Positions 1-64,000 of a DNA stretch of 64,000 bases are shown here, piece after piece. The position numbers were made by a program, and so were the translations under genes. The notes beneath the pieces were generated by a model. That model was not told the origin of the DNA and searched no databases. It was given only the letters and a program-made list of their open reading frames with translations. The stretch comes from Paenibacillus sp. FSL W8-0426 (GTDB taxonomy: Bacteria > Bacillota > Bacilli > Paenibacillales > Paenibacillaceae): assembly GCF_037969725.1 (NCBI RefSeq), contig NZ_CP150203.1:2992001-3056000 (forward strand). The letters are read 5' to 3'. Every line of letters begins with the position of its first letter. Position 1 is the stretch's first letter.

Positions 1-2
1 TT

Positions 3-605
3 TTGTATTCGTTGGCTAGGCATTATGTGTTCGATCCGGAAGCCACCGCGTTTCTCAGTCACAAAATGGGGCTGGGGCGCGAGTTGAACCTCCCGGCATG
101 GCTAAAAGTCATGTACATTCACGTCGCCTTTGCCTGTTTGGCGATGGCGGCAGGGCTGATCAATTTTTCTCGCCGCATGCTGGAGAAACAGCGGAAGTTT
201 CACCGGATCAACGGGTACATCTATGTCGTTTCCGTGCTGATGGTCGTGCTGACGTCCGGGTACATGGCGCCGTATTCCACTGGAGGCAGAATCAACAGCA
301 TCGCATTTAATATCATTAATCTGATTTGGCCCATCATGACGGTTACGGCCGTCGTGCAGATCAAAAAGAAACGAATCATAAAGCACCGGAATTGGATGAT
401 CCGCAGTTATGCCTTCTGTTTTACGAACATGCTGATTCACCTGATCACGTTGCTGTTCAATGAAGGCCTCGGCATGGCTTATGCGAGCAGTTATACATAC
501 GGTGTGTATGGCAGCCTCGTTCTGTTATTGATCATTCCGGAAACGATCATCCGGATTCTGGATAAGACCGGCAGCGAAAAAACCATCGGAACCTACGAAT
601 CGTAG
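3..605 (+). CDS. DUF2306-type integral membrane protein, 5' end outside the window
   Basis: The visible 200 residues carry about five hydrophobic segments separated by short basic loops, with the FDPEA and LSHK motifs near the start and HRINGY/HRNW loops that are typical of DUF2306 membrane proteins. Family members usually begin with one more transmembrane helix, so the true start lies left of base 1 and the apparent TTG at base 3 is not a credible start. Function is unknown. The stop codon sits inside a terminator hairpin, so this is the last gene of its transcript. Confidence 0.7.
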   Translation: MYSLARHYVFDPEATAFLSHKMGLGRELNLPAWLKVMYIHVAFACLAMAAGLINFSRRMLEKQRKFHRINGYIYVVSVLMVVLTSGYMAPYSTGGRINSIAFNIINLIWPIMTVTAVVQIKKKRIIKHRNWMIRSYAFCFTNMLIHLITLLFNEGLGMAYASSYTYGVYGSLVLLLIIPETIIRILDKTGSEKTIGTYES

Positions 606-620
606 GCTTCGATGGTTTTT
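577..620 (+). terminator. Rho-independent terminator overlapping the DUF2306 stop
   Basis: Imperfect stem built from aaaaaccatcg / cgatggttttt with an inner cctacgaatcgtagg hairpin, followed by a T run. The stop codon is in the loop side of the stem. It may also serve the AraC gene converging from the right. Confidence 0.75.
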
Positions 621-640
621 GTTGTTGAACTCTAGCTGCA

Positions 641-1534
641 TCACTTGTCATTGCGATATTGCAGCGGTGATGCCCCCGTCCAGCGCTTGAATTGGCGGCT
701 GAAGTGGGACGCGTTTTTGTAGCCCAGCCGCTTGCTGATCATCTGGATCGACATTTGCGTATCTTTGATGAGCGCCTTGGCTTCTTTCAGCTTTAATTGG
801 GATAAATACTCGCGCGGCGAAATGCCATATACATTTTTGAACACCTCATATCCATAACCGGAACTAAGTCCAATGGAGTGCATCACCTTTTCAATGCGCA
901 GTGTTTCGCTAAGCTCGTAGTATTCGGGTTGAAGGCTCTGTTTTTTGAACGCGGATTTGATCCGTTCGGCAATTTCCTTGGCGTAGAGCGATGCGTTTAC
1001 ATTGGCGCCCGATGCTGCTTCATTGGTTCGGTTCGTGATCGAGTGAAGCATGAGCAGCAGCTCCGAAAGCACGATCTGGATTTGCATTTTGGTGTAAAAT
1101 CCAGTCTTGCTGCTGCCGGCATCAATGATGCCGATCCACTTCAGCACAATGTCCTGCAACCCTCGATTTTCCGGGGAACCGTTCTTGTAATGGATTTCGC
1201 AGTGCTGAATCATGTCCCTGACGAATTCGGGATCGTCAATTTTGAAGTGGGCGCAAAAGTATGTCATGCCATTCTCGTCAACACACGAAATTTCGTGGAC
1301 GAAGCCTGGAGGAATGATGAGCACGTCACCGGTCTGCACATGGTACATATCATGATCGAAGGTCGTATATTGACTGCCTGCCAAAACGTAAATGATCTCG
1401 AAAGCGGCATGGGAGTCGGGGGGCACGTGCCATCCGGGATCGACCTGTTGGGAGTGGGCGCCAAAAAAATTGAGGTTCCAGTCGAGCACCGGAAGCCGAT
1501 GGGCCTGCGCCAAAAAATGCTTCGTATTTGACAT
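641..1534 (-). CDS. AraC-family regulator with N-terminal cupin
   Basis: A 297-residue protein. The first ~110 residues form a cupin-like sensor (VPPDSHAAFEIIYVL and GDVLIIPPGFVHE), and the last ~100 residues contain two helix-turn-helix motifs of the AraC family ending in GYKNASHFSRQFKRWTGASP. It is likely a DNA-binding regulator responding to a small ligand, often a sugar. An upstream in-frame start at 1573 exists, but the ATG at 1534 is preceded by AAAGGTGAT at good distance and is preferred. It lies downstream of the DMT exporter on the same strand, separated by a weak hairpin. Confidence 0.85.
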   Translation of the reverse strand: MSNTKHFLAQAHRLPVLDWNLNFFGAHSQQVDPGWHVPPDSHAAFEIIYVLAGSQYTTFDHDMYHVQTGDVLIIPPGFVHEISCVDENGMTYFCAHFKIDDPEFVRDMIQHCEIHYKNGSPENRGLQDIVLKWIGIIDAGSSKTGFYTKMQIQIVLSELLLMLHSITNRTNEAASGANVNASLYAKEIAERIKSAFKKQSLQPEYYELSETLRIEKVMHSIGLSSGYGYEVFKNVYGISPREYLSQLKLKEAKALIKDTQMSIQMISKRLGYKNASHFSRQFKRWTGASPLQYRNDK

Positions 1535-1641
1535 GTCATCACCTTTGATTGGGGTAAATGTTCCTTTTGGCACTCATAACTTGAAAACATTATACCGTTG
1601 ATAATGCACAATGTCAGCAGAGCGCTTACATGCGCATGCAG

Positions 1642-1669
1642 CAAAGCAGCCTCCCAGGAGGCTGCTTTG
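1642..1669 (-). terminator. Possible terminator after the DMT exporter
   Basis: Perfect 13-bp stem caaagcagcctcc/ggaggctgctttg with a 2-base loop. The minus-strand side is followed only by a poor T tract (TTTGCTGC), so termination may be weak. Confidence 0.45.
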
Positions 1670-1706
1670 TGGCCGATGGATGCCGGAATGTTTCCCGCGC
1701 AATCGG

Positions 1707-2591
1707 TTATTTCGTTTTCCTGGTTTCTGTAATGACGAGCAGAGCACCGAACAGGATCAGGACAGCTCCGATCCAGAACATAACACCGATCGTTTCTCCC
1801 AATAGAAGCCACCCGAGCAGCGTTCCGACAAGAGGCTGGAAGAAGAAAAACAGGCCTCCGCCCGAAACGTTCAACAACTGTAATCCCCGATTCCAAAGCA
1901 GGAATCCGCCTGCGGTCGAAACAATCCCCAAGTACAATATGCCGCCCCATATGGTCGGATGGGCCATTTGGGATACATCCAGCTCATGCAATCGTGGAAT
2001 GACAAACGGAGTCAGAATAATAATGGCCACCAGTATGGCGTAGGTAATCACCACGATCTGGGAATAATCCGTCGGAACACGTTTCACCAATACGGACATA
2101 AGCGCCCAAGTCACAGCCGCAGCGAGCAGGAAAATTCCGCCGAGTTGGCTGGAATACTCCAATGCGCCTACCCCGATAATCAGTATGACTCCAACGGTCG
2201 CAAGCAAAATGGACAACCCTTGTCGCAAAGACATGCGTTCTTTCAGGATGAGCCAAGCGAAAATAACCATAAATGCCGGCGTTGATGAGGTGATGATGGC
2301 GCCCATTTGGGCCGATGACAGCATTGTGCCGGCTTCTTGAGCCACAATCGAAATGGCATGTCCAATGACTCCAATGGCCATAATGAGCAGGAAATCACGC
2401 GGACGAATCCGCCAGTTCTGTTTGGTGGCCACGCCGGCAATGATAAGCGCAACGATTGCTACCAAGTACCGCAGCCAAACCAGTTCAAGCGGTGGCACAA
2501 CGGATACGACCACTTTGACCACTACGTACATGCCGCCCCAGATGCTGGCAGCCGAAGCCAAATAAATAGAACCCCATAAGGTTTTGTTCAT
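1707..2591 (-). CDS. EamA/DMT-family exporter
   Basis: A 294-residue protein with about ten hydrophobic helices arranged as two EamA repeats, the usual drug/metabolite transporter size. Recognisable pieces are the first-helix WGGMYVVVKVV, ISIVAQEAGTMLSSAQ and the second-half repeat ending LWNRGLQLLNVSGGG. It probably exports an amino acid or other small metabolite from the cell; the substrate cannot be read from sequence. The start is supported by GGAGGG 10 bases upstream. The 5' leader contains a strong inverted repeat with an alternative pairing partner, which may control expression. Confidence 0.85.
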   Translation of the reverse strand: MNKTLWGSIYLASAASIWGGMYVVVKVVVSVVPPLELVWLRYLVAIVALIIAGVATKQNWRIRPRDFLLIMAIGVIGHAISIVAQEAGTMLSSAQMGAIITSSTPAFMVIFAWLILKERMSLRQGLSILLATVGVILIIGVGALEYSSQLGGIFLLAAAVTWALMSVLVKRVPTDYSQIVVITYAILVAIIILTPFVIPRLHELDVSQMAHPTIWGGILYLGIVSTAGGFLLWNRGLQLLNVSGGGLFFFFQPLVGTLLGWLLLGETIGVMFWIGAVLILFGALLVITETRKTK

Positions 2592-2612
2592 TTCAATTTT
2601 CCCTCCGTATGA

Positions 2613-2666
2613 TTAAGGTCTATGAAGGCCTTAACGGAGAGGAGGATCACCTTCGCTCCATTAAGG
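2613..2666 (-). promoter_or_regulatory. Leader with mutually exclusive stems upstream of the DMT exporter
   Basis: On the minus strand ccttaatggag (2666-2656) can pair with ctccgttaagg (2639-2629), an 11-bp stem with one G-T pair. The 3' end of that arm (2634-2629) can instead pair with ccttaa at 2618-2613, just ahead of the GGAGGG ribosome binding site at about 2601-2606. This could be an RNA switch or a plain DNA operator; it matches no riboswitch class I know. Confidence 0.4.
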
Positions 2667-2824
2667 ACGGAAGGATCCTGCAGGCACGTCATTCTCGAGC
2701 AAAGGAGCTAGAAACATTCGCTTTCACCTCTGGATATAAAATAGTGTGACATCTATAGTAGCAAAGATCACTGCTAATGAACAGCAGCGACGTTAGCATT
2801 GCGCGACAAGATCTCTCTCGTACC

Positions 2825-3697
2825 TTATGCCGTGGGCACACCGAGGTACTCCGTTTCGTAGATTTCCTGCACCCGGTCCAAAACGCTCTGTGCTTGATCT
2901 TCGAATTTTAAGTCGGCAATGCGTCCTTTAAGCAAAAATACGCCGCTCTCACCGCGATGTTGGCCCATCGCGCCGTCATAGAGCAAGCCGGCCCCATGGC
3001 TTGGCGGCGAGAAAAAGAGCTTCATCAGCGGTTTAACCAATAAAGGCAATCCGGAATCTTTATCTTTTCGGAGCGTGTTGTTGCTTCCGGGATCGACGCT
3101 GCGAATGGAAATGCCTTCTTTCGCCAGCTGCGGCGCAATATTCTTGGTCCAAAGGGAAAGAGCCAACTTGGATGCTGCGTATGGACCGAGCAATTTTTTG
3201 AACGTTTGCGGCCGCTCCAGAATGTCGACATGGATCGCCTTCACGTATTTTAAGGCGGAAGACGACGTATTGATCACCGTTTTTAAATCCCCGTTCGCCA
3301 AAAGCGCTTTGAGCTCCATCATGATGATATACGGAACGACGGTCATTAGCTCATAGTGTTTTTCCCGTCCTTGCGGAGAATATGCCAGTTCGGGGAAGGA
3401 GCCGCCTGCATTGTTGAACAGTACATCGATTCGTTCTTCTTTGGTCTTGATCTCGTTCAACGTCGTTCTTAAGCTGCGATAATCGGACAGATCGGCGGTT
3501 TTGTAGATGCGCAGCGATCCGTTTGCGATGGCCTTGTGAAGCCCAGTTTCTTCTTGAGGGATGTTTGAACGGTTTATGGCAATGACTTGCCATTGGTCGG
3601 AAATCAGTTTGCGTGCCAACTCCAATCCAATTCCGGCACTTGCGCCGGTAATCAAGGCAATATGTTGTCGGTCTTTAGCGTTTGTCGTTTGTTTCAT
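2825..3697 (-). CDS. Short-chain dehydrogenase/reductase
   Basis: A 290-residue classical-fold SDR. The Rossmann motif TGASAGIG is at residues ~17-24, NNAG follows at ~95, and the catalytic Ser (INTSSSA) and Tyr-x3-Lys (YAASK) are present. It should be a cytosolic NAD(P)-dependent oxidoreductase of unknown substrate, resembling the retinol-dehydrogenase-like SDRs by the long C-terminal part. AGGAGG precedes the ATG. It is divergent from a MerR gene, and its promoter (TTGACT, 19-bp spacer, TACAAT) carries the same operator half-sites as the MerR promoter, so it is probably the MerR target. Confidence 0.85.
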   Translation of the reverse strand: MKQTTNAKDRQHIALITGASAGIGLELARKLISDQWQVIAINRSNIPQEETGLHKAIANGSLRIYKTADLSDYRSLRTTLNEIKTKEERIDVLFNNAGGSFPELAYSPQGREKHYELMTVVPYIIMMELKALLANGDLKTVINTSSSALKYVKAIHVDILERPQTFKKLLGPYAASKLALSLWTKNIAPQLAKEGISIRSVDPGSNNTLRKDKDSGLPLLVKPLMKLFFSPPSHGAGLLYDGAMGQHRGESGVFLLKGRIADLKFEDQAQSVLDRVQEIYETEYLGVPTA

Positions 3698-3744
3698 GTA
3701 TGTTTCCTCCTAGTGTAGGGATTGCTCCCTCTGATAGCGCCGAT

Positions 3745-3773
3745 TGTATAAGTTGGTGTCGACTCCAAGTCAA
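3745..3773 (-). promoter_or_regulatory. SDR promoter with 19-bp MerR-type spacer and operator
   Basis: Minus strand: -35 TTGACT (3773-3768), -10 TACAAT (3750-3745), spacer 19 bp. The spacer holds an imperfect dyad ttggagtcgacaccaa. The overlong spacer and central dyad are the hallmark of MerR-activated promoters. Confidence 0.7.
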
Positions 3774-3809
3774 GCGTGTGGCAAATTATTTTTTAAAAGG
3801 GTTCAAAAC

Positions 3810-3840
3810 TTGACTTGGAGTCAGCTCCAAGATATATAAT
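3810..3840 (+). promoter_or_regulatory. merR-type promoter with 19-bp spacer and operator
   Basis: -35 TTGACT (3810-3815), -10 TATAAT (3835-3840), 19-bp spacer. A perfect dyad cttggag-tcag-ctccaag lies at 3814-3831. The half-site cttggag is shared with the divergent SDR promoter, which implies autoregulation and joint control. Confidence 0.75.
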
Positions 3841-3870
3841 GCACTCAGGCAAGGATTGGGAGGTAACGGA

Positions 3871-4362
3871 ATGATAACGAGAGAGACCTATACGATCAAA
3901 CAAACGGCGGAGCTAACGGGTATCACGCAAGACACGATCCGATATTATGAAAAAATCGGGCTGCTGCCCCGCGCGGAACGCAAAGAAAACGGGCACCGCG
4001 AATACCGGCAGGAGGCCATAAGCACCATCCAGCTTATTTCCTGCCTCAAAAAAACAGGCATGCCGCTCGAAGAAATGAAGCCGTTTTTGACGGTGAACGC
4101 CGACGCCGATCCGGCGGACTATCCTGAACTCGTGGAGCGGCTGGTCCAGCACAGGGAAAATATCGTCAGCCAAATGGCGGCGCTGCAGCAGGTCGTCGAT
4201 TTTATCGACATGAAGCTTGACCAGGGAAAGATGCGGAAGGACTGCACCGCGGTTCAAGGGGATGGCTTTACCGGGGAGTCGGGGGGAGAGAGCGCCGGAC
4301 CCAAGGTCTCGACCGCGGAGATGCGTTATTTTACGGGAACGGCCGGGATACCCAAGGTTTAA
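3871..4362 (+). CDS. MerR-family transcriptional regulator
   Basis: A 163-residue protein with the N-terminal winged helix YTIKQTAELTGITQDTIRYY (residues ~4-23) and the second DNA-binding part ENGHREY. A dimerisation helix follows at ~80-120, and then a short C-terminal tail with a single cysteine (KDCTAV). The TTG at 3856 is in frame, but GGGAGG at 3858-3863 lies inside that extension and fixes the ATG at 3871. It is divergently transcribed from the SDR and probably twists both 19-bp-spacer promoters in response to an unknown, perhaps aldehyde or drug-like, inducer. Confidence 0.88.
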   Translation: MITRETYTIKQTAELTGITQDTIRYYEKIGLLPRAERKENGHREYRQEAISTIQLISCLKKTGMPLEEMKPFLTVNADADPADYPELVERLVQHRENIVSQMAALQQVVDFIDMKLDQGKMRKDCTAVQGDGFTGESGGESAGPKVSTAEMRYFTGTAGIPKV

Positions 4363-4435
4363 GCGGATGATATGATGTTTTGGATACGAGATAATTTTGC
4401 TGCAAAAAACATTCAATATCCGGGGAGGTTTTTCC

Positions 4436-5485
4436 GTGGACGAGCTCTACCAAAAAACAAGAAAGTTTAACGTTTCCGACTATCGTTCTCTGTTGCATCG
4501 ACTGGTGGATGAGGCGCAGCAGCATATGGAACAAGGCAGTACGGAACATAAAGTATTCGGTGAGAAACTATATCGATGCATCGAAGCACAAGTGAATGCG
4601 ATTGAACAAGAACGACTTCAAGCCGAACAGCTGCAAACGACGGTTCACATCATTTTCAGCCTCTCGGATGCCGGTTCTTTGAAAGTGACGCTGAGCAAGC
4701 TGGGAAAACGGCAGGAATGTCGTGTGCTCGCATTCAATGACATGTTTTCCGTGGGCCCCATCAAGGATTTGCATACCCTAAGAGGGCAGCAGGCTCGGCA
4801 AGCCTGGATCACGAAGAATGATCCGGAGCATCTTTTCTCGGTCCGACATAATGCCGCTAACGAAATCGGGGCGATGATGAATACGTTGCGAAGCATCCCT
4901 GAAAGCAAAAAGGTGGTCATTTGGTGCGCGGATAACGCCCATGATCAGACCGGACTCCGTTTTGCATTGTATGTGCTTAGGGAGCGCAAAAACGTAATCC
5001 ATATCGCGAATGTGACACATGCTTGCAAGGAAATGGGAACGAATTGGGGTGAGGAAGCAGTTCCCTATGCGGCGGCACATATCGAACGTGATACATATGT
5101 TGAAATGGTGAAAAACTATGGGGAGGGGTACGCTCTGAACCGTGCCGAAAGGATCGCATTGGAAGCGGAGTGGGAAGAATTGGCCGGTCAGGATCATATC
5201 CTGCGTTTATGGAAAAATGGGTCGATCATAGGTTGCGAGGAAGAAGACCTTGATGATGTTATTGTATCTTCCATGCTTGAACTGCAGCGCCACCAGGAAA
5301 ATTCGGGCGCATTTGTTGAGGCTGCTGATCTGGTCATTCATGTTTTGAATTCGATCCGGCAAAGGGTAACCCTTACGTTCATAACCCATCGAATTTGGAA
5401 ATTAGTCAGCGAGGGCGTGTTTGTTTTCCGGGGAATACCAGGACAGCTGCATCAATTTTCATTACGTTTAATGGGAGAGAAGTGA
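4436..5485 (+). CDS. DUF1835/DUF3658-type protein
   Basis: A 349-residue cytosolic protein. Residues ~55-175 hold the DUF1835 pattern (VHIIFSLSDAGSLK, FNDMFSVGPI, WCADNAHDQTGLRF). The C-terminal ~110 residues match the DUF3658-like region that commonly follows it. Function is unknown. GTG at 4436 is chosen because GGGGAGG sits 7 bases upstream; the in-frame TTG at 4397 has no such site. It lies between the MerR gene and the thioredoxin promoter with no obvious link to either. Confidence 0.75.
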   Translation: MDELYQKTRKFNVSDYRSLLHRLVDEAQQHMEQGSTEHKVFGEKLYRCIEAQVNAIEQERLQAEQLQTTVHIIFSLSDAGSLKVTLSKLGKRQECRVLAFNDMFSVGPIKDLHTLRGQQARQAWITKNDPEHLFSVRHNAANEIGAMMNTLRSIPESKKVVIWCADNAHDQTGLRFALYVLRERKNVIHIANVTHACKEMGTNWGEEAVPYAAAHIERDTYVEMVKNYGEGYALNRAERIALEAEWEELAGQDHILRLWKNGSIIGCEEEDLDDVIVSSMLELQRHQENSGAFVEAADLVIHVLNSIRQRVTLTFITHRIWKLVSEGVFVFRGIPGQLHQFSLRLMGEK

Positions 5486-5521
5486 GGAGGGGACACAATA
5501 GACACAATATAAGAGGAGGTG

Positions 5522-5569
5522 TTGACAGAAGTTGCTCTTAATTCTATAATTCAATTAATTAATTGAATA
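5522..5569 (+). promoter_or_regulatory. Thioredoxin promoter with 20-bp palindromic operator
   Basis: -35 TTGACA (5522-5527) and -10 TATAAT (5545-5550) with the ideal 17-bp spacer. A perfect palindrome attcaattaattaattgaat covers 5549-5568, overlapping the -10 and the start site as a repressor site would. A near-identical site lies at 7221-7244. Confidence 0.8.
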
Positions 5570-5597
5570 TATAATGATGATCAAGGGGGATTTATTT

Positions 5598-5915
5598 ATG
5601 GGAGCAACAGCGCTGAATAAAGATACGTTTGAACCAACGATCCAGAGCGGGGTAACCCTGGTCGATTTTTGGGCACCTTGGTGCGGACCATGCCAGGTTC
5701 AACTGCCGATCGTGCATGAGCTGGCTGACGAATTGGCCGAGCAAGCGACGATGGCTACGGTGAACATTGACGAGGAATTGGATCTGGCCTCCAAATACGG
5801 CGTTCGAAGCATTCCCACCTTGCTGTTGTTCAAGGATGGCAAGCTGATGAAAACGATGGTAGGCATTACTTCCAAACAGGTGCTCAAAGACCGAATTAAA
5901 GAATTGGGAGCATAA
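5598..5915 (+). CDS. Thioredoxin
   Basis: A 105-residue thioredoxin with the active site WCGPC at residues 28-32 and the cis-proline stretch SIPTLLLF. It reduces protein disulfides in the cytosol, fed by thioredoxin reductase. The ATG at 5598 follows AAGGGGGA; an upstream in-frame ATG at 5574 would overlap the promoter region and is rejected. It is followed 6 bp later by a second thioredoxin-like gene. The palindromic operator and the neighbouring ArsR-rhodanese gene suggest this is a stress-induced thioredoxin, for example under sulfide or persulfide load, rather than the housekeeping copy. Confidence 0.88.
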   Translation: MGATALNKDTFEPTIQSGVTLVDFWAPWCGPCQVQLPIVHELADELAEQATMATVNIDEELDLASKYGVRSIPTLLLFKDGKLMKTMVGITSKQVLKDRIKELGA

Positions 5916-5921
5916 TTCAGT

Positions 5922-6251
5922 ATGGGCCATGTTCTGGAACTGGGCTCCATTGGTGAAGTGCATGAATTCGTTCAAAACCACCGTTTGAGCATATTATATG
6001 TGACCCAGGAAGATTGCTCGGTGTGCCATGCCATTTACCCGAAACTGTTGAAATTGACCGATGAATTTCCCGAAGCCAAGCTGGGGCGGGTCGATGCTGG
6101 CAAAGTAAAGGAGGTTGCGGGGGAATTTTTGATTTTCTCGGCGCCTGCCATATCGGTATTTCTTGATGGGAAAGAGTATATTCGTGAAGGACGTTTTGTT
6201 CAATTCGATGGTTTGGCAAGCCGGCTGGAGCTGCTATCCCGCACCGAATAA
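5922..6251 (+). CDS. Thioredoxin-like protein with CxxC
   Basis: A 109-residue protein with a thioredoxin fold pattern: a beta strand SILYVT, then the redox pair DCSVC at residues ~31-35, and a cis-proline region SAPAISVFLDGKEY. The tryptophan of WCxxC is absent (D in its place), so its redox potential or partner probably differs from a standard thioredoxin. It starts 6 bp after the upstream thioredoxin stop and shares its promoter and its terminator, so the two are an operon. Confidence 0.82.
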   Translation: MGHVLELGSIGEVHEFVQNHRLSILYVTQEDCSVCHAIYPKLLKLTDEFPEAKLGRVDAGKVKEVAGEFLIFSAPAISVFLDGKEYIREGRFVQFDGLASRLELLSRTE

Positions 6252-6274
6252 CACGCTTTAGCCGGATGATACAC

Positions 6275-6319
6275 AAAAAGACTTCAAGCTATTCACTGGG
6301 ATAGTCTTGAAGTCTTTTT
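6275..6319 (+). terminator. Bidirectional terminator between thioredoxin operon and ArsR-rhodanese gene
   Basis: Stem aagacttcaag (6278-6288) / cttgaagtctt (6306-6316), extended by ctat/atag, flanked by A run on the left and T run on the right. It serves two convergent genes. Confidence 0.85.
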
Positions 6320-6399
6320 ATGCTGCGATCGATGAAATTCCCCGGTTTGTTCGTCTGCGCCGCTTGGTTGTAATCCGTTCCCGGGTTAACGTTTCATTT

Positions 6400-7068
6400 T
6401 CAATGTACTTCAAAATGCTCCTGCCATTCATTGAATCCTTCTTCCATACGAAAAGCTCTGAAGCCTTCGGATTGCAATTTTTGCGCCGCTAACGCAGAAT
6501 ACACGCACAAAGGTCCGCGGCAATAGGCAACGATCTCCGTATGTTTGGGCAATTCGCTCATCAGAACGTCCAAATTCTCCATAGGCATGGAGATGGCCCC
6601 TTGAATATGTCCCATGTCGTACTCTTCTTGAGGACGCAGGTCAACCAGTACAATGTCCTCGGAACGCAGTTTCTCCATGACTTCGTCCATCGTCAGCGTG
6701 CGAATGTCGTCGAGATTGTTCAGGAAATCCTCTTTCATCTTTCCGATATCAGGCAGCTGTTTTTCGCTGATTTTCCATAATGAACCGAGAAAATCGATAA
6801 TTTCGGGATCGGCCAAAGAATAAATGGCGTAGGTTCCTTTTTTCGTGAACTTAACCAGCTTGGCATCAAGCAATATCTGAAGGTGACGGGAAACGTTCGC
6901 CATGTTCATGTCCGTGCAGCCAGCCAATTTTTCGACGGTTTTGGGTCCTTGGGACAATACGTTTAACATCTCCAGCCGCTTGTCGCTGGATAAAGCTTTT
7001 CCGATTCTGGCCAATTGTTTATAGAGGTCTTCTTTGAAAAGTCGCGCGCATTTCAGCATGTCTTCCAT
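6400..7068 (-). CDS. ArsR-family repressor fused to a rhodanese domain
   Basis: A 222-residue fusion. Residues ~12-100 are an ArsR winged helix (KALSSDKRLEMLNVL, CTDMNMANVSRHLQILLDA). Residues ~125-222 are a rhodanese domain with catalytic Cys183 in YCRGPLC and a second Cys188. Further cysteines are at 7 and 51. ArsR-rhodanese proteins are thought to sense reactive sulfur by persulfide formation; that role here is inferred. It is flanked on both sides by thioredoxin-like genes whose promoters carry the same palindrome, making it the obvious candidate repressor. Its own start has only a weak GAGG. Upstream (7125-7138) lies a different dyad, atcaat-cc-attgat. Confidence 0.88.
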   Translation of the reverse strand: MEDMLKCARLFKEDLYKQLARIGKALSSDKRLEMLNVLSQGPKTVEKLAGCTDMNMANVSRHLQILLDAKLVKFTKKGTYAIYSLADPEIIDFLGSLWKISEKQLPDIGKMKEDFLNNLDDIRTLTMDEVMEKLRSEDIVLVDLRPQEEYDMGHIQGAISMPMENLDVLMSELPKHTEIVAYCRGPLCVYSALAAQKLQSEGFRAFRMEEGFNEWQEHFEVH

Positions 7069-7195
7069 ATGATCAGCCTCGATTCTTATCGTATCGTGAA
7101 CTATGGGGGATGTCCCATAAGTTGATCAATCCATTGATTATTAGAATTTTAAACATGAAACGGAAGAGAGTCAAGCAAAGCGGGGGAGATGCGGA

Positions 7196-7244
7196 TTGAC
7201 AAATGGTCATTCACATGGTAATATTCAATTATATAATTGAATAT
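7196..7244 (+). promoter_or_regulatory. Second thioredoxin promoter with 24-bp palindromic operator
   Basis: -35 TTGACA (7196-7201), 17-bp spacer, -10 TAATAT (7219-7224). The perfect palindrome atattcaattat/ataattgaatat covers 7221-7244. It shares the half-site attcaatta with the operator at 5549-5568, in the same place relative to the promoter. Confidence 0.8.
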
Positions 7245-7284
7245 TTGATAGATGACGATCATACGAAAACAGGGAGGTATTCCT

Positions 7285-7626
7285 ATGAAAAAAATAAGTT
7301 CGAAATCCGAATTCGATACAGCGATCCAGTCGTCCAAACTTACGGTTGCGGTTTTTAAAGCAGACTGGTGCAGTGATTGCAAATTTATCGATCCGTTTAT
7401 GCCGGAAGTGGAGCAAAAATTCGCCGATGCGCTGAATTTGATCGAGGTGGATGTGGATCAGGTTGGTTCGGTGAGCGAAGAGCAGCGCATTATGGGCATT
7501 CCCAGCTTTGTTGCCTATGCAGACGGTGTCGAGTTGAACCGGTTCGTCAACAAGTTGCGCAAATCGCGGGAGGAAATCGAGACGTTTTTGCAAAGTGCGG
7601 TGGAGGCAGGGCAAGCTCGTTCCTGA
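7285..7626 (+). CDS. Thioredoxin-family protein (WCSDC)
   Basis: A 113-residue protein with active site WCSDC at residues 28-32 and the cis-proline motif GIPSFVAYADG, the usual thioredoxin length. Such WCxDC proteins resemble the YtpP/TrxA-like low-abundance thioredoxins of Bacillus. The ATG at 7285 follows GGGAGG with 8 bases between; the earlier ATG at 7252 lacks a site. It is transcribed divergently from the ArsR-rhodanese gene and its promoter holds the second copy of the shared palindrome, so it should be in the same regulon. Confidence 0.87.
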   Translation: MKKISSKSEFDTAIQSSKLTVAVFKADWCSDCKFIDPFMPEVEQKFADALNLIEVDVDQVGSVSEEQRIMGIPSFVAYADGVELNRFVNKLRKSREEIETFLQSAVEAGQARS

Positions 7627-7679
7627 GACAAAGGGGACGGCTCGGCTCGCGGCCTAATTTAATATATCTTGACATGCTT

Positions 7680-7716
7680 AAACGACCGTTTCTTCGATGA
7701 AGGAAACGGTCGTTTC
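7680..7716 (+). terminator. Terminator after the WCSDC thioredoxin gene
   Basis: 13-bp stem aaacgaccgtttc / gaaacggtcgttt with a loop of about 10 bases; short T tract TTTCTAT. No other gene lies between it and the thioredoxin stop. Confidence 0.7.
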
Positions 7717-7859
7717 TATATGATGCATTCCATGTAATCCACAAAAAACATCCACACGTTAACGGAGAGATAGAGCCAATCTGGGGATAACGGCGATCGG
7801 AAGATGGTACTGCGCTCGCAGTGCCCTGATGGGATTTATTATTACGGTTTATATATGTA

Positions 7860-8237
7860 CTAATTTGTATCGATATGAAAAATGCCAATCTCATTGTAAT
7901 GCTCCAGCTTATAATCGATTGTGCCAAGACTGCAGTTCAGCATGTCCATTTGCTTCAAAATGTGCAGCCGATGCTGCTCCAGCATCTCCTTTCGCTGTTC
8001 GCTGGTGGAGGAACCCTCCAGGCATAACAGCATAAATGCTTTGATGTCCTCCAGAGACATGCCGCTGTCCTTCAGGCAGCGGACCAATTCCAGCCAGCAT
8101 ATATCCATCTCGGAATATTTGCGGGTGCCGTATTCCGTCTTTTTCAATAAAGGCATCAATCCTGCCCGGTCGTAGAAGCGCAATGTGGAAGGCGGCAGTT
8201 GGGTGCGTTCCGCGGCTTGTTTGATCGTATATTCCAC
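7860..8237 (-). CDS. MerR-family regulator
   Basis: A 125-residue MerR protein beginning at GTG 8237. The winged helix YTIKQAAERTQLPPSTLRFY occupies residues ~3-22, followed by KYSEMD and a C-terminal coiled-coil dimer helix (~75-120). A cysteine pair occurs in the body (DICWLELVRCL, LLCLEG). It is divergent from an aldo-keto reductase whose promoter has a 19-bp spacer with a dyad, so this is the likely activator of that gene, as with the aldehyde-responsive AdhR-type MerR proteins. An inducer of electrophile type is an inference. Confidence 0.85.
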   Translation of the reverse strand: MEYTIKQAAERTQLPPSTLRFYDRAGLMPLLKKTEYGTRKYSEMDICWLELVRCLKDSGMSLEDIKAFMLLCLEGSSTSEQRKEMLEQHRLHILKQMDMLNCSLGTIDYKLEHYNEIGIFHIDTN

Positions 8238-8274
8238 GCAAATCTTCCTTTCGAAATAAATCGGTTGAATGGGC

Positions 8275-8305
8275 TTGACTTAAACATAAGTTTAACCACT
8301 ATCCT
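8275..8305 (+). promoter_or_regulatory. Aldo-keto reductase promoter with 19-bp MerR spacer
   Basis: -35 TTGACT (8275-8280), spacer of 19 bp, -10 TATCCT (8300-8305). A perfect dyad ttaaac-ataa-gtttaa lies in the spacer (8280-8295). This is the classic geometry of a MerR-activated promoter. Confidence 0.75.
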
Positions 8306-8381
8306 AAGATTGTTCAATAGAGCGTTTTCACCAGAAAGAGGCTCTGGACTAACCAAACCATTCAATAGAGGAGTGATTCTG

Positions 8382-9353
8382 TTGAAATACAGAAGACTGG
8401 GCAGAAGCGGACTGAAAGTGAGCGAAATCGGATTGGGGAGCTGGCTGACCTATGGTTCGGCCACATCAGAGGAAGCGGCGCGCGCCTGTATGCATAAGGC
8501 ATATGAGCTGGGCATCAACTTTTTCGACACATCCAATTCCTATCCGGGAGCCGAGGCGGTTATGGGCAGCACCCTTAAGGAGTATCCGCGCAGCAGTTAC
8601 GTGTTGGCGACGAAGTTGTTTTTTCCGCAAGGTCCGGGGCCGAACGATCGCGGGTTATCCCGCAAACACATCATGGAGCAGTGCGAGGCGAGCTTAAAGC
8701 GACTGGGCACGGATTACATCGATTTGTATCAATGCCATCGTTTTGATGCGGAGACTCCCGTTGACGAGACGCTTCGGGCACTGGATGACCTGCAGGCGCA
8801 AGGCAAAATTTTGTATGCAGGCGTCAGCGAATGGACGGCAGCACAGATCGCGGAAGCTTCCGGCATCGGCAGACGCCTGAATCTGCGGCCGCTTATTTCC
8901 AATCAGCCCATTTACAACATGTTTGAGCGGTACATCGAAAGAGAGGGTGTTGTTGAACGATGCGAGCAGGAAGGGCTGGGGCTGATCGTGTTTTCTCCGC
9001 TGGCGCAAGGCGTGTTGACCGGCAAATACAAACCTGGACAGCAGATTCCCGAGGGCACGCGGGCCGCGAATGATCAAACGAATGGCGTCATCAACAGCTA
9101 TTTGCGCGACGACGTGCTCCAGTGCACCGCACAGCTTTCCGAACTGGCTGAAGAAATCGGGGCGTCGTTGTCCCAATTCGCTTTGGCATGGATTCTGCGT
9201 CAGCCTGCCGTGAGTTCGGCCATCATTGGCTCCAGCAGACCCGCGCAAATCGAAGAGAACATCAAAGCGACGGAGCTGGAGCTAACGCCGGATATCATTT
9301 CGCGTACGGAGGAAATTTTGTCCCAAGTCAGTCATTTCGCACCAATGAGATAA
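8382..9353 (+). CDS. Aldo/keto reductase
   Basis: A 323-residue NADPH-dependent aldo-keto reductase of the voltage-gated potassium channel beta-subunit-like (AKR6/YghZ) type. The tetrad is visible as Asp and Tyr in FFDTSNSYPGAEAVMG, Lys in VLATKLFF and His in YQCHRFD. The C-terminal IIGSSRPAQIEENIKA binds the cofactor phosphate. TTG at 8382 is chosen as start because AGAGGAG lies 8 bases upstream and the protein then begins at LKYRRLG, as in relatives; longer in-frame extensions would overlap the promoter. It probably reduces toxic aldehydes or ketones under control of the divergent MerR gene. Confidence 0.88.
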   Translation: MKYRRLGRSGLKVSEIGLGSWLTYGSATSEEAARACMHKAYELGINFFDTSNSYPGAEAVMGSTLKEYPRSSYVLATKLFFPQGPGPNDRGLSRKHIMEQCEASLKRLGTDYIDLYQCHRFDAETPVDETLRALDDLQAQGKILYAGVSEWTAAQIAEASGIGRRLNLRPLISNQPIYNMFERYIEREGVVERCEQEGLGLIVFSPLAQGVLTGKYKPGQQIPEGTRAANDQTNGVINSYLRDDVLQCTAQLSELAEEIGASLSQFALAWILRQPAVSSAIIGSSRPAQIEENIKATELELTPDIISRTEEILSQVSHFAPMR

Positions 9354-9436
9354 GAGAAGTCGATCACAGGTGCCAGCGAGCTTAAGGCTGAAATGTTTCC
9401 CCTCAGAAAATTGATAATTTTGAATTTTTCCACAAG

Positions 9437-9471
9437 AACCGAAGGGTTGGGCTACCAGCACTTCGGTTTTT
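9437..9471 (+). terminator. Terminator after the aldo-keto reductase
   Basis: Stem aaccgaag (9437-9444) / cttcggtt (9461-9468) followed by TTTTT. Confidence 0.75.
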
Positions 9472-9738
9472 GGCATGTAAAGAGAATATTGTTGGCAACA
9501 ACATTCCCTTCCTATAACTTATAGAGGACAACATAGTGGATTAGTCGTCTTCCTTCTAATTACGGATTCAATCGTATATTTTGAAATAAGTTTTGGATAT
9601 TTTCAAACAAATGGAAAGAATGAGGTATACTGAATTAAAGGGAATATCAGTAAAATGATATGGACATATCAAATTTATATTTAAGGATGTTAATTCTATG
9701 ATAATGATACTAAGTGATTAAATGAATAATGGAGGAGA
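9472..9738. other. AT-rich intergenic region before the small lipoprotein
   Basis: No coding potential seen. The composition is distinctly more AT-rich than the flanks. A possible -10 TATACT lies at 9626-9631 with only a poor -35. A short dyad tgttg-g-caaca occurs near 9490. Confidence 0.5.
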
Positions 9739-10155
9739 ATGATGAAAAATAATAAGGTGTTGTGGGCGTCTATATCTATAATTATTTTAGTAGTCACCAT
9801 GTCTCTTACTGGTTGTTTGAAAGTTCAAACAAGGATTATTCTCATGGGAGAGAGCGAACATTGGAGAGGCGAGTTCGATACTGCAGTAACAAGTGGAAGA
9901 GAAGAAAATGGAGAGTATACTATATTATACACAAAGGATAATTGGGGAGATATTAGAGGATATAAAATTGATATAAATGAAGGGAGAAATAAAAGACAGG
10001 AAGAAGGCGGTTTAGCTTCAAATGTTATAAAGTTCCCTATAACGCGAACAAAAGGTTCCCAAGTCAGTAGTAATGAAGACCAAACTATTGTCATCGAGTG
10101 GAAAGATCTCAATGGTAACAACTTTGAAGAAAAACTGACTTTAAAAGAAAAATAA
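9739..10155 (+). CDS. Small AT-rich lipoprotein of unknown function
   Basis: A 138-residue protein with a basic start, a hydrophobic signal (residues ~6-22) and a lipobox LTGC with Cys26, so it should be lipidated and anchored outside the membrane. The rest is polar, beta-rich in appearance, without a domain I recognise. GGAGGAG precedes the tandem ATGs. Base composition is much more AT-rich than most neighbours, suggesting transfer. It ends 5 bp before the inverted repeat of the IS4 element, so its original downstream context is lost. A LanI-type immunity lipoprotein is possible because LanFEG lies beyond the IS, but nothing in its sequence shows that. Confidence 0.65.
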   Translation: MMKNNKVLWASISIIILVVTMSLTGCLKVQTRIILMGESEHWRGEFDTAVTSGREENGEYTILYTKDNWGDIRGYKIDINEGRNKRQEEGGLASNVIKFPITRTKGSQVSSNEDQTIVIEWKDLNGNNFEEKLTLKEK

Positions 10156-10160
10156 CTTAT

Positions 10161-11668
10161 TAACTCAACTTTCGCAGCTCAAATCTCCAAACAAACCCTT
10201 GATATAGCTGGGTAAACCAGAGATCCATTCTTGTCGTTGACAAAAAAAGTCCGTTTTGTTCTGTTTTGTTTTTGCTTGAGACATGTCGAGAAATAAACTC
10301 ATCAGTTGCAGAAGCGCCGTCTGGAAGTCCAGATCACGAACCTCATCGGCAAAGAGAAAAAAGAGTCCTCCCAGTGTGCGGTCATCACTGGTTTCGCGCC
10401 GTTCATATTCCATCGCCAACTAACGGCTGAATACCACCGTCGTGTGGCTAATCAGTTGGTCAAAGGAGCGTCCTTGAAATTCGGTTCCCAGTTTCAAATA
10501 GCTCTTCGTAACTTTAAAAAGGTCTCAATACTCCAACGCATCCCATAGATTCGTACAATTTCAGCGGCGTCCAGCGTAACATCTGTACTCAAAATGGTGA
10601 GCCATTCTCGTCTCTTATTTCGGTTGCGCACAAATACAAGCTTCACGGGCAGACCACACGAAGTATGCACAACCACAGAACCTTTGATGTCGTTTGTACT
10701 CGATTTGGGCAGGCTTTGAAACACGGCACTCAGTGTCATTCGCTGTCCCTGTACGAGATATCGCTGCTTCATTTCTTTGATCATTCCAATCACAGGCAGA
10801 CCTCGGTCTGTGAGCTGGCGAAGAAGTGGAGCTTGCGTAAACCAACTGTCCGTGAGCACGTAATCCGCAGTGAAGCCGGCTTTTAAAGCTCGGTCTAACA
10901 AGCCTACAACCGCATCAGGCTTACGGAAAAAAGACTCCATTCGGCGTTTGTATCCATGGCTACGCCTCGAGAGATGGGAGGCCATTTCGCAAAAGCGATT
11001 GGCTAGTTTGGCGGAAGACAGCATGACAAAATCGAGCGGGGCAAAGCTAAAACCGTCCGACCAACCGAGGGTGAGCATGGTGTAGCCTTTGATGTATTTG
11101 CCTGTGGAGTGGTCAAATACACGTGCCAGCAGCTCTGCTTTTTTACTCCGGTTCCGGCTAAGTACTGAATCGTCAACGATAAATACACGCACGCGTTTGG
11201 AGGAAATGAGCGATTCAAAATAGCGTACGACCTGAAGACTTAATGTCTGCAAAAATCGCCGCCAGGCAAAGGAAGATTGATTCAAGAATCGATAGACAAC
11301 ATCTTTTCCTGGCAGGTCGGCTCCGCGGTCACTTTCCAGAAGGCGAAACCAATTTTTTCCTTCAAAAACCAACGAGAACACGATTCGAAAAATGGCTAAA
11401 CTGGAAAGACCAAATGATTTGGAAATGCCTGCATGCCGCAAGGCTTTCCCGATGTGAAGTGTAGCAAAAAGTTTAGAAAAACGAGACTGTTCAGACAGGG
11501 AATGTTGTTGTAACATAGGGTTACACACCTTTCTTGTTGGCATGGTTGGTCGCACTTCCATGATACCAAACAAGCGAGGTGTTTTTTTGTCAATGCGAGT
11601 AAATCTACTGAATTATCCTTACGCACTCAATGGTTTAAGCCATTTTTCTAGGTGCGAAAGTTGAGTTA
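10161..11668 (-). mobile_element. IS4-family insertion sequence, inactivated
   Basis: About 1.5 kb bounded by 16-bp perfect terminal inverted repeats, taactcaactttcgca (10161-10176) and its complement (11653-11668). It encodes one transposase on the minus strand. No clear target-site duplication is visible in the flanks (aataacttat versus ttaataaaca), which suggests an old insertion or a rearrangement. Confidence 0.85.
10165..11516 (-). pseudogene. IS4-family transposase, frameshifted and with an in-frame stop
   Basis: The N-terminal ~340 residues carry the DDE motifs IVDDSVLSRN and VLTDSWFT and the start of the Y(2)R(3)E(6)K signature (YGMRWSIE). One T is missing in the run at 10516-10520, so the frame breaks between the E and the K of that signature. 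The remaining C-terminal part (VTKSYLKLGTEFQGRSFDQL and onward) is readable in another frame. That frame is itself broken by TAG at 10422-10420, where a Tyr codon is expected. Translation would start at ATG 11516, which has AAAGGTG upstream. The enzyme should be inactive. Confidence 0.85.
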
Positions 11669-11748
11669 TTAATAAACATCGAAAGCAAGGAAGGAATTCG
11701 GCTGTAAAACATGGCATACAATTGAACAGACGTTTTGCATGATGGGGT

Positions 11749-11778
11749 TAGCCAGTTATTGCTGGCTGGCCTTTTTTG
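11749..11778 (+). terminator. Orphan terminator downstream of the IS
   Basis: Stem agccag / ctggct with flanking gg/cc pairs and a TTTTTT tail. No gene ends directly before it now; it probably belonged to the gene displaced by the IS insertion or to a deleted neighbour. Confidence 0.65.
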
Positions 11779-11885
11779 CATGTTTTTGTTTGAAATTTCG
11801 ATTTCTAATGGGATCCTTATAAAATCCTTAGAATTGTTTTATAACATTCTTTTCAAGGACACATACGAAAAGGATGAAGACGAGA

Positions 11886-12593
11886 ATGGAACCATTTATT
11901 TTGCAAACCGAGCATTTATGCAAGACGTTTAAATCACAAATCGCGGTCAACGAAGTATCGCTTGCAATCCGGCGCAATACCGTTTACGGGCTGCTCGGAC
12001 CGAACGGCGCCGGGAAGTCGACGATGCTCAAAATGTTGACCGGCATGCTGAAACCGACCTCCGGGGAGATCCGTTTCGAAGGCCGGCCCTGGACGCGGGC
12101 AGACCTCCATCAGATCGGCGCGTTGATCGAAACGCCGCCCCTGTACGACAATTTGACGGCACGCGAAAACTTGAAGGTCCGGTGCACGCTCTACGGATTG
12201 CCTGATTCCCGGATTGACGAAGTGCTTCAACAGGTCGATCTGACAGGAACGGGACGCAAACGTGCAGGCCAATTCTCCCTCGGCATGAAGCAGCGCCTCG
12301 GCATTGCGATTGCGTTGTTGAATCATCCCAAGCTGCTTATTCTCGATGAGCCGACCAATGGCCTCGATCCGATCGGCATTCAGGAGCAGCGCGCATTGAT
12401 CCGCTCTTTTGCCGAACAAGGCATTACCGTCATCGTTTCCAGCCACATCCTCTCGGAAGTGGAGCAGGTTGCCGACGATATCGGCATTATGGCCGGAGGG
12501 GTTCTCGCTTATCAAGAAGCCGTGAAACCCGGTCAACAACTGGAGCCGTTGTTCATGCAGATCGCCAGCAAACATCGCAAGGAGGGAGCGTGA
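11886..12593 (+). CDS. lanF: Lantibiotic-immunity ABC transporter ATPase (LanF type)
   Basis: A 235-residue ATPase: Walker A GPNGAGKST (~38-46), signature FSLGMKQR, Walker B LLILDEPTNGLDP and the switch His in SSHIL. The Q-loop carries Glu (GALIETPPLY), the so-called E-loop seen in LanF proteins that expel lantibiotics, which separates it from ordinary ABC ATPases. It energises export of a lantibiotic from the membrane with LanE and LanG. ATG at 11886 is preferred, with AAAGGATG upstream; ATG 11874 has its site too close. It heads a five-gene run: LanF, LanE, LanG, regulator, kinase. Confidence 0.87.
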   Translation: MEPFILQTEHLCKTFKSQIAVNEVSLAIRRNTVYGLLGPNGAGKSTMLKMLTGMLKPTSGEIRFEGRPWTRADLHQIGALIETPPLYDNLTARENLKVRCTLYGLPDSRIDEVLQQVDLTGTGRKRAGQFSLGMKQRLGIAIALLNHPKLLILDEPTNGLDPIGIQEQRALIRSFAEQGITVIVSSHILSEVEQVADDIGIMAGGVLAYQEAVKPGQQLEPLFMQIASKHRKEGA

Positions 12594-12595
12594 GC

Positions 12596-13336
12596 ATGAG
12601 CCAATATATTCGTATTCTTCGAGCCGAACATCTCAAGCTCAAACGAACGTTTACGCGCAAATTGATATTGACGGCCCCGCTGCTTACGTTATTTCTATGT
12701 TTCATGTTAATGGGAGGGCGTTTCTTTCAAAGCGGAAGCTTGAACTGGTGGTATACCATGATCTTGCCCGGTGCGCTGACGCTGATGTGCAGCGGCGTGC
12801 TTCGCAAGGATGGAGGAAAGCTCCGATATCGTCCGATCCTTTCGCTGCCGATACCTGCATCGCTGAGTTGGCTGGGCAAAATCGGCGAAGTGGTCATTCT
12901 GTTTTTCGGAGCGTCGATGTTTTTGTGGGTCGCTTTACTCGCTGTAGGATTGCTCTTGCCTGGTACCATCTCAGCCATGGACAGTCTGCTGGGTACGCTG
13001 GCCATTTTCGCCACGTTCCTCTGGCAAATTCCGTTTTGCCTCTTTCTGGCAGACCGTGTCGGCACCTTCGTTACGCTGATCATAAGCATGATCGGCAACT
13101 TCGGAGCAGGCGTTATTTTTCTCCCGACGTCGGATCTATGGTGGATTCCTTACGGCATTCCCAGCCGGTTGATGTGCGCCATCATTCAAGTGCTGCCGAA
13201 CGGGCTTCCGGTGCCTGCCGGCGATCCGCTTCTGGATCAATCGGTCATTCTGCCGGGATTGCTTATCAACATCGGATGGTTCGTGCTGCTGTCCTTCATA
13301 ACGGCCAAAGCATTCCAGGGCAAGGAGTCGAAGTAA
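12596..13336 (+). CDS. lanE: Lantibiotic-immunity ABC permease (LanE/MutE type)
   Basis: A 246-residue membrane protein with about six hydrophobic helices and the start SQYIRILRAEHLKLKRTFTRKL typical of MutE/EpiE/SpaE permeases. With LanG it forms the membrane channel for LanF. Its ATG lies 3 bp after the lanF stop, with AAGGAGG at 12579-12585; a GTG at 12590 overlapping the lanF stop is the alternative start. The gene ends just before lanG, which begins 1 bp later, so the three are translationally linked. Confidence 0.82.
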   Translation: MSQYIRILRAEHLKLKRTFTRKLILTAPLLTLFLCFMLMGGRFFQSGSLNWWYTMILPGALTLMCSGVLRKDGGKLRYRPILSLPIPASLSWLGKIGEVVILFFGASMFLWVALLAVGLLLPGTISAMDSLLGTLAIFATFLWQIPFCLFLADRVGTFVTLIISMIGNFGAGVIFLPTSDLWWIPYGIPSRLMCAIIQVLPNGLPVPAGDPLLDQSVILPGLLINIGWFVLLSFITAKAFQGKESK

Positions 13337-13337
13337 A

Positions 13338-14096
13338 ATGAGCATGTTCATTCGTTATATGCGTGCCGATGTGATCAAGCTGCGCAGACAATCGCTGCCA
13401 TGGATTCACCTGGCGATCCCGTTCATCGGCATCGTGCTGTTTCTTTCGTATTATGCATTCACACCGTATTCCGATGCCTCCAAAATCGATGGATACCTGC
13501 AGGCCGTTGCCATTGCACTGCCTGCAATCATCGGCATCGTATGTGCAATTGCCGCGGAACAGGAGTATAATGCAGGAGGCTTTCAACATTTGCTGACATC
13601 ACCGGTCAAGGTGATTCCTTTTCTTAGCAAGCTCAGCCTTCTCCTGGTGTTTGGTTTGGCAAGCATCCTAACGGCGGCCGTAGGATTCGGCGTTGGAAAT
13701 GTATTCATTTTGCAAAATGAAATGCAGGATATATCTTTTTACATACTGGCGGGACTGATCTTGTTCGGCAGCAGCATATTCCTTTACGTATTTCATTTTA
13801 TCGTTAGTTTGAGATGGGGAAGAGGTGCTTCCATGGGACTGGGCATCGCGGGGAGTCTGGTGTCTGCGCTGCTGTTGACCGGACTGGGGGACGCCAATTG
13901 GGTTTACGTTCCGTTTGCCTGGCCATCCCGATTGATCACCTTGTGGTCAAGGTTTGCAGGCGAGGCTGCAAGCTCCGTACCTGCGCATTCGATGTTGGGC
14001 ATGGGAATCGCCTGTCTGGCGGCGGGGACCCTCTTGATGATTGCAATATCAGTTGCATGGGTATGGCGTTGGGAAGGAAAGCATGCGCTTGAATAG
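13338..14096 (+). CDS. lanG: Lantibiotic-immunity ABC permease (LanG/MutG type)
   Basis: A 252-residue membrane protein with about six transmembrane helices, beginning MFIRYMRADVIKLRRQSLPW. It is similar in plan to LanE but diverged, as usual for LanE/LanG pairs. The motif AAEQEYNAGGFQHLLTSP is the characteristic cytoplasmic loop of MutG-type permeases. It starts 1 bp after the lanE stop and is followed 62 bp later by a response regulator gene, which argues for one operon. It acts in the membrane to remove lantibiotic (inferred from family). Confidence 0.82.
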   Translation: MSMFIRYMRADVIKLRRQSLPWIHLAIPFIGIVLFLSYYAFTPYSDASKIDGYLQAVAIALPAIIGIVCAIAAEQEYNAGGFQHLLTSPVKVIPFLSKLSLLLVFGLASILTAAVGFGVGNVFILQNEMQDISFYILAGLILFGSSIFLYVFHFIVSLRWGRGASMGLGIAGSLVSALLLTGLGDANWVYVPFAWPSRLITLWSRFAGEAASSVPAHSMLGMGIACLAAGTLLMIAISVAWVWRWEGKHALE

Positions 14097-14158
14097 GATC
14101 AGCGGGTTGGATTGCCCATGGATATCATGAAGTGAAAAAGAAGGAGGGTGGTCCGAAC

Positions 14159-14818
14159 ATGGCACGACTATTGGCCGTTGACGACGAACCTGCCGTGCTC
14201 GCGCTGCTATCGAACATTCTGCAAAAGGACGGTCATCTGGTGACGGCCGTTTCCGACCCGTCCACCGTGCAGGATCAACAGCTTGGAACCTTCGATTTGA
14301 TCATGCTTGATGTGATGATGCCCGGGATTGACGGTTTCCAATTATGCCGGCAAATTCGGGACAAGGTCGATTGTCCCATTCTGTTCCTTACCGCCAAATC
14401 GATGGAAGGGGATATCATGTCCGGCCTTGCCGAAGGAGCGGACGATTACATCGTCAAGCCGTTTGGCGCCGGAGAGCTGAGAGCAAGAATCCAGGCCCAT
14501 TTAAGGCGCGAAAATCGCGAAAAGCGTAACGTGCTGTGCATCGGCGACATGCATTTCAATTTGTCCGGAAAGGAAATACGGGTTCGGGGTCAGGACGTTC
14601 CTTTAACCAAAAGCGAATACGCCATCTGTGAATTTCTCGCGATGAAGCGGGGACAGGTGTTTTCCCGGGAACAAATCTATGAATCGGTGTTTGGGTATGA
14701 AGGAGAGAGCGATTCTTCCACGATCGTGGAGCACGTCAAAAACATTCGCGCCAAGCTGAACCGGGTTGGCGAAGCGCCGATCGAGACCGTGTGGGGGATC
14801 GGTTACCGATGGAAATGA
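14159..14818 (+). CDS. OmpR-family response regulator (SpaR/NisR-like)
   Basis: A 219-residue regulator. The receiver domain has DDEP near the N-terminus, the phospho-acceptor Asp in DLIMLDVMMPG and Lys in YIVKPF. A winged-helix output domain occupies residues ~125-219 and ends in TVWGIGYRWK. ATG at 14159 follows GAAGGAGGG by 11 bases. It lies directly downstream of lanFEG and overlaps the kinase gene by 10 bp, so it most likely activates lanFEG on lantibiotic detection. Confidence 0.9.
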   Translation: MARLLAVDDEPAVLALLSNILQKDGHLVTAVSDPSTVQDQQLGTFDLIMLDVMMPGIDGFQLCRQIRDKVDCPILFLTAKSMEGDIMSGLAEGADDYIVKPFGAGELRARIQAHLRRENREKRNVLCIGDMHFNLSGKEIRVRGQDVPLTKSEYAICEFLAMKRGQVFSREQIYESVFGYEGESDSSTIVEHVKNIRAKLNRVGEAPIETVWGIGYRWK

Positions 14819-16200
14819 CGACACGACCGAAGAATCGGAAACCGACCAGGCTGCGTTCCTTGTTTATGAAATACCTCATGTTTTTCTGCGCAGGGATCAT
14901 CGTGCTCGGATTGCTGTTGGGAGGCCTCTTCATTGCCATGCTGTCCTGGGGAGCCATTCTTCCTGCCAATTACGCGGAAAAGCAAGCGGCGGCTGCCGCC
15001 GCTTCATTCGAGCAGGAAGGAACCGTCCCTTCTTCTGATGACGCGTTGTTCCGATATGCTTTGTTGTCATCCGATGGGGAATGGGCAGCGGGAACGTTAT
15101 CCCCAAGGGATGCTTTACAAGCTTGGACCGAGCTTAAGGAACGGATGGTCAACACAAGCCTTACCCATGTTTACGTGAAAGCCGTTCATCAGGATCAGGT
15201 GATGCTGTTCCGTTACTCCGTCTCTGCGCAATTCGAGCCTTTATGGCTGCGAAACGTTATACCGAGCGCAGAGATTGCTTTCTTTGCTGCCTTTCTCGGC
15301 TTGCTGATCGGCGGAGTTCTGTGGCTTGCATCGGCTTTTGGGCGGACGTTGTCGCTCAAGCTGAGGGGGCTCAGGCAGGCGGCAGAGCATGTGCAGAACC
15401 AGGACTTGGACTTTGAGATTCGAATGAGCGGCGTCAGCGAGATCGATCAGATCCTGGACTCGATGCATCAGATGAAAGAAGCGCTTCGCAGCTCGCTTCA
15501 GCAGCAGTGGAAGTTGGAGCAGAGCCGCCGCGAGCAAATTTCCGCCTTGGCCCATGACGTCAAAACGCCGCTGACCATTGTACGGGGAAACGTCGAACTG
15601 TTGTCCGAAACCGGGCAAACGGCAGAGCAGCAGGAATATACCGCTTATATCACCGATAGCGTCCGCCAGATGGAGCAATACATTCGAACCTTGATCGATA
15701 TAGCGAATACCGAAACATCCATGTCTTTGAACAGGAGAGAGGTAGATGCGCATCAATTCGTCGAACGGGTAAAAGGACAGATCCACGCCTTGGTTGCAGT
15801 CAAAAAACAGCATGCGGTTTGGGCGGCTTCTTCGTTCCCTCCAAGGTTTTATGCCGATGAAGACTTGCTGGAGCGAGCGTTGATGAACGTGGTCCATAAC
15901 GCTTCAGACCATATGGCAGAACATCAACAAATGACGATTCGAATGGAGGGGGCGGGACAAGGCGTGCGATGGACGATCATCGACGAAGGCCCTGGTTTTT
16001 CGGCCGAGGCGCTCAAATATGCCACCGATCAATTCTATATGGGAGATGCCTCCAGAAGCTCCACCGGCCACTATGGAATGGGGCTTTACATCTCGCAGCA
16101 CATCATGCAAATGCACGGGGGAATGCTTCGTCTCGGCAATTCGGATGAAACCGGAGGGGCCCAAGTGACGCTGGAAATTCCCGTCGGTGCCAAACGATAA
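14809..16200 (+). CDS. Sensor histidine kinase (SpaK/NisK-like)
   Basis: A 463-residue membrane kinase with two transmembrane helices (~20-45 and ~155-180) around an extracellular sensor of ~110 residues and a HAMP-like linker. The H-box is SALAHDVKTPLT and the ATPase has N (NVVHNASDH), G1 (DEGPGF) and G2 (GMGLYI) boxes. Its plan and position next to lanFEG fit the kinases that sense lantibiotics. ATG 14809 has GGGGGAT upstream and overlaps the regulator gene; ATG 14815 is an alternative. A hairpin terminator follows the stop. Confidence 0.88.
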   Translation: MEMTTRPKNRKPTRLRSLFMKYLMFFCAGIIVLGLLLGGLFIAMLSWGAILPANYAEKQAAAAAASFEQEGTVPSSDDALFRYALLSSDGEWAAGTLSPRDALQAWTELKERMVNTSLTHVYVKAVHQDQVMLFRYSVSAQFEPLWLRNVIPSAEIAFFAAFLGLLIGGVLWLASAFGRTLSLKLRGLRQAAEHVQNQDLDFEIRMSGVSEIDQILDSMHQMKEALRSSLQQQWKLEQSRREQISALAHDVKTPLTIVRGNVELLSETGQTAEQQEYTAYITDSVRQMEQYIRTLIDIANTETSMSLNRREVDAHQFVERVKGQIHALVAVKKQHAVWAASSFPPRFYADEDLLERALMNVVHNASDHMAEHQQMTIRMEGAGQGVRWTIIDEGPGFSAEALKYATDQFYMGDASRSSTGHYGMGLYISQHIMQMHGGMLRLGNSDETGGAQVTLEIPVGAKR

Positions 16201-16203
16201 CTG

Positions 16204-16252
16204 AATAGCGGCAGCTCTTGGTTTGGCCCTGAACCATGGCTGCCGCTATTTG
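16204..16252 (+). terminator. Probable terminator after the kinase gene
   Basis: Perfect 12-bp stem aatagcggcagc (16204-16215) / gctgccgctatt (16239-16250) with a long loop and a short T tract. Confidence 0.6.
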
Positions 16253-16386
16253 GTATGCATGGATTGGATTTATGACGATTTTCGCGTCAGAGAAATGAAG
16301 GATTTTTTAGGGTAGACAATCCGTTTAAATTCATATATGTTAATACTTATTAAAAGTATAATATGAAGTGAAGGCGGGTAAGCGGA

Positions 16387-16986
16387 ATGAAGACAGAGAA
16401 ACAAAAAATGCTGGACGGAGAACTTTATAAGGCCTGGGACCCGGAATTGACGCGTGATCGGACCCATGCCAGAAGACTGACCCGAATGTACAATCAGACC
16501 ACCGAAGCGGATGAGGAGAAGCGTGTACAGATTCTGAAAGAACTGTTTGGCTCGACTGGCGAGAACCTGAGCATGGAACCGAATGTGCGGGTGGATTATG
16601 GATACAATGTGCACGTCGGCGATCATTTTTACGCGAATTTCGATTGCACTATTCTGGATGTATGTGAAGTACGGATCGGGCATCACTGCTTGTTCGGACC
16701 GGGCGTTCACGTGTACACTGCGACTCATCCCGTTGACCCGTACGAAAGAAGCCAAGGACCGGAATACGGCAAACCGGTAACGATCGGTAACCATGTCTGG
16801 GTCGGCGGGCGCTCTGTTATCAATCCGGGCGTGACCATTGGCAACAATGTCGTCATCGCTTCAGGATCGGTGGTCACCAAGGATGTACCCGACAACGTGA
16901 TCGTCGGTGGAAATCCTGCAAGAGTGATTCGAAAGATCGAGGAAACCTCGATGAATCGGAATGACAACGAAATGGATAAAGGCTAA
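16387..16986 (+). CDS. Sugar O-acetyltransferase (maltose/galactoside type)
   Basis: A 199-residue left-handed beta-helix acetyltransferase. It has the maltose-acetyltransferase N-terminal helix ([15 protein letters not shown]), the catalytic His region YTATHPVDP and hexapeptide repeats such as IGNHVWVGG and [20 protein letters not shown]. It uses acetyl-CoA to acetylate sugars in the cytosol, perhaps detoxifying non-metabolised ones. It stands alone with its own AT-rich upstream region. The C-terminal ~15 polar residues extend beyond the usual end of the family. Confidence 0.88.
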
Positions 16987-17014
16987 GCTGGACGTTAACC
17001 CGAATTCATTTTGA

Positions 17015-17233
17015 TGGGGCACGATCCCATACAAGACACTTTATGATGTACAAGCTTTTGCGTGTGCCGTCCTTCGCTGCGGACATTCAGTTTATGGAAA
17101 CGGCGAACCGATGCCGTCTTATCCCGAGGTCGTGCTGACGCAAACATTTCAGCAGGATTTCGAGACGGGACTCCGTTTGCTGGCAATGGACGCATTACAC
17201 CCTTCAATGCAAGATAGTATACACATTAAATAA
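17015..17233 (+). pseudogene. Possible gene remnant, 72-codon open stretch without a start
   Basis: An open frame runs from just after a TGA at 17012 to TAA at 17231-17233 and reads like protein (for example SYPEVVLTQTFQQDFETGL), but it has no start codon with a ribosome binding site at its beginning. It may be the tail of a lost gene. I do not recognise the family, and a chance open frame is possible. Confidence 0.25.
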
Positions 17234-17264
17234 ACGAGCGCCTCCGCCAGGAGACGCTCGTTTT
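17232..17264 (-). terminator. Bidirectional terminator downstream of dapA
   Basis: Stem aaacgagcg / cgctcgttt with an inner cctcc/ggag pairing, A run on the left and TTTT on the right. It serves the dapA paralogue on the minus strand. Confidence 0.75.
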
Positions 17265-17282
17265 GATCGTTAAAAGAACAAC

Positions 17283-18170
17283 TTATGCATAAGAAACGAT
17301 GGTATTCATGAGGTTTTGCTTGAGCTGATCCGATGCGGGCATGAGCGGCAGCCGCAATTGTCCGGTCGCGATGATCTCTTGCTGGGACAGCCACCATTTG
17401 ATGGCTGCGGGAGCAGGTTCCGAGAAGACCTGGCGAATCAACGACTCCACCTCTTTGAAGCTGTCTCGGGCGCCTGTAACGTCGCCGCTTGCAAAGCGCT
17501 GGTAGATGTCCACGTATTTCGGCAAGTTCAGGTGCGCGGATGCAAGCATGCCGCCGGCAGCCCCTTGGCAGAGCATTGCGTGGAAATAGGAATCCTCCCC
17601 GCACAGAATCGGTTTCGTATCATGCTTCGTCAACTGGAGGAGCAGGTCCAGTCCGCCGGAGCTGTCTTTCAGGCCGATTACGCCATCCAGGTCAAGCACG
17701 GTGCGAATCGTGTCGAGCGTCATCCGACTGCCGGTACGTGCCGGAATTTCGTATACCAGAACAGGCAAGCCGGTGCCGGATGCGGCGCGAAAATGCTCCA
17801 CAATGCCTTCTTGCGTAGGACGGTTGTAATATGGAGTGACCACCATGGCCGCGTCTGCACCGATTTTGGCAGCCATTTCCGTGCGTCGTACCGTAGAGTA
17901 CGTATCATTGGTTCCCGTGCCGACGACGATTGGAATGGTTTTGTTCAGCTCTTTGAGCACATCCTGCGTCGTTTGTACCAGTTGCGCAACTTCGTCCCAG
18001 GATACGGTCGGCGATTCGCCCGTCGTGCCGTTTACGACAAGGCCTTGAATGTCGTGCTCTGCCAAATAAGTGACGTAATTCCGGTAAGACTCGATGTCCA
18101 GCTTATGATCGCTCGTAAAAGGTGTAATCACCGGTATGAAAATCCCATGAATATGTTTTTCGTTCATCAT
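17283..18170 (-). CDS. dapA: DapA-family 4-hydroxy-tetrahydrodipicolinate synthase
   Basis: A 295-residue class I aldolase. The substrate-binding GTTGES is at residues ~48-53, the Tyr and Arg pair in YEIPARTG, and the Schiff-base Lys in GLKDSSGG. These match DapA, which condenses pyruvate with aspartate semialdehyde on the way to lysine and diaminopimelate. No other lysine gene is nearby, and it is divergent from a LysR regulator, so it may be a paralogue acting on another aldehyde, as related pyruvate aldolases do. Tandem ATGs at 18170 and 18167 follow GGGAAGGGAT. Confidence 0.8.
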   Translation of the reverse strand: MMNEKHIHGIFIPVITPFTSDHKLDIESYRNYVTYLAEHDIQGLVVNGTTGESPTVSWDEVAQLVQTTQDVLKELNKTIPIVVGTGTNDTYSTVRRTEMAAKIGADAAMVVTPYYNRPTQEGIVEHFRAASGTGLPVLVYEIPARTGSRMTLDTIRTVLDLDGVIGLKDSSGGLDLLLQLTKHDTKPILCGEDSYFHAMLCQGAAGGMLASAHLNLPKYVDIYQRFASGDVTGARDSFKEVESLIRQVFSEPAPAAIKWWLSQQEIIATGQLRLPLMPASDQLKQNLMNTIVSYA

Positions 18171-18282
18171 GATCAGTTATCCCTTCCCGTTGGATTGATT
18201 CTAATGTAACATAGGAGTGGATATCAGAGTTATCTATAATAAACGATGATTCTAATCAATTTTTTCGATGAGGTGACCCGGA

Positions 18283-19155
18283 TTGGATTTCATCTACCTT
18301 CAAACGTTTCGCGAGGTGGCCATACGCGAAAGCTTTACAAGAGCCGCAGAAGTGCTCGGCTACGCGCAATCCAGCGTGACGACCCAAATTCAGAAGCTCG
18401 AAAAGGCTTATGACGTCAAGCTGTTCGAACGATACAGCAACAATAAAATTCGCTTGACCTCCGCAGGGGAGGAACTGTTCAAGCTCGCAGGGCAAATGCT
18501 GGAATTATTTGAGCAGTCCAAAGAGAAAATGGCCAAGCAAGGCGGAGGTTCCATGACGATCGGCACGATGGATTCGATTGCTTCCTATTACCTGCCAACC
18601 TATATGCAGGCAACCCGAAAAGAGTATCCCGAACTGAACATTCGTTTGCATACGGATTCGGAAGAATTGATCTTGCATCAGGTGAAGGAAGGGGAAGCCG
18701 ACGTTGGGCTGATTCTTGCGGACGATTCCAGCGATCCTGCTTTGCAGTGGATAAGGATCAGGGAGGAACCCCTAGTGCTCATCGTTCACCCCGGCCATCC
18801 TCTGCTCAGCAAGGAAGAAATTGTTCTGGACGACCTGAACGATGCGGAATGGATCATGCCCGAGCATACGTGCAACTACCGGCAGCTGCTGGAACGCGTG
18901 CTTCGCGCGAACGGCATTCCGTATCGGGTAGGGTTGGAACTGGGCAATCCCGAGGCAATCAAGCGCAGCATCAAAACCGGGGAAGGCATATCCATCTTGC
19001 CGCAGATGGCAGCCATGGAGGAGATCGAACGCGGGGAACTGATGACACTGCCTTTCGATCATCCCGAGCTGAAGCTGGAGATTCAGCTGGTTCTGCATCC
19101 CAAGAAGTGGGTGTCCAACGCCTTGCGGCATTTTATGGATATACTGAAAGTATAA
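18283..19155 (+). CDS. LysR-family transcriptional regulator
   Basis: A 290-residue LysR protein. Residues ~1-60 hold the winged helix (SFTRAAEVLGYAQSSVTTQIQKLE), and residues ~90-290 are the two-lobed effector domain. The TTG start at 18283 is supported by GAGGTGA about 7 bases upstream and by the family-typical MDFIYLQTF beginning. It is divergent from the dapA paralogue with ~110 bp between. A T-N11-A type element, atatcagagttat, lies in that gap. The regulator probably controls dapA and itself. Confidence 0.86.
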   Translation: MDFIYLQTFREVAIRESFTRAAEVLGYAQSSVTTQIQKLEKAYDVKLFERYSNNKIRLTSAGEELFKLAGQMLELFEQSKEKMAKQGGGSMTIGTMDSIASYYLPTYMQATRKEYPELNIRLHTDSEELILHQVKEGEADVGLILADDSSDPALQWIRIREEPLVLIVHPGHPLLSKEEIVLDDLNDAEWIMPEHTCNYRQLLERVLRANGIPYRVGLELGNPEAIKRSIKTGEGISILPQMAAMEEIERGELMTLPFDHPELKLEIQLVLHPKKWVSNALRHFMDILKV

Positions 19156-19171
19156 CTAGTGGCACATGTGT

Positions 19172-19216
19172 AACAGCCGTTTTCCGATTGATGATCGGGG
19201 AGCGGTTGTTTTTTTT
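19172..19216 (+). terminator. Terminator after the LysR gene
   Basis: 17-bp stem with G-T pairs, aacagccgttttccgat / atcggggagcggttgtt, followed by eight T. Confidence 0.85.
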
Positions 19217-19259
19217 CATAAAAGTGATCCAACAACTTTATCGTATATTTACTATACGA

Positions 19260-19273
19260 GTAACCTATGTTAC
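19260..19273 (+). promoter_or_regulatory. Putative PadR operator
   Basis: Dyad gtaac-ctat-gttac about 50 bp upstream of the PadR start, followed directly by an overlapping tgttacagttaaca near-dyad. PadR proteins usually repress their own promoter through such short palindromes. Confidence 0.4.
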
Positions 19274-19321
19274 AGTTAACACAAGTTTCAAATAACATAA
19301 GAATGGGGAGAAGAGGATACG

Positions 19322-20242
19322 ATGTCCATCCAATATGCCATACTCGGGCTGCTGAGCTGGAAACCGGCTTCGGGCTATGAGCTGAAAAAAGTCATCGAGC
19401 AGTCCCCGACCATGCATTGGTCCGGCAACAACAATCAAATTTACCGCTCCCTTGTCCAATTGCTGGACAAAGGCTACGTGACCAATGAAGTTCAGCACCA
19501 GGAGAGCTCCCCATCCAAAAAAGTGTACAGCATCACGGATGCAGGATGGTCCAGATTGAAAGAATGGGTCCTTACCGAACCGGAGCTTCCCGAGTTCAAA
19601 AACACGTTCCTGATTCAATTGGCATGGTCTGAAGCGTTGAGTGACGAGGAATTGCTTGAGTTGTTGTCGCAGTATGAGAGCAGAATCCAGGCAGAGCTTC
19701 TGTACCAACAGGAAAAACTGAACCGGGGCGTCCCGGCACCTCATCGGAGCGAACGCGAAACGTTCATATGGAACAAAATCTCCGAAAATCTGTTGTCGTC
19801 CTATCACCATGAATTGGAATGGCTCCAAAGCGTCCGCGAAGAACTTCACCAAACCAAAACAAGCAAGGAGATGACCCGAATGAATCATACCATTGTTGAA
19901 CAAGACGGACGAAAGTATATCGAAGTATTATCCGCCGAAACGCCCCTTGGCACGGAACAGGATGCGCTTGACCTGATCGGGTTGTGCATGGAAAAAGAGA
20001 TTAGCTTGCTTATGCTGCATGGCGAGGCTCTTTCCGACGATTTCTTCAAGCTGAGAACAGGGGTGGCCGGCAAAATGATTCAAAAATGGATCAACTACCG
20101 CGTCAAAACGGCTGCTGTCATCCCGGCGGAATTGGCCCAGCAGGGACGTTTTAAAGAAATGGCCGCTGAATCCAGCGGCAGCAGCGCATTTCGCATATTT
20201 GAACATAAACACGACGCGCAGCAGTGGCTGTTGAAAGATTAA
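19322..20242 (+). CDS. PadR regulator fused to a DUF4180 domain
   Basis: A 306-residue fusion. Residues ~1-180 are a PadR winged helix and C-terminal dimer helices (ILGLLSWKPASGYELKK, WSGNNNQIYRSLVQLLDKGYV). Residues ~190-306 form a DUF4180 domain beginning MNHTIVEQDGRKYIEV. DUF4180 proteins usually stand alone and have no known role; here the joined domain could be the sensor of the repressor. An internal ATG at the junction (about 19880) could also yield a free DUF4180 protein. GGGGAGAAGAGGA precedes the start. No target gene adjoins it. Confidence 0.82.
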   Translation: MSIQYAILGLLSWKPASGYELKKVIEQSPTMHWSGNNNQIYRSLVQLLDKGYVTNEVQHQESSPSKKVYSITDAGWSRLKEWVLTEPELPEFKNTFLIQLAWSEALSDEELLELLSQYESRIQAELLYQQEKLNRGVPAPHRSERETFIWNKISENLLSSYHHELEWLQSVREELHQTKTSKEMTRMNHTIVEQDGRKYIEVLSAETPLGTEQDALDLIGLCMEKEISLLMLHGEALSDDFFKLRTGVAGKMIQKWINYRVKTAAVIPAELAQQGRFKEMAAESSGSSAFRIFEHKHDAQQWLLKD

Positions 20243-20287
20243 ACACTAAAGACACGCAATCTTGATCGATTGTCATTCCAAAGTTCA

Positions 20288-20340
20288 ATGCCATCGCCTA
20301 AAAAAGCCGCATAAGATGCGGTTTTTTTAGGCGATGGCAT
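20288..20340 (+). terminator. Very long terminator hairpin after the PadR gene
   Basis: A 25-bp stem with only one G-T pair and a 3-base loop. The inner gccgcat/atgcggt plus T7 is a standard terminator, and the outer arms atgccatcgcct / aggcgatggcat extend it beyond the T tract. Confidence 0.85.
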
Positions 20341-20528
20341 GTTCGTTCTCTCCCATTTTCTACATGTGCAGGCTCAACAGGCAATTGGAAGTCGGCGCGA
20401 TTAGCAAGCATGCTGTCGTGCTTTGCTAGTTACATGGCATTACGGAAAGGATATGATAAGTACCGTAGGCTCATAAGCAAGCTGCTTTACATCCGAATGT
20501 GTCAGTCCGCAGAAGGAGGCGCAAACAA

Positions 20529-21581
20529 ATGACAACCGATTCCTTTGATCGCATCAAAATGCCGCCGGGTTTCTGGGAAGGGCTGCGTCAATTGGGGATT
20601 GCTCCGCAGGACGTAGCTCGTAAAGCCGGATTGCCGCTCACGATCATTTCCGAACCAGCCGTAAACACCGCCCAATATTACGCAATTTGGCAGGCGTATT
20701 CCGACCTGGCAGGCGATATTGCCCAAGGCATGATCAAACTTGCCACGATTTATGAAACAGCGAAATATCCGCCAACCGTGCTAGCGACATACCATGCCCG
20801 GGATTATCGGGATGCCTTGCAGCGGATGGTCCGATATAAACAGCTCTGTCCTCCCGAAAGCTTGCGCATGAGCGAGAACGGCGAGGAATGTGCCATTACA
20901 TTGGAGTGGCTCGTTGCCGACCAATCTTGCCCGCCATTGCTTGTAGGCATCACACTGGCATTCCTGCTTGAATTGGGACGGCGGGGCACAGGCCAGCCTT
21001 TGACGGCGCGCGCCGTGGAATTCACGCAGCCGATGGGGGATATGCATGCGCTCGAAGCATACTTTGGATGCCAAGTCCGGACAGATGCCGATCACAATCG
21101 GTTGACGCTGCACCGGAACGATCTGGATCGTCCTTTTTTGACCTACAATGAACAACTTTTGGAGATTCTGACCCCTGCATTGGACCGCACGCTGGATGAA
21201 CACCAGGGAAGTCGCTCCGTGTCGGACATGGCCAAATGGATCATGAAGCGCAGCCTATCCGGGGGGCGTCCCGATATCCGGACGGTTGCCAAGGAATTAG
21301 GCATGAGCGATCGTACGCTGCAGCGCCGGCTAACCGATGAAAACACAAGTTTCAATCATTTGCTTACGCAAGCAAGACATGAACAGGCACGGATGTATTT
21401 GGCAGACGCATCGCTCGATATCAAGGAAGTAGCCTTTTTAATCGGATATGAAGACCAGAACTCGTTTTACCGCGCATTTCGCGCCTGGGAAGGCGATACC
21501 CCCGCTCATTGGCGCAGCGCGCATGCAGAGACGCATGACGAAGCCGCATCCACGCCTGCAGATCGACCGGATTTCCATTAA
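20529..21581 (+). CDS. AraC-family regulator (arabinose-binding-domain type)
   Basis: A 350-residue regulator of the OruR/MmsR-like branch. Residues ~15-200 are the large N-terminal ligand domain with the opening FWEGLRQLGIAPQDVARKAGL, and residues ~245-335 are two AraC helix-turn-helix motifs (RTVAKELGMSDRTLQRRL, EVAFLIGYEDQNSFYRAF). ATG at 20529 follows GGAGG; a longer frame from 20499 has none. An SDR gene starts 31 bp after the stop and is probably co-transcribed and controlled by it. The C-terminal tail of ~20 residues is acidic and disordered. Confidence 0.87.
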   Translation: MTTDSFDRIKMPPGFWEGLRQLGIAPQDVARKAGLPLTIISEPAVNTAQYYAIWQAYSDLAGDIAQGMIKLATIYETAKYPPTVLATYHARDYRDALQRMVRYKQLCPPESLRMSENGEECAITLEWLVADQSCPPLLVGITLAFLLELGRRGTGQPLTARAVEFTQPMGDMHALEAYFGCQVRTDADHNRLTLHRNDLDRPFLTYNEQLLEILTPALDRTLDEHQGSRSVSDMAKWIMKRSLSGGRPDIRTVAKELGMSDRTLQRRLTDENTSFNHLLTQARHEQARMYLADASLDIKEVAFLIGYEDQNSFYRAFRAWEGDTPAHWRSAHAETHDEAASTPADRPDFH

Positions 21582-21612
21582 ACGACGAGAACAGAAAAGG
21601 GAGAAATGCACT

Positions 21613-22407
21613 ATGGATATGGGATTGAACCACAAAACCGCGTTAGTAACAGGATCGACGAAAGGAATCGGCAAAGCTATTGCCATTGAATTGGCCAAAG
21701 AAGGCGTTAACGTACTCATCAATGGACGAAATTCTGAAGAGGTAGAACGCGTAGTCGGCGAAATCAAGTCTGCCTATCCGAATACGTCCCCACAAAATGC
21801 GGCAGCCGATATCGTGAATGCCGCCGGGCGCGAAGCCTTGTTCGAAAAGTTCCCTCAGATAGATATTTTAGTGAACAACGCCGGCATTTATGAGATCATG
21901 TCATACGATGATGCGGACGAGGCCGTGTGGGAAAAATATATTCAGACCAACGTGCTTGCCGCAAACGCGCTGACCAAATTGTATATGCCCCGCATGCTGA
22001 ACAACGGCTTTGGGCGGGTCATCTTTATTGCGAGCGAAGAAGCGGTGATGCCGTCCGGACAGATGCCGCAATATGCGATAACCAAATCCATGCTGCTCTC
22101 CTTGTCGAAGAGCTTGTCCAAATTGACGGCAGGCACGGAGGTAACGGTCAACACGATCATGCCTGGACCGACGCTCTCCGAGAACGTGCAGCAGATCATC
22201 GAGAGCATCATTCAGGACGAGAACATGACGTTCGAAGAAAAAGAAAAAACCTTCATGGCCGCCAATCTTCCGCAATCCGAATTGCAGCGGTTCATCAGAC
22301 CGAACGAGATCGGCAGGCTTGCGGCATTTGTATGCAGTCCCTACGCGACCCCGTTCAAGGGTTCCCCGATCCGCATGGATGGAGGAATGGTGCCGACGAT
22401 TTTCTAA
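21613..22407 (+). CDS. Short-chain dehydrogenase/reductase (3-oxoacyl-ACP reductase type)
   Basis: A 264-residue classical SDR with TGSTKGIG at residues ~12-19, NNAG at ~90, the catalytic Ser in IFIASEEA and Tyr-x3-Lys in YAITK. It is NAD(P)-dependent and cytosolic, with unknown substrate. The insert around FEEKEKTFMAANLPQSELQRF is a feature of one SDR branch with tropinone-reductase-like annotation. The ATG at 21613 follows GGGAGA. It is downstream of and likely regulated by the AraC-type gene, and it ends before a terminator. Confidence 0.86.
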   Translation: MDMGLNHKTALVTGSTKGIGKAIAIELAKEGVNVLINGRNSEEVERVVGEIKSAYPNTSPQNAAADIVNAAGREALFEKFPQIDILVNNAGIYEIMSYDDADEAVWEKYIQTNVLAANALTKLYMPRMLNNGFGRVIFIASEEAVMPSGQMPQYAITKSMLLSLSKSLSKLTAGTEVTVNTIMPGPTLSENVQQIIESIIQDENMTFEEKEKTFMAANLPQSELQRFIRPNEIGRLAAFVCSPYATPFKGSPIRMDGGMVPTIF

Positions 22408-22503
22408 TCGTTCGCGTTATTCCCGACATGAAACGATTGACACTGTTCCAACATTTGGATAACATGAACTCATGAATTTCATGCATGTCCATTTGATCCA
22501 TAC

Positions 22504-22552
22504 GCCCAACCGGCAGACAGGGAAATTGGTGTCTGTGGTTTGGGCTGTTTTG
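22504..22552 (+). terminator. Terminator after the SDR gene
   Basis: Stem gcccaaccggcagac (22504-22518) / gtctgtggtttgggc (22531-22545) with several G-T pairs, then TGTTTTGTT. Confidence 0.65.
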
Positions 22553-22604
22553 TTATACAGGCCTTCATCTCATGCAAAAATCCAATCATACGGAGGTCGT
22601 TGAT

Positions 22605-23615
22605 ATGAACAACAAACAGCAAGAGAATCAGGCGATGGTGGAACAAGCATTGCGACGGTATACGACGGGGAGTTTGCCTCAGTTTACATTTTTGGGGGGA
22701 TCGCAGAATCAGGCCTATGAGTACAAACAGGACGATAGAAATCTCATCTTGAGATTGACGCCAATCGCCAATCGTTCGGAGTTGATGGTACAAGGTGAGT
22801 TGGATTGGCTCCTTTTTTTAGCGGACAAAGGCATTTCGTTGTCCAAACCCATACCTTCGATTCAGGGGAAACGAACGGAAGTGGTTTACTCCATGGAAGG
22901 TGGGGCGATCTGTGTTGTATTTGAAAAAGCACAGGGAAGAAAAGTGGAGTATCCGGAATGCCTGGGGGATAACGCTTTATATGAACGGTTGGGCCGGTTA
23001 ACGGGAAAAATGCATGCGTTGTCGAGGGAATATGTGCCGGCCAAACACCAGCTCAAAAGGCATGAGTGGCATCAAAACTGGTACCTGCAGCATCTCGATT
23101 TGCTGCCGCAATCACATGTTAAGGCGCGTCGCCAATGCAGCACATTGATCCGCGAAATCGGTTCATTACCGAAAGATGCCCAATCCTATGGGCTGATCCA
23201 CGGCGATATCAATGTCGGCAACTTCAGGGTAAGCGGGCAAGGGAAGATCACGCTGTTCGATTTTGATGAAGCGCAGTACAGCTGGTATGTGGAGGACATC
23301 GCGGTACAACTGTATTATTTGGTGTATGTCTATGGCGGGGAACAAGGGGCGGAACTACGTGCACAGCAGGCACGGCGATTCATGGATCCTTTTATGAAGG
23401 GCTATCGGGAGGAACATCATCTGGACGAATACTGGCTGCGGAAGCTTCCGCTGTTTCTGAAATTACGGGAGATCATCGTATATATCGGTTCATTTCGAAA
23501 CTGGGACGGGGACGAAACCTTCAGCAGTTCGAATAACCAGTGGTTCAAGGACTGGATAACAGAAAGCAGGGCTAGGATCGAAAACGGCATTTCGATCGTC
23601 GACATATGGAGTTAG
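22605..23615 (+). CDS. Aminoglycoside phosphotransferase-like kinase
   Basis: A 336-residue protein of the APH/choline kinase fold. The catalytic loop is LIHGDINVGNF (about residue 205) and the metal-binding Asp is in ITLFDFDEAQ. The N-terminal lobe has the GGSQNQAYEY loop. Substrates in this family range from aminoglycosides to homoserine, choline and spore coat factors, so a specific role is not claimed. GGAGGT precedes the ATG at 22605. It stands alone, before a decayed two-component remnant. Confidence 0.8.
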   Translation: MNNKQQENQAMVEQALRRYTTGSLPQFTFLGGSQNQAYEYKQDDRNLILRLTPIANRSELMVQGELDWLLFLADKGISLSKPIPSIQGKRTEVVYSMEGGAICVVFEKAQGRKVEYPECLGDNALYERLGRLTGKMHALSREYVPAKHQLKRHEWHQNWYLQHLDLLPQSHVKARRQCSTLIREIGSLPKDAQSYGLIHGDINVGNFRVSGQGKITLFDFDEAQYSWYVEDIAVQLYYLVYVYGGEQGAELRAQQARRFMDPFMKGYREEHHLDEYWLRKLPLFLKLREIIVYIGSFRNWDGDETFSSSNNQWFKDWITESRARIENGISIVDIWS

Positions 23616-23756
23616 GAGAACCACATGGATATCTAACAGATAGCAGCTCCGGCTCAATTATCGTGCTATAACACGATGGAGCGATATTTGTTGTATGATT
23701 TATCGTAGTTGAACGATTCATGCACTGGAATTTTACAGCAGGGGAAGAGGGATGGC

Positions 23757-23984
23757 ATGGCTGCGACACTTGTTGCCGACGACGACGCGAACATTCGCGA
23801 GCTCGTTTGTTTGTTTTTTTGCAACAACGGATTCGAAACGCTTGAAGCTGCCTTGAGGAGCAAGCCGAACAATTCCGCACAGGGTAAATACATCCCGATG
23901 GAAGGCTAGCAGCATTACCTGCGCCATACGAAATACAAAGAAATTGCCCGGGAATTTAAGGCGTACATGCAGCAAATTCAATAA
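23757..23984 (+). pseudogene. Decayed two-component response-regulator remnant
   Basis: The first ~30 codons read as the start of a receiver domain (LVADDDANIRELVCLFF). The frame then jumps into unrelated residues with an in-frame TAG at 23907-23909 and continues to TAA 23984 with YKEIAREFKAYMQQIQ. The phospho-acceptor and the whole output domain are missing. A deletion fusing the head of a response regulator to the tail of another gene (perhaps its kinase) would explain it. A possible terminator stem follows at 24008-24036. Confidence 0.55.
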
Positions 23985-24007
23985 TATGCGTTCAACGGAA
24001 TGGAACT

Positions 24008-24036
24008 GCGGCGCCGTACTCGGTGCCGTGGTTTTT
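24008..24036 (+). terminator. Possible terminator after the remnant
   Basis: Stem cggcgccg-tact-cggtgccg followed by TGGTTTTT. It may be the surviving terminator of the deleted two-component genes. Confidence 0.5.
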
Positions 24037-24140
24037 CGCTATGAGCATTGGCTCTTGCATGCAACTTTTCAGATGTTGGGAACGTTGGTTAATGAAGAGA
24101 GAGGTTTACCATTATAAGATTTCAATACGGAGGTCTGATC

Positions 24141-25538
24141 ATGCCCAATACCGAAACCAAACGGGACTTTAAAGGGTCCAATAGAAGAATAGTTCGGCGT
24201 ACAGCGTCAGGCATCATTGCGGCAGTGCTTATGGCCGGCGGGATTGCCGCCATGGGGCCGTCCCATGCATACGCCGAAAAAGCCGATGTGTCCATAAGCC
24301 ATTGGTACGGATATCCTCAATTGCAGGTACCTGAACTGAAACCTGTCTGGGAAGCGAAAGTCGACAACTATTTGAAAAATGAAGCTTATTACGGACAGCA
24401 GGCGATTGCGGAGGACGGAAAGGTATTTGTTTTCTCCGGCAAAAAACTCATTGCGCTCGATGCAAAAACAGGCAAACGCTTGTGGGCCTATGGCAAAGAA
24501 TTGACTCCGATTGTTGCTTATGGGAACGGCGTCGTATACGGCTTGACGGCTGACCATAAACCGTATGCGGTGGATGCCAAAACGGGCAAAGCCAAATGGG
24601 TATCCGGCTCGTCCACGTGGATTGAAGCTCGTTTGCGGACCGAGAAGCTGGTCCCGACTGCGGATACGCTGTATATGATCAACGGCAGCACGACGTTTGC
24701 CTTCGACAATCAAACAGGAAAACTGCGCTGGAAGGCCGATGAAGCGCTCGCGGAAGGAAACGGCACCGAATATTTGGAGATCGCGGACGGCGTCGTGCTT
24801 CGGACATTCATGGTTCAGGGGGCGCTCACATCGGTTCAGCTGAACGCTTACGACCAAAAAACGGGCAAAAAATTATGGGACGAGTTCGGGCAGGGGGAAG
24901 CGCTGCATATCAAAAACGGCCTTGTCTATACTGCCGATTATTATTCTTCGAGATTAACCGATTACGAATCATCGCCTGATCGCGCGATGAAGATCAATGC
25001 GTACAACCTGAAGACAGGAGCTTTAAAAGGCACTCGTGAATATCGCTGGAAAATGGAAGGCGAACCACCGTACACGTACGGGTACGGAGCCGTGCTGGCC
25101 AGCGGGGACAAATTGTACATGGAGCAGGGCAACAAGGTGGCTGAGTATCCGCTGGATGCGTTCAAAGAAGGGGAGAAACCTTTGCGGACATTCCAACGCC
25201 CCTATGGGGAGGGCTGGGAACTGCTCACCGTTGCGCAGGACCGGCTAATTTACAAATCGGGAGACGGGGAGTTGGCAGGCATCAAGTTGGCGAACGGGCA
25301 GGCAGTGCAATGGAACGGGGATGCACCGATATCTAACGTTAACGTGTACGGCAAGGGCATGTACCGGGCAGAACGGAACGGGACGCTGCTGGCGATCAAC
25401 ATGCTGACGAATCAGCCTGTGTTCCGCGTCAAAACCGGGGCGGACCTGCATGAATCCACTTTGAAAACAAACGGAATGATCATCATTCAGGCGGAAGGCC
25501 GACTGCTCGGCGTGAAACTTCCGGCATCATTGAAATAA
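24141..25538 (+). CDS. Secreted PQQ-repeat beta-propeller protein
   Basis: A 465-residue protein with a twin-basic signal region (residues ~15-45, RIVRRTASGIIAAVLMAGG, ending HAYAEKA). Repeated blades of the type LIALDAKTGKRLWAYGKE, AVDAKTGKAKWVSGSS and AFDNQTGKLRWKAD follow. This is the PQQ-like seven- or eight-blade propeller, typically a secreted binding or scaffold protein; PQQ itself is not implied. The signal has two adjacent arginines, so export by Sec or Tat cannot be decided by eye. CGGAGG precedes the ATG, and a strong palindromic terminator ends the gene. Confidence 0.82.
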   Translation: MPNTETKRDFKGSNRRIVRRTASGIIAAVLMAGGIAAMGPSHAYAEKADVSISHWYGYPQLQVPELKPVWEAKVDNYLKNEAYYGQQAIAEDGKVFVFSGKKLIALDAKTGKRLWAYGKELTPIVAYGNGVVYGLTADHKPYAVDAKTGKAKWVSGSSTWIEARLRTEKLVPTADTLYMINGSTTFAFDNQTGKLRWKADEALAEGNGTEYLEIADGVVLRTFMVQGALTSVQLNAYDQKTGKKLWDEFGQGEALHIKNGLVYTADYYSSRLTDYESSPDRAMKINAYNLKTGALKGTREYRWKMEGEPPYTYGYGAVLASGDKLYMEQGNKVAEYPLDAFKEGEKPLRTFQRPYGEGWELLTVAQDRLIYKSGDGELAGIKLANGQAVQWNGDAPISNVNVYGKGMYRAERNGTLLAINMLTNQPVFRVKTGADLHESTLKTNGMIIIQAEGRLLGVKLPASLK

Positions 25539-25569
25539 CGCACATACTTACAGTTTGACGAACAATTGG

Positions 25570-25610
25570 CCGCTGCACTTCTTTAAAGAAGTGCAGCGGT
25601 TTTTCTTTTG
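25570..25610 (+). terminator. Terminator after the PQQ-repeat gene
   Basis: Perfect 30-bp palindrome ccgctgcacttcttt / aaagaagtgcagcgg followed by a T-rich tract. Confidence 0.88.
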
Positions 25611-25613
25611 TAA

Positions 25614-25664
25614 TGACAAAATTGTCATAATAATATTGACAAAAGTCACTGACAAACTTATAAC
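25614..25664 (+). promoter_or_regulatory. HPP-gene promoter with TGACA repeats
   Basis: -35 TTGACA (25636-25641), 17-bp spacer, -10 TATAAC (25659-25664). A perfect palindrome TGACAAAATTGTCA lies just upstream (25614-25627), and two more TGACAAA copies (25637 and 25650) fall in the -35 and the spacer. A repressor binding TGACA-type half-sites is likely. Confidence 0.7.
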
Positions 25665-25702
25665 TAAAATATTATGTAAACATGATTCTCGGAGGGCAGT
25701 GA

Positions 25703-26227
25703 ATGAATTACAACGATGAAGCAGGCTTTTTTGCCAAAATGAAAGCACCGGGGAGGAGTACGCTGAAAGTACATCCGCGAAGCGCAATTCTAGCAGGCAT
25801 CGGAGGTTTTGTGACGATCGGCATCTTGTCTTTCCTGACAAGCTGGACCTCCAGCGAGTGGCTCATGGCTCCGTTCGGTGCGAGCTGCGTATTGGCTTTT
25901 GGCTTGTGGGATGCGCCATTATCCCAACCGAGAAACATTATCGGCGGACATTTTATTTCCACGTTAACAGGACTGATCATGTATCACTTGTTCGGCAACA
26001 GCAACTGGGTCATCGCCGCAAGTGTGGGCTTATCGATTCTTGTCATGATGCTCACCAAAACGACCCATCCGCCTGCAGGCGCCAATCCGCTGGCCATCAT
26101 GCTGGGCGGAACCGGCTGGTCGTTCCTGTTCATGCCGGTGCTGACGGGTTCGATTCTGATCGTGCTGGTCGCGCTGGTGATCAACAACCTTGATAAATCG
26201 CGCAGATATCCAACCTTTTGGTATTGA
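25703..26227 (+). CDS. HPP-family membrane protein
   Basis: A 174-residue protein with four hydrophobic helices and the name-giving motif THPPAGANPLA (residues ~117-127). It also has the preceding GASCVLAFGLWDAPLSQPRN segment of the family. HPP proteins are small permeases, some linked to nitrite or nitrogen-oxide transport; the role here is open. GGAGGG precedes the ATG. It is monocistronic, between two terminators, with an operator-rich promoter. Confidence 0.88.
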   Translation: MNYNDEAGFFAKMKAPGRSTLKVHPRSAILAGIGGFVTIGILSFLTSWTSSEWLMAPFGASCVLAFGLWDAPLSQPRNIIGGHFISTLTGLIMYHLFGNSNWVIAASVGLSILVMMLTKTTHPPAGANPLAIMLGGTGWSFLFMPVLTGSILIVLVALVINNLDKSRRYPTFWY

Positions 26228-26276
26228 TGCTCGGAGCATCTGGAATTTAACTTGAACCGATACAGAACGGGCAAAG

Positions 26277-26309
26277 AAAGAGGACTTCCATCCGTGAAGT
26301 TCTCTTTTT
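26277..26309 (+). terminator. Terminator after the HPP gene
   Basis: Stem aaagaggactt / aagttctcttt (one G-T pair) followed by TTTTTG. Confidence 0.75.
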
Positions 26310-26554
26310 GCTTTACTGCACTCGCAGTGCCCTAGTGTGATTGATCCGTATAGTTTCTAGGGTGAGGACGGATATACATACTTGAGCGTTCATCTTTGTA
26401 CACATATCAAAATAGTGATAATATACGTCAAAATATAGAGAGATTGCAACAGAAAATATCAATATCATTACATTTGTAGTTATAACAATAGAATCACGCC
26501 CGGGTGACAGGATTGTTAACAGCGATCACGATACAGATGGAGGAAAGAATTGAA
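26310..26554. other. Intergenic region with a dispersed 20-bp repeat and AT-rich promoter area
   Basis: Holds tactgcactcgcagtgccct (26314-26333), which matches 7808-7827 at 19 of 20 bases. It also has an AT-rich stretch around 26400-26480 likely to contain the promoter of the MFS gene, though no convincing -35/-10 pair could be fixed. Confidence 0.45.
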
Positions 26555-27724
26555 ATGGCTACATTATTGCTCATCTTGATTTACCTTGCATTCATCGGAC
26601 TCGGACTTCCGGATGCGCTGCTTGGCAGCGCATGGTCCGTCATGAAGCAGGATATCGGCGCCACGACGGAAATGGCGGGTTACATCTCATTAACCGTTTC
26701 CTTCTGTACCGTCATCTCCAGTTTGTTTGCAAGCAGATTGTTGCACAGGCTGGGCACGGGAAAAGTTACGCTCATCAGCATTTTGTTCACAACGATGGCG
26801 CTGCTTGGCTTTGCGGCATCCAGCGAATTTGTGTTTTTGATCCTCTTGGCCATTCCGTTGGGACTTGGCGCTGGGTGCGTAGATGCGGCATTGAGCAATT
26901 ACGTCGCATTGCATTTCAAAGCAAAGCATATGAGCTGGCTGCATTGTTTTTGGGGGATCGGGGCCATGACGGGTCCGTTTGTCATGTCCTATTGGCTGAC
27001 CCATGGAAACAACTGGCGTGTAGGATATTTCACAGTCGGAATGCTTCTGCTGGTCATCGTCATCGCACTGCTGGCATCGTTGCCGTTATGGCGGATTTAC
27101 GAAAAAGGCAACATCGAAGAGGGTAGTGCGCAAAAGCTGGTCAGCAACAGGGAAGCCGTGCGCATTCGCGGCGTGAAATCGTCCATGCTGGCCATGCTTT
27201 GTTACAACGGGTCAGAGACCGCTGCCGGATTGTGGATCGCCTCCTTTTTGATCGCGGGCAAAGGGCTTGATCCCGCTAAGGCTGCTGCCTATACGTCCCT
27301 TTTCTATATCGGGATCATTATCGGTCGTGTCTTTTCGGGATTTCTTTCGACGAGCGTTTCGAGCAAAAACCTGATACGATATGGCGGGCTTATCGGTTGC
27401 TTCGGCCTCCTTGTCCTTGTTTTGCCTGTCCCGCATTGGGGTGCGGCAGGCGCTTTGTTCATTGTCGGCATGGGCGGTGCGCCGATCTATCCAAGCATCG
27501 TCCATGCTACGCCGGAGCGGTTTGGAGAAAAGGCTTCATCCAGCGTGATTGGACTGCAGATGGCCAGCGCATACACGGGTTCCACGCTTATTCCGTTAAT
27601 GACGGGCATGGTGGCCGGCCGATTCGGGATGTCCTGGGTACCCGTCATTCTGCTCGCGCTCTTCGGCATCATGTTTGTTGCTACTGAAACGGCGAACAGA
27701 GCTCTTAAGATGGGGATCCGCTGA
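26555..27724 (+). CDS. MFS transporter (fucose-permease-like)
   Basis: A 389-residue, ~12-helix major facilitator. It starts LLLILIYLAFIGLGLPDALLG, the pattern of the FucP/YfkF-like branch, with the loop SRLLHRLGTGKV between helices 2 and 3 and GAPIYPSIVHATPERFG in the second half. It probably moves a sugar or small drug-like compound. ATG 26555 has GGAGGA 10 bases upstream; the in-frame GTG/TTG extension to 26504 is unlikely. It is a single gene with a terminator behind. Confidence 0.83.
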   Translation: MATLLLILIYLAFIGLGLPDALLGSAWSVMKQDIGATTEMAGYISLTVSFCTVISSLFASRLLHRLGTGKVTLISILFTTMALLGFAASSEFVFLILLAIPLGLGAGCVDAALSNYVALHFKAKHMSWLHCFWGIGAMTGPFVMSYWLTHGNNWRVGYFTVGMLLLVIVIALLASLPLWRIYEKGNIEEGSAQKLVSNREAVRIRGVKSSMLAMLCYNGSETAAGLWIASFLIAGKGLDPAKAAAYTSLFYIGIIIGRVFSGFLSTSVSSKNLIRYGGLIGCFGLLVLVLPVPHWGAAGALFIVGMGGAPIYPSIVHATPERFGEKASSSVIGLQMASAYTGSTLIPLMTGMVAGRFGMSWVPVILLALFGIMFVATETANRALKMGIR

Positions 27725-27808
27725 CGGCTGTTCATTCGGAAACACGGGTTATCCACGATTTAATGTGTTCCATCTCTGGCAGACCATGCAAAAGATAAAA
27801 AGCAGTTG

Positions 27809-27856
27809 AACGGCCTTGGTCCTGAAATCATTCGGACGGAGGCCGTTTATTTTTTT
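27809..27856 (+). terminator. Terminator after the MFS gene
   Basis: Stem aacggcct (27809-27816) / aggccgtt (27840-27847) with an inner ggtcctg/cggac pairing, followed by TTATTTTTTT. Confidence 0.8.
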
Positions 27857-28056
27857 CATCGCTCCAACGTTGATGGGGTAGCAACGGCGCACATGCGTAC
27901 GCCTCAGCCAGTCAAGACGAACCGTGCATTTACAAACCCCAAGATAGCGATTCGTAGCCTTCCGGCGGGCGGTTTTTTCGAGTTTTCTCGTAAAAATCGG
28001 TATAATGGAGGGATTACATATAACTATATGTTGCAGGCAAGGAGTTGAGGAAACGA
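27857..28056. other. Intergenic region before the beta-helix gene
   Basis: No open frame of interest. A good -10 TATAAT sits at 28001-28006 with no clear -35, followed by GGAGGG and then AAGGAG near the gene start. Confidence 0.45.
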
Positions 28057-29601
28057 ATGGAATGGATCCAATGTTTATTGCTCTTATTGGGCATGGCTGC
28101 GGACATGGGAACGGAATCGGGAAATAAACCTGCTGCACCGGCAGCCTCGGCCGATTCGACGTATTATGTTTCCAAAGAAGGCAGCGATGCCAACCCGGGA
28201 ACGAGCAGCAAGCCGTGGAAAACGCTGCAGCACGCAGCGGATACGGTTCCCGCAGGCGGTACGGTGCATGTACGGGGAGGAGTGTATAACGAAAAACTGA
28301 AAATGACGCGCTCCGGTTCGGCATCGAAAGGACCCATTGCTTTTGTGAGCGACGGATCGGACAAGGCGATCATTGACGGATCAGGGCTTTCGGTCACAGG
28401 CAGCGAAGGTCTTGTCGAACTGAGCGATGTAGAGTATGTGTCCATCCAGGGATTCGAAATTCGAAATTATTCGACGGCATCGAGGGATGTGGTGCCGATG
28501 GGGATATACGTACATGGTTCCGGCAGTTTCATCCAGTTAGTGAACAACGACATTCACGACATTCATAACACGGCCAGTCCTGCGGGTGACGATCTGCATG
28601 GGCGGGATGCGCATGGAATCGCCGTTTACGGCACAAAAGCACCGGAATCAATTCATGATATTACCGTTGCGGACAACGAACTGCATCATCTCGTGCTTGG
28701 TTCCAGCGAATCGCTGGTGTTGAACGGCAACGTGGACCATTTTGTCGTATCAGGCAACCGAATCCACGATAACGACAATATCGGCATCGACCTGATCGGT
28801 TTTGAAGGCATAGCACCAGATGCTGAGTATGACCAGGTACGGAACGGCGTGGTGAAGGAGAATTATGTGTACAACATTTCAGCGAACAACAATCCTTCCT
28901 ACGGAAAGGAGCTGCCCAACGGCAGTTTTTCTGCGGGAGGCATCTACGTCGATGGAGGCAAAGAAAGCGTGATCGAACGAAATTACAGCTATGATAACGA
29001 TATCGGGATCGAGATTGCCTCAGAACATGCTGGACGAACGACAGACCATATTACGGTTCGCAGCAATCTGGTTTATAACAACCGTCTTGCCGGGATCGCC
29101 ATCGGCGGATATGACGACGAGCGGGGCTCGACGTCCCATGCGAAGATCGTGAACAACACGTTGTACAACAACGATACGTTGGAAGAGGGAAGTGGACAGC
29201 TTTTCGTCCAGTATGATACCCGGAACAATGTCATCCAAAATAATATTTTCGTGGCAAGCGCCTCCGGTGTGCTGATTTCTAACGATTACACCGAAAATGC
29301 CGGGAATGTGGTGGATCATAATTTGTATTTTGCCAAGGGAGGCCCGGAGGACGCAGAGTGGACATGGATGACCAAAGGGTACAACGGATTCGCGGCGTAC
29401 CAAGCTGGAAGCGGGAACGATGCACACTCCCGGTTCATGGATCCCCAATTCATGCATGCAGGCAAGGGCGATTTCCGTCTGCGGGCTGCGTCCCCGGCGA
29501 TGGATACGGGAAAAGCGCTTGGGGACATGCTGGGGACCTTCGATCTGGATGGCAATCCAAGAGTCAGCGGGTTCGGCGTGAACATGGGGGCTTACGAATA
29601 G
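28057..29601 (+). CDS. Secreted right-handed parallel beta-helix protein
   Basis: A 514-residue protein with a short signal-like start (WIQCLLLLLGMAADMG). The DUF1565-type opening is YYVSKEGSDANPGTSSKPW, followed by GGTVHVRGGVYNEKL. A long run of ~22-residue coils (VSGNRIHDNDNIGIDLIGFE, VRSNLVYNNRLAGIAIGG) marks a pectate-lyase-like solenoid. It is probably an extracellular polysaccharide lyase or hydrolase; no catalytic residue can be named. An in-frame TTG lies at 28045; ATG 28057 is preferred with GAGG 6 bases upstream. Confidence 0.8.
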   Translation: MEWIQCLLLLLGMAADMGTESGNKPAAPAASADSTYYVSKEGSDANPGTSSKPWKTLQHAADTVPAGGTVHVRGGVYNEKLKMTRSGSASKGPIAFVSDGSDKAIIDGSGLSVTGSEGLVELSDVEYVSIQGFEIRNYSTASRDVVPMGIYVHGSGSFIQLVNNDIHDIHNTASPAGDDLHGRDAHGIAVYGTKAPESIHDITVADNELHHLVLGSSESLVLNGNVDHFVVSGNRIHDNDNIGIDLIGFEGIAPDAEYDQVRNGVVKENYVYNISANNNPSYGKELPNGSFSAGGIYVDGGKESVIERNYSYDNDIGIEIASEHAGRTTDHITVRSNLVYNNRLAGIAIGGYDDERGSTSHAKIVNNTLYNNDTLEEGSGQLFVQYDTRNNVIQNNIFVASASGVLISNDYTENAGNVVDHNLYFAKGGPEDAEWTWMTKGYNGFAAYQAGSGNDAHSRFMDPQFMHAGKGDFRLRAASPAMDTGKALGDMLGTFDLDGNPRVSGFGVNMGAYE

Positions 29602-29635
29602 CCCCTGTATTCAGGGAGCAAGCTTTGTGGCTGAA

Positions 29636-29696
29636 TTGACTTGTCCAATAATTCAAGATAGAATAATTTGATTTAGTAAATTAGTGGATTAGTAAA
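29636..29696 (+). promoter_or_regulatory. Promoter and 8-bp tandem repeats before the first DUF6530-like gene
   Basis: -35 TTGACT (29636-29641), 17-bp spacer, -10 TAGAAT (29659-29664). Three tandem 8-bp units TTAGTAAA, TTAGTGGA, TTAGTAAA follow at 29673-29696, starting about at the transcription start. The same design precedes the paralogue. Confidence 0.75.
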
Positions 29697-29714
29697 GGAG
29701 AAGTGGGGAGAAGC

Positions 29715-30194
29715 ATGAAAATTCCAACTACTTTGAAACATAAACCGGTCGTTGTAGCCGAAAACTATGAGCGCGTAGATGGCCGGCTTGGTCCAGACAG
29801 CGATGCCAAAGGCCTTTCCCTTGGACTGGCCCAATGGAATGATCGCGGGAAGGTGGATATTTCCGCCAAAGTATGGAGATACACGGGAGAGAAATGGTCG
29901 CGGCAATCCGAGGAGCTGCCGCTTCATCGTGTGCTGGATTTGTCCATTTTGATCTGCCGTTCATTGGAGCATTTCCGGGAAGCTTACCAGTATGAACACC
30001 TGTATGACGAGAACAACCCGGTTATTGATCGCGTCGGGCTGCAAGGCGACGCCTTGAATGTAGCCGTCTGCACGGATAACGAGAAAATCAACGACGATAT
30101 CAAGCTGTTTAGCCAAGCACTGAGCGACAACGACGAGATGATCGGGGAACGCCTGCGCACCTTGTCCAAAATTCTTCGCGACATGGGGTACTAA
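29715..30194 (+). CDS. DUF6530-like protein, copy A
   Basis: A 159-residue soluble protein with no signal or membrane segment. The best conserved parts are LHRVLDLSILICRSLEHFREAY and EMIGERLRTLSKILRDMGY, shared with the paralogue 220 bp downstream, which has exactly the same length. The DUF6530 name is from memory and needs a search. Function is unknown. ATG 29715 follows GTGGGGAGA. The gene is monocistronic, with its own promoter and terminator. Confidence 0.7.
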   Translation: MKIPTTLKHKPVVVAENYERVDGRLGPDSDAKGLSLGLAQWNDRGKVDISAKVWRYTGEKWSRQSEELPLHRVLDLSILICRSLEHFREAYQYEHLYDENNPVIDRVGLQGDALNVAVCTDNEKINDDIKLFSQALSDNDEMIGERLRTLSKILRDMGY

Positions 30195-30238
30195 GCCCAT
30201 TTTTGCGTGTTCACGGAGTACCATTTCATGATAAAAAA

Positions 30239-30284
30239 AGAAGCCGAAATTCCTTTTAGATAAAGGGGATTTCGGCTTCTTTTC
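30239..30284 (+). terminator. Terminator between the two DUF6530-like genes
   Basis: Stem agaagccgaaattcc (30239-30253) / ggggatttcggcttct (30265-30280) followed by TTT, with an A run upstream. Confidence 0.8.
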
Positions 30285-30318
30285 GTTTTGGGCTGCTCTG
30301 GAAAAACGAGAAATGAGG

Positions 30319-30390
30319 TTGACTTGCATGGTAAAGCAGGATAAACTGATGCAGTAATTTAGTAAATTACTAAGTTAGTAAATTAGTAAA
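30319..30390 (+). promoter_or_regulatory. Promoter and 8-bp tandem repeats before DUF6530-like copy B
   Basis: -35 TTGACT (30319-30324), 17-bp spacer, -10 TAAACT (30342-30347). Four tandem units TTAGTAAA, TTACTAAG, TTAGTAAA, TTAGTAAA follow at 30359-30390. The first two units together form an odd palindrome ttagtaa-a-ttactaa. Confidence 0.75.
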
Positions 30391-30410
30391 TCTGAAAGAA
30401 GGGGAGAACT

Positions 30411-30890
30411 ATGAAATCACCCACGCAGCTCCATCACCAACCCGTCATTGCTTCGGATCGTTATGAGCAGGTGGATGGTGTAAGGGCAGGCAATAAAGCA
30501 AGCAAACGTCTCACATTGGGCGTCAGTCGGGAAGCCGGCACGGGCAGGGAAGAAATTTCCGCGATATTATGGAGCCAGCTTGGTGGAGATGCTGCAGAGT
30601 CATCCGAGCCGATGCTGATGCATCGGGTGCTTGACCTGTCGATCCTGATTTGCCAATCGTTGGAGTACTTTCAGGAAGCCTACCGCTACGAGCATTTGTA
30701 CGATCCCGCACAACCGGTGATCCAAAAAATTGGTCTGCAAGGCAGTGCCATGACGGTGGCGGTCTGCACCGAAAATGACAGCATTCGCGAGGATATTCAG
30801 GCGTTCAGCCGGATTTTGAATGACAACGGCGAAATGATCGGCGAACGGCTGCGTACGTTGTCGGCCATTTTGAAGGAAATGGGGTATTGA
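30411..30890 (+). CDS. DUF6530-like protein, copy B
   Basis: A 159-residue paralogue of the gene at 29715. Its N-terminal third has diverged while the C-terminal half (HRVLDLSILICQSLEYFQEAY, VAVCTEND, EMIGERLRTLSAILKEMGY) is largely the same. It starts 20 bp after the fourth tandem repeat, with GGGGAGA before the ATG. Its stop is one base before the ATG of an MFS gene, so it heads the operon DUF6530-MFS-MoxR-VWA. Function is unknown. Confidence 0.72.
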   Translation: MKSPTQLHHQPVIASDRYEQVDGVRAGNKASKRLTLGVSREAGTGREEISAILWSQLGGDAAESSEPMLMHRVLDLSILICQSLEYFQEAYRYEHLYDPAQPVIQKIGLQGSAMTVAVCTENDSIREDIQAFSRILNDNGEMIGERLRTLSAILKEMGY

Positions 30891-30891
30891 C

Positions 30892-32100
30892 ATGTTTTCC
30901 AATCGATACGTTCGGACCGTCATCCTTTCCCGAGTGCTGCTGCAATTGGGCATATGGATTCGGAACTACGCGGTTTTGCTGTTCGTGACGCAATGGACGA
31001 ACAACAATCCCGTATACGTTTCCCTGATTTCGGTCGCGGAATTTGCCCCGATCTTTCTGTTCGGACTGATTGGAGGCACGTTTGCCGACCGCTGGAAGCC
31101 GAAACGAACGATGGTGTGGAGCGATCTATGGTCTGCACTGTCGGTGGTGGCCGTATTGTTGACCGTGATGAACGGGGGATGGATCGCGCTTCTCATCGGA
31201 TCATTCGTTTCCGCCAGCCTGTCCCAGTTTTCGCAGCCTTCTGCGATGAAACTGTACAAACGCCATGTTCCGGCAGAACAAATTCAGGGCGTGATGGCCA
31301 TGTCGCAAACGCTGGTGGCCACATTCATGGTGCTTGGTCCGGTGATCGGGACGTTTATTTTCATCCGGTTCGGCATTGAAGTGTCCCTTGTTTTGACGGC
31401 AGTTCTATTTCTGGGATCTGCGCTGATCCTGTCCTCACTGCCTCGCGACGAAGAAGAAAACCATTCCGGTCAAACGGGCAAATTCATGGCGGAATTGGCT
31501 GCCGGACTGAAGTACATTGGTGCCAACCGATCGTTAAGGACGCTTAGTTTGACGTTTGCCGCCGTCGGATTGGCCTCGGGATTAACGCAGCCGCTACAAA
31601 TTTTTCTCGTGATCGAGCAATTAAGGCTGGACGTGTCCTATTTGCAATGGTTCGTTATGGCGAACGGGGCGGCGATGCTGATCGGCGGTGCCGTTATCAT
31701 TTCCCAGGCCAGGAAGATGAGTCCGCAAACGATGCTTATGGCAGGTCTGCTCGTCTCTTCCGTTTGCACGATCGGCATCGGAGCCTCCACTTTGATCTGG
31801 CTCACGGTTCTGCTGCTTGTCGTTAGCGGTTTGGTCTACCCATGCATTCAAGGCGGTATCCAAACATTAATCGTAGGAAACAGCGAAGCGGCTTACATCG
31901 GGCGGGTATCCGGGACCATTACGCCTGTGTTTATGGGCATGATGGTCGTCGGCATGCTTGTATCCGGATATATGAAGGATTCGTTTTCGCTGCTGGCCGT
32001 CTATGCGGTGAGCGGAGGTTTGATTATCGTCGGGGCACTATTGCTTGTTCCGATCCTTCCCCGCAAGAAGGAGAAACAGGCCAAGATTCAACAGGTTTAA
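30892..32100 (+). CDS. MFS transporter (MFS_3/macrolide-efflux type)
   Basis: A 402-residue, ~12-helix exporter-like protein. Motif A between helices 2 and 3 is GGTFADRWKPKRTM, and helix 5 has QTLVATFMVLGPVIG. The family includes macrolide and siderophore exporters. The ATG follows the DUF6530 stop by one base, indicating coupled translation, and a moxR-type gene starts 18 bp after its stop. Association of an MFS exporter with a MoxR-VWA pair is unusual. Confidence 0.85.
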   Translation: MFSNRYVRTVILSRVLLQLGIWIRNYAVLLFVTQWTNNNPVYVSLISVAEFAPIFLFGLIGGTFADRWKPKRTMVWSDLWSALSVVAVLLTVMNGGWIALLIGSFVSASLSQFSQPSAMKLYKRHVPAEQIQGVMAMSQTLVATFMVLGPVIGTFIFIRFGIEVSLVLTAVLFLGSALILSSLPRDEEENHSGQTGKFMAELAAGLKYIGANRSLRTLSLTFAAVGLASGLTQPLQIFLVIEQLRLDVSYLQWFVMANGAAMLIGGAVIISQARKMSPQTMLMAGLLVSSVCTIGIGASTLIWLTVLLLVVSGLVYPCIQGGIQTLIVGNSEAAYIGRVSGTITPVFMGMMVVGMLVSGYMKDSFSLLAVYAVSGGLIIVGALLLVPILPRKKEKQAKIQQV

Positions 32101-32118
32101 AAAGGAAGGTGAGTTTAC

Positions 32119-33219
32119 ATGAACAATCAAGGAGCTTACGTGCTGTCGCCGGAGAGGATATGGACGGAAGCGGAGCAAAAGCTGGTATGGCATAAACCGG
32201 ATTCCCATAAAACGAGTCAGGAGGAACTGCGGATCACCGAAGAAATCAAACGCAATTGGCATCGCGGAGAGATGAAGATCGCCAATATTTTGCTGGAAGG
32301 CGATGCCGGATCGGGCAAAACACAATTGGCGAAGGCGCTGTCGGCCAACTTGGGGCTGCCGTATACGAAGGTCACCTGTTTTGCCGATATGGATAAGTCG
32401 GATATCATTGGCGCCATTCTTCCCGTCATCGGGCCGGAGCAGATGGAACAGCTCGATTCCTCGGATCAAAAAGCGCTTCAGGCTTTGTACGAGAGCGATG
32501 GGTTCCGAAGTATCGCCGAAGTGCTGACAGAGGCATGGGGAGTGACGCAGGAGCAGGCTTCTGCCCGAATGAAACGGTTGTTACAGCAGGTTAAAGATCA
32601 CGCCAAACGTGAAACGGTCGAATACCGCTTCTATCCCTCCGAGATCGTCAGAGCTTATCGAAACGGTTATCTTCTGGAAATTCAGGAGCCTAACGTCATT
32701 CGCGATGCCGCGGTGCTGATGGCATTAAATTCGGCGCTGGAGCTGGACGGCAGCATCAATCTCCCGACAGAGATCATCCGCAGACATCCGGATTTTGTCG
32801 CGGTGATTACCGCGAACCGCAGCTATGCGGGCGCCAGACCGCTGAACGAAGCATTGCGAGACAGGGTGCAGCATTCGGAGAAAATGGATTTGCCGACTAA
32901 AGAGGTCATGGTGGAACGGGCGAGGGCGAAAGTTGGATTCCACGATGAAGCGGTATTGAGCGTGCTCGCGGAAATCATTATTTTGCTGGATCAGACGGCT
33001 CGGGCCAATGCCATCAAAGGCGTTGCCGGCATGCGCTCATTCTTTTACTGGACCGATGCCGTAGCCCGAGGGGCTTCTGCCCGCGAATCAATGTACTATA
33101 AAGTGATATACAAAATGACGACAGATGCCGAAGAAATCAGGCTATTGGAGGAAGCGCTCGAAAAACGCGGGCTGCTCGCGGAACTGGATGACGTTTTCGA
33201 AAAAAAAAACGGAATTTGA
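32119..33219 (+). CDS. MoxR/CbbQ-type AAA+ ATPase
   Basis: A 366-residue AAA+ protein. Walker A GDAGSGKTQ is at residues ~61-69, a Walker B-like stretch YLLEIQEPNVI at ~180, sensor-1 in VAVITANRSYAG and the arginine finger region LNEALRDRVQH. Residues ~105-170 form a helical insert not seen in minimal MoxR proteins. MoxR-type ATPases work with VWA proteins as chaperones that activate metal enzymes or remodel complexes. AAAGGAAGGTGAG precedes the ATG. The gene ends in an A10 tract (33200-33209) from which a -1 slip leads straight into the VWA frame. Confidence 0.87.
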   Translation: MNNQGAYVLSPERIWTEAEQKLVWHKPDSHKTSQEELRITEEIKRNWHRGEMKIANILLEGDAGSGKTQLAKALSANLGLPYTKVTCFADMDKSDIIGAILPVIGPEQMEQLDSSDQKALQALYESDGFRSIAEVLTEAWGVTQEQASARMKRLLQQVKDHAKRETVEYRFYPSEIVRAYRNGYLLEIQEPNVIRDAAVLMALNSALELDGSINLPTEIIRRHPDFVAVITANRSYAGARPLNEALRDRVQHSEKMDLPTKEVMVERARAKVGFHDEAVLSVLAEIIILLDQTARANAIKGVAGMRSFFYWTDAVARGASARESMYYKVIYKMTTDAEEIRLLEEALEKRGLLAELDDVFEKKNGI

Positions 33220-34325
33220 GCGAAGCGGCGGATATTCAGTTGGAGGGAGATATTTTTCAGCAAAGCAATGAACTTGAAGAACTCTCCGGGGAGCAAGGCG
33301 CTTCGTTCAAAACGTCGGCAGACCACGAAGGGAGAAGCACTGAAGTCCCGGATGACGCGGCTTACACCGAGCGATCGGAAACCGAGGGCGAAGCAGAACC
33401 GCAGTATCATCAGGTCGATCATAGGCAAGTACTGGAGGAGTCCCAACAGCAAGAGCGGGATATTCGCACAAGACTGAACCGGGATGCACGGCAGATCGCT
33501 GCCGATTCGGTCCACCGAGGGATCCGGCTTATCGTCCATCGTCCCGACTACAGTGTCCAGGATCAGGAAGCGTATCTTCGCATGAGCAAAGAGCTGTTCC
33601 CGATCATTAGGGAAATCGCCAGGAAGGCGCTTCCGCTGCTCCAGCATGAAGAGTCACCTGACTTTTCAAAGAATCGCTATTATGGCAGCAGGTTTCAAGC
33701 GGACCACGTGGCCTATGGGGATTATCGATATTTTGCCCAAAAACGTCCGCCTTCCGAATCTCCATCCCTGGTCGTTGGACTCAGGGTCGATGAATCGGCC
33801 TCCATGTCTGCGTTCGGAAGGCTGGAAGCCGCTAAGCGCGCAGTCCTCGCAGTGTATGAATTTTGCCGCATGTGCGATGTGCCTGTGCTGATCTACGGGG
33901 ATACGGCGGATGTATCCAGGCTGGAGCAAATGTCCGTTTTTGCGTACGCGGATGGTGACAGAACAGATGATAACGACCGCTTTCGGTTGATGACCATCGC
34001 GGCCAGAAGCAACAATCGGGACGGCCTTGCGTTGCGGATCATTTCCGAACGACTGGTGGCTTCCACGCAGCAAACCAAGCTGCTCATCAGCATTAGCGAC
34101 GGTCAACCGAAAGCGATGGAGAACTACACGGGCAGCTATGCGATGGGAGACATGCGGCAAACCATCGAAGAGTATGAACGAAAAGGCATTACGTTTCTGG
34201 CTGCCGCCATTGGGCATGATAAAGAGCTCATCGGCGACATTTATGGCCAAGAACGATTTTTGGACATTACGGATCTGAAGGAATTCCCGGCCAAGTTGGT
34301 GCGTACGATTGCGCGTTACCTTTAG
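33216..34325 (+). CDS. VWA-domain protein, partner of the MoxR ATPase
   Basis: A 369-residue protein. The acidic, disordered N-terminus (~1-75) is followed by a helical part and a C-terminal von Willebrand A domain with the metal site DESASMS at ~192-198 and SDGQP at ~295. This layout is like CobT/NorD-type partners of MoxR ATPases. The apparent TTG start overlaps the moxR stop (TTGA) and has no ribosome binding site; no better start is visible before the conserved region. Translation must be coupled or arise by slippage at the A10 tract, which would give a MoxR-VWA fusion. Confidence 0.82.
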   Translation: MSEAADIQLEGDIFQQSNELEELSGEQGASFKTSADHEGRSTEVPDDAAYTERSETEGEAEPQYHQVDHRQVLEESQQQERDIRTRLNRDARQIAADSVHRGIRLIVHRPDYSVQDQEAYLRMSKELFPIIREIARKALPLLQHEESPDFSKNRYYGSRFQADHVAYGDYRYFAQKRPPSESPSLVVGLRVDESASMSAFGRLEAAKRAVLAVYEFCRMCDVPVLIYGDTADVSRLEQMSVFAYADGDRTDDNDRFRLMTIAARSNNRDGLALRIISERLVASTQQTKLLISISDGQPKAMENYTGSYAMGDMRQTIEEYERKGITFLAAAIGHDKELIGDIYGQERFLDITDLKEFPAKLVRTIARYL

Positions 34326-34449
34326 ATGCTGCGGATGAAGCTGAAGTGCTGTGCAGAAAACAATCGTTTTGGAGCCGTCGATGTTTGATTTTGCAAAATG
34401 GGTGTTATTGATATACATTCCTCGGAATACAAATTTATACTATGATTAG

Positions 34450-34493
34450 GGCGTACCTGAAACTTGCCTATAAGATGAGTTTTCAGGTACGCC
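34450..34493 (+). promoter_or_regulatory. Strong leader hairpin upstream of the RDD gene
   Basis: Arms ggcgtacctgaaa (34450-34462) and tttcaggtacgcc (34481-34493) with an 18-base loop. No T tract follows on either strand, and the ribosome binding site of the RDD gene begins 17 bases later. It could be an operator or a structured 5' leader rather than a terminator. Confidence 0.5.
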
Positions 34494-34521
34494 TTAGTAC
34501 TTCAAGTTTGGAGGAATCCCA

Positions 34522-34920
34522 TTGTATAAAGCAGGTTTTTGGGTCAGACTCGCTGCAAGCATTCTGGATAGCATCATCATCACGCTGCCTTTGGCCGTCA
34601 TTGCAGGCATCCTTACGGGAGATTATGACAGCAACAACCCGGTGGCGAACCTTCTTAGCGGGCTGTATTCGATGCTTCTGCCGGTATTTTGGCAGGGCCG
34701 GACGATTGGAAAGCGCATATGCGGAATTCGAATTCGGAAATACGACTCGCATGAGCCGCCGACCATCGGCACGATGCTGCTGCGCGTCCTCGTCGCCGGG
34801 ATCGTTTATGCCATTACGTTTGGAATCGGAATCATTGTGAGTGCCTTTATGGTAGGTTTACGCGAGGATAAACGTGCCATTCACGATTTTATCGCAGGCA
34901 CGGAAGTGGTCTGGGATTAG
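34522..34920 (+). CDS. RDD-family membrane protein
   Basis: A 132-residue protein with three hydrophobic helices. The RDD features are AGFWVRLAASILDSIIITLP at the start, TIGKRICGIRI in the middle and LREDKRAIHDFIAGTEVV at the end. Function is unknown; some relatives are linked to cation or osmolyte transport. The TTG start is fixed by GGAGGAAT just upstream. A terminator follows. Confidence 0.87.
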   Translation: MYKAGFWVRLAASILDSIIITLPLAVIAGILTGDYDSNNPVANLLSGLYSMLLPVFWQGRTIGKRICGIRIRKYDSHEPPTIGTMLLRVLVAGIVYAITFGIGIIVSAFMVGLREDKRAIHDFIAGTEVVWD

Positions 34921-34937
34921 GGGAAAGACCGAAGCAC

Positions 34938-34974
34938 CAAAAACGTCGTTCCTGCATGCGAACGGCGTTTTTGT
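34938..34974 (+). terminator. Terminator after the RDD gene
   Basis: Stem aaaaacgtcgttc (34939-34951) / gaacggcgttttt (34960-34972). The A and T runs on the two sides let it serve the convergent MFS gene as well. Confidence 0.82.
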
Positions 34975-35046
34975 TGTTGATCCTTTTTATGAAAGGGAAG
35001 GGGATGACTTTGCGATATAAGACAGAACAAGAAGATTTGATTTGTA

Positions 35047-36303
35047 TTAACTCCTTGTTATATGCACCTTGTCGTCTGTGACAATCCGTAGGTTAGTTAA
35101 GTCTCCATCCAGTTTTTTCAGACTCGGCAGCCATATCGCTAAAGTTGCGCATACCAAAGGAAGAAGTCCAAAGGCGATGAACAAAAAAGGCAAACCATAA
35201 CGCTCGGCTATTGCTGCGCCTGCCAGTGCACCAATAGGCTGCAATCCTCCGCCAATCAAAAAACGGATGGAATTGACGCGCCCTTGCAGCTGCCGGGGGA
35301 CGAGCGTACCGTGCAGCGATGAGCTAAGCGATCCGAAGAAAGGGATGGCCACACCCGTTGCAAATAGAAGAACAAGCGCAGAAGGATACGTCGGGAACAG
35401 CCCAAGCAAAACATGGAACAAACCGATCGCAGCCAAACTGCCAAGCATAACGGTCCTCCTTTTTTGAACATCGCCCATCCAAGAGATGATGGTCAGCCCT
35501 GCCAATGTACCGATGGCTGAAGCTGTACTCAGCGTTCCAAGGGTGGCGGCGTCACGGTGCAGCACCTCCCGGACAAAAGGAACCATCATGGTCGAAATGG
35601 CAATGGAAGACATGTTGCTGACGGCTACCATCCCCATGATGGATAACATGGCAGGAAAGTGCAGATAAAACGTGAAGCCTTCTCCAATGTCTTTGATATA
35701 CGACCGCAGCGAGAAGGATTTATCTGTTATTGTGTTTGGTTTCTGCATGGCAGGCAGACATAACAAGAAGCCAATGGCCATCATGTAACAAATGGCATTG
35801 ATGCCCAGCGTCGGCAATGCCCCAGCGGCAGCGGTGGCAGCCCCTGCCAAAGAAGGCCCCAACAATGCTGCCGCATTACGGCAGCCATCGATCACGGCGA
35901 ATGCCCGTACAAGTTTGCGTTCTTGCGCCACTCCAGGGACGACTGCCATGGCTGTAGGCATAAACAATGCGGAACAAGCACCGCTTAATACGGCAGCAAG
36001 AAATAACTGCCATAATTGCAATTGTCCTGCGAGGCCCAAGCCGAGAGGAAAAAGCAGGGCAAACAATCGTACAGCAGCCAGTCCGGCCATGAATCGGCCA
36101 CGGTGCAAACGATCGGATAGGGGGGAGCCGATCAGCCGAAAAACCAGTTCGGGAATGCCGTAACAGAGTGCCAAGGCACCCATAGCCAGTTTGGATGCCG
36201 TCAATTCGTACACAAGCCATTCCATGGCCAAGAGGCCGAATGCATCACCGAACGAACTAAGAGTAATGGTGGCCAGAAGGCCGTAATAACTTCGCTTGAG
36301 CAT
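35047..36303 (-). CDS. MFS exporter (MFS_3 type)
   Basis: A 418-residue, ~12-helix major facilitator with SSFGDAFGLLAMEWLVYELT in helix 1 and the loop GSPLSDRLHRGRFM between helices 2 and 3. It resembles macrolide-efflux-like proteins. It lies 50 bp downstream of an ArsR-type regulator on the same strand and probably forms an operon with it, as in drug or metabolite-induced efflux systems. The start follows GGAGGAA in CTGGAGGAACCCGC. Confidence 0.83.
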   Translation of the reverse strand: MLKRSYYGLLATITLSSFGDAFGLLAMEWLVYELTASKLAMGALALCYGIPELVFRLIGSPLSDRLHRGRFMAGLAAVRLFALLFPLGLGLAGQLQLWQLFLAAVLSGACSALFMPTAMAVVPGVAQERKLVRAFAVIDGCRNAAALLGPSLAGAATAAAGALPTLGINAICYMMAIGFLLCLPAMQKPNTITDKSFSLRSYIKDIGEGFTFYLHFPAMLSIMGMVAVSNMSSIAISTMMVPFVREVLHRDAATLGTLSTASAIGTLAGLTIISWMGDVQKRRTVMLGSLAAIGLFHVLLGLFPTYPSALVLLFATGVAIPFFGSLSSSLHGTLVPRQLQGRVNSIRFLIGGGLQPIGALAGAAIAERYGLPFLFIAFGLLPLVCATLAIWLPSLKKLDGDLTNLRIVTDDKVHITRS

Positions 36304-36353
36304 GCGGGTTCCTCCAGTTGGTTGTATTGCACAGAAAGGGGCGGGATGTTCTC

Positions 36354-37262
36354 CTATTTGCCTTGAATGTATGAACCGATTTGCTGCGGGAGATCATGCA
36401 GTGCTTCAAGGCGCAGACTGTACGCGGTATTTTTTTGGTCGTAATGAACGATGACCAGTCCTGCTGCCCGCAGAGCGATAAGATGGTAGTGTATCGTGCT
36501 TTTGGACAATTTAACGTCACGAACGATCTCGGTAAAGGTCAGCTGTTGTCCAGCCAGCAGGCGCAGGATATACAATCTGGTTTCGTCGGACAATGCACGC
36601 GTCAGACGTAAAAGGGCATCTGTCGGCCGTCCCGGTTCGGGTGGCATAATATCGCAAGAATAGCTGCTGAAAATCACTTCATCATAGAACGCCGAAATAA
36701 CAAAGGGACGGGCATGATATTGAGGAATCAGGACCACTTGTTTCAGTGCATCGCTAGGATACAATCTCATGCCCGCGGTAACCTGTTCGTAAACCTCAAG
36801 GCCATTGCTTCCGTTCAATGTGGAACGTCTCGTTTCTGCTTCCCGCGCAAGTCCTTCCAAAATGGCAGGGTCAATCTGCGAAAAATATTGCCGGTCCCAT
36901 TCCCGTACGGCTTCAGCCGTCCGACTGCGCAGCTCCGGCAGATTGGAAGGGACGGTTAACTGTAGCTTTGCAGCGATATCGTACAGTTGCCCTGTGGACA
37001 AATCCTCCAACCAATTCAAAAAGCCATCTACCGATCGATCTCCCGGGCAGCTCCAGATATAAGGCGCAAGACTGAAATCGTCGGTGGCCTTCATGATTTC
37101 CCGCATTTGCTGCAGTTTTGTCGGTGCAAATCGGTCTTGCACATCACGCACCCATTGTTTTCCTAGATCGAGAACCCCATGATTTTGTTTGTTCATAAAA
37201 GCGGTCATGCTGCTGACACATTCATAAATCGGTGCAAAGTCAAACTCGACGTTGTCGTTCAT
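36354..37262 (-). CDS. Large ArsR-type regulator with N-terminal extension
   Basis: A 302-residue protein. The ArsR winged helix is at the C-terminus (residues ~220-300: RALSDETRLYILRLLAG, VKLSKSTIHYHLIALRAAGL). The first ~215 residues form a helical domain seen in DUF5937-like ArsR proteins, probably a ligand-binding or dimer domain. ATG 37286 lies 8 codons upstream but has no ribosome site; ATG 37262 has GAGAGGG, though somewhat far (12 bases). Its promoter carries a palindromic operator, so it is probably autoregulated and represses the following MFS gene. Confidence 0.8.
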   Translation of the reverse strand: MNDNVEFDFAPIYECVSSMTAFMNKQNHGVLDLGKQWVRDVQDRFAPTKLQQMREIMKATDDFSLAPYIWSCPGDRSVDGFLNWLEDLSTGQLYDIAAKLQLTVPSNLPELRSRTAEAVREWDRQYFSQIDPAILEGLAREAETRRSTLNGSNGLEVYEQVTAGMRLYPSDALKQVVLIPQYHARPFVISAFYDEVIFSSYSCDIMPPEPGRPTDALLRLTRALSDETRLYILRLLAGQQLTFTEIVRDVKLSKSTIHYHLIALRAAGLVIVHYDQKNTAYSLRLEALHDLPQQIGSYIQGK

Positions 37263-37288
37263 GCGGATGGTTGCCCTCTCTTTCATTG

Positions 37289-37350
37289 GTTCTATATTTA
37301 TAGAACAAATTCTTTGTTTTATTATATACGAACTATAAGAGAAGTATCAA
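37289..37350 (-). promoter_or_regulatory. Promoter and palindromic operator of the ArsR-MFS operon
   Basis: Minus strand: -35 TTGATA (37350-37345), 18-bp spacer, -10 TATAAT (37326-37321). The dyad gttctata-tt-tatagaac (37289-37306) lies between the -10 and the gene, placed to block transcription. Confidence 0.7.
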
Positions 37351-37420
37351 CTACCATTTCCACGAATAGATGAGTTAAGGGTGGTGGTTATTACGATTGT
37401 TCATTCATTCGTACTGCAAA

Positions 37421-37456
37421 ACAAAGAGCAGGAGGAAAACCTCGCTGCTCTTTTGT
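37421..37456 (-). terminator. Terminator after the DUF4352-like lipoprotein
   Basis: Imperfect stem acaaagagca-gagg / cctc-tgctcttttgt with loop aaaa. Reading on the minus strand it ends in TTTGTTTTG. Confidence 0.7.
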
Positions 37457-37494
37457 GCATTAGGTATTCTTTTTTTTTAGATTCCAGTAGCTCA

Positions 37495-38145
37495 CTATCT
37501 CACGGTGTATTCGAAAAGTTGATCCTGGATCTTGATTTCAGCCTTCAACGGCTTGTCGCTTTTGGCGACTTCGTTAGGAATTTCTACAAGATAAAGAAGG
37601 GTGCCTGATTTGAGCGGATCAATCGTAGTAATGTTCGTGTAAGTAAAGTCTTCACCGCCACCCTTTTCAATGGTACTAAACGTTCTGTAATCATATTGAT
37701 TGTCGAATTTCAAATTGACCTCTGCAATTTCATCTGCACCGATTCCTTCAGTGTTCAGGTTTTTCGCTTTGATGGTCAAGGCAAAGTATGTGGAGTCTGC
37801 CTCTTTCGATTCGTAATATGTATAGAAAGTTCCTGGGTTGGAAGGCTCTATTTTTTTTGCAATTTTGCTTCCGCTCACCGTTATGTCGGCAAATTTTTCA
37901 ATGGTTACTTTTTCTCCTTTCTTGAGTGGGGTAACCGTTTCTTCTTGTTTCTGTTCAACGACTTCTTCTGGTTTCGTTTCTTCGGTGTCGCTCGCATTCG
38001 AGTTCTCTGTCTGATTTTCACTTGTTGTTGAAGCATCCGTAGTCGTGGCCGACGGCGTGCTTGTCGTTGCTGTACTTGGAGTAGAAGAACAAGCTGTAAG
38101 CGTCAATAAAGTGGCAGCTAATAAAATTCCTGTAGCAATTTTCAT
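37495..38145 (-). CDS. Lipoprotein with Ser/Thr-rich linker and DUF4352-like domain
   Basis: A 216-residue lipoprotein. The lipobox is LTAC (Cys ~19), followed by a ~50-residue low-complexity linker of Thr, Ser, Pro and Glu. A beta-rich domain (~75-216) follows with the telltale LTIKAKNLNTEGIGADEI and SGTLLYLVEIPNE. This is the immunoprotection-like fold common in Bacillota surface lipoproteins. The function is unknown. AGGAGG is 11 bases before the ATG. It lies alone, between the regulator and the cnt promoter. Confidence 0.8.
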   Translation of the reverse strand: MKIATGILLAATLLTLTACSSTPSTATTSTPSATTTDASTTSENQTENSNASDTEETKPEEVVEQKQEETVTPLKKGEKVTIEKFADITVSGSKIAKKIEPSNPGTFYTYYESKEADSTYFALTIKAKNLNTEGIGADEIAEVNLKFDNQYDYRTFSTIEKGGGEDFTYTNITTIDPLKSGTLLYLVEIPNEVAKSDKPLKAEIKIQDQLFEYTVR

Positions 38146-38372
38146 TTTGTAATGTAGTCCTCCTGGAAATATTTATTTGTATAGTCTATCAGACCTAGGA
38201 ATATTTTTCTACGTTTTATTGAAATTTGATTAAAATACAGGGCCAAGAAACTATTACGGCGATTCATGCTCCCGAGTTCACTCTTCTCGGTATTCATTCA
38301 TTGGATCAGAAAAATTCGATTCGGAACAACATGCTGCCTTGAGGGGATAAGAAGAATATATGGAAATTTATG
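38146..38372. other. Intergenic region between the divergent lipoprotein gene and cnt promoter
   Basis: No coding frame is credible here. It contains the lipoprotein's promoter region (AT-rich, 38160-38240) and leads into the cnt promoter at 38373. Confidence 0.4.
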
Positions 38373-38428
38373 TTGACGGGCTGCCGCCGCTATGCTATAT
38401 TACAACCAGTTAATAGTAATAATTACGA
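38373..38428 (+). promoter_or_regulatory. cnt operon promoter with Zur-type box
   Basis: -35 TTGACG (38373-38378), 17-bp spacer, -10 TATATT (38396-38401). A 7-1-7 inverted repeat TAGTAAT-A-ATTACGA (38414-38428) follows, differing at one of 14 core positions from the Bacillus Zur box TCGTAAT-N-ATTACGA. It sits just downstream of the expected start site, where zinc-loaded Zur would block transcription. Confidence 0.8.
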
Positions 38429-38454
38429 TTAAGCGCAGGGAGAATCGAGGTCAT

Positions 38455-39339
38455 ATGGTGAACAAAATAGTCGATTTTGTCAAATTTAATCCAACGCAAA
38501 ATATGACGATTCTTGTAACAACGAGTTATGAAGACGATCTTGGACGACTGCAAACGGCCAAAGAACTTATGGCATATGGCCATCTTCATGCCGAACAGGT
38601 CGGATTCATCGAGAAACCTCGCATCATTTCGGCTAGCGCGGCTCTTCGAATGGCCGGTGGCGAGTTTTGCGGAAATGCCTGTATGGCCTTGGCGGCATGG
38701 CTGTGGTCCGGTAACAACGATGACCGGCCGAATGAAGGTGAACTGATGCTGGAAGTTTCGGGAACCGATCGCTTGGTGGCTTGCCGGGTCAGAAGGGAAG
38801 GCGAGAATTACCGCTGCCGGGTTGAAATGCCTGTCCCTGTCGGCTTTGAAGCCTTCCACGTTTCGTATGGCGGCAGGATATGGCACATGGTCAAGCTCAA
38901 CTATAGCGATGCCATCCATATCATTATGGAGATCCAATCTTTCAATGAGGCAATCCGGTCCCAAGCGGAAGAGTTGGCTCGTTTGCTGGGCAAAACGACG
39001 GGTCAATCGCTTGTCGGGATCATGCTGTATCAAGCCGACATTAGGCAAATGGCCCCGTTGATCTATGTCAGAACGCTCGACAGCCTGGTCTGGGAACGGG
39101 GATGCGGCTCCGGGACGGCTTCCATAGGAGCGTACCTGGCATGGAAGCTTCGGAGTCATGTCAGCGTGCAAGTCAAGCAGCCTGGCGGCATCATTGAAGC
39201 GGAGGCTTCGTACACGGACGGTGAGGTCACATCCGTCCGCATCGAAGGCAGCGTAGGTATCGTTGCACAAGGGAAAGCATATGTTCATGTCGGCGAAACA
39301 GCAGAAAAGGAGGAGGTCGGTATCGCATGGCAACGATGA
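38455..39339 (+). CDS. cntK: Histidine racemase of opine metallophore synthesis (CntK)
   Basis: A 294-residue diaminopimelate-epimerase-fold racemase. The two catalytic cysteines are in GEFCGNAC (Cys72) and ERGCGSGTAS (Cys217). Identity as CntK rather than DapF rests on the adjoining cntL and cntM genes. It makes D-histidine from L-histidine as first precursor. ATG 38455 follows GAGG by only 4 bases; GTG 38458 is an alternative. First gene of the operon, overlapping cntL by 13 bp. Confidence 0.9.
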   Translation: MVNKIVDFVKFNPTQNMTILVTTSYEDDLGRLQTAKELMAYGHLHAEQVGFIEKPRIISASAALRMAGGEFCGNACMALAAWLWSGNNDDRPNEGELMLEVSGTDRLVACRVRREGENYRCRVEMPVPVGFEAFHVSYGGRIWHMVKLNYSDAIHIIMEIQSFNEAIRSQAEELARLLGKTTGQSLVGIMLYQADIRQMAPLIYVRTLDSLVWERGCGSGTASIGAYLAWKLRSHVSVQVKQPGGIIEAEASYTDGEVTSVRIEGSVGIVAQGKAYVHVGETAEKEEVGIAWQR

Positions 39340-40124
39340 TCGATTTTCAGCGCGAGCTGCATTCCTTCATGGAATCATTCACCGATTTGGCCCGCGAATT
39401 TGATGGAAGCGCAGGGCATGGAGTACGGTTGGAGCACATCATCAATGAATATTCGGGCTTTATAACCAATGAAAGAAATGAAGCTTTGTGGACCAGGCTG
39501 CTGTATGAGAAGCCGGCCACGTCAAGAAGACTGGGGGCAGAGCTCAGGCAAATTTCCGCACGCTGCGTGAGCATGATGGAAAAGTATCGGGCTTGGAAGC
39601 TGGAGCGTGGGGAGATGCGGATCGACGACTACTTCCAAAACATCGAAGCTTGCATCGAAAAGGAGTTCGGCAGTTTTCGCCTGACGTCCGAATCTAGAGT
39701 GCTCATGGTCGGTTCGGGCGCATTTCCTATGACCCCGTTGATGATTGCGAGACGAACCGGAGCCGAGGTCGTCGGCATCGATATCGATGAAGATGCGCTT
39801 GCGCTTGGCCAAAATGTCATCCATACCCTTGGACCGGAGCTGAACGTCTCCTTCTCGTCATCGCCCTTGGATGACCTGGCCGGTATGGACCGGATTACGC
39901 ATATTATTTTCAGTTCCACCGTGCCCGAGAAATACGAAATGCTCCATCGGCTCCACCCGCTGACTTCTTCAGAAATCGTGGTTGCAATGCGCTATGGAGA
40001 CGGGCTGAAGTCCCTGTTTAATTATCCGATGCAGGAAGTGGATGAACGGGCGTGGAGGCTCGAAGGCTGCATTTTGCAACCCCGCGATGTGTTCGATGTC
40101 GCCTTGTATCGAAAGGTTCCGTAA
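39327..40124 (+). CDS. cntL: Nicotianamine-synthase-like aminobutanoyltransferase (CntL)
   Basis: A 265-residue protein with a Rossmann-type SAM site, VLMVGSGAFPMTPLMIAR, followed by GIDIDEDALALG, as in nicotianamine synthases, and a helical N-terminal half. CntL transfers the aminobutanoate part of S-adenosylmethionine to D-histidine, giving the xNA intermediate. AAAGGAGGT precedes the ATG, which lies within the end of cntK. Its stop is 47 bp before cntM. Confidence 0.9.
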   Translation: MATMIDFQRELHSFMESFTDLAREFDGSAGHGVRLEHIINEYSGFITNERNEALWTRLLYEKPATSRRLGAELRQISARCVSMMEKYRAWKLERGEMRIDDYFQNIEACIEKEFGSFRLTSESRVLMVGSGAFPMTPLMIARRTGAEVVGIDIDEDALALGQNVIHTLGPELNVSFSSSPLDDLAGMDRITHIIFSSTVPEKYEMLHRLHPLTSSEIVVAMRYGDGLKSLFNYPMQEVDERAWRLEGCILQPRDVFDVALYRKVP

Positions 40125-40171
40125 CGTTAAGGAAGAAAAAATAGACCAAGAAAGGATGGATGAGGTTTCGA

Positions 40172-41497
40172 ATGAATCCATTTGAACGTGTGTTGATCGC
40201 TGGAACGGGTCCTGCCGCCATTCAGCTGGCTGTAACCATGAACCAGCAAGGCAGCTGCGCCGTTGCACTGGCAGGCAGGGAGTCTGCAGGCTCGTCGATC
40301 CTGTTCGCGGCGTTGGCGGAGAGTCGTGGGACCGTCCGAGCGGAAACACAGAACGAATCGCATCGCCGAATGCAAGGAGAGTGCAGGCTTGACCGGGTGT
40401 ATCCGCGCTATGCGGACATTGATGAACCGTGGGATGTGCTCGTTCTAGCCGTTACGACAGATGCCTACTGCGAAGTACTTGAGCAGATGGATTCTTCTGT
40501 TCTGCGCCAGCTTCGGTGCGTCATTCTGGTGTCGCCCACATTCGGTTCGGGCAGTTTGGTCAGTCATTATATGCGTAACAGGGGCCATGATCAAGTGGAG
40601 ATCATCAGTTTTTCCACATACTTCGGGGATACGCGATGGAAGGAAGGCACCCCTTCTTTCCAGGTTCTGACGGCAGGTATTAAGAAAAAGGTATACATCG
40701 GCTCAACTGCCCCGGCATCGCCTAACGTGGCACGCTTGACCGGGCTGTTTTCGCGGCTCGGCATTCAATTGCAGAATGCAGGAACGCCGCTTGCGGCCGA
40801 GACGCGCAACATTTCGCTGTACGTTCATCCGCCGCTGTTTATGAACGATGTCGCTTTGGAAGCCGTATTTCACGCATCCGCTCCAAGGCGATACGTCTAC
40901 AAGCTTTTTCCGGAAGGACCGATCACCATGCGGTTGATTGAAGAAATGCTGGACTATTGGAAAGAAATCATGGACATCACGGAGCGTTTATCGCTTCCAA
41001 AATTGAATCTGCTCGCGTGCATGAACGAGGACAGCTATCCTGTCCGTCCGGAGAGCTTGGCGCGGGAAGATATCGAACGTTTTACGGAGCTGGAGCCGAT
41101 CCATCAGCAATATCTACTGTACGTCCGTTATGCCTCATTGCTGATCGATCCGTTTTCCGATCCCGATCCCGAGGGGAAATACTTTGATTTCTCGGCCGTG
41201 CCGATTCGCCAGACTTACGTAAACAAGGAAGGGAAGCTGGATATTCCCCGAATGCCGAAGGAGGATTACTATCGCATCAAAATCATTCGCGGCATGGCCC
41301 GACGCCTCGGCGCAGCCAGTCCGGTGATGGACCGTTTGATCGCAAGGTACGAATCTGCCTTGGAACGCGCTGCGGCCATTCATGCCCCTTTTCCGTTATC
41401 CCGAGCCTTTGCTGCGTGCAGCTTCGATGATCACGTCGACATGATCTACAGCGATCCGATGATCAGGAAGAACGATGGTTCCGCGCAATCCATATAG
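40172..41497 (+). CDS. cntM: Opine metallophore dehydrogenase (CntM), predicted staphylopine type
   Basis: A 441-residue opine dehydrogenase with N-terminal GTGPAAIQLA. It has strongly conserved CntM segments: VILVSPTFGS, NISLYVHPPLFMNDVALEA, YKLFPEGPITM, YVRYASLLIDPFS and YFDFSAVP. It reductively joins the CntL product to a 2-oxoacid. Arg36 and Asp153 align with positions 33 and 150 of the S. aureus enzyme. Arg there favours NADPH and Asp favours pyruvate. ATG 40172 has GAGG 6 bases upstream; ATG 40160 is an in-frame alternative. Confidence 0.92.
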   Translation: MNPFERVLIAGTGPAAIQLAVTMNQQGSCAVALAGRESAGSSILFAALAESRGTVRAETQNESHRRMQGECRLDRVYPRYADIDEPWDVLVLAVTTDAYCEVLEQMDSSVLRQLRCVILVSPTFGSGSLVSHYMRNRGHDQVEIISFSTYFGDTRWKEGTPSFQVLTAGIKKKVYIGSTAPASPNVARLTGLFSRLGIQLQNAGTPLAAETRNISLYVHPPLFMNDVALEAVFHASAPRRYVYKLFPEGPITMRLIEEMLDYWKEIMDITERLSLPKLNLLACMNEDSYPVRPESLAREDIERFTELEPIHQQYLLYVRYASLLIDPFSDPDPEGKYFDFSAVPIRQTYVNKEGKLDIPRMPKEDYYRIKIIRGMARRLGAASPVMDRLIARYESALERAAAIHAPFPLSRAFAACSFDDHVDMIYSDPMIRKNDGSAQSI

Positions 41498-41551
41498 CTG
41501 CCGGTCACGGCAGCCATGACCTATCATGAAATCGAATCAGGAGGAATCAAG

Positions 41552-43192
41552 GTGTTATCAATCAGGCATATCCCCAAATTAGCAGCATTGCTGCTCATCG
41601 CATCGCTATTTCTTGCAGGGTGCGGTACAACTTCAGGACAAGGAGAGACGTTCAACCAAACGGCAAGTTCGCCGGAGGATGCCGCACGGCCATTCGAATT
41701 GGTCTACGCGACTGCCAAGGATATCCAGGACATGAACCCTCACCTGTACACCGGGTCGATGTCGGCGCAGGGCATGGTGTATGAATCTCTCGTGGAGAAC
41801 ACCTCCGAGGGCATCAAGCCGCTGCTGGCGGAGTCCTGGGACATCACGGAAGACGGCTTGACCTATACGTTCCATTTGAGAAAAGGGGTTCAATTCCATG
41901 ACGGCACGCCGTTCACCGCGGACGCCGCAAAGCAAAATATGGATGCGGTGCAGGCCAACGCCGAGAAGCACAGCTGGATCAAATTATCCACCAAAATTCA
42001 AACCATCGAAGCGGTGGACGAACACACGCTCAAGATTAAATTGAGCGAACCGTATTACCCGGCATTGGCCGAATTGTCCATGACGCGTCCATACGTGTTT
42101 TTGTCGCCCAACGATTTCAAGGACGGCGAGACGAAAGATGGCGTAAACGGATTTCATGGAACAGGCCCTTACCGGATCACAGAGCATAAACCGGATGAAT
42201 ATGCCGTGTTCGAAGCCAACGAAAACTATTGGGGCAACGCGCCGCAAATCCCAAAAATTACGGCAAAGGTGCTTCCGGCGGGAGAGACCACGTTCCTTGC
42301 CCTTCAAAAGGGCGAAGTCAATTTTGTTTTTACCGACGATCGGGGAGCGGATAGTTTGGACGTGCAGGCGATGGATCAGCTGATCCAGTCTGGAACGTAC
42401 CAGATTATTCGCAGCGAGCCGATGAACACGCGCATGATCGTGGCCAACACGGGAAAATCCGGCAGCCCTGCCGCGGAAACGGCCGTGCGTCAAGCCATCT
42501 GGCTGTCCATCGACCGCGAAGCGATCAGTTCGGGGCTGACCGAAGGGACCGAGCTGCCTGCCAATACGCTGTTCTCCCCCAACGTCAACGATGCGGACGT
42601 GGAGTTGAAGGCAAGAAGCTTTGATCAAGCGAAAGCGGCGGAATTGCTGGACCAAGCGGGATGGAAAGCCGATGCGAACGGCACGATCCGCACGAAGCAA
42701 GGTGCGCCGCTGACGATGAATTTGTATTATGACAGCAATGCGCCGGCCCAGAAAGCGATGTCCGAGTTCATCCAGCATAGTCTTAAAAGCGTGGGTATGG
42801 AACTGAAACTTGTGGGCGAGGAGTCATCGTCCATTGCAAGCCGCAGGGCAAGCGGCGATTATGATTTGTTGTTCAACCAGACTTGGGGTCTCGCGTATGA
42901 TCCGCAGAGCACGATCGCGGCATTCACGTCGGCGTCTGCGTACCGACATGCCACCAGCGGCATCGCGGAAGCGCAACAGCTATATCGGAAAATCGACGAT
43001 GTGATGGTGTCCACGGAGGAAGGGAAGCGGAAATCGCTATACGCCGACATTCTCGGCATCGTGCACGACGAGGCCGTATTCATTCCGCTGACCTATGGCC
43101 GCGTAAGCATCGTTGCCCCAAGCGAGCTTCAAGGCATTGCTTTCAAACAGTCCCAATACGAGCTGCCTTTTGAGCAGATGTTCGTACGATAG
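41552..43192 (+). CDS. cntA: Metallophore-binding lipoprotein (CntA)
   Basis: A 546-residue family 5 solute-binding protein (oligopeptide/nickel type) with a signal and lipobox LAGC (Cys24). The family landmarks are LTYTFHLRKGVQFHDGTPFTA and YRITEHKPDEYAVFEANENYW. It captures the metal-opine complex outside the membrane for CntBCDF. The GTG start at 41552 follows AGGAGGAA; a longer frame from 41516 would push the signal peptide inward and is rejected. Confidence 0.88.
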   Translation: MLSIRHIPKLAALLLIASLFLAGCGTTSGQGETFNQTASSPEDAARPFELVYATAKDIQDMNPHLYTGSMSAQGMVYESLVENTSEGIKPLLAESWDITEDGLTYTFHLRKGVQFHDGTPFTADAAKQNMDAVQANAEKHSWIKLSTKIQTIEAVDEHTLKIKLSEPYYPALAELSMTRPYVFLSPNDFKDGETKDGVNGFHGTGPYRITEHKPDEYAVFEANENYWGNAPQIPKITAKVLPAGETTFLALQKGEVNFVFTDDRGADSLDVQAMDQLIQSGTYQIIRSEPMNTRMIVANTGKSGSPAAETAVRQAIWLSIDREAISSGLTEGTELPANTLFSPNVNDADVELKARSFDQAKAAELLDQAGWKADANGTIRTKQGAPLTMNLYYDSNAPAQKAMSEFIQHSLKSVGMELKLVGEESSSIASRRASGDYDLLFNQTWGLAYDPQSTIAAFTSASAYRHATSGIAEAQQLYRKIDDVMVSTEEGKRKSLYADILGIVHDEAVFIPLTYGRVSIVAPSELQGIAFKQSQYELPFEQMFVR

Positions 43193-43214
43193 GCCGCAGA
43201 CGATGGGGAGTTAT

Positions 43215-44138
43215 ATGATTAAACGAATGGCGCTCACCGTGCCGCTGTTGTTTGTCATCTCTTTGCTTGCGTTTCTGCTTGTGAATCTTTCGCCGATGGA
43301 TCCGGCGGAAATGGTGCTGCGGGCGCAAGAAGTTCCGGAGATTACGGAACCGCTGCTGGAACAAACGCGCGAACGTTTGGGGATGGATCAGCCGTTGTTG
43401 GTCAGGTACGCGCAGTGGCTGGGTGACGGCTTGTGGCTAAACTTCGGAGAATCCTATGTGTCCGGGCAGCCGGTCTGGTCCATGCTGGGACCAGCAATGT
43501 GGAATACGGTCAAACTGACGTTAATATCGTGCCTGCTCATCATCCTGCTGTCGGTGTTCTTTGGTGTCGTTTGCGCGCTGAATGAAGGACGAACGCTGGA
43601 CCTTTCCGTGAGGGGAGTGACGTTTCTGCTGACGGCAATGCCTTCGTACTGGCTTGCTTCGCTATGCATCTGGTATTTCTCCGTGAAGCTGGATTTGCTG
43701 CCGACGAGCGGCATGGATTCGTATCTTAGCTACATACTGCCCGTGTTTGTCATTGCCTCGGGGTACGTCGGCTTGTATTTTCGCAACGTCCGCAGCGCCA
43801 TGCTTGCCAACCTGCATGAAGGTTACGTTCGGTATGGCCGTGCTTGCGGATTGTCCGAAAGCACGATTCTGAAACATGTTCTTCGCAATTCGCTGCAGGT
43901 GGCCGTATCGATCTTCTGCATGTCCGTTCCCATCATCCTTGGCGGTACCGTGGTCATCGAAAACGTGTTTGCCTGGCCGGGAGCGGGCAGACTGGCCGTC
44001 AAAGCCATATTGGGCAGGGACTTGCCCGTGATTCAGGCCTACGTGCTCGTGTTGGCAGTCACTTTTGTCGCGTTTAACGCACTGTCCGATCTGATCCATG
44101 CCGCTCTCAATCCGCGGTGGCGGAAGGAGGCATCATAA
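43215..44138 (+). CDS. cntB: Metallophore ABC importer permease (CntB)
   Basis: A 307-residue DppB/NikB-type permease with six helices, the start MIKRMALTVPLLFVISLLAF and the loop ERLGMDQPLLVRYAQWLG. The ATPase-contact loop YVRYGRACGLSESTILKHVLRNS is near the C-terminus. It forms the membrane channel with CntC. The ATG follows GGGGAG and lies 22 bp after cntA. Confidence 0.88.
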   Translation: MIKRMALTVPLLFVISLLAFLLVNLSPMDPAEMVLRAQEVPEITEPLLEQTRERLGMDQPLLVRYAQWLGDGLWLNFGESYVSGQPVWSMLGPAMWNTVKLTLISCLLIILLSVFFGVVCALNEGRTLDLSVRGVTFLLTAMPSYWLASLCIWYFSVKLDLLPTSGMDSYLSYILPVFVIASGYVGLYFRNVRSAMLANLHEGYVRYGRACGLSESTILKHVLRNSLQVAVSIFCMSVPIILGGTVVIENVFAWPGAGRLAVKAILGRDLPVIQAYVLVLAVTFVAFNALSDLIHAALNPRWRKEAS

Positions 44139-44140
44139 AC

Positions 44141-45025
44141 ATGAACATCGTTCGCCGTTTGAGCCAAGACAAGCTTGCCTGCATCTGTTTGTCATGGTTG
44201 GGCCTGGTCATGCTGGCGGGACTGCTCGCTCCGTGGGTATCGCCGCATGCGCCGGATGCCGTCGACATGAGCCTGCGTTACGCGCCGCCTTCCTGGGCAT
44301 ATCCGCTCGGCAACGATCATCTGGGCCGATGCGTGCTGTCGCGGCTTATCTATGGGATTCGGCCGAGTTTGCTCGGGGTGCTGGCCACGCTGGGCATATC
44401 GCTTGGCATCGGAACGTTCGCGGGTCTGGCCGCCGGTTATTTCAAGGGAAGGATCGACAGCATCGTGATGCGGGCATGCGATGTCATGCTTTCCTTTCCG
44501 GGTTATGTCACGACGCTGGCGGTGGTGGGGCTGCTCGGGCCTGGCCTGGAAAACATTTTGCTCGCCTTTGTCATTTCAAAATGGGCTTGGTTCGCACGGG
44601 TAATTCGGACATCCGTCATGCAGCATTCGGAAGCGGGATACGTAAAGTTCGCCAAGGCTGCGGGGATCGGGCATTTCCGCATTCTACGCAAACATATGCT
44701 GCCGATGGCGCTGGCCGACATCGCCGTGGTCGCCAGCAGTTCGATGTGCTCCATGATTTTGCAAGTGTCGGGCCTGTCGTTTCTCGGGCTCGGCGTACAG
44801 GCGCCGACGGCGGAATGGGGGATGATGCTGGGTGAAGCAAGGGATGTTATGTTTTCGAAGCCCGAATTGATGGTTGCTCCGGGACTTGCGATCATTCTCG
44901 TCGTCTGTGCGTTCAATTTTGCGGCAGATGGATTACAGGCGGCCTTGGATCCCAAATTGGCTTCCTCCCGGCAAAGGAAAGAAGTAAAAAAGGAGCGTGG
45001 AACGTATGAATATGCTGGAAGTTGA
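44141..45025 (+). CDS. cntC: Metallophore ABC importer permease (CntC)
   Basis: A 294-residue DppC/NikC-type permease. It has APPSWAYPLGNDHLGRCVLSRLI after the first helix and the contact loop YVKFAKAAGIGHFRILRKHMLP. It pairs with CntB. ATG 44141 follows GGAGGC and begins two bases after the cntB stop. The basic C-terminal tail (RQRKEVKKERG) overlaps the cntD start by 20 bp. Confidence 0.88.
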   Translation: MNIVRRLSQDKLACICLSWLGLVMLAGLLAPWVSPHAPDAVDMSLRYAPPSWAYPLGNDHLGRCVLSRLIYGIRPSLLGVLATLGISLGIGTFAGLAAGYFKGRIDSIVMRACDVMLSFPGYVTTLAVVGLLGPGLENILLAFVISKWAWFARVIRTSVMQHSEAGYVKFAKAAGIGHFRILRKHMLPMALADIAVVASSSMCSMILQVSGLSFLGLGVQAPTAEWGMMLGEARDVMFSKPELMVAPGLAIILVVCAFNFAADGLQAALDPKLASSRQRKEVKKERGTYEYAGS

Positions 45026-45848
45026 TCGTTTGCGCGTATGGGACGCGAAGAGCGGACACGTCATCGTGCACTACAGTTCTTTCCGGCTGGCCGCCGGAGA
45101 ATGCCTGGCCATCGTGGGCGAGAGCGGCAGCGGCAAGTCGATGACCTGCCGCTCGATCCTGAGGCTCCATGATCCGTCCATTCGGCAATCCGGCGAGATC
45201 CGTTTTCAAGGCGAATGCTTGTCTGACCTGCCGGAGAGGGACATGAGAGAGCGAAGGGGGAAACGCATCAGCCTGGTCATGCAGAATGGCATGAATGCCT
45301 TCGATCCGTCCTGCAAAGTTCGCGTTCATTTCAGGGAAACGCTGGGGCGGCACATGGGCTGGACGCGCAGGCAAGTCGATGAACGGGCGGAAATCGCCCT
45401 GGCGCAGGTCCAACTGCGGCCTGCCAAGGACGTTCTGAATAAATACCCTCATGAGCTTTCGGGAGGCATGCTGCAGCGTCTGATGATTGCGCTATCCCTG
45501 CTGCTTGAACCGGAGTTGATCATCGCGGACGAACCGACAACCGCGCTGGATGCCCTTTCCCAATACGAGGTGCTGGTGCAGCTCCGACAATTGAAGGCGC
45601 GCATCGGCTGCGCAATGCTGCTGATCTCGCATGATCTGGGTGTGGTGCGCACGATGGCTGACCGGATTTTAGTGATGAGACAAGGAAGAATCGTGGAGGA
45701 AGGGGATGCCGGGAATGTGTTGTCTCATCCGCGCCATCCTTATACGCAGCATCTGATTCATACCCGGCGCCAGCTCACGGAACCGTTCAAAACGATGTTG
45801 GAGGAGGGCGGATATGCTGAGCATGAACGGCGTCGAAAAGTATTATAG
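45006..45848 (+). CDS. cntD: Metallophore ABC importer ATPase (CntD)
   Basis: A 280-residue DppD/NikD-type ATPase: Walker A GESGSGKS (~39), signature LSGGMLQR, Walker B LIIADEPTTALD and His switch LISHDLG. It drives import with CntF. ATG 45006 has AAGGAG about 11 bases upstream. It overlaps cntC by 20 bp and cntF by 35 bp, indicating tight coupling. Confidence 0.88.
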   Translation: MNMLEVDRLRVWDAKSGHVIVHYSSFRLAAGECLAIVGESGSGKSMTCRSILRLHDPSIRQSGEIRFQGECLSDLPERDMRERRGKRISLVMQNGMNAFDPSCKVRVHFRETLGRHMGWTRRQVDERAEIALAQVQLRPAKDVLNKYPHELSGGMLQRLMIALSLLLEPELIIADEPTTALDALSQYEVLVQLRQLKARIGCAMLLISHDLGVVRTMADRILVMRQGRIVEEGDAGNVLSHPRHPYTQHLIHTRRQLTEPFKTMLEEGGYAEHERRRKVL

Positions 45849-46569
45849 TGCTGGGGGAATGTTATTCAGAAAGCGTCAGCACATCTTAAGGGACATCCAT
45901 CTATCCGTTGCACCAGGCGAGTGCTTGGGAATAATCGGGGAGAGCGGCAGCGGCAAATCCACGATCGGACGCCTGCTCTTGGGCATCGAACGCCCCGATT
46001 CGGGCAAGGTGCTGCTGGAGGGACTCCCCGTCTCCCGCAGGTCCGTGCGTGCGGGCAGGGTCAGCGCCGTTTTTCAGGACTACACGTCGTCGATCCATCC
46101 GTTTTATACGGTGGAACAAGCGTTATGCGAACCGGTCGCCGCCCTTCCACGGTCAAGCGCATATCGCCAGGAGCTGCCGGAACGTCTGGACTTCTGGCTT
46201 GAACAGGTGGGGTTAAGTCCGGCATACCGCAAAAAATATGCGCATGAACTGTCCGGCGGCGAGGCCCAGCGCGTCTGTATCGCCCGGGCGGTATTGACCC
46301 GGCCGCAATTCGTTGTCATGGATGAAGCGATCAGTTCGCTGGACGTATCCGTTCAGGCACAGGTGCTCGAGCTGTTGAAACAACTGAAGGAAACGTATGG
46401 CATGGGTTATGTTTTCATCACACATGACATTCAGGCGGCGGCCTATCTGTGCGAGCGGCTTGTGATACTCAAGTCGGGACGGATTGAAGAAACGGTAGAC
46501 GTGTCGAAGCTGGGACAGGTTCGGTCCGATTACGCCCGGCGGCTGTTGGCATCCTCGATCGTATTATGA
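45814..46569 (+). CDS. cntF: Metallophore ABC importer ATPase (CntF)
   Basis: A 251-residue DppF/NikE-type ATPase: Walker A GESGSGKST (~44), signature LSGGEAQR, Walker B FVVMDEAISSLD and switch FITHD. The Walker B has Ala where most ABC proteins have Pro (DEA for DEP); the catalytic Glu is intact. GGAGGGCGG precedes the ATG. It works as a heterodimer with CntD. Confidence 0.87.
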   Translation: MLSMNGVEKYYSAGGMLFRKRQHILRDIHLSVAPGECLGIIGESGSGKSTIGRLLLGIERPDSGKVLLEGLPVSRRSVRAGRVSAVFQDYTSSIHPFYTVEQALCEPVAALPRSSAYRQELPERLDFWLEQVGLSPAYRKKYAHELSGGEAQRVCIARAVLTRPQFVVMDEAISSLDVSVQAQVLELLKQLKETYGMGYVFITHDIQAAAYLCERLVILKSGRIEETVDVSKLGQVRSDYARRLLASSIVL

Positions 46570-46654
46570 GCGGGGCCGCAGGGGATTTCCTTCGAGTTTT
46601 GCGCATAGTCGCAACGGCGCAATCACAGTCAACCATTTTGAAGGAGGAACATGG

Positions 46655-47830
46655 GTGAATGGAGCTTTAGCTTGGCCTTTCATGCGCCTGTATCTGCTCA
46701 CGCTGCTCTATTTCAGTGCCAATGCGGTGCTGAACGTCATCATTCCGCTCCAAGGCGCCGCATGGGACGCAAGCAGCGCGACGGTTGGCCTGATCATGGG
46801 CGCGTACATGCTGACCACGATGTTTTTTCGCCCGTGGGCAGGCCGCATCATTCAGAGGCACGGGGCCGTCAAAATACTTCGTATGATTCTGCTGCTCAAC
46901 GGAGCAGCTTTGATTTTGTATACATTTACGGGCATTGGCGGCTATATAGCTGCCCGTTCGTTACAGGGCGTGTGCACGGCCTTTTTTTCCATGGCCCTGC
47001 AAATCGGCATCATCGAAGCCTTGCCTGACAACGATCGCGCGCAAGGCATCTCGATGTATTCCCTGTTCAGTTACATTCCCGGCATCATGGTTCCCTTTCT
47101 GGCTATTGCCTTGTGGCAAAGCGGAGGCATGCCGTCTTTTTCGGTGCTTCTGATCGTGATTGCCGTGGCGACGGCGATATTCGGATATACGATTCGCTCG
47201 GACCAACAGGAGCACCCTGACAAGAATAGCAAAGCGTTTGGCAGAGAAACGGAACAACGGAGCATGTGGGGCATGTTCGCTCAGCTGGTGAAGCAGCCTG
47301 CACTGCGAACTTGCGGCATGCTGATGTTGTCGGCATCCGTCGTGTTCGGGGCGGTCACGGCTTTTATGCCGTTATACGCGCAAGAGGTGGACGGGGCCAA
47401 TGCGGGTGGGTACCTCGGCATACAGGCTGCGGTCGTCGTTGCCGCCCGGTTGTTCTGGGGGAAAAAGCTGCCTTCCGGGGCACGGTGGAGTGCCCCCTTG
47501 ATCATGGGCATGATGACGCTAATCTCCCTTTCGGCATTGAGCATTAGTTACGCTGCCGGCGGCGGTGCTGCCTTCTTATATTTGGGGGCAGTGCCGATGG
47601 GCATCGCGCAAGCGATTCTTTACCCTGCACTCACCACGCATTTATCGTTCGTGCTCCCTGCAGAAGATCGGAATGTGCTGCTTGGCTTATTCATCGCCAC
47701 GGCCGATTTGGGCATTTCGCTTGGCGGCATGGTGATGGGAATGGTGGCGGATGCCGCCAATTATGCCCAAATGTTCATCGTATGTGCCGTGCTCGGTCTG
47801 GTCATGCTGCCTGTTGCCTATCGCCGCTGA
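46655..47830 (+). CDS. cntE: Metallophore exporter of the MFS family (CntE)
   Basis: A 391-residue, ~12-helix major facilitator beginning WPFMRLYLLTLLYFSANAVLN, with the loop RPWAGRIIQRHGAV after helix 2. Its position as last gene of a cntKLMABCDFE series identifies it as the exporter that releases the new metallophore. The GTG start follows AAGGAGGAAC; an ATG 4 bases earlier is out of frame. An 85-bp gap separates it from cntF, with no clear promoter. Confidence 0.88.
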   Translation: MNGALAWPFMRLYLLTLLYFSANAVLNVIIPLQGAAWDASSATVGLIMGAYMLTTMFFRPWAGRIIQRHGAVKILRMILLLNGAALILYTFTGIGGYIAARSLQGVCTAFFSMALQIGIIEALPDNDRAQGISMYSLFSYIPGIMVPFLAIALWQSGGMPSFSVLLIVIAVATAIFGYTIRSDQQEHPDKNSKAFGRETEQRSMWGMFAQLVKQPALRTCGMLMLSASVVFGAVTAFMPLYAQEVDGANAGGYLGIQAAVVVAARLFWGKKLPSGARWSAPLIMGMMTLISLSALSISYAAGGGAAFLYLGAVPMGIAQAILYPALTTHLSFVLPAEDRNVLLGLFIATADLGISLGGMVMGMVADAANYAQMFIVCAVLGLVMLPVAYRR

Positions 47831-48090
47831 TGTCTTGCGTGCATTGGAGCGGCAGCATGATTTCATGGTTTGAAAAAACGCTGAAACGTTGAAGGGGGTT
47901 GTTTAGAAAGCTGCCTGATATCTGTCGTTTTTTTGATTCTGCATCGTCCCGGGCGAATGCCAAATCCCGATCCGATGACTTTTTCGACATGTTCCCGACT
48001 TTAGAGACAACCACTTCATGATTGCAGACGTTCATTATATAGAAAGGAATGGAATATAATGCAAGTCGATTTCTTAGTATGGAGTTGATC

Positions 48091-49317
48091 ATGATCGTGG
48101 ACGAGTCGAAGAATAAACGATGGAAAAAGGCGTTGTGCGGAGCGGCTGCTCTAGCTCTGGTATTAAACGGTTGTTCGTTGTCCAATGCGAAACCGACTTC
48201 GGTGCAGGTAGAAACAGAACGTGAGGTGACCCAGCCCGAGACGAGAAAGCCTAACGATGCTGCCGTTGATTCGGTCGTTTTAGGCGAGAATAACGGGATC
48301 GTTATCACGACGCCGGCCAAGAAAGGGAGCAAGATGCAGCGTGAAATTACGGTGGATTTGCGGGGAGATGTCCAGAAAACGTTTGTCTGGAACGCCGATA
48401 TGGACGCGAATCGCCCGCCGACGATTGAGGAAGTTGACGTGAATGGGGACGGAGAACGGGAGATTGTCGTAAATATGAATGCCGGCAGGGGAACCGGGAT
48501 CTCCATCTATGAAATTCATATTCTGAATTCAAACACGCTGGAGGAACTGGCGGTGGAGGACCCCATCCAAGCGTTAAATAAGAGGGTTATTTCTTCCGTG
48601 AAGCATGAGTCCGGGAAAACGTTTGTCCATGCAGAGTTGAACGGCCAGCATTTGAGCAAGGTGTATGACTATGAAGAGGGAGCTTGGGGAAAAAGGGTCG
48701 GTTTTGGCTCCATCGTATATTATGAGGTGGTGGATGGGCGATTGCGGGCAAAACTCGATGGCCAGGCCTCCATTTCGGAATTTCCGCTGCAGGTTGTGGT
48801 CGATTACGGCCATGATCTTCATATCGCGAATGTAGAACTCCATAGCGCTTACTTTATGGAGACGCCGCTAAACGAGGAAGATATCAACGTCTTGCTGCAG
48901 CACTGGCTGCCGAACGATGAGTGGGAGGTCAAACAGACGGATGATCAGTATACCGTGACATTCGTCAAAAAAGACCAGGATGCCGAGGCCATGGTGATGA
49001 AGGTCAATCCGATGACGGGCACGGTGCATGACAGCACTTCCGGAAGCCCGCTGAAAAGCCTTGTCAACAAGGATGCGCCAGATCTTGCGAAAATCACGAA
49101 TGGCACACGGTATCAGGCTGAGCTGTATAAGTTGGCCGGGCCTTTGCTGGAAGCTGCCGATTTGCAGCCGGTTAACCGGGAATGGATCGAAGGATTCATC
49201 GGTGATGGATATTTGTTCGGGCGGGTGAAGCACAACGATCGGCAATTCATCATTAAACTGGATGTATTCACCGGGCAGTGGGAAGAAATCAAGGATCCGT
49301 TTGGGGAGTCGCCATGA
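48091..49317 (+). CDS. Lipoprotein of unknown function with FG-GAP-like motif
   Basis: A 408-residue lipoprotein: signal with lipobox LNGC (Cys ~27), an EF-hand-like segment DVNGDGEREIVVN around residue 113, and a C-terminal PepSY-like beta region (QFIIKLDVFTGQWEEIKD). It is probably a cell-surface protein; no enzymatic role can be given. ATG 48091 follows GGAG by 6 bases and puts the signal at the N-terminus. It follows cntE by 260 bp with no shared signal, so a link to metal uptake is not supported. Confidence 0.72.
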   Translation: MIVDESKNKRWKKALCGAAALALVLNGCSLSNAKPTSVQVETEREVTQPETRKPNDAAVDSVVLGENNGIVITTPAKKGSKMQREITVDLRGDVQKTFVWNADMDANRPPTIEEVDVNGDGEREIVVNMNAGRGTGISIYEIHILNSNTLEELAVEDPIQALNKRVISSVKHESGKTFVHAELNGQHLSKVYDYEEGAWGKRVGFGSIVYYEVVDGRLRAKLDGQASISEFPLQVVVDYGHDLHIANVELHSAYFMETPLNEEDINVLLQHWLPNDEWEVKQTDDQYTVTFVKKDQDAEAMVMKVNPMTGTVHDSTSGSPLKSLVNKDAPDLAKITNGTRYQAELYKLAGPLLEAADLQPVNREWIEGFIGDGYLFGRVKHNDRQFIIKLDVFTGQWEEIKDPFGESP

Positions 49318-49329
49318 TGGCGGCTTTTT
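49307..49329 (+). terminator. Terminator overlapping the lipoprotein stop
   Basis: 8-bp stem agtcgcca-tga-tggcggct with one G-T pair; the loop is the stop codon. TTTTT follows. Confidence 0.75.
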
Positions 49330-49403
49330 GCCGTCAAGTGTAATCGTTCCTGCCCTTGGTCAGGAGATGCACTCCAGAGACAAGGACAGGAACGAAGGGA
49401 GTG

Positions 49404-50438
49404 TTACTCGAAGCGTTCAATCACGATTTTGCCTGTCATACGGCCTTCTTCCAATATGGCATGGGCTTTTCGCAGATTGGCTGCGTTGATCGGGGAGTAG
49501 ATTTTTGCCACCGTAGTCCGCAAACGGCCCTCGTCGACCATGCGGGAAACTTCGTTTAACAGGTTGTGCTGTTCTATCATATCCGCCGTCTGGAACATCG
49601 GTCTGGTGAACATCAGCTCCCAGGCAAACGTTGCGCTTTTGTTTTTGAGCAAGGTCAGGTCGAGCAGCTCATCCGTCTCCACAATGGAGCAGATCTTCCC
49701 TTGCGGGGCAATAGCCTCGGCCATTTTGGCCCAATGCTTCTCCGTGCTGTTCAGACAAAAAATGTAGTCAACGTGTTCGAAGCCCATCGCTTGAAGCTGG
49801 GGAACGAATGGTTCGTAATGGTTGATGATATGGTCGGCTCCCATCGATCTGGCCCAGTCGGACGATTCGGGGCGGGAAGCCGTACCGATCACGGTCAATC
49901 CGGCGTATTTGGCCAGCTGCGTTGCGATGGAACCGACGCCGCCCGCCGCGCCGATGATTAGAATCGTTTTGCCTTCGTTGCGCTCTTTGTCTGCGGTTAT
50001 GCCCAAGCGGTCGAATAGTCCTTCCCATGCGGTAATGGCAGTTAACGGCAGAGCGGCTGCATGCGCAAAATCCAACGTTGCCGGTTTGCTGCCGACGATT
50101 CTCTCGTCGACGAGATGGAGCTCGCTATTCCCTCCAGGGCGGGCAATGCTGCCTGCGTAATAGACTTCATCGCCGGGTTTGAACAGCGAAGATTCCGGTC
50201 CGGCTTGCTCGACCACGCCTGCAACGTCCCAGCCGAGAACTCTTGGCGTGCTTTCGGTCCGATTTTTGGGTGCCCGCACTTTAACGTCGACGGGATTGAC
50301 GGAGATGGCTTTGACTCGGATCAGCAAATCCCTCCCTGTAGGCACAGGTGCATCGATCACCACGTCCAGCAGGCTTTCAGGGTGTTCGATAGGCAAATAG
50401 TTCAACAGTCCAACGGCTTTCATTTGTTTGGTTGACAT
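49404..50438 (-). CDS. Zinc-type alcohol dehydrogenase family protein (MDR)
   Basis: A 344-residue medium-chain reductase. It opens with KAVGLLNYLPIEHPESL and has ISVNPVDVKVR and the NAD(P) site IIGAAGGVGSIATQLAKYAGL (~150-170). Zinc-binding cysteines are absent, so it is of the zinc-independent quinone-reductase-like branch despite the family name. It likely reduces quinones or enals. GAGGAGG precedes the ATG. It is divergent from an HxlR regulator, its probable controller. Confidence 0.87.
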   Translation of the reverse strand: MSTKQMKAVGLLNYLPIEHPESLLDVVIDAPVPTGRDLLIRVKAISVNPVDVKVRAPKNRTESTPRVLGWDVAGVVEQAGPESSLFKPGDEVYYAGSIARPGGNSELHLVDERIVGSKPATLDFAHAAALPLTAITAWEGLFDRLGITADKERNEGKTILIIGAAGGVGSIATQLAKYAGLTVIGTASRPESSDWARSMGADHIINHYEPFVPQLQAMGFEHVDYIFCLNSTEKHWAKMAEAIAPQGKICSIVETDELLDLTLLKNKSATFAWELMFTRPMFQTADMIEQHNLLNEVSRMVDEGRLRTTVAKIYSPINAANLRKAHAILEEGRMTGKIVIERFE

Positions 50439-50536
50439 TATGGTTTCCTCCTCGGATATGCATGTATTATTGATTTATGGTTGTAAATATAACGCATATC
50501 AACTACCATGAATAGTACGCACATTAATGTTATGTA

Positions 50537-50552
50537 GTATACATTTGTATAC
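50537..50552 (+). promoter_or_regulatory. Palindromic operator between MDR and HxlR genes
   Basis: Perfect 16-bp palindrome gtataca-tt-tgtatac, 22 bp upstream of the HxlR start and in the shared intergenic region. It resembles the TACTA/GTATAC-type sites bound by YodB/HxlR regulators. Confidence 0.65.
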
Positions 50553-50574
50553 CAATAAAAGAGGAGGCTGCAAA

Positions 50575-50973
50575 ATGCGTGACCGCAAATCCGGATACGG
50601 CTATTGCCCGAATGAAGAAGGCTGCCCGGTGGAATATACGTTGGACGTCATCGGCGGAAAGTGGAAAGGGGTGCTTTTGTACCATATGATCGAAGGACCC
50701 AAACGATTTAATGAATTCCGGAGGATTTGTCCTGCCATTACCCAAAGAATGTTGACCCTTCAGCTTCGGGAGCTCGAGGAAGATGGCGTCGTGCATCGCG
50801 AAGTGTATCAGCAAGTTCCTCCCAAAGTGGAATATTCGCTTTCGGAATTCGGTCGTACGTTAGTGCCGATCATTACGGAAATGAAAATCTGGGGGGAAAA
50901 GTACAAAAAGTTGTCGGGTGCGGCTTCCGAACATGCGGAGTCCGCTGTGAAGTCGGTGCCTGATTCGATGTAG
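50575..50973 (+). CDS. HxlR-family redox-type regulator
   Basis: A 132-residue DUF24/HxlR winged helix: VEYTLDVIGGKWKGVLLYHM, RRICPAITQRMLTLQLRELEEDG and VEYSLSEFGRTL. Two N-terminal cysteines, Cys11 and Cys17 (YCPNEEGC), resemble the redox-sensing cysteines of YodB, HypR and QorR regulators, which respond to quinones, aldehydes or disulfide stress. ATG 50575 follows GAGGAGG. It is divergent from the MDR reductase, with a palindrome in between. Confidence 0.87.
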   Translation: MRDRKSGYGYCPNEEGCPVEYTLDVIGGKWKGVLLYHMIEGPKRFNEFRRICPAITQRMLTLQLRELEEDGVVHREVYQQVPPKVEYSLSEFGRTLVPIITEMKIWGEKYKKLSGAASEHAESAVKSVPDSM

Positions 50974-51112
50974 CGGGTCGGTTTCGCAAAGCTAAAAAGT
51001 TAGATCGTAGACGAAGGATGGCTTGTTGAAAAATAAGGCGTTTGAACTATTTGAATTCCAAATATTTACTTATAGTATATAAATGTAAAAATAAAGGAGG
51101 AGAGTGTTATAA

Positions 51113-51715
51113 GTGAAAAAAAGTAAATTTATGCTTGTTTTTATGAGCATGATGTTGGTCTTGGCTTTCACCGGGCTGGGCCAGACCGAAAGGGCAGCGG
51201 CGGCAACGGCACGAACGCCCGTTGTTTTTGTCCACGGTCTAACAGGTTCGGATAGCAATTTTACGTTCATTGAAAGTTATTTGCGCAGCCAAGGCTGGGC
51301 GAAAGACGAATTGTTCGCCATTGATCTGCCGAGCAAACAGGGCAACCAACTGTTGAATTCGGCAGCGATCAGCCAATTCGTTGATGACGTGCTGCGCCAA
51401 ACCGGCCATTCGAAAGTGAACATTGTGGCTCACAGTATGGGCGGAGCGAACAGTCTGTATTACATATTGAACCGCGGCGGAGCGTCCAAGGTCGACAAGC
51501 TTGTAACCCTTGGCGGAGCGAATCGCCTTACGACCAATACCGCGCCGCAAGGCATTTCGGTGACCTCGATCTATTCCTTGAACGACACGATCGTGTCGCC
51601 TGTGCTTTCCCGGCTGGAAGGTGCTACGAACATTCCGGTTTCCCTCGTGTCCCATGTCGGACTGCTGTTCAACTCGCGGGTGAACGGTTTGATCAAAACC
51701 GCTTTGAACGAATAG
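51113..51715 (+). CDS. Secreted lipase of the LipA/EstB family
   Basis: A 200-residue minimal alpha/beta hydrolase with a signal peptide (~1-30, ending AAAATA). It has the oxyanion region VVFVHGLTGS, nucleophile AHSMGG, and triad partners Asp in SLNDTIV and His in SHVGLL. This is the lidless class 2 lipase of Bacillus LipA type, cleaving short to medium chain esters outside the cell. The GTG start follows AAAGGAGGAGAG. It is monocistronic and has a terminator. Confidence 0.9.
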   Translation: MKKSKFMLVFMSMMLVLAFTGLGQTERAAAATARTPVVFVHGLTGSDSNFTFIESYLRSQGWAKDELFAIDLPSKQGNQLLNSAAISQFVDDVLRQTGHSKVNIVAHSMGGANSLYYILNRGGASKVDKLVTLGGANRLTTNTAPQGISVTSIYSLNDTIVSPVLSRLEGATNIPVSLVSHVGLLFNSRVNGLIKTALNE

Positions 51716-51767
51716 TTGAAACTCTACGCACCTAAAGTTAAAAAGCTCTCGCAAATCCCCATGTCCA

Positions 51768-51796
51768 ACACGGCTGCTTGAAGCAGCCGTGTTTTT
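51768..51796 (+). terminator. Terminator after the lipase gene
   Basis: 12-bp perfect stem acacggctgctt / aagcagccgtgt with a 1-base centre (loop formed from the inner bases), followed by TTTTT. Confidence 0.85.
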
Positions 51797-52008
51797 GCAT
51801 GTCTTTTTTACATGTCTGCCTGCTCGGCGTCATGACCAACCGATATTCCACCGAATGAACCGATCTTCCAGAACAGGGTGCCCAGGTGAATTGGTTCATG
51901 CGGCGGAGGATTGCACGATTGATGCGCAGGTATCGGACCCTTAACATGTGAACCACAGAACCAGCTCATCAATCCCATCATCCATTGCAAAAGGGGGCAA
52001 AGACAGGT

Positions 52009-52968
52009 ATGGCTGACCGATCGGAAGCATCGACGCCGCACCCCGGAGTCAGCATTAACCCAAGCATCCGTGAAGGTTACTTGAGGAACATTAGAAAACA
52101 CTGGATGCTCTATGTCATGATCCTTCCCGGCATTTTGTTTTACATCATTTTTAAATACATCCCGCTGGGGGGAAGCGTCATCGCTTTTCAGAATTATCAA
52201 ATCATGAGGGGGATCTGGAACAGCCCGTGGGTGGGACTGGATAATTTCAAGTTCATTTTTACGTATCAGGATTTCTATCACGTTCTCCGCAATACGGCAT
52301 TGATTGCTTTTTACAAGCTGGTGATCGGCTTTCCTGCTCCGATTCTGCTGGCACTCCTGTTCAATGAAGTGAGAAAAATGCTCGCCAAACGATTTTTGCA
52401 AAGCTTGTTTTATTTGCCGCATTTCTTATCCTGGGTCGTCGTCGGCGGGATCGTGTTTGAAGTGCTGTCCTCCGGCGGTTTCGTCAACATGGTGAGAGGA
52501 TGGTTTGGCTTTGAAGCGATTCTGTATATGCAGCAGGAAAAGTATTTCCGCTCCATCGTGGTGTTGTCGTCCATATGGAAAGAAGTCGGTTGGGGCACGA
52601 TCATTTACCTTGCTGCCATCAGCGGCATTGATCCGAACCAATATGAAGCGGCCGTGATGGACGGGGCGAACCGGTGGAAACAGACGATGTATATTACGCT
52701 GCCCGCGCTGTTTCCGACCATTCTGATCCTGTTCCTGTTAAACATCGGCAACTTCCTGGAGCTTGGCTTCGACCAGATCTACAACCTGTTGACGCCGATG
52801 ACGTACTCCGTAGGGGATATCATTGAAACGTATGTATACCGTTCAGGGGTGCTGCAAGGGCAATATAGCGTAACGACGGCCATCGGCCTGTTTCAGTCGG
52901 TGATCGGTTTCATCCTGCTATGGATTTTCAATCGGCTGGCCAAAAAATCCGGGGAGGGATTGTGGTGA
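52009..52968 (+). CDS. Oligosaccharide ABC permease (LplB type)
   Basis: A 319-residue permease with six helices. It opens RKHWMLYVMILPGILFYIIF and has VGLDNFKFIF and the contact loop EAAVMDGANRWKQTMYITLPAL. The family is LplB/YtcP, which imports oligosaccharides such as rhamnogalacturonan fragments. ATG 52009 has AAGGGGG 12 bases upstream; TTG 51985 is an alternative. Its stop overlaps the next permease start (TGATG). Confidence 0.87.
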   Translation: MADRSEASTPHPGVSINPSIREGYLRNIRKHWMLYVMILPGILFYIIFKYIPLGGSVIAFQNYQIMRGIWNSPWVGLDNFKFIFTYQDFYHVLRNTALIAFYKLVIGFPAPILLALLFNEVRKMLAKRFLQSLFYLPHFLSWVVVGGIVFEVLSSGGFVNMVRGWFGFEAILYMQQEKYFRSIVVLSSIWKEVGWGTIIYLAAISGIDPNQYEAAVMDGANRWKQTMYITLPALFPTILILFLLNIGNFLELGFDQIYNLLTPMTYSVGDIIETYVYRSGVLQGQYSVTTAIGLFQSVIGFILLWIFNRLAKKSGEGLW

Positions 52969-53837
52969 TGAAGCAGACGTTCGGAGAAAAAAGCTTTCAG
53001 GTCTTCAACTACGTCTTTCTTACGGCAGCCGCCCTGACGATGATTTTGCCTTTGCTTCAACTGTTGGCCGTTTCGCTCAGTTCGCCGGTTGCAGCCGATT
53101 CCCAAGCCGTCTTCCTGTGGCCGGTCGAATTTACGCTGGATTCCTGGAAACATATTTTGAAAAGCACAGGATTATGGCAGTCGTTTGGCGTAACTGTTTT
53201 CATTACGGTAGCAGGTACGGCGCTCAGCATGCTTTTTTCGGTATTCACCGCCTTCCCGCTGTCCCGCAAGGAATTTCTGTTCCGGAAACAAGTGATGCTT
53301 GGCATCGTGATTACGATGATTTTTAATGCTCCGATGATCCCGTTTTTTCTGACGGTCAGGGAGCTTGGCATGATGAATTCACTGTGGTCCTTGATCATTC
53401 CTGGGGTGATCGGTACGTTCAACATGGTCATTTTGCGTACGTTTTTCATGAATTTGCCCAAGGAGCTGGACGATTCCGCCCGAATCGACGGATGTCATGA
53501 TTTCCGCATTTTGTTCCAGATCTACCTGCCGCTCTCCAAACCGGTACTGGCCACGGTCAGCTTGTTCTATGCGGTGGGGTACTGGAATACGTTCCAGCGG
53601 GCGGTGCTTTTTATCCGCGATCCAGGGTTATGGCCCTTGCAAATGAAGCTGCGTGCGTATTTGACCAGCCCGGAGGAATTGGCTCAGGTGAACATGTTTC
53701 TCGGTGATTACAACTTCAATACGACGACGTTGAAGGCAGCAACGATTCTTTTTGCAAGCGTTCCCATCATTTTGGTGTATCCTTATTTGCAGAAATATTT
53801 CGTGAAAGGATCGCTCTTGGGGTCGCTCAAAGAATAA
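52968..53837 (+). CDS. Oligosaccharide ABC permease (YtcP/LplC type)
   Basis: A 289-residue partner permease with six helices. It has ALTMILPLLQLLAVSLSSP and VFLWPVEFTLDSWKHIL near the N-terminus and ELDDSARIDGCHDFRILFQIYLPLSKP as ATPase contact. The start overlaps the lplB-like stop and has GGGGAGGG upstream. The matching ATPase is not encoded here; such systems usually share a general MsmX-type ATPase. Confidence 0.87.
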   Translation: MKQTFGEKSFQVFNYVFLTAAALTMILPLLQLLAVSLSSPVAADSQAVFLWPVEFTLDSWKHILKSTGLWQSFGVTVFITVAGTALSMLFSVFTAFPLSRKEFLFRKQVMLGIVITMIFNAPMIPFFLTVRELGMMNSLWSLIIPGVIGTFNMVILRTFFMNLPKELDDSARIDGCHDFRILFQIYLPLSKPVLATVSLFYAVGYWNTFQRAVLFIRDPGLWPLQMKLRAYLTSPEELAQVNMFLGDYNFNTTTLKAATILFASVPIILVYPYLQKYFVKGSLLGSLKE

Positions 53838-53861
53838 ACGAGGATTGAGGGGGACAATTTC

Positions 53862-55403
53862 ATGAGACAAGAATGGACACGTAAAATCGTACCGGCATTT
53901 CTTAGTCTGGCGCTGCTGCTGATCGCAGGTTGTGGAAGCGGCAGCCCGAATGCCGGATCGCAGGACGGCGAGAATGAAGGAGGAAGCTCCGGTGCTGCCA
54001 AAGTCAAAGTATTCAAAAGCCACATGGGCGTAGGCACATTGCCTGCTGCGGATAATCCGCATGTGAAGTATGTCGAGGAGAAAACCGGCGTCCAATATGA
54101 ACTGATCACGACACCTCCCGGATCGGAGCCGTCCGAATACTTGAATTTGTTGATCGCTTCGAATGAGCTGCCGGATATTTTGCGCCCGATCGGAGGCGTG
54201 GAGCAAACGCTGATTCAGCAGGGCGGTGCGCTGCCATTGGATGAACTGCTGCCCGAGTACGCACCCCATGTCTGGGAGAGCATTCCCCAGGAAGCGTGGG
54301 ATATCGTGCGCTCCGCTTCGCCTGACGGCAAAATCTACTATGTGCCTAAAGTATTTCTGGTTCCCGAGCGTGCGCCACTCATTCGCAAGGATTGGCTGGA
54401 TAAACTTGGATTGGAGATGCCTAAAACGACCGATGAATATGTGGAGGTACTGCGAGCTTTCCGGGACAAAGACCCGAACGGCAACGGCAAAGCGGATGAG
54501 CTGCCTACCAGCGGCAGGGAGTTCGGCCGATGGATGGACCAATTGTTTGCGATGTACGGGGTAGCCATGTGGGAAGGATATCCTGAATGGGACGAATATG
54601 ACGGCAAAATCCAGTACGCAGGCGTAACGGACAACATGCGCGAGGCCATCAAGTTCATCCGGAAGTTATACGAAGAAAAATTGCTGGACAACGAAACGTT
54701 CCTCAACAAAGGGGAAGTATGGCAGGCCAAAATCAACAACAATCAAGTGGGCAGCTGGTATCATCTGCCTGCGAACGTGCGCGATCGGTACAATGCCATG
54801 CTGACGCAGGCGCCGGATGCTTACATTGCAGCGATGCCGCTGCCGAAAGCAGAGGGGTTCGAAGCATTTGTTACACAGAAGAGCATGGGTGAGCCGGAGT
54901 GGATGATTCCGACCGTAAACAAGGACAATGCCCCCAATGCCCTGAAACTGCTGGATTTTTTCTACAATGCTGAAAACGATGAATTTGGGCGCTTCGGCCT
55001 CGAGGGCGAACAGCATGAAGTCGTCAACGGACGCAAAGTGATCCTTCCGCCCGCAGACAACAAACCGCTTGCCCTGGGCATGAAAAATTTGACGACGGCA
55101 GAGGACATGGACAAACGGATCGAAGAAACGTATCCGGAAGACCAGCAGCAGATGGTCAAAGACATGTTCGTCGTCAGCACCGCCGATGCGCGCCAAATTG
55201 CCGGTGACGGACTCCCGGCCTCGGTATATGAAGGATTTCCGGATATCCAGTCCCATAAGTTGTTCCAGGAGGTTTTGACCAAAATCGTCATTGGTGAGCT
55301 CCCGATCGAGGCTTATGACGACTATGTGGACAAATGGTATGCTGCCGGCGGTGAAGCCGTGACCCAGCGAGTGCAGGAATGGTATGAGAAGGTTAAAAAT
55401 TAA
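53862..55403 (+). CDS. Oligosaccharide-binding lipoprotein (LipO type)
   Basis: A 513-residue family 1 solute-binding protein with signal and lipobox IAGC (Cys ~26) and an adjoining Gly/Ser/Asn linker. The conserved opening is VKYVEEKTGVQYELITTPPG and the inner motif DKDPNGNGKADELP is calcium-site-like. It delivers oligosaccharide to the two permeases upstream, and it is 24 bp behind them in the same operon. Confidence 0.88.
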   Translation: MRQEWTRKIVPAFLSLALLLIAGCGSGSPNAGSQDGENEGGSSGAAKVKVFKSHMGVGTLPAADNPHVKYVEEKTGVQYELITTPPGSEPSEYLNLLIASNELPDILRPIGGVEQTLIQQGGALPLDELLPEYAPHVWESIPQEAWDIVRSASPDGKIYYVPKVFLVPERAPLIRKDWLDKLGLEMPKTTDEYVEVLRAFRDKDPNGNGKADELPTSGREFGRWMDQLFAMYGVAMWEGYPEWDEYDGKIQYAGVTDNMREAIKFIRKLYEEKLLDNETFLNKGEVWQAKINNNQVGSWYHLPANVRDRYNAMLTQAPDAYIAAMPLPKAEGFEAFVTQKSMGEPEWMIPTVNKDNAPNALKLLDFFYNAENDEFGRFGLEGEQHEVVNGRKVILPPADNKPLALGMKNLTTAEDMDKRIEETYPEDQQQMVKDMFVVSTADARQIAGDGLPASVYEGFPDIQSHKLFQEVLTKIVIGELPIEAYDDYVDKWYAAGGEAVTQRVQEWYEKVKN

Positions 55404-55588
55404 AAACATGCATTCGCTAACCTCCCCATGGCTTGCGAGCAGTTCGATGGCAAAAAAGGCGAAATTTCGTAGAAACGCGGGAAATGATGACGGGACGGGG
55501 GAGGAAAATTAGGAGGTAGGGCCGGGTCGTCTTGGTCACATCACCGCTGTATAATGGCGTTATCACGCAAATAAGGTGGGAGACGGCC

Positions 55589-57883
55589 ATGCCCCTTTCG
55601 TTTTTGAAATGGTTGAAATTTAATTTGACCAATACCCAAACCCGGCTGCTGCTGATTTTGACGATTGCGGTGTTCGCCATCATCATCGCCGTTGGCATGA
55701 CGACGTATTATTCCTCCAAATCCGTGCTGCAGCAGGAGCTTAGCGAACCCCAACATCAGATGCTGCGCATCGGCATGAACGACATTGACGAGATGATGCG
55801 GGAAAGCGACCAAATCGCGGTCAAAATCGCCCTGAACGGGAACGTGTATCAATTTCTGACGAGCGACGTCCAGGCTTCGTACCAAAACATCACGGAGCTG
55901 CTGAAGTTTATGGAAACGCTGATCAGCAGCACGTCTTTCATTAAAAGCGCTTACATTTATGACGTGGAACGTGGAAGCATGGTTGCTTTTCCCCAAGGAT
56001 TCAGTTCAAGCAAAGCCAACTTTCCCGATTCCGATTGGGTAGACGTTGCCGATGATTTTAAGGACCGGCCCATGCTGGTCAAACAGCGGGAAATCCCGTC
56101 GGCCTCGGGCCCACCCGCCAGGCAAATCACGCTTTATCGCAAAATCATGATATCGGGCCAGTTCAAGGGCATCATCGCCGTGAATTTCAAATCGGAGCAG
56201 ATGTTCAGGCATATGCTGCAATCGTCGGTCTCCCGCCTTGACAGCCGCCGTTTCATTCTGGATGTAGATCATCAACCGTTATACGAGCTGGGAAATTATC
56301 GCGTTGGGGCAGAAGTGGTGGATCAGGTTCTCGCACAGCTGGATGGGGAGAAGATCGGGGAATTCGAGCACGAAGGCAAAACCTTGCTTGCTTCGCAAAT
56401 CGTGTCCCCGTATACCGGATGGCGCTACTTGTCCGTCATTTCGCAAGACAGCCTGCTCGCGAGCGCGCAGAAGATCCGCAATACCGTTTTTGTCGTATCG
56501 CTGCTTGCGCTTGCGGCCGGAGCGGCGGCCATTGCCTTCTACAATGCATCCGCCTTCAGGCCGGTGAAGCGGATGCGACAACTGCTCAGCGGTTATGACA
56601 GGGTACGGATGGATACGGGCACGATCGATCTGGAGAAAATCACGAGCCAGCTGCTCACGGACCATGCCCAGCAGGCGATGAATTTGCGGCAAACGCTGCC
56701 GGAGGCTTCGAGCAAATTTTTGATGGACATCCATGCCGGCCATATGTCCGGGACCCGGGAACTCAGCGAGAAGTGGGAGCGATATTTCAGGGAATGGGAT
56801 CCAGCGCCGCTCATCATCGCAATGTTGTCGATCGACGACTATGAGGCGTGGTGTAAACGATTCAACAAACCGGATCATTCCCTGTTGAAGTTCGCCATCG
56901 CCAATATCGCAGCCGAGCTGCTGTCCGGGCAATGGCGCGTGCTGACCGCCGATCTTGGGAGAGATCGCATGATGGTGATGCTTCAGCCCCTTGGTCGTTT
57001 CAGTGACGGCGACGCAGTGACTGCCATCGGAGAGACGCTCCCGATGATTCGCAGGCTGCTCAAATTCCAGGTGTCGGCAGGGGTCAGCGCGAATCACGAC
57101 GGATATATGCACTTGCAAAAAGCGATGCAGGAAGCCGAGCTCGCCTTGGACTATAGACTTTATCGGGGGTATGAACAAGCGATTCCGTTTCGTGAGGTGG
57201 CAGCTGCGCCATTGGACGATGGTGTTAGTGAAGATCAGGAGACGATGGCTCCTTTGACGGAGAGTATCGAAGCCGGTCAGGCGGAGGCGGCGCTCCATGT
57301 GTTGGATAAAATGCTCTCTCGCCTGCAGCAGGAGAATACGCACCCTTCGAGAGCCATGGCCTGTTTGCGATCCGTGGCTGAAACCTTGGAAACCCTTCGT
57401 TTAAGTCGTGCCGCGGAATGCCGCGATCTCGAATTGTCCAGCTTGCGCACGATGCATCTGGAGGATGTCCGGGCGCTGCTTAAAGAGCAGGTCGAGGCGA
57501 TGTGCGCGTGGTTTGGCGGCATGCTGCTCAGCAAGGATTTCGTTCTGTGCCAGCAGATGATTGCGTTCATGAACGATCATCTGGAGGAGCCCATAGGCAT
57601 TCAGGACATTGCCGAGCACGCCGGGATCGGTACCAGCCTGGCCAGCCAGCTTTTCAAACAGGAAATGAACGAAACCATCCATGGATATTTCACCAAATTG
57701 CGGATGGAGCGTGCATGCAGGCTGCTGGTGGACACCGATTATAAAATTTCGGAAATCGCTTCCATGGTGGGGTACCAGCACGAGAACAGCTTTATTCGCG
57801 TATATCGCAAAACGAAGGACATTACCCCGGGAAAATACAGGGAGATGATGCGCACCCGAAGGGATTCCCTGTTGGAACCTTGA
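55589..57883 (+). CDS. Membrane-bound AraC regulator with Cache-like sensor
   Basis: A 764-residue regulator. A first helix (~14-37), extracellular Cache-like domain (~40-280) and second helix (~285-307) are followed by a HAMP-like and helical cytosolic middle and AraC DNA-binding motifs in the last 100 residues (IAEHAGIGTSLASQLFKQEMN, IASMVGYQHENSFIRVYRK). Such one-protein sensors flank sugar ABC genes in Paenibacillus and activate them on sensing the sugar outside. Here it lies behind the importer genes. ATG 55589 follows GGTGGGAGA. Confidence 0.87.
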   Translation: MPLSFLKWLKFNLTNTQTRLLLILTIAVFAIIIAVGMTTYYSSKSVLQQELSEPQHQMLRIGMNDIDEMMRESDQIAVKIALNGNVYQFLTSDVQASYQNITELLKFMETLISSTSFIKSAYIYDVERGSMVAFPQGFSSSKANFPDSDWVDVADDFKDRPMLVKQREIPSASGPPARQITLYRKIMISGQFKGIIAVNFKSEQMFRHMLQSSVSRLDSRRFILDVDHQPLYELGNYRVGAEVVDQVLAQLDGEKIGEFEHEGKTLLASQIVSPYTGWRYLSVISQDSLLASAQKIRNTVFVVSLLALAAGAAAIAFYNASAFRPVKRMRQLLSGYDRVRMDTGTIDLEKITSQLLTDHAQQAMNLRQTLPEASSKFLMDIHAGHMSGTRELSEKWERYFREWDPAPLIIAMLSIDDYEAWCKRFNKPDHSLLKFAIANIAAELLSGQWRVLTADLGRDRMMVMLQPLGRFSDGDAVTAIGETLPMIRRLLKFQVSAGVSANHDGYMHLQKAMQEAELALDYRLYRGYEQAIPFREVAAAPLDDGVSEDQETMAPLTESIEAGQAEAALHVLDKMLSRLQQENTHPSRAMACLRSVAETLETLRLSRAAECRDLELSSLRTMHLEDVRALLKEQVEAMCAWFGGMLLSKDFVLCQQMIAFMNDHLEEPIGIQDIAEHAGIGTSLASQLFKQEMNETIHGYFTKLRMERACRLLVDTDYKISEIASMVGYQHENSFIRVYRKTKDITPGKYREMMRTRRDSLLEP

Positions 57884-57939
57884 AGATTTTGCTGTGTATT
57901 TCTCTGTTTTGAACGGAGTTGAAAAGGAGGAGCGGACAT

Positions 57940-60000
57940 ATGATGGATCGCCAATCGATCGTCACTAGAAACCATCCGGTGCTGACGCGGATCGAACCTC
58001 TATCCCCTTTATCAGTGGGCAACGGGGAATTTGGATTCAGCGCCGATTTCACAGGGCTCCAGACCTTTCCGGAAGCCTACGAAATTCCTTTGGGAACCCA
58101 ATCCGCTTGGGGTTGGCATTCAACCGGAGGCCGCCATGTATTCGGTGACGAGCATATCGTCTTCCAGCCTTTCGATACCTATGGCCGGCAAGTATTATAT
58201 CCGATGAAACCGGAAGGCAAAGACGAGGCCTATCATTGGCTGCGCCAAAATCCGCATCGTCTCCAGCTTGGACGCATCTCGTTTCGGCTGTTACGGCAAG
58301 ACGGACAAGAGGCGGAGTTGAGCGACGTTGTTCCGATCCGTCAGGAGATGCATCTCTGGACAGGCGTGCTTCACAGCATCTTCGCGGTGCAAGGTACGGA
58401 AGTCAGGGTGGAAACGACCTGTGATCCGCAGCGGGATTGCATCGGCATTCGCGTGCACTCCGCTTTGATTCGCGAAAATCGCCTGCAGCTGTTCGTTGCG
58501 TTCCCTTCACCGGACATGACTCACCGCAGCTGGTCGAAGTCTGTTTTTCCGGAATGGAACCGGGATGACAGGCACAGCACGGCGCTGATCGAAACAAGGG
58601 ATGGTTCCGCTGCATGGAAACGTTTGCTGGATGAAGACGAATATGCCGTGAAATGGATGTGGGACGAAGGGCGGCTGACGCAAACGGGAACTCACGAATT
58701 TACGCTAATGCCGCGCATGGATTCCGACTCGGAAAGCTGGGAATGCAGCATCGCGTTTGCTCCCCGTAATCCGGAGCCGCAGCCGGCGCATGCCATTATG
58801 CAAGCAAGCTCGGATCACTGGCAGCGATTTTGGAATGGCGGGGCCGCCGTCGATTTGTCCGGCAGCACGGACCCGCGCGCTGCCGAACTGGAACGGCGGA
58901 TCGTGTTATCCCAGTTCCTCTCTGCCGTACACAGCGCAGGAAGCATGCCGCCGCAGGAAACGGGGTACATGTACAACAGCTGGTTCGGCAAAATGCATCT
59001 GGAGATGCATTGGTGGCATGCGGCGCATTTTCCGCTGTGGGGGCGTGCCGATCTGCTGCTGAGAAGCATGGATTGGTATGTGGCCATCCTGCCGGAGGCT
59101 CGCAAATTGGCTCGTTCCCAGGGCTATGCGGGTGCCCGCTGGCCCAAGATGGTCGCGTACGATGGGCAGCAATCGCCGTCGCCCGTCGCACCGGGTTTGA
59201 TCTGGCAGCAGCCGCATCCGATAGCACTGGCCGAAATGTGTTATGCGGCACGCCCGGAGGTATCGTTGCTGGAACGATACAAAGACATCGTGTTCGAGGC
59301 GGCTGATTTTATGGTTTCCTATGCTCATTGGGATGACGAAAAGAAGGCGTATGTTCTGGGTCCGCCGCTCATTCCGGCACAGGAAAACCATGCCATGGCC
59401 GAAAGCCTGAATCCGCCGTATGAGCTGGAATACTGGAAATACGGGCTGGACATTGCGGTGCGATGGGCAGAACGGCTGGGCATAACAGCTCCGCCGGAAT
59501 GGATCGATGTGGCCTCTCAAATGGCGAAACCGCGGCACGAGGAAGGCGTGTACCTAGCGCATGAACACTGCCCGAACACCTTTACCGCCAAAAATCAGGA
59601 TCATCCATCGATGCTCGGAGCGCTCGGCCTGCTGCCTGGCTCCTTGGTCGACAAAGGCATCATGAAAGAAACGCTGCTCAAGGTAAAGCAATGCTGGGAC
59701 TGGGAGTCTGCCTGGGGGTGGGATTTCCCGATGTGCGCCATGACGGCGGCCAGGCTGAACGAACCTGAGCTCGCCGTCGATTTCCTGCTGATGGAGGCGA
59801 CGAAGAACACGTATTTGCCAAATGGACACAACTATCAAAGACCCGGACTATGGGCATACCTGCCCGGAAATGGCGGATTGCTGACGGCGGTGGCGATGAT
59901 GGCCGCAGGATGGACGGGAGCCGCTGAACGGGAGAATCCGGGGTTTCCGCAAGACGGGAGCTGGAGCGTGAAGTGGGAAGGGCTTAAACCGTTGCTTTGA
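57940..60000 (+). CDS. Uncharacterised large glycosidase (six-hairpin type)
   Basis: A 686-residue soluble protein. The N-terminal ~300 residues look like a beta-sandwich (PLSVGNGEFGFSADFTGLQTF). The rest shows the helix pattern of an (alpha/alpha)6 barrel, with the aromatic cluster MYNSWFGKMHLEMHWWHAAH at ~350 and WDWESAWGWDFPMCAMTAARL near the end. It resembles GH65/GH95-like enzymes in plan but I cannot assign it to a family. It sits between the sugar importer and GH105, so it is probably cytosolic and acts on imported oligosaccharide. GGAGG precedes ATG 57940. Confidence 0.65.
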   Translation: MMDRQSIVTRNHPVLTRIEPLSPLSVGNGEFGFSADFTGLQTFPEAYEIPLGTQSAWGWHSTGGRHVFGDEHIVFQPFDTYGRQVLYPMKPEGKDEAYHWLRQNPHRLQLGRISFRLLRQDGQEAELSDVVPIRQEMHLWTGVLHSIFAVQGTEVRVETTCDPQRDCIGIRVHSALIRENRLQLFVAFPSPDMTHRSWSKSVFPEWNRDDRHSTALIETRDGSAAWKRLLDEDEYAVKWMWDEGRLTQTGTHEFTLMPRMDSDSESWECSIAFAPRNPEPQPAHAIMQASSDHWQRFWNGGAAVDLSGSTDPRAAELERRIVLSQFLSAVHSAGSMPPQETGYMYNSWFGKMHLEMHWWHAAHFPLWGRADLLLRSMDWYVAILPEARKLARSQGYAGARWPKMVAYDGQQSPSPVAPGLIWQQPHPIALAEMCYAARPEVSLLERYKDIVFEAADFMVSYAHWDDEKKAYVLGPPLIPAQENHAMAESLNPPYELEYWKYGLDIAVRWAERLGITAPPEWIDVASQMAKPRHEEGVYLAHEHCPNTFTAKNQDHPSMLGALGLLPGSLVDKGIMKETLLKVKQCWDWESAWGWDFPMCAMTAARLNEPELAVDFLLMEATKNTYLPNGHNYQRPGLWAYLPGNGGLLTAVAMMAAGWTGAAERENPGFPQDGSWSVKWEGLKPLL

Positions 60001-60080
60001 TGACCAGTTTCATCTTTATTCATAACAACACCTGGCACATGCCGGACAATCGTTGAAGAACACGACAGGGGGAGAGCGAT

Positions 60081-61226
60081 ATGGGCGAAATGTCGGCAAA
60101 CGCAATACAGCGGCAAAGCAGAATGTCCGCCAAAATCGCGGATACGCTGCTGTCCGAGTGCACGGACGGGAACCACCCGAAGCTTGCGGGAAAATGGGGC
60201 TACGTTGCCGGAATGACGCTGATGGCCCTAGAGCGTGCGGCAGCCTGGAATAAAGAAGCGAAATATGCGGAAATGGTCCACCGCCACATGGACGGCTTGA
60301 TTGGCGACGACGGAACGATCCGGACCTACTGTCTGGAAGACTATAACCTGGACATGATCAATGAAGGGAAAAACCTCTTTTCCCAGTGGAGAAAAACGGG
60401 CGACGAGAAATACCGCCTGGCGATATTGCGGCTGGTCGCGCAGTTGAAAGGACAGCCGCGCACGAGCGAGGGCGGGTTCTGGCATAAGAAGATTTATCCG
60501 TATCAAATGTGGCTGGACGGCGTGTACATGTCCTCTCCGTTTTTGGCCGAATATGCCAGTACGTTTGATCATCCTGAGAGCTTCGATGAAGCGGCACGTC
60601 AAATATTGCTGATCGAGCGGAGAACGCGCAATTCCAAGACGGGGCTGTTGCATCATGCCTGGGACGAGAGCAGGGAGCAGCGTTGGTGCGACAAGGAAAC
60701 CGGCCAATCTTTTCATGTCTGGGGCCGGGCGATGGGCTGGTATGCGATGGCTGTGGTCGATGCGTTGGAGCATTTTCCGATCGATCACTCGCAGCGCGGG
60801 CAGATCATGGGCATTTTCGAGCGGATGGCTTATGCGATTGCCCACGCGCAGGACCATGACAGCGGGCTATGGTATCAGGTCATGGACCAGAACGGCAGGG
60901 AAGGCAATTACCTGGAAGCTTCCGCTTCCTGCATGCTGACTTATGCGCTGGCGAAGGGACTGCGGCTTCGGTATTTGGCCGAGTTGGATCGCAGCGTCAT
61001 TGAACGTGCGTATGATGGAATTTTGAACAGGCTGGTTACCGAGGATGAAAAGGGGATACACCTGCACCATATTTGCCACGGCGCAGGCCTTGGCGGCAAG
61101 AAATACAGGGACGGCTCATACGCTTATTACATTAGCGAAGAGATCGTGAGTGATGCGCAGATGGGCGTTGCTCCGTTCCTGCTGGCAAGCATTGAAATGG
61201 AGAAGCTCGGGGCAGGAGAACCATGA
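60081..61226 (+). CDS. GH105 unsaturated rhamnogalacturonyl hydrolase (YteR/YesR type)
   Basis: A 381-residue (alpha/alpha)6-barrel enzyme. Motifs are LHHAWDES and SFHVWGRAMGWYAMAVVDALEHFP, which hold the catalytic Asp and substrate contacts of GH105. QMWLDGVYMSSPFLAEYA and YLEASASCMLTYALAKG are also conserved. It removes the unsaturated galacturonyl residue left by lyases on rhamnogalacturonan oligosaccharides, in the cytosol. GGGGGAGA precedes the ATG. Its stop overlaps the next start (ATGA). Confidence 0.88.
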   Translation: MGEMSANAIQRQSRMSAKIADTLLSECTDGNHPKLAGKWGYVAGMTLMALERAAAWNKEAKYAEMVHRHMDGLIGDDGTIRTYCLEDYNLDMINEGKNLFSQWRKTGDEKYRLAILRLVAQLKGQPRTSEGGFWHKKIYPYQMWLDGVYMSSPFLAEYASTFDHPESFDEAARQILLIERRTRNSKTGLLHHAWDESREQRWCDKETGQSFHVWGRAMGWYAMAVVDALEHFPIDHSQRGQIMGIFERMAYAIAHAQDHDSGLWYQVMDQNGREGNYLEASASCMLTYALAKGLRLRYLAELDRSVIERAYDGILNRLVTEDEKGIHLHHICHGAGLGGKKYRDGSYAYYISEEIVSDAQMGVAPFLLASIEMEKLGAGEP

Positions 61227-63811
61227 GCAGCTTGGCAGGAGATTCGAATGCCGCCAGACCGGACCAAAACAGACTGCTGTTGAAATATCCTGCATCGTGG
61301 TGGCAAGGCATGTGGCGTGAAGCGCTTCCTTCGGGCAACGGCAGACTTGGCGCTTCCGTTCAGGGAGGAGTTCAGGAGGAAATTGTGTTATTGCAGCATG
61401 CCGATCTATGGCATTGGGGCCAAAAGCACGAACTGCCTGACGTCAGTCATACGCTGCCGGAGACGCGTCGCCTGATGGATGAGGAACGTTATTTGGAGGC
61501 GAGCTGGCATTTGACGCGAACGCTGCAGTCGCTTGGATATGCCTCCCGATTGTCTTCGCGGTTTCCGCTCGCAGCGCTGACGGTAACGATGCCTGGCAAC
61601 CGTGCTTTCCGCAGCTACCGCCGGGAACTGGAGATGGACACGGGTGAGGTTCAGGTTCGCTGGCAAGACGGCGAGCGGGAATACTCCAGGTGTTTGTTCG
61701 TCTCCCGGGCGGACGATTGCATCGTCTACAAGGTGGAAGGGAGAGAGCTGGAAAGAACAAACCCGATAAAGGGTACGGAAAACCGGGCTGAAGCACCGCC
61801 TGAAGGTCCGCTCGAAGGTTGGATCGAAGGAATGATCGGGCTGCGGTTTCACCCCGGCGACAAGGTGCGGGAGGATGACGAATTCAAGGCTTTGGCGTCT
61901 TCGATCACTGTACGAGTAGAAGACAACACGATTTATTACGGCGGCCGCAACGATGACGGGCAAGATTTTGGCGCGGTGCTTGTATTGAATCCTTTAGATG
62001 GCGGGCACACGGTAAGGAAGGATTCAACGGATGTAGGCAGTACTGCTCAAAAGGGCAGTGACAAGCAGGCAGAAGGTTCAGGCAAAGCTGATCAGAACGA
62101 AGGAAGCGGCCAAGCGCTTGCGGGTCATCTCCATTTTCGGATGCCAGGCACATGGCTGATTTTGGTCAAAGTGTTTGCGACCGGGGAAAGGCAGCGGCAA
62201 TGGTCTCGTTTAAAAGAGGAATTGTCGCAGCTCGCCTCCGATTACGATGTTTTGCTCGCCAGGCATGTTGCGCTGCATCAACCGCTATTCCGCTCTGTCG
62301 GACTTGATCTGGATGATGAAGGCGATGATGGCCGCTGCAATGAAGAGATGCTTCTGGCAGCCTACGAAGGTACCGCTCCTGCGGGGCTGGTTCGCAAACT
62401 TTGGGCTTTCGGCAGGTACCTTTTCATCAGTGGAACGCATGAGCACGGGCAAACGCCTTTTGGTCTTTATGGTTTGTGGGGCGGGGATTACCGGCTGATC
62501 TGGGGCCATCACATGGCCAACGAAAACGTGCAAATGATGCATTGGCATTCCAATGTGGGCGGGTTGTCCTGCCTGAACCGGGCATTGTTCCGTTACTATA
62601 ACGGTTTAATGGAGGATTTCCGGGATAATGCACGCAAGCTCTACGGCTGCCGGGGCATCTATATCCCTGCCGGAACGACGCCGGGCATCGGTGTGCCGAA
62701 CCAGATCGTGCCGGTTATCATGAACTGGACCGGAGCAGCGGGCTGGCTTGCCAGGCATTATTACGAACATTACAGATATACCGGCGACCTGCATTTTCTG
62801 CGGGACGAAGCTTTGCCGTTTATGCGTGAGGCTTTGCTGTTTTATGAGGACTTTCTGGTGCCGGGCCCGGACGGGAAATATATCATCTATCCATCGGTCT
62901 CTCCGGAGAACACGCCGCAGAACTTCATGCCCAAAGACGGGCAGCAGCTTGCACATCCAATGCCCACCGCTATGAATGCTACCATGGATGTGGCCATCGT
63001 GAAGGAATTGCTTCAGCATACGATTCAGGCCAGCCATTTGCTCGGCATTCACAAAGAAGACATCCCGCGCTGGGAAGCCATGCTCGGCCGTTTGCCTGCG
63101 TATATGGTCAATCCGGCCGGCGCAGTGAAGGAATGGCTGCATCCCGCGTTCGAGGATCGGCAGGATCATCGTCATCTTGCGCATTTGTATCCGGTTTTTC
63201 CGGGACAGGAAATGAGCCGTGAGCAGCAGCCGGAGCTTTTCAAAGCATTCGAAACGGCGGTGCATCAGCGCCGACTCGGCGCCCAGAGCGGCTGGTCGCT
63301 TGCACATATGTCTTCCGTCTATGCACGCCTGGGCGATGGTGATCGGGCACTGGAGTGTCTGGACGTTCTCGCGCGCTCCTGCGTGCTCCATAACGGTTTT
63401 ACCCTGCATAATGACTGGCGCCAAATGGGGGTGAGTATGACGATGCCTGCTGCACCCGTGCAGTTGGATGCCAATTTGGGCTGGGTCAATGCGGTACAGG
63501 AAATGCTGCTTTACGTTTCACCGCAGTGGATCAAACTGCTGCCGGCATTGCCGTCCTCATGGGTGAAGGGTTCTTTCCGCGATTGGCGCATACCGGAAGG
63601 AAGCCTGTCTCTCCACTGGGATCGGTCAGCAGGAGCATTCCGCGCAGAAATAAGCGCACTTCGTCCGATGGTTGCCAAGCTTCAATTGCCGCCATGGGTT
63701 CCAGGCATTCATGCCTATGGACGAAAGGATGGCATTTCGGGACCAACGGCGCCGGGTGAGTATAAGCTGCAACTAGAAGCCGGGGAGAGGCTTGTGGTTG
63801 AACAGGCATGA
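61223..63811 (+). CDS. GH95-type alpha-L-fucosidase/galactosidase-like enzyme
   Basis: An 862-residue GH95-like hydrolase without a signal peptide. The N-terminal beta domain has WREALPSGNGRLGASVQGG. The barrel has the paired Asn of MANENVQMMHWHSN (~431), the acid Glu in PSVSPEN (~557) and QDHRHLAHLYPVFPG (~646). GH95 enzymes invert alpha-L-fucose or alpha-L-galactose linkages, both found on pectin side chains. A charged Gly/Ser/Lys-rich insert at ~260-297 is unusual. It overlaps GH105 by 4 bp. Confidence 0.82.
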   Translation: MSSLAGDSNAARPDQNRLLLKYPASWWQGMWREALPSGNGRLGASVQGGVQEEIVLLQHADLWHWGQKHELPDVSHTLPETRRLMDEERYLEASWHLTRTLQSLGYASRLSSRFPLAALTVTMPGNRAFRSYRRELEMDTGEVQVRWQDGEREYSRCLFVSRADDCIVYKVEGRELERTNPIKGTENRAEAPPEGPLEGWIEGMIGLRFHPGDKVREDDEFKALASSITVRVEDNTIYYGGRNDDGQDFGAVLVLNPLDGGHTVRKDSTDVGSTAQKGSDKQAEGSGKADQNEGSGQALAGHLHFRMPGTWLILVKVFATGERQRQWSRLKEELSQLASDYDVLLARHVALHQPLFRSVGLDLDDEGDDGRCNEEMLLAAYEGTAPAGLVRKLWAFGRYLFISGTHEHGQTPFGLYGLWGGDYRLIWGHHMANENVQMMHWHSNVGGLSCLNRALFRYYNGLMEDFRDNARKLYGCRGIYIPAGTTPGIGVPNQIVPVIMNWTGAAGWLARHYYEHYRYTGDLHFLRDEALPFMREALLFYEDFLVPGPDGKYIIYPSVSPENTPQNFMPKDGQQLAHPMPTAMNATMDVAIVKELLQHTIQASHLLGIHKEDIPRWEAMLGRLPAYMVNPAGAVKEWLHPAFEDRQDHRHLAHLYPVFPGQEMSREQQPELFKAFETAVHQRRLGAQSGWSLAHMSSVYARLGDGDRALECLDVLARSCVLHNGFTLHNDWRQMGVSMTMPAAPVQLDANLGWVNAVQEMLLYVSPQWIKLLPALPSSWVKGSFRDWRIPEGSLSLHWDRSAGAFRAEISALRPMVAKLQLPPWVPGIHAYGRKDGISGPTAPGEYKLQLEAGERLVVEQA

Positions 63812-63891
63812 TGTCAAAATGATGAACTGGATGTTATAATTTGGTTTTAATACATTAGCTGAGTAGAGCAGGGAAAGGTGAGATGAGGAGC

Positions 63892-64000
63892 ATGGCTCAA
63901 GTCAAAATTTTCGGGATAAAGGAACGCCTGAATCCGGTGAAAGCGAGGTTGTCGGACATCGTCCATGAGTGCGTTGTCGCAAGCTTCGATTTGCCTGAAA
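63892..64000 (+). CDS. Tautomerase-family protein, cut by the window end
   Basis: The first 36 residues, AQVKIFGIKERLNPVKARL and on to HECVVASFDLPE, match the start of tautomerase-like proteins of Bacillota. The catalytic Pro1 of 4-oxalocrotonate tautomerases is replaced by Ala here, as far as the start is right. ATG 63883 in frame is an alternative start (AAAGGTGAG just before it). The -10 TATAAT at 63835-63840 gives it its own promoter. Confidence 0.6.
   Translation, partial: MAQVKIFGIKERLNPVKARLSDIVHECVVASFDLPE

Follow-up and report, generated by a model that had tools for sequence, protein, structure and literature searches.

Nine neighbouring reading frames in the chromosome of Paenibacillus sp. 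FSL W8-0426 raise the question of whether this bacterium possesses a complete set of genes for an opine metallophore, which molecule they would produce and which metal would control their expression. The window, that is the whole stretch of 64,000 nucleotides analysed here, contains on its + strand between positions 38455 and 47830 the open frames cntK-L-M-A-B-C-D-F-E, and this order is the same as the order cntKLMABCDFE given for the S. aureus operon (PMC7594338). The original prediction, according to which all nine cnt functions lie in one overlapping run arranged as in S. aureus, was borne out, since all nine frames are open and their families could be matched. The following features were registered:

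38373..38401, + strand, sigma-A-type promoter TTGACG-17 nt-TATATT with TG before the −10 element, from a motif scan
38414..38428, + strand, putative Zur box TAGTAAT-A-ATTACGA (TAGTAATAATTACGA), 12 nt after the −10 element and 26 nt before the ATG of cntK
38455..39339, + strand, cntK, cofactor-independent histidine racemase, 294 aa
39327..40124, + strand, cntL, nicotianamine-synthase-like D-histidine 2-aminobutanoyltransferase, 265 aa
40160..41497, + strand, cntM, staphylopine dehydrogenase, 445 aa counted from the first ATG
41516..43192, + strand, cntA, metallophore-metal binding lipoprotein
43203..44138, + strand, cntB, permease with an inferred start, ATG at 43203 or 43212
44117..45025, + strand, cntC, permease
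44997..45848, + strand, cntD, ATPase
45814..46569, + strand, cntF, second ATPase, best match NikE, below cut-off
46655..47830, + strand, cntE, MFS exporter of the staphylopine family

Neighbouring frames overlap at four of the eight junctions (K-L by 13, B-C by 22, C-D by 29 and D-F by 35 nt), while the remaining gaps are 35 nt for L-M, 18 nt for M-A, 10 nt for A-B and, the longest of all, 85 nt for F-E. Thus, cntL stands immediately upstream of cntM, and the six frames that follow cntM are A, B, C, D, F and E, so that both importer and exporter are found within six frames. The true start of cntM may be situated four codons after the first ATG. GC content of the operon is 55% versus 51% in the window, which is not decisive on its origin. 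Gene content, gene order and open frames are shown by the sequences themselves, as are the cysteines of CntK, the selectivity Asp of CntM and the box with its genomic company and its conservation; the operon is complete, intact and real, and it represents an already known and widespread cluster type with genes for making, exporting and re-importing a zinc-scavenging molecule.

Judged by the cut-offs of NCBIfam, five proteins reach the level set for their families, namely CntA (NF047575, 910 bits with a cut-off of 800), CntB (Opp1B, 466 and 380), CntC (NF047573, 447 and 440), CntD (NF047578, 398 and 380) and CntE (NF047574, 574 and 235), while CntF, CntK, CntL and CntM fall short. For CntK the score was 207 bits (NF033599, cut-off 300), for CntL 275 bits (NF033601, 350) and for CntM 508 bits (NF033600, 675), the latter reaching 599 bits with PF10100, the cut-off of which is 25. 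Since the CntK cut-off was reached in none of 392 genomes of the order, this shortfall is common to the whole order. The CntD protein passes the CntF model as well (394 bits, cut-off 385), and the protein of cntF remains below the cut-offs of both TIGR02769 NikE (225 bits, 333) and the CntF model (120 bits, 385), so its name is given by position. The best solved structure for CntK is 6l4l (E 3e-35), labelled in PDB as diaminopimelate epimerase, which we take to be the S. aureus CntK; cysteines of the window CntK in its motifs FCGNA and GCGSGTAS align with cysteines of this structure, and the named histidine racemase 9cr6 is next in kind (E 4e-27). CntL is closest to 7c7m and its relatives (E 3e-58), CntM to the staphylopine dehydrogenase 6h31 (E 6e-112) and CntA to 5yh8 (E 2e-181), which is labelled as a nickel-binding protein and is presumably the CntA of S. 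aureus.

Based on these data we consider it highly probable that the locus is a single zinc-repressed operon for a zincophore of staphylopine type. As long as zinc is plentiful, zinc-loaded Zur would occupy the box, which closely follows the −10 element, and block transcription, and a fall in zinc would allow the nine-gene message to be made. CntK would then convert L-histidine to D-histidine, CntL would add an aminobutyrate group taken from S-adenosylmethionine, and reductive condensation of the intermediate with pyruvate by CntM would give staphylopine, which CntE would export and CntABCDF would re-import as a metal complex. Binding of Zur to the box, a common message for all genes and the chemistry of the product are what we infer in this scheme.

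The nature of the product can be judged from two published rules. A racemase in the cluster points to D-histidine, and the keto acid is set by residue 150 of CntM, Asp corresponding to pyruvate and Ala to alpha-ketoglutarate, as described in PMC7438024, where the second rule is a partial one, as the swap in the S. aureus enzyme merely equalised its preference. Asp157 of the window CntM, within the motif YFGDTRW, aligns with Asp150 of S. aureus and is therefore of the pyruvate type. Among the best 80 named loci of 150 matches this position is occupied by Asp in 79 and by Ala in one (P. methanolicus). Because of the Asp at the selectivity position the predicted product is probably staphylopine, composed of D-histidine, aminobutyrate and pyruvate, and the earlier naming of bacillopaline as the Paenibacillus molecule is probably wrong here. 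That the operon nevertheless makes bacillopaline (D-histidine, aminobutyrate and alpha-ketoglutarate), a product to which both the genus and the automatic naming of clusters point, appears to us unlikely. This molecule is, as of 2020, the sole reconstituted opine metallophore of Paenibacillus named in PMC7438024, and genome papers call clusters of this genus bacillopaline (PMC11237614, PMC12926252), but the enzymes for bacillopaline and pseudopaline are described as having Ala (PMC7438024), whereas the window CntM has Asp.

The operon was compared with known systems. It resembles the S. aureus staphylopine system in its nine functions and their order, in the Asp150 equivalent of CntM, in the Opp-type importer and MFS exporter and, as predicted here, in Zur control, and differs from it in that K, L and M remain below the NCBI cut-offs. 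With the bacillopaline system of P. mucilaginosus, as it is presented in PMC7438024, it shares the racemase, the MFS exporter and the Opp-type importer, but Asp in place of Ala in CntM predicts usage of pyruvate and not of alpha-ketoglutarate. By gene content and Asp at 150 it is like cluster 1 of the CntM network (Morey and Kehl-Fie 2020, PMC7438024), in which Asp at this position is described as predominant, and the comparison of gene content and residue revealed no essential difference.

The regulatory region upstream of cntK was evaluated against shuffled sequences and related loci. Scanning of the window gave seven promoter sites versus 9.0 in shuffles, and for this reason the promoter call rests on its conservation in relatives: in 21 of 23 related loci (22 of the same genus and one of another family, the window not counted) the box is immediately preceded by a promoter-like pair scoring at least 10 of 12. 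The distance from the −10 element to the box varies among cnt relatives from 5 to 19 nt, being mostly 15. The box TAGTAATAATTACGA has one mismatch to TCGTAATNATTACGA, which we take to be the Zur box consensus. Five sites of the window have up to three mismatches to it, the cntK box alone having fewer than three, while shuffles give 2.4 such sites; and when the 300 bp upstream of cntK were shuffled base by base, none of 300 such shuffles equalled the score of the box. The best site upstream of cntK had at most one mismatch in 14 of the 23 related loci, two in six, three in two and six in one, and among the best 80 named loci of 150 matches at most two mismatches were registered in 72, three in six and five in two, these two counts not being independent because the sets overlap and their rows are related. 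At L058 the region preceding cntK lacks a box. The predicted 7-1-7 box TAGTAAT-A-ATTACGA next to the promoter lies at 38414-38428, one mismatch away from this sequence, and together with the promoter it is found again before cntK in most congeners.

Additional information came from the company that this box keeps in the genome. In 6.9 Mb there are 43 places with up to two mismatches, whereas the reversed pattern gives 17; at nine distinct places there is at most one mismatch. Seven of these nine precede six units, which are znuCBA (with two boxes), zigA-1, zigA-2, rpmG, a nik-type importer and cntK, so that apart from cntK six of eight top boxes precede zinc or metal units. Two top boxes have no metal gene, one lying inside a 56-aa frame and the other being flanked by genes for an AAA ATPase and an hpaB-like protein. 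The two ZigA-type GTPases score 532 and 539 bits (cut-off 600), and rpmG codes for an L33 ribosomal protein with one CxxC pair kept and the second absent. The −10 element is separated from the box by 12 nt at cntK, zigA-1, zigA-2 and the site before the AAA ATPase, by 7 nt at rpmG and by 5 nt at the nik-type operon, and overlaps with it at znuCBA. On the other side of the zigA-1 box a divergent permease gene was observed. The nik-type importer with its putative Zur box, a second one beside that of the operon, is located approximately 103 kb downstream and has no synthesis genes; its binding protein is encoded at 3142787-3144319 of the contig.

Five proteins of the Fur family are encoded in this genome: two reach the cut-off for Fur, another two come closest to PerR without reaching its cut-off, and the fifth, L078, stays well short of all models, being the lowest of the five even on the E. 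coli-type Zur model (27.5 bits versus 40.7-55.4, cut-off 167), with PerR as its best solved relative. Presumably it resembles Zur of B. subtilis, and by this resemblance L078 is the candidate for Zur. Since the box stands mostly at zinc genes genome-wide and is conserved in relatives, the operon is very probably under zinc control, with Zur as the predicted regulator, and predicted to be switched on by zinc shortage, as was originally proposed; this support is genomic and phylogenetic in its nature.

The 7-1-7 boxes of Fur, PerR and Zur are similar, so the box might be a site for Fur or PerR, or the operon might answer to both iron and zinc as in S. aureus. There the cnt operon has Fur and Zur boxes (PMC7594338), is described as repressed by both regulators and responds to deletion of either (PMC5666155). 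The best Fur-type match of many relatives has three mismatches and overlaps the Zur box, and the locus L068 has a separate Fur-type match with two mismatches. In the window, however, the scan revealed no Fur-type site with up to three mismatches near the operon, and a Fur-type box upstream of cntK was rejected, as the best candidate has four mismatches and overlaps the Zur box. Taken together with the predominance of zinc genes among the sister sites, this makes recognition by Fur or PerR, or joint control by iron, improbable and leaves repression by Zur as the preferred reading. A second promoter, described before cntA in S. aureus (PMC5666155, PMC7594338), was also considered and rejected, since the cntM-cntA gap of 18 nt leaves no room for it; the only promoter-like site near cntA (41436, 9 of 12) came from the same scan with seven sites against 9.0 in shuffles. 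Thus, unlike the cnt operon of S. aureus, the window operon has neither a Fur box that could be found nor space for a separate cntA promoter.

Divergence of the operon is unusually large. With Paenibacillus sp. JJ-223 (locus L092, NZ_CAKMMP010000003.1), where gene order is the same and an identical box stands 26 nt before cntK, its CntM shares 98% identity, but with the other 79 of the best 80 named loci from 150 matches at most 58%, whereas CntM proteins from 20 loci of the amylolyticus/pabuli group have mutual identity of at least 61.5% (median 74.5%). In the CntM tree of 86 rows the window and L092 form a pair on a branch of 0.97 changes per site and are placed apart from the 20 rows of the amylolyticus/pabuli group; deep nodes of this tree are weakly supported (84/21 and 80/67), its bootstrap had not settled, and a warning of long branches was given. 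The left flank contains a 216-aa lipoprotein-like frame without Pfam match, an ArsR-type regulator and an MFS protein; the right one contains a frame of 422 aa, likewise lacking any Pfam match, as well as a dehydrogenase and an HxlR regulator. Extra modifying enzymes, which accompany some published clusters, were looked for, but no transferase is present among these six flanking genes. Relatives of ArsR with 68-78% identity occur in 15 other genomes of the genus; 20 kb around ArsR were inspected in eight of these 15, and all eight have the MFS-ArsR pair, whereas none of the genes cntK, L, M, A and E could be matched there. Given the long branch with its weak deep support, transfer from outside the genus is plausible, but rapid divergence would look the same. 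A more elaborate scenario, in which one Paenibacillus lineage took up a foreign, fast-diverged staphylopine operon with one transcript under Zur only, beside the nik-type importer, which may pirate opine metallophores of other bacteria, seems to us doubtful. Very improbable is a decayed or silent acquisition, for which the long branch common only to JJ-223 and the sites devoid of cnt genes in eight congener regions could speak, but in which nine open frames, preserved key residues, promoter and box, and the nearly identical CntM, order and box of JJ-223 would hardly be expected.

Distribution of the operon differs from what was initially assumed. Full clusters had been regarded as uncommon outside staphylococci and a few others, but CntM is present in 27 of 59 genomes searched and in 23 of 36 within the genus (own genome included in both), and of 392 genomes searched in the order, 99 (this one among them) have a CntK match with E <= 0.001, as against none of 14 control genomes. 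The genes KLMABCDFE form one run in 21 of 22 other genus members with CntM, KLM and ABCDFE of L068 being on opposite strands, and this order was found in 77 of the best 80 named loci of 150 matches (exceptions are L115, L169 and L170). A published survey maps such clusters to Bacillaceae, Paenibacillaceae and actinobacteria (PMC7438024), and Paenibacillus clusters of this kind already appear in it and in genome papers (PMC11237614, PMC12926252). Thus, a full cnt operon is nothing rare or peculiar to staphylococci. In Paenibacillus, clusters of the racemase type, which are sometimes called bacillopaline, have the pyruvate-type residue in most cases and should make staphylopine, and the Zur-type cnt promoter, conserved outside pathogens, could serve to test whether a zincophore is controlled by zinc alone.

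Within the genus both the arrangement and the upstream regions of the cnt genes vary. At one locus (L068, genome G017) cntKLM is divergent from cntABCDFE rather than part of a single run; this region also contains a Fur-type match with 2 mismatches. Among the 22 loci from the same genus (L047-L068), 17 have another cntE-like MFS gene (~40% identical) after cntE; in the window the frame next after cntE gives no Pfam match. Locus L058 (G026) carries a complete KLMABCDFE run, but neither a Zur-like box nor a cnt-type promoter was found in the 300 bp scanned upstream of its cntK, in contrast to its neighbours within the genus.

The window's own genome (G000) contains other genes with predicted Zur boxes:

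L045:3301-5881 and L074 (G000:C1:3465000-3471000), znuCBA; zigA and an L33 gene, with predicted Zur boxes
G000:C1:4271324 (L036, L073), Zur-like box with 1 mismatch, flanked by an AAA ATPase gene on one side and an hpaB-like monooxygenase gene on the other
L045:11737-16766 (= G000:C1:3142736-3147765), second nik/cnt-type importer operon, outside the window

Two tandem predicted boxes precede znuCBA, whose ZnuA is His-rich, while zigA and the L33 gene, the latter missing the second CxxC, have one apiece; judged by sequence, these genes form a putative compact zinc-starvation regulon. The ATPase gene next to the one-mismatch box resembles the anti-phage ATPase IteA (257 bits versus a cut-off of 510).

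The second importer operon has its own Zur-like box, TCGTTATTATTACGA, ahead of it at G000:C1:3142704. The operon's binding protein shares 45% identity with CntA, and with profile models it scored above the cut-off for NikA and below that for CntA. The remaining four genes were assigned by eye, and in this reading no synthesis or exporter genes were seen adjoining them. It is possible that this importer serves for uptake of metallophores from other producers.

Some genomes carry opine clusters of a further type. Those at L072 (G011:C2) and L070 (G046) have an Opp-type importer and Ala at CntM position 150, and no CntK match was found in them; in G011 this cluster is additional to a complete racemase-type cluster on a separate contig. 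In another genome two opine clusters are adjacent:

L046 (G038) 2438-19390, two adjacent opine clusters

Since one of them is a racemase-type cluster of nine genes whose CntM has Asp at position 150, while the other is an LMABCDF run with Ala there, in which no CntK match was found, their sequences suggest that two different metallophores are made from one genome.
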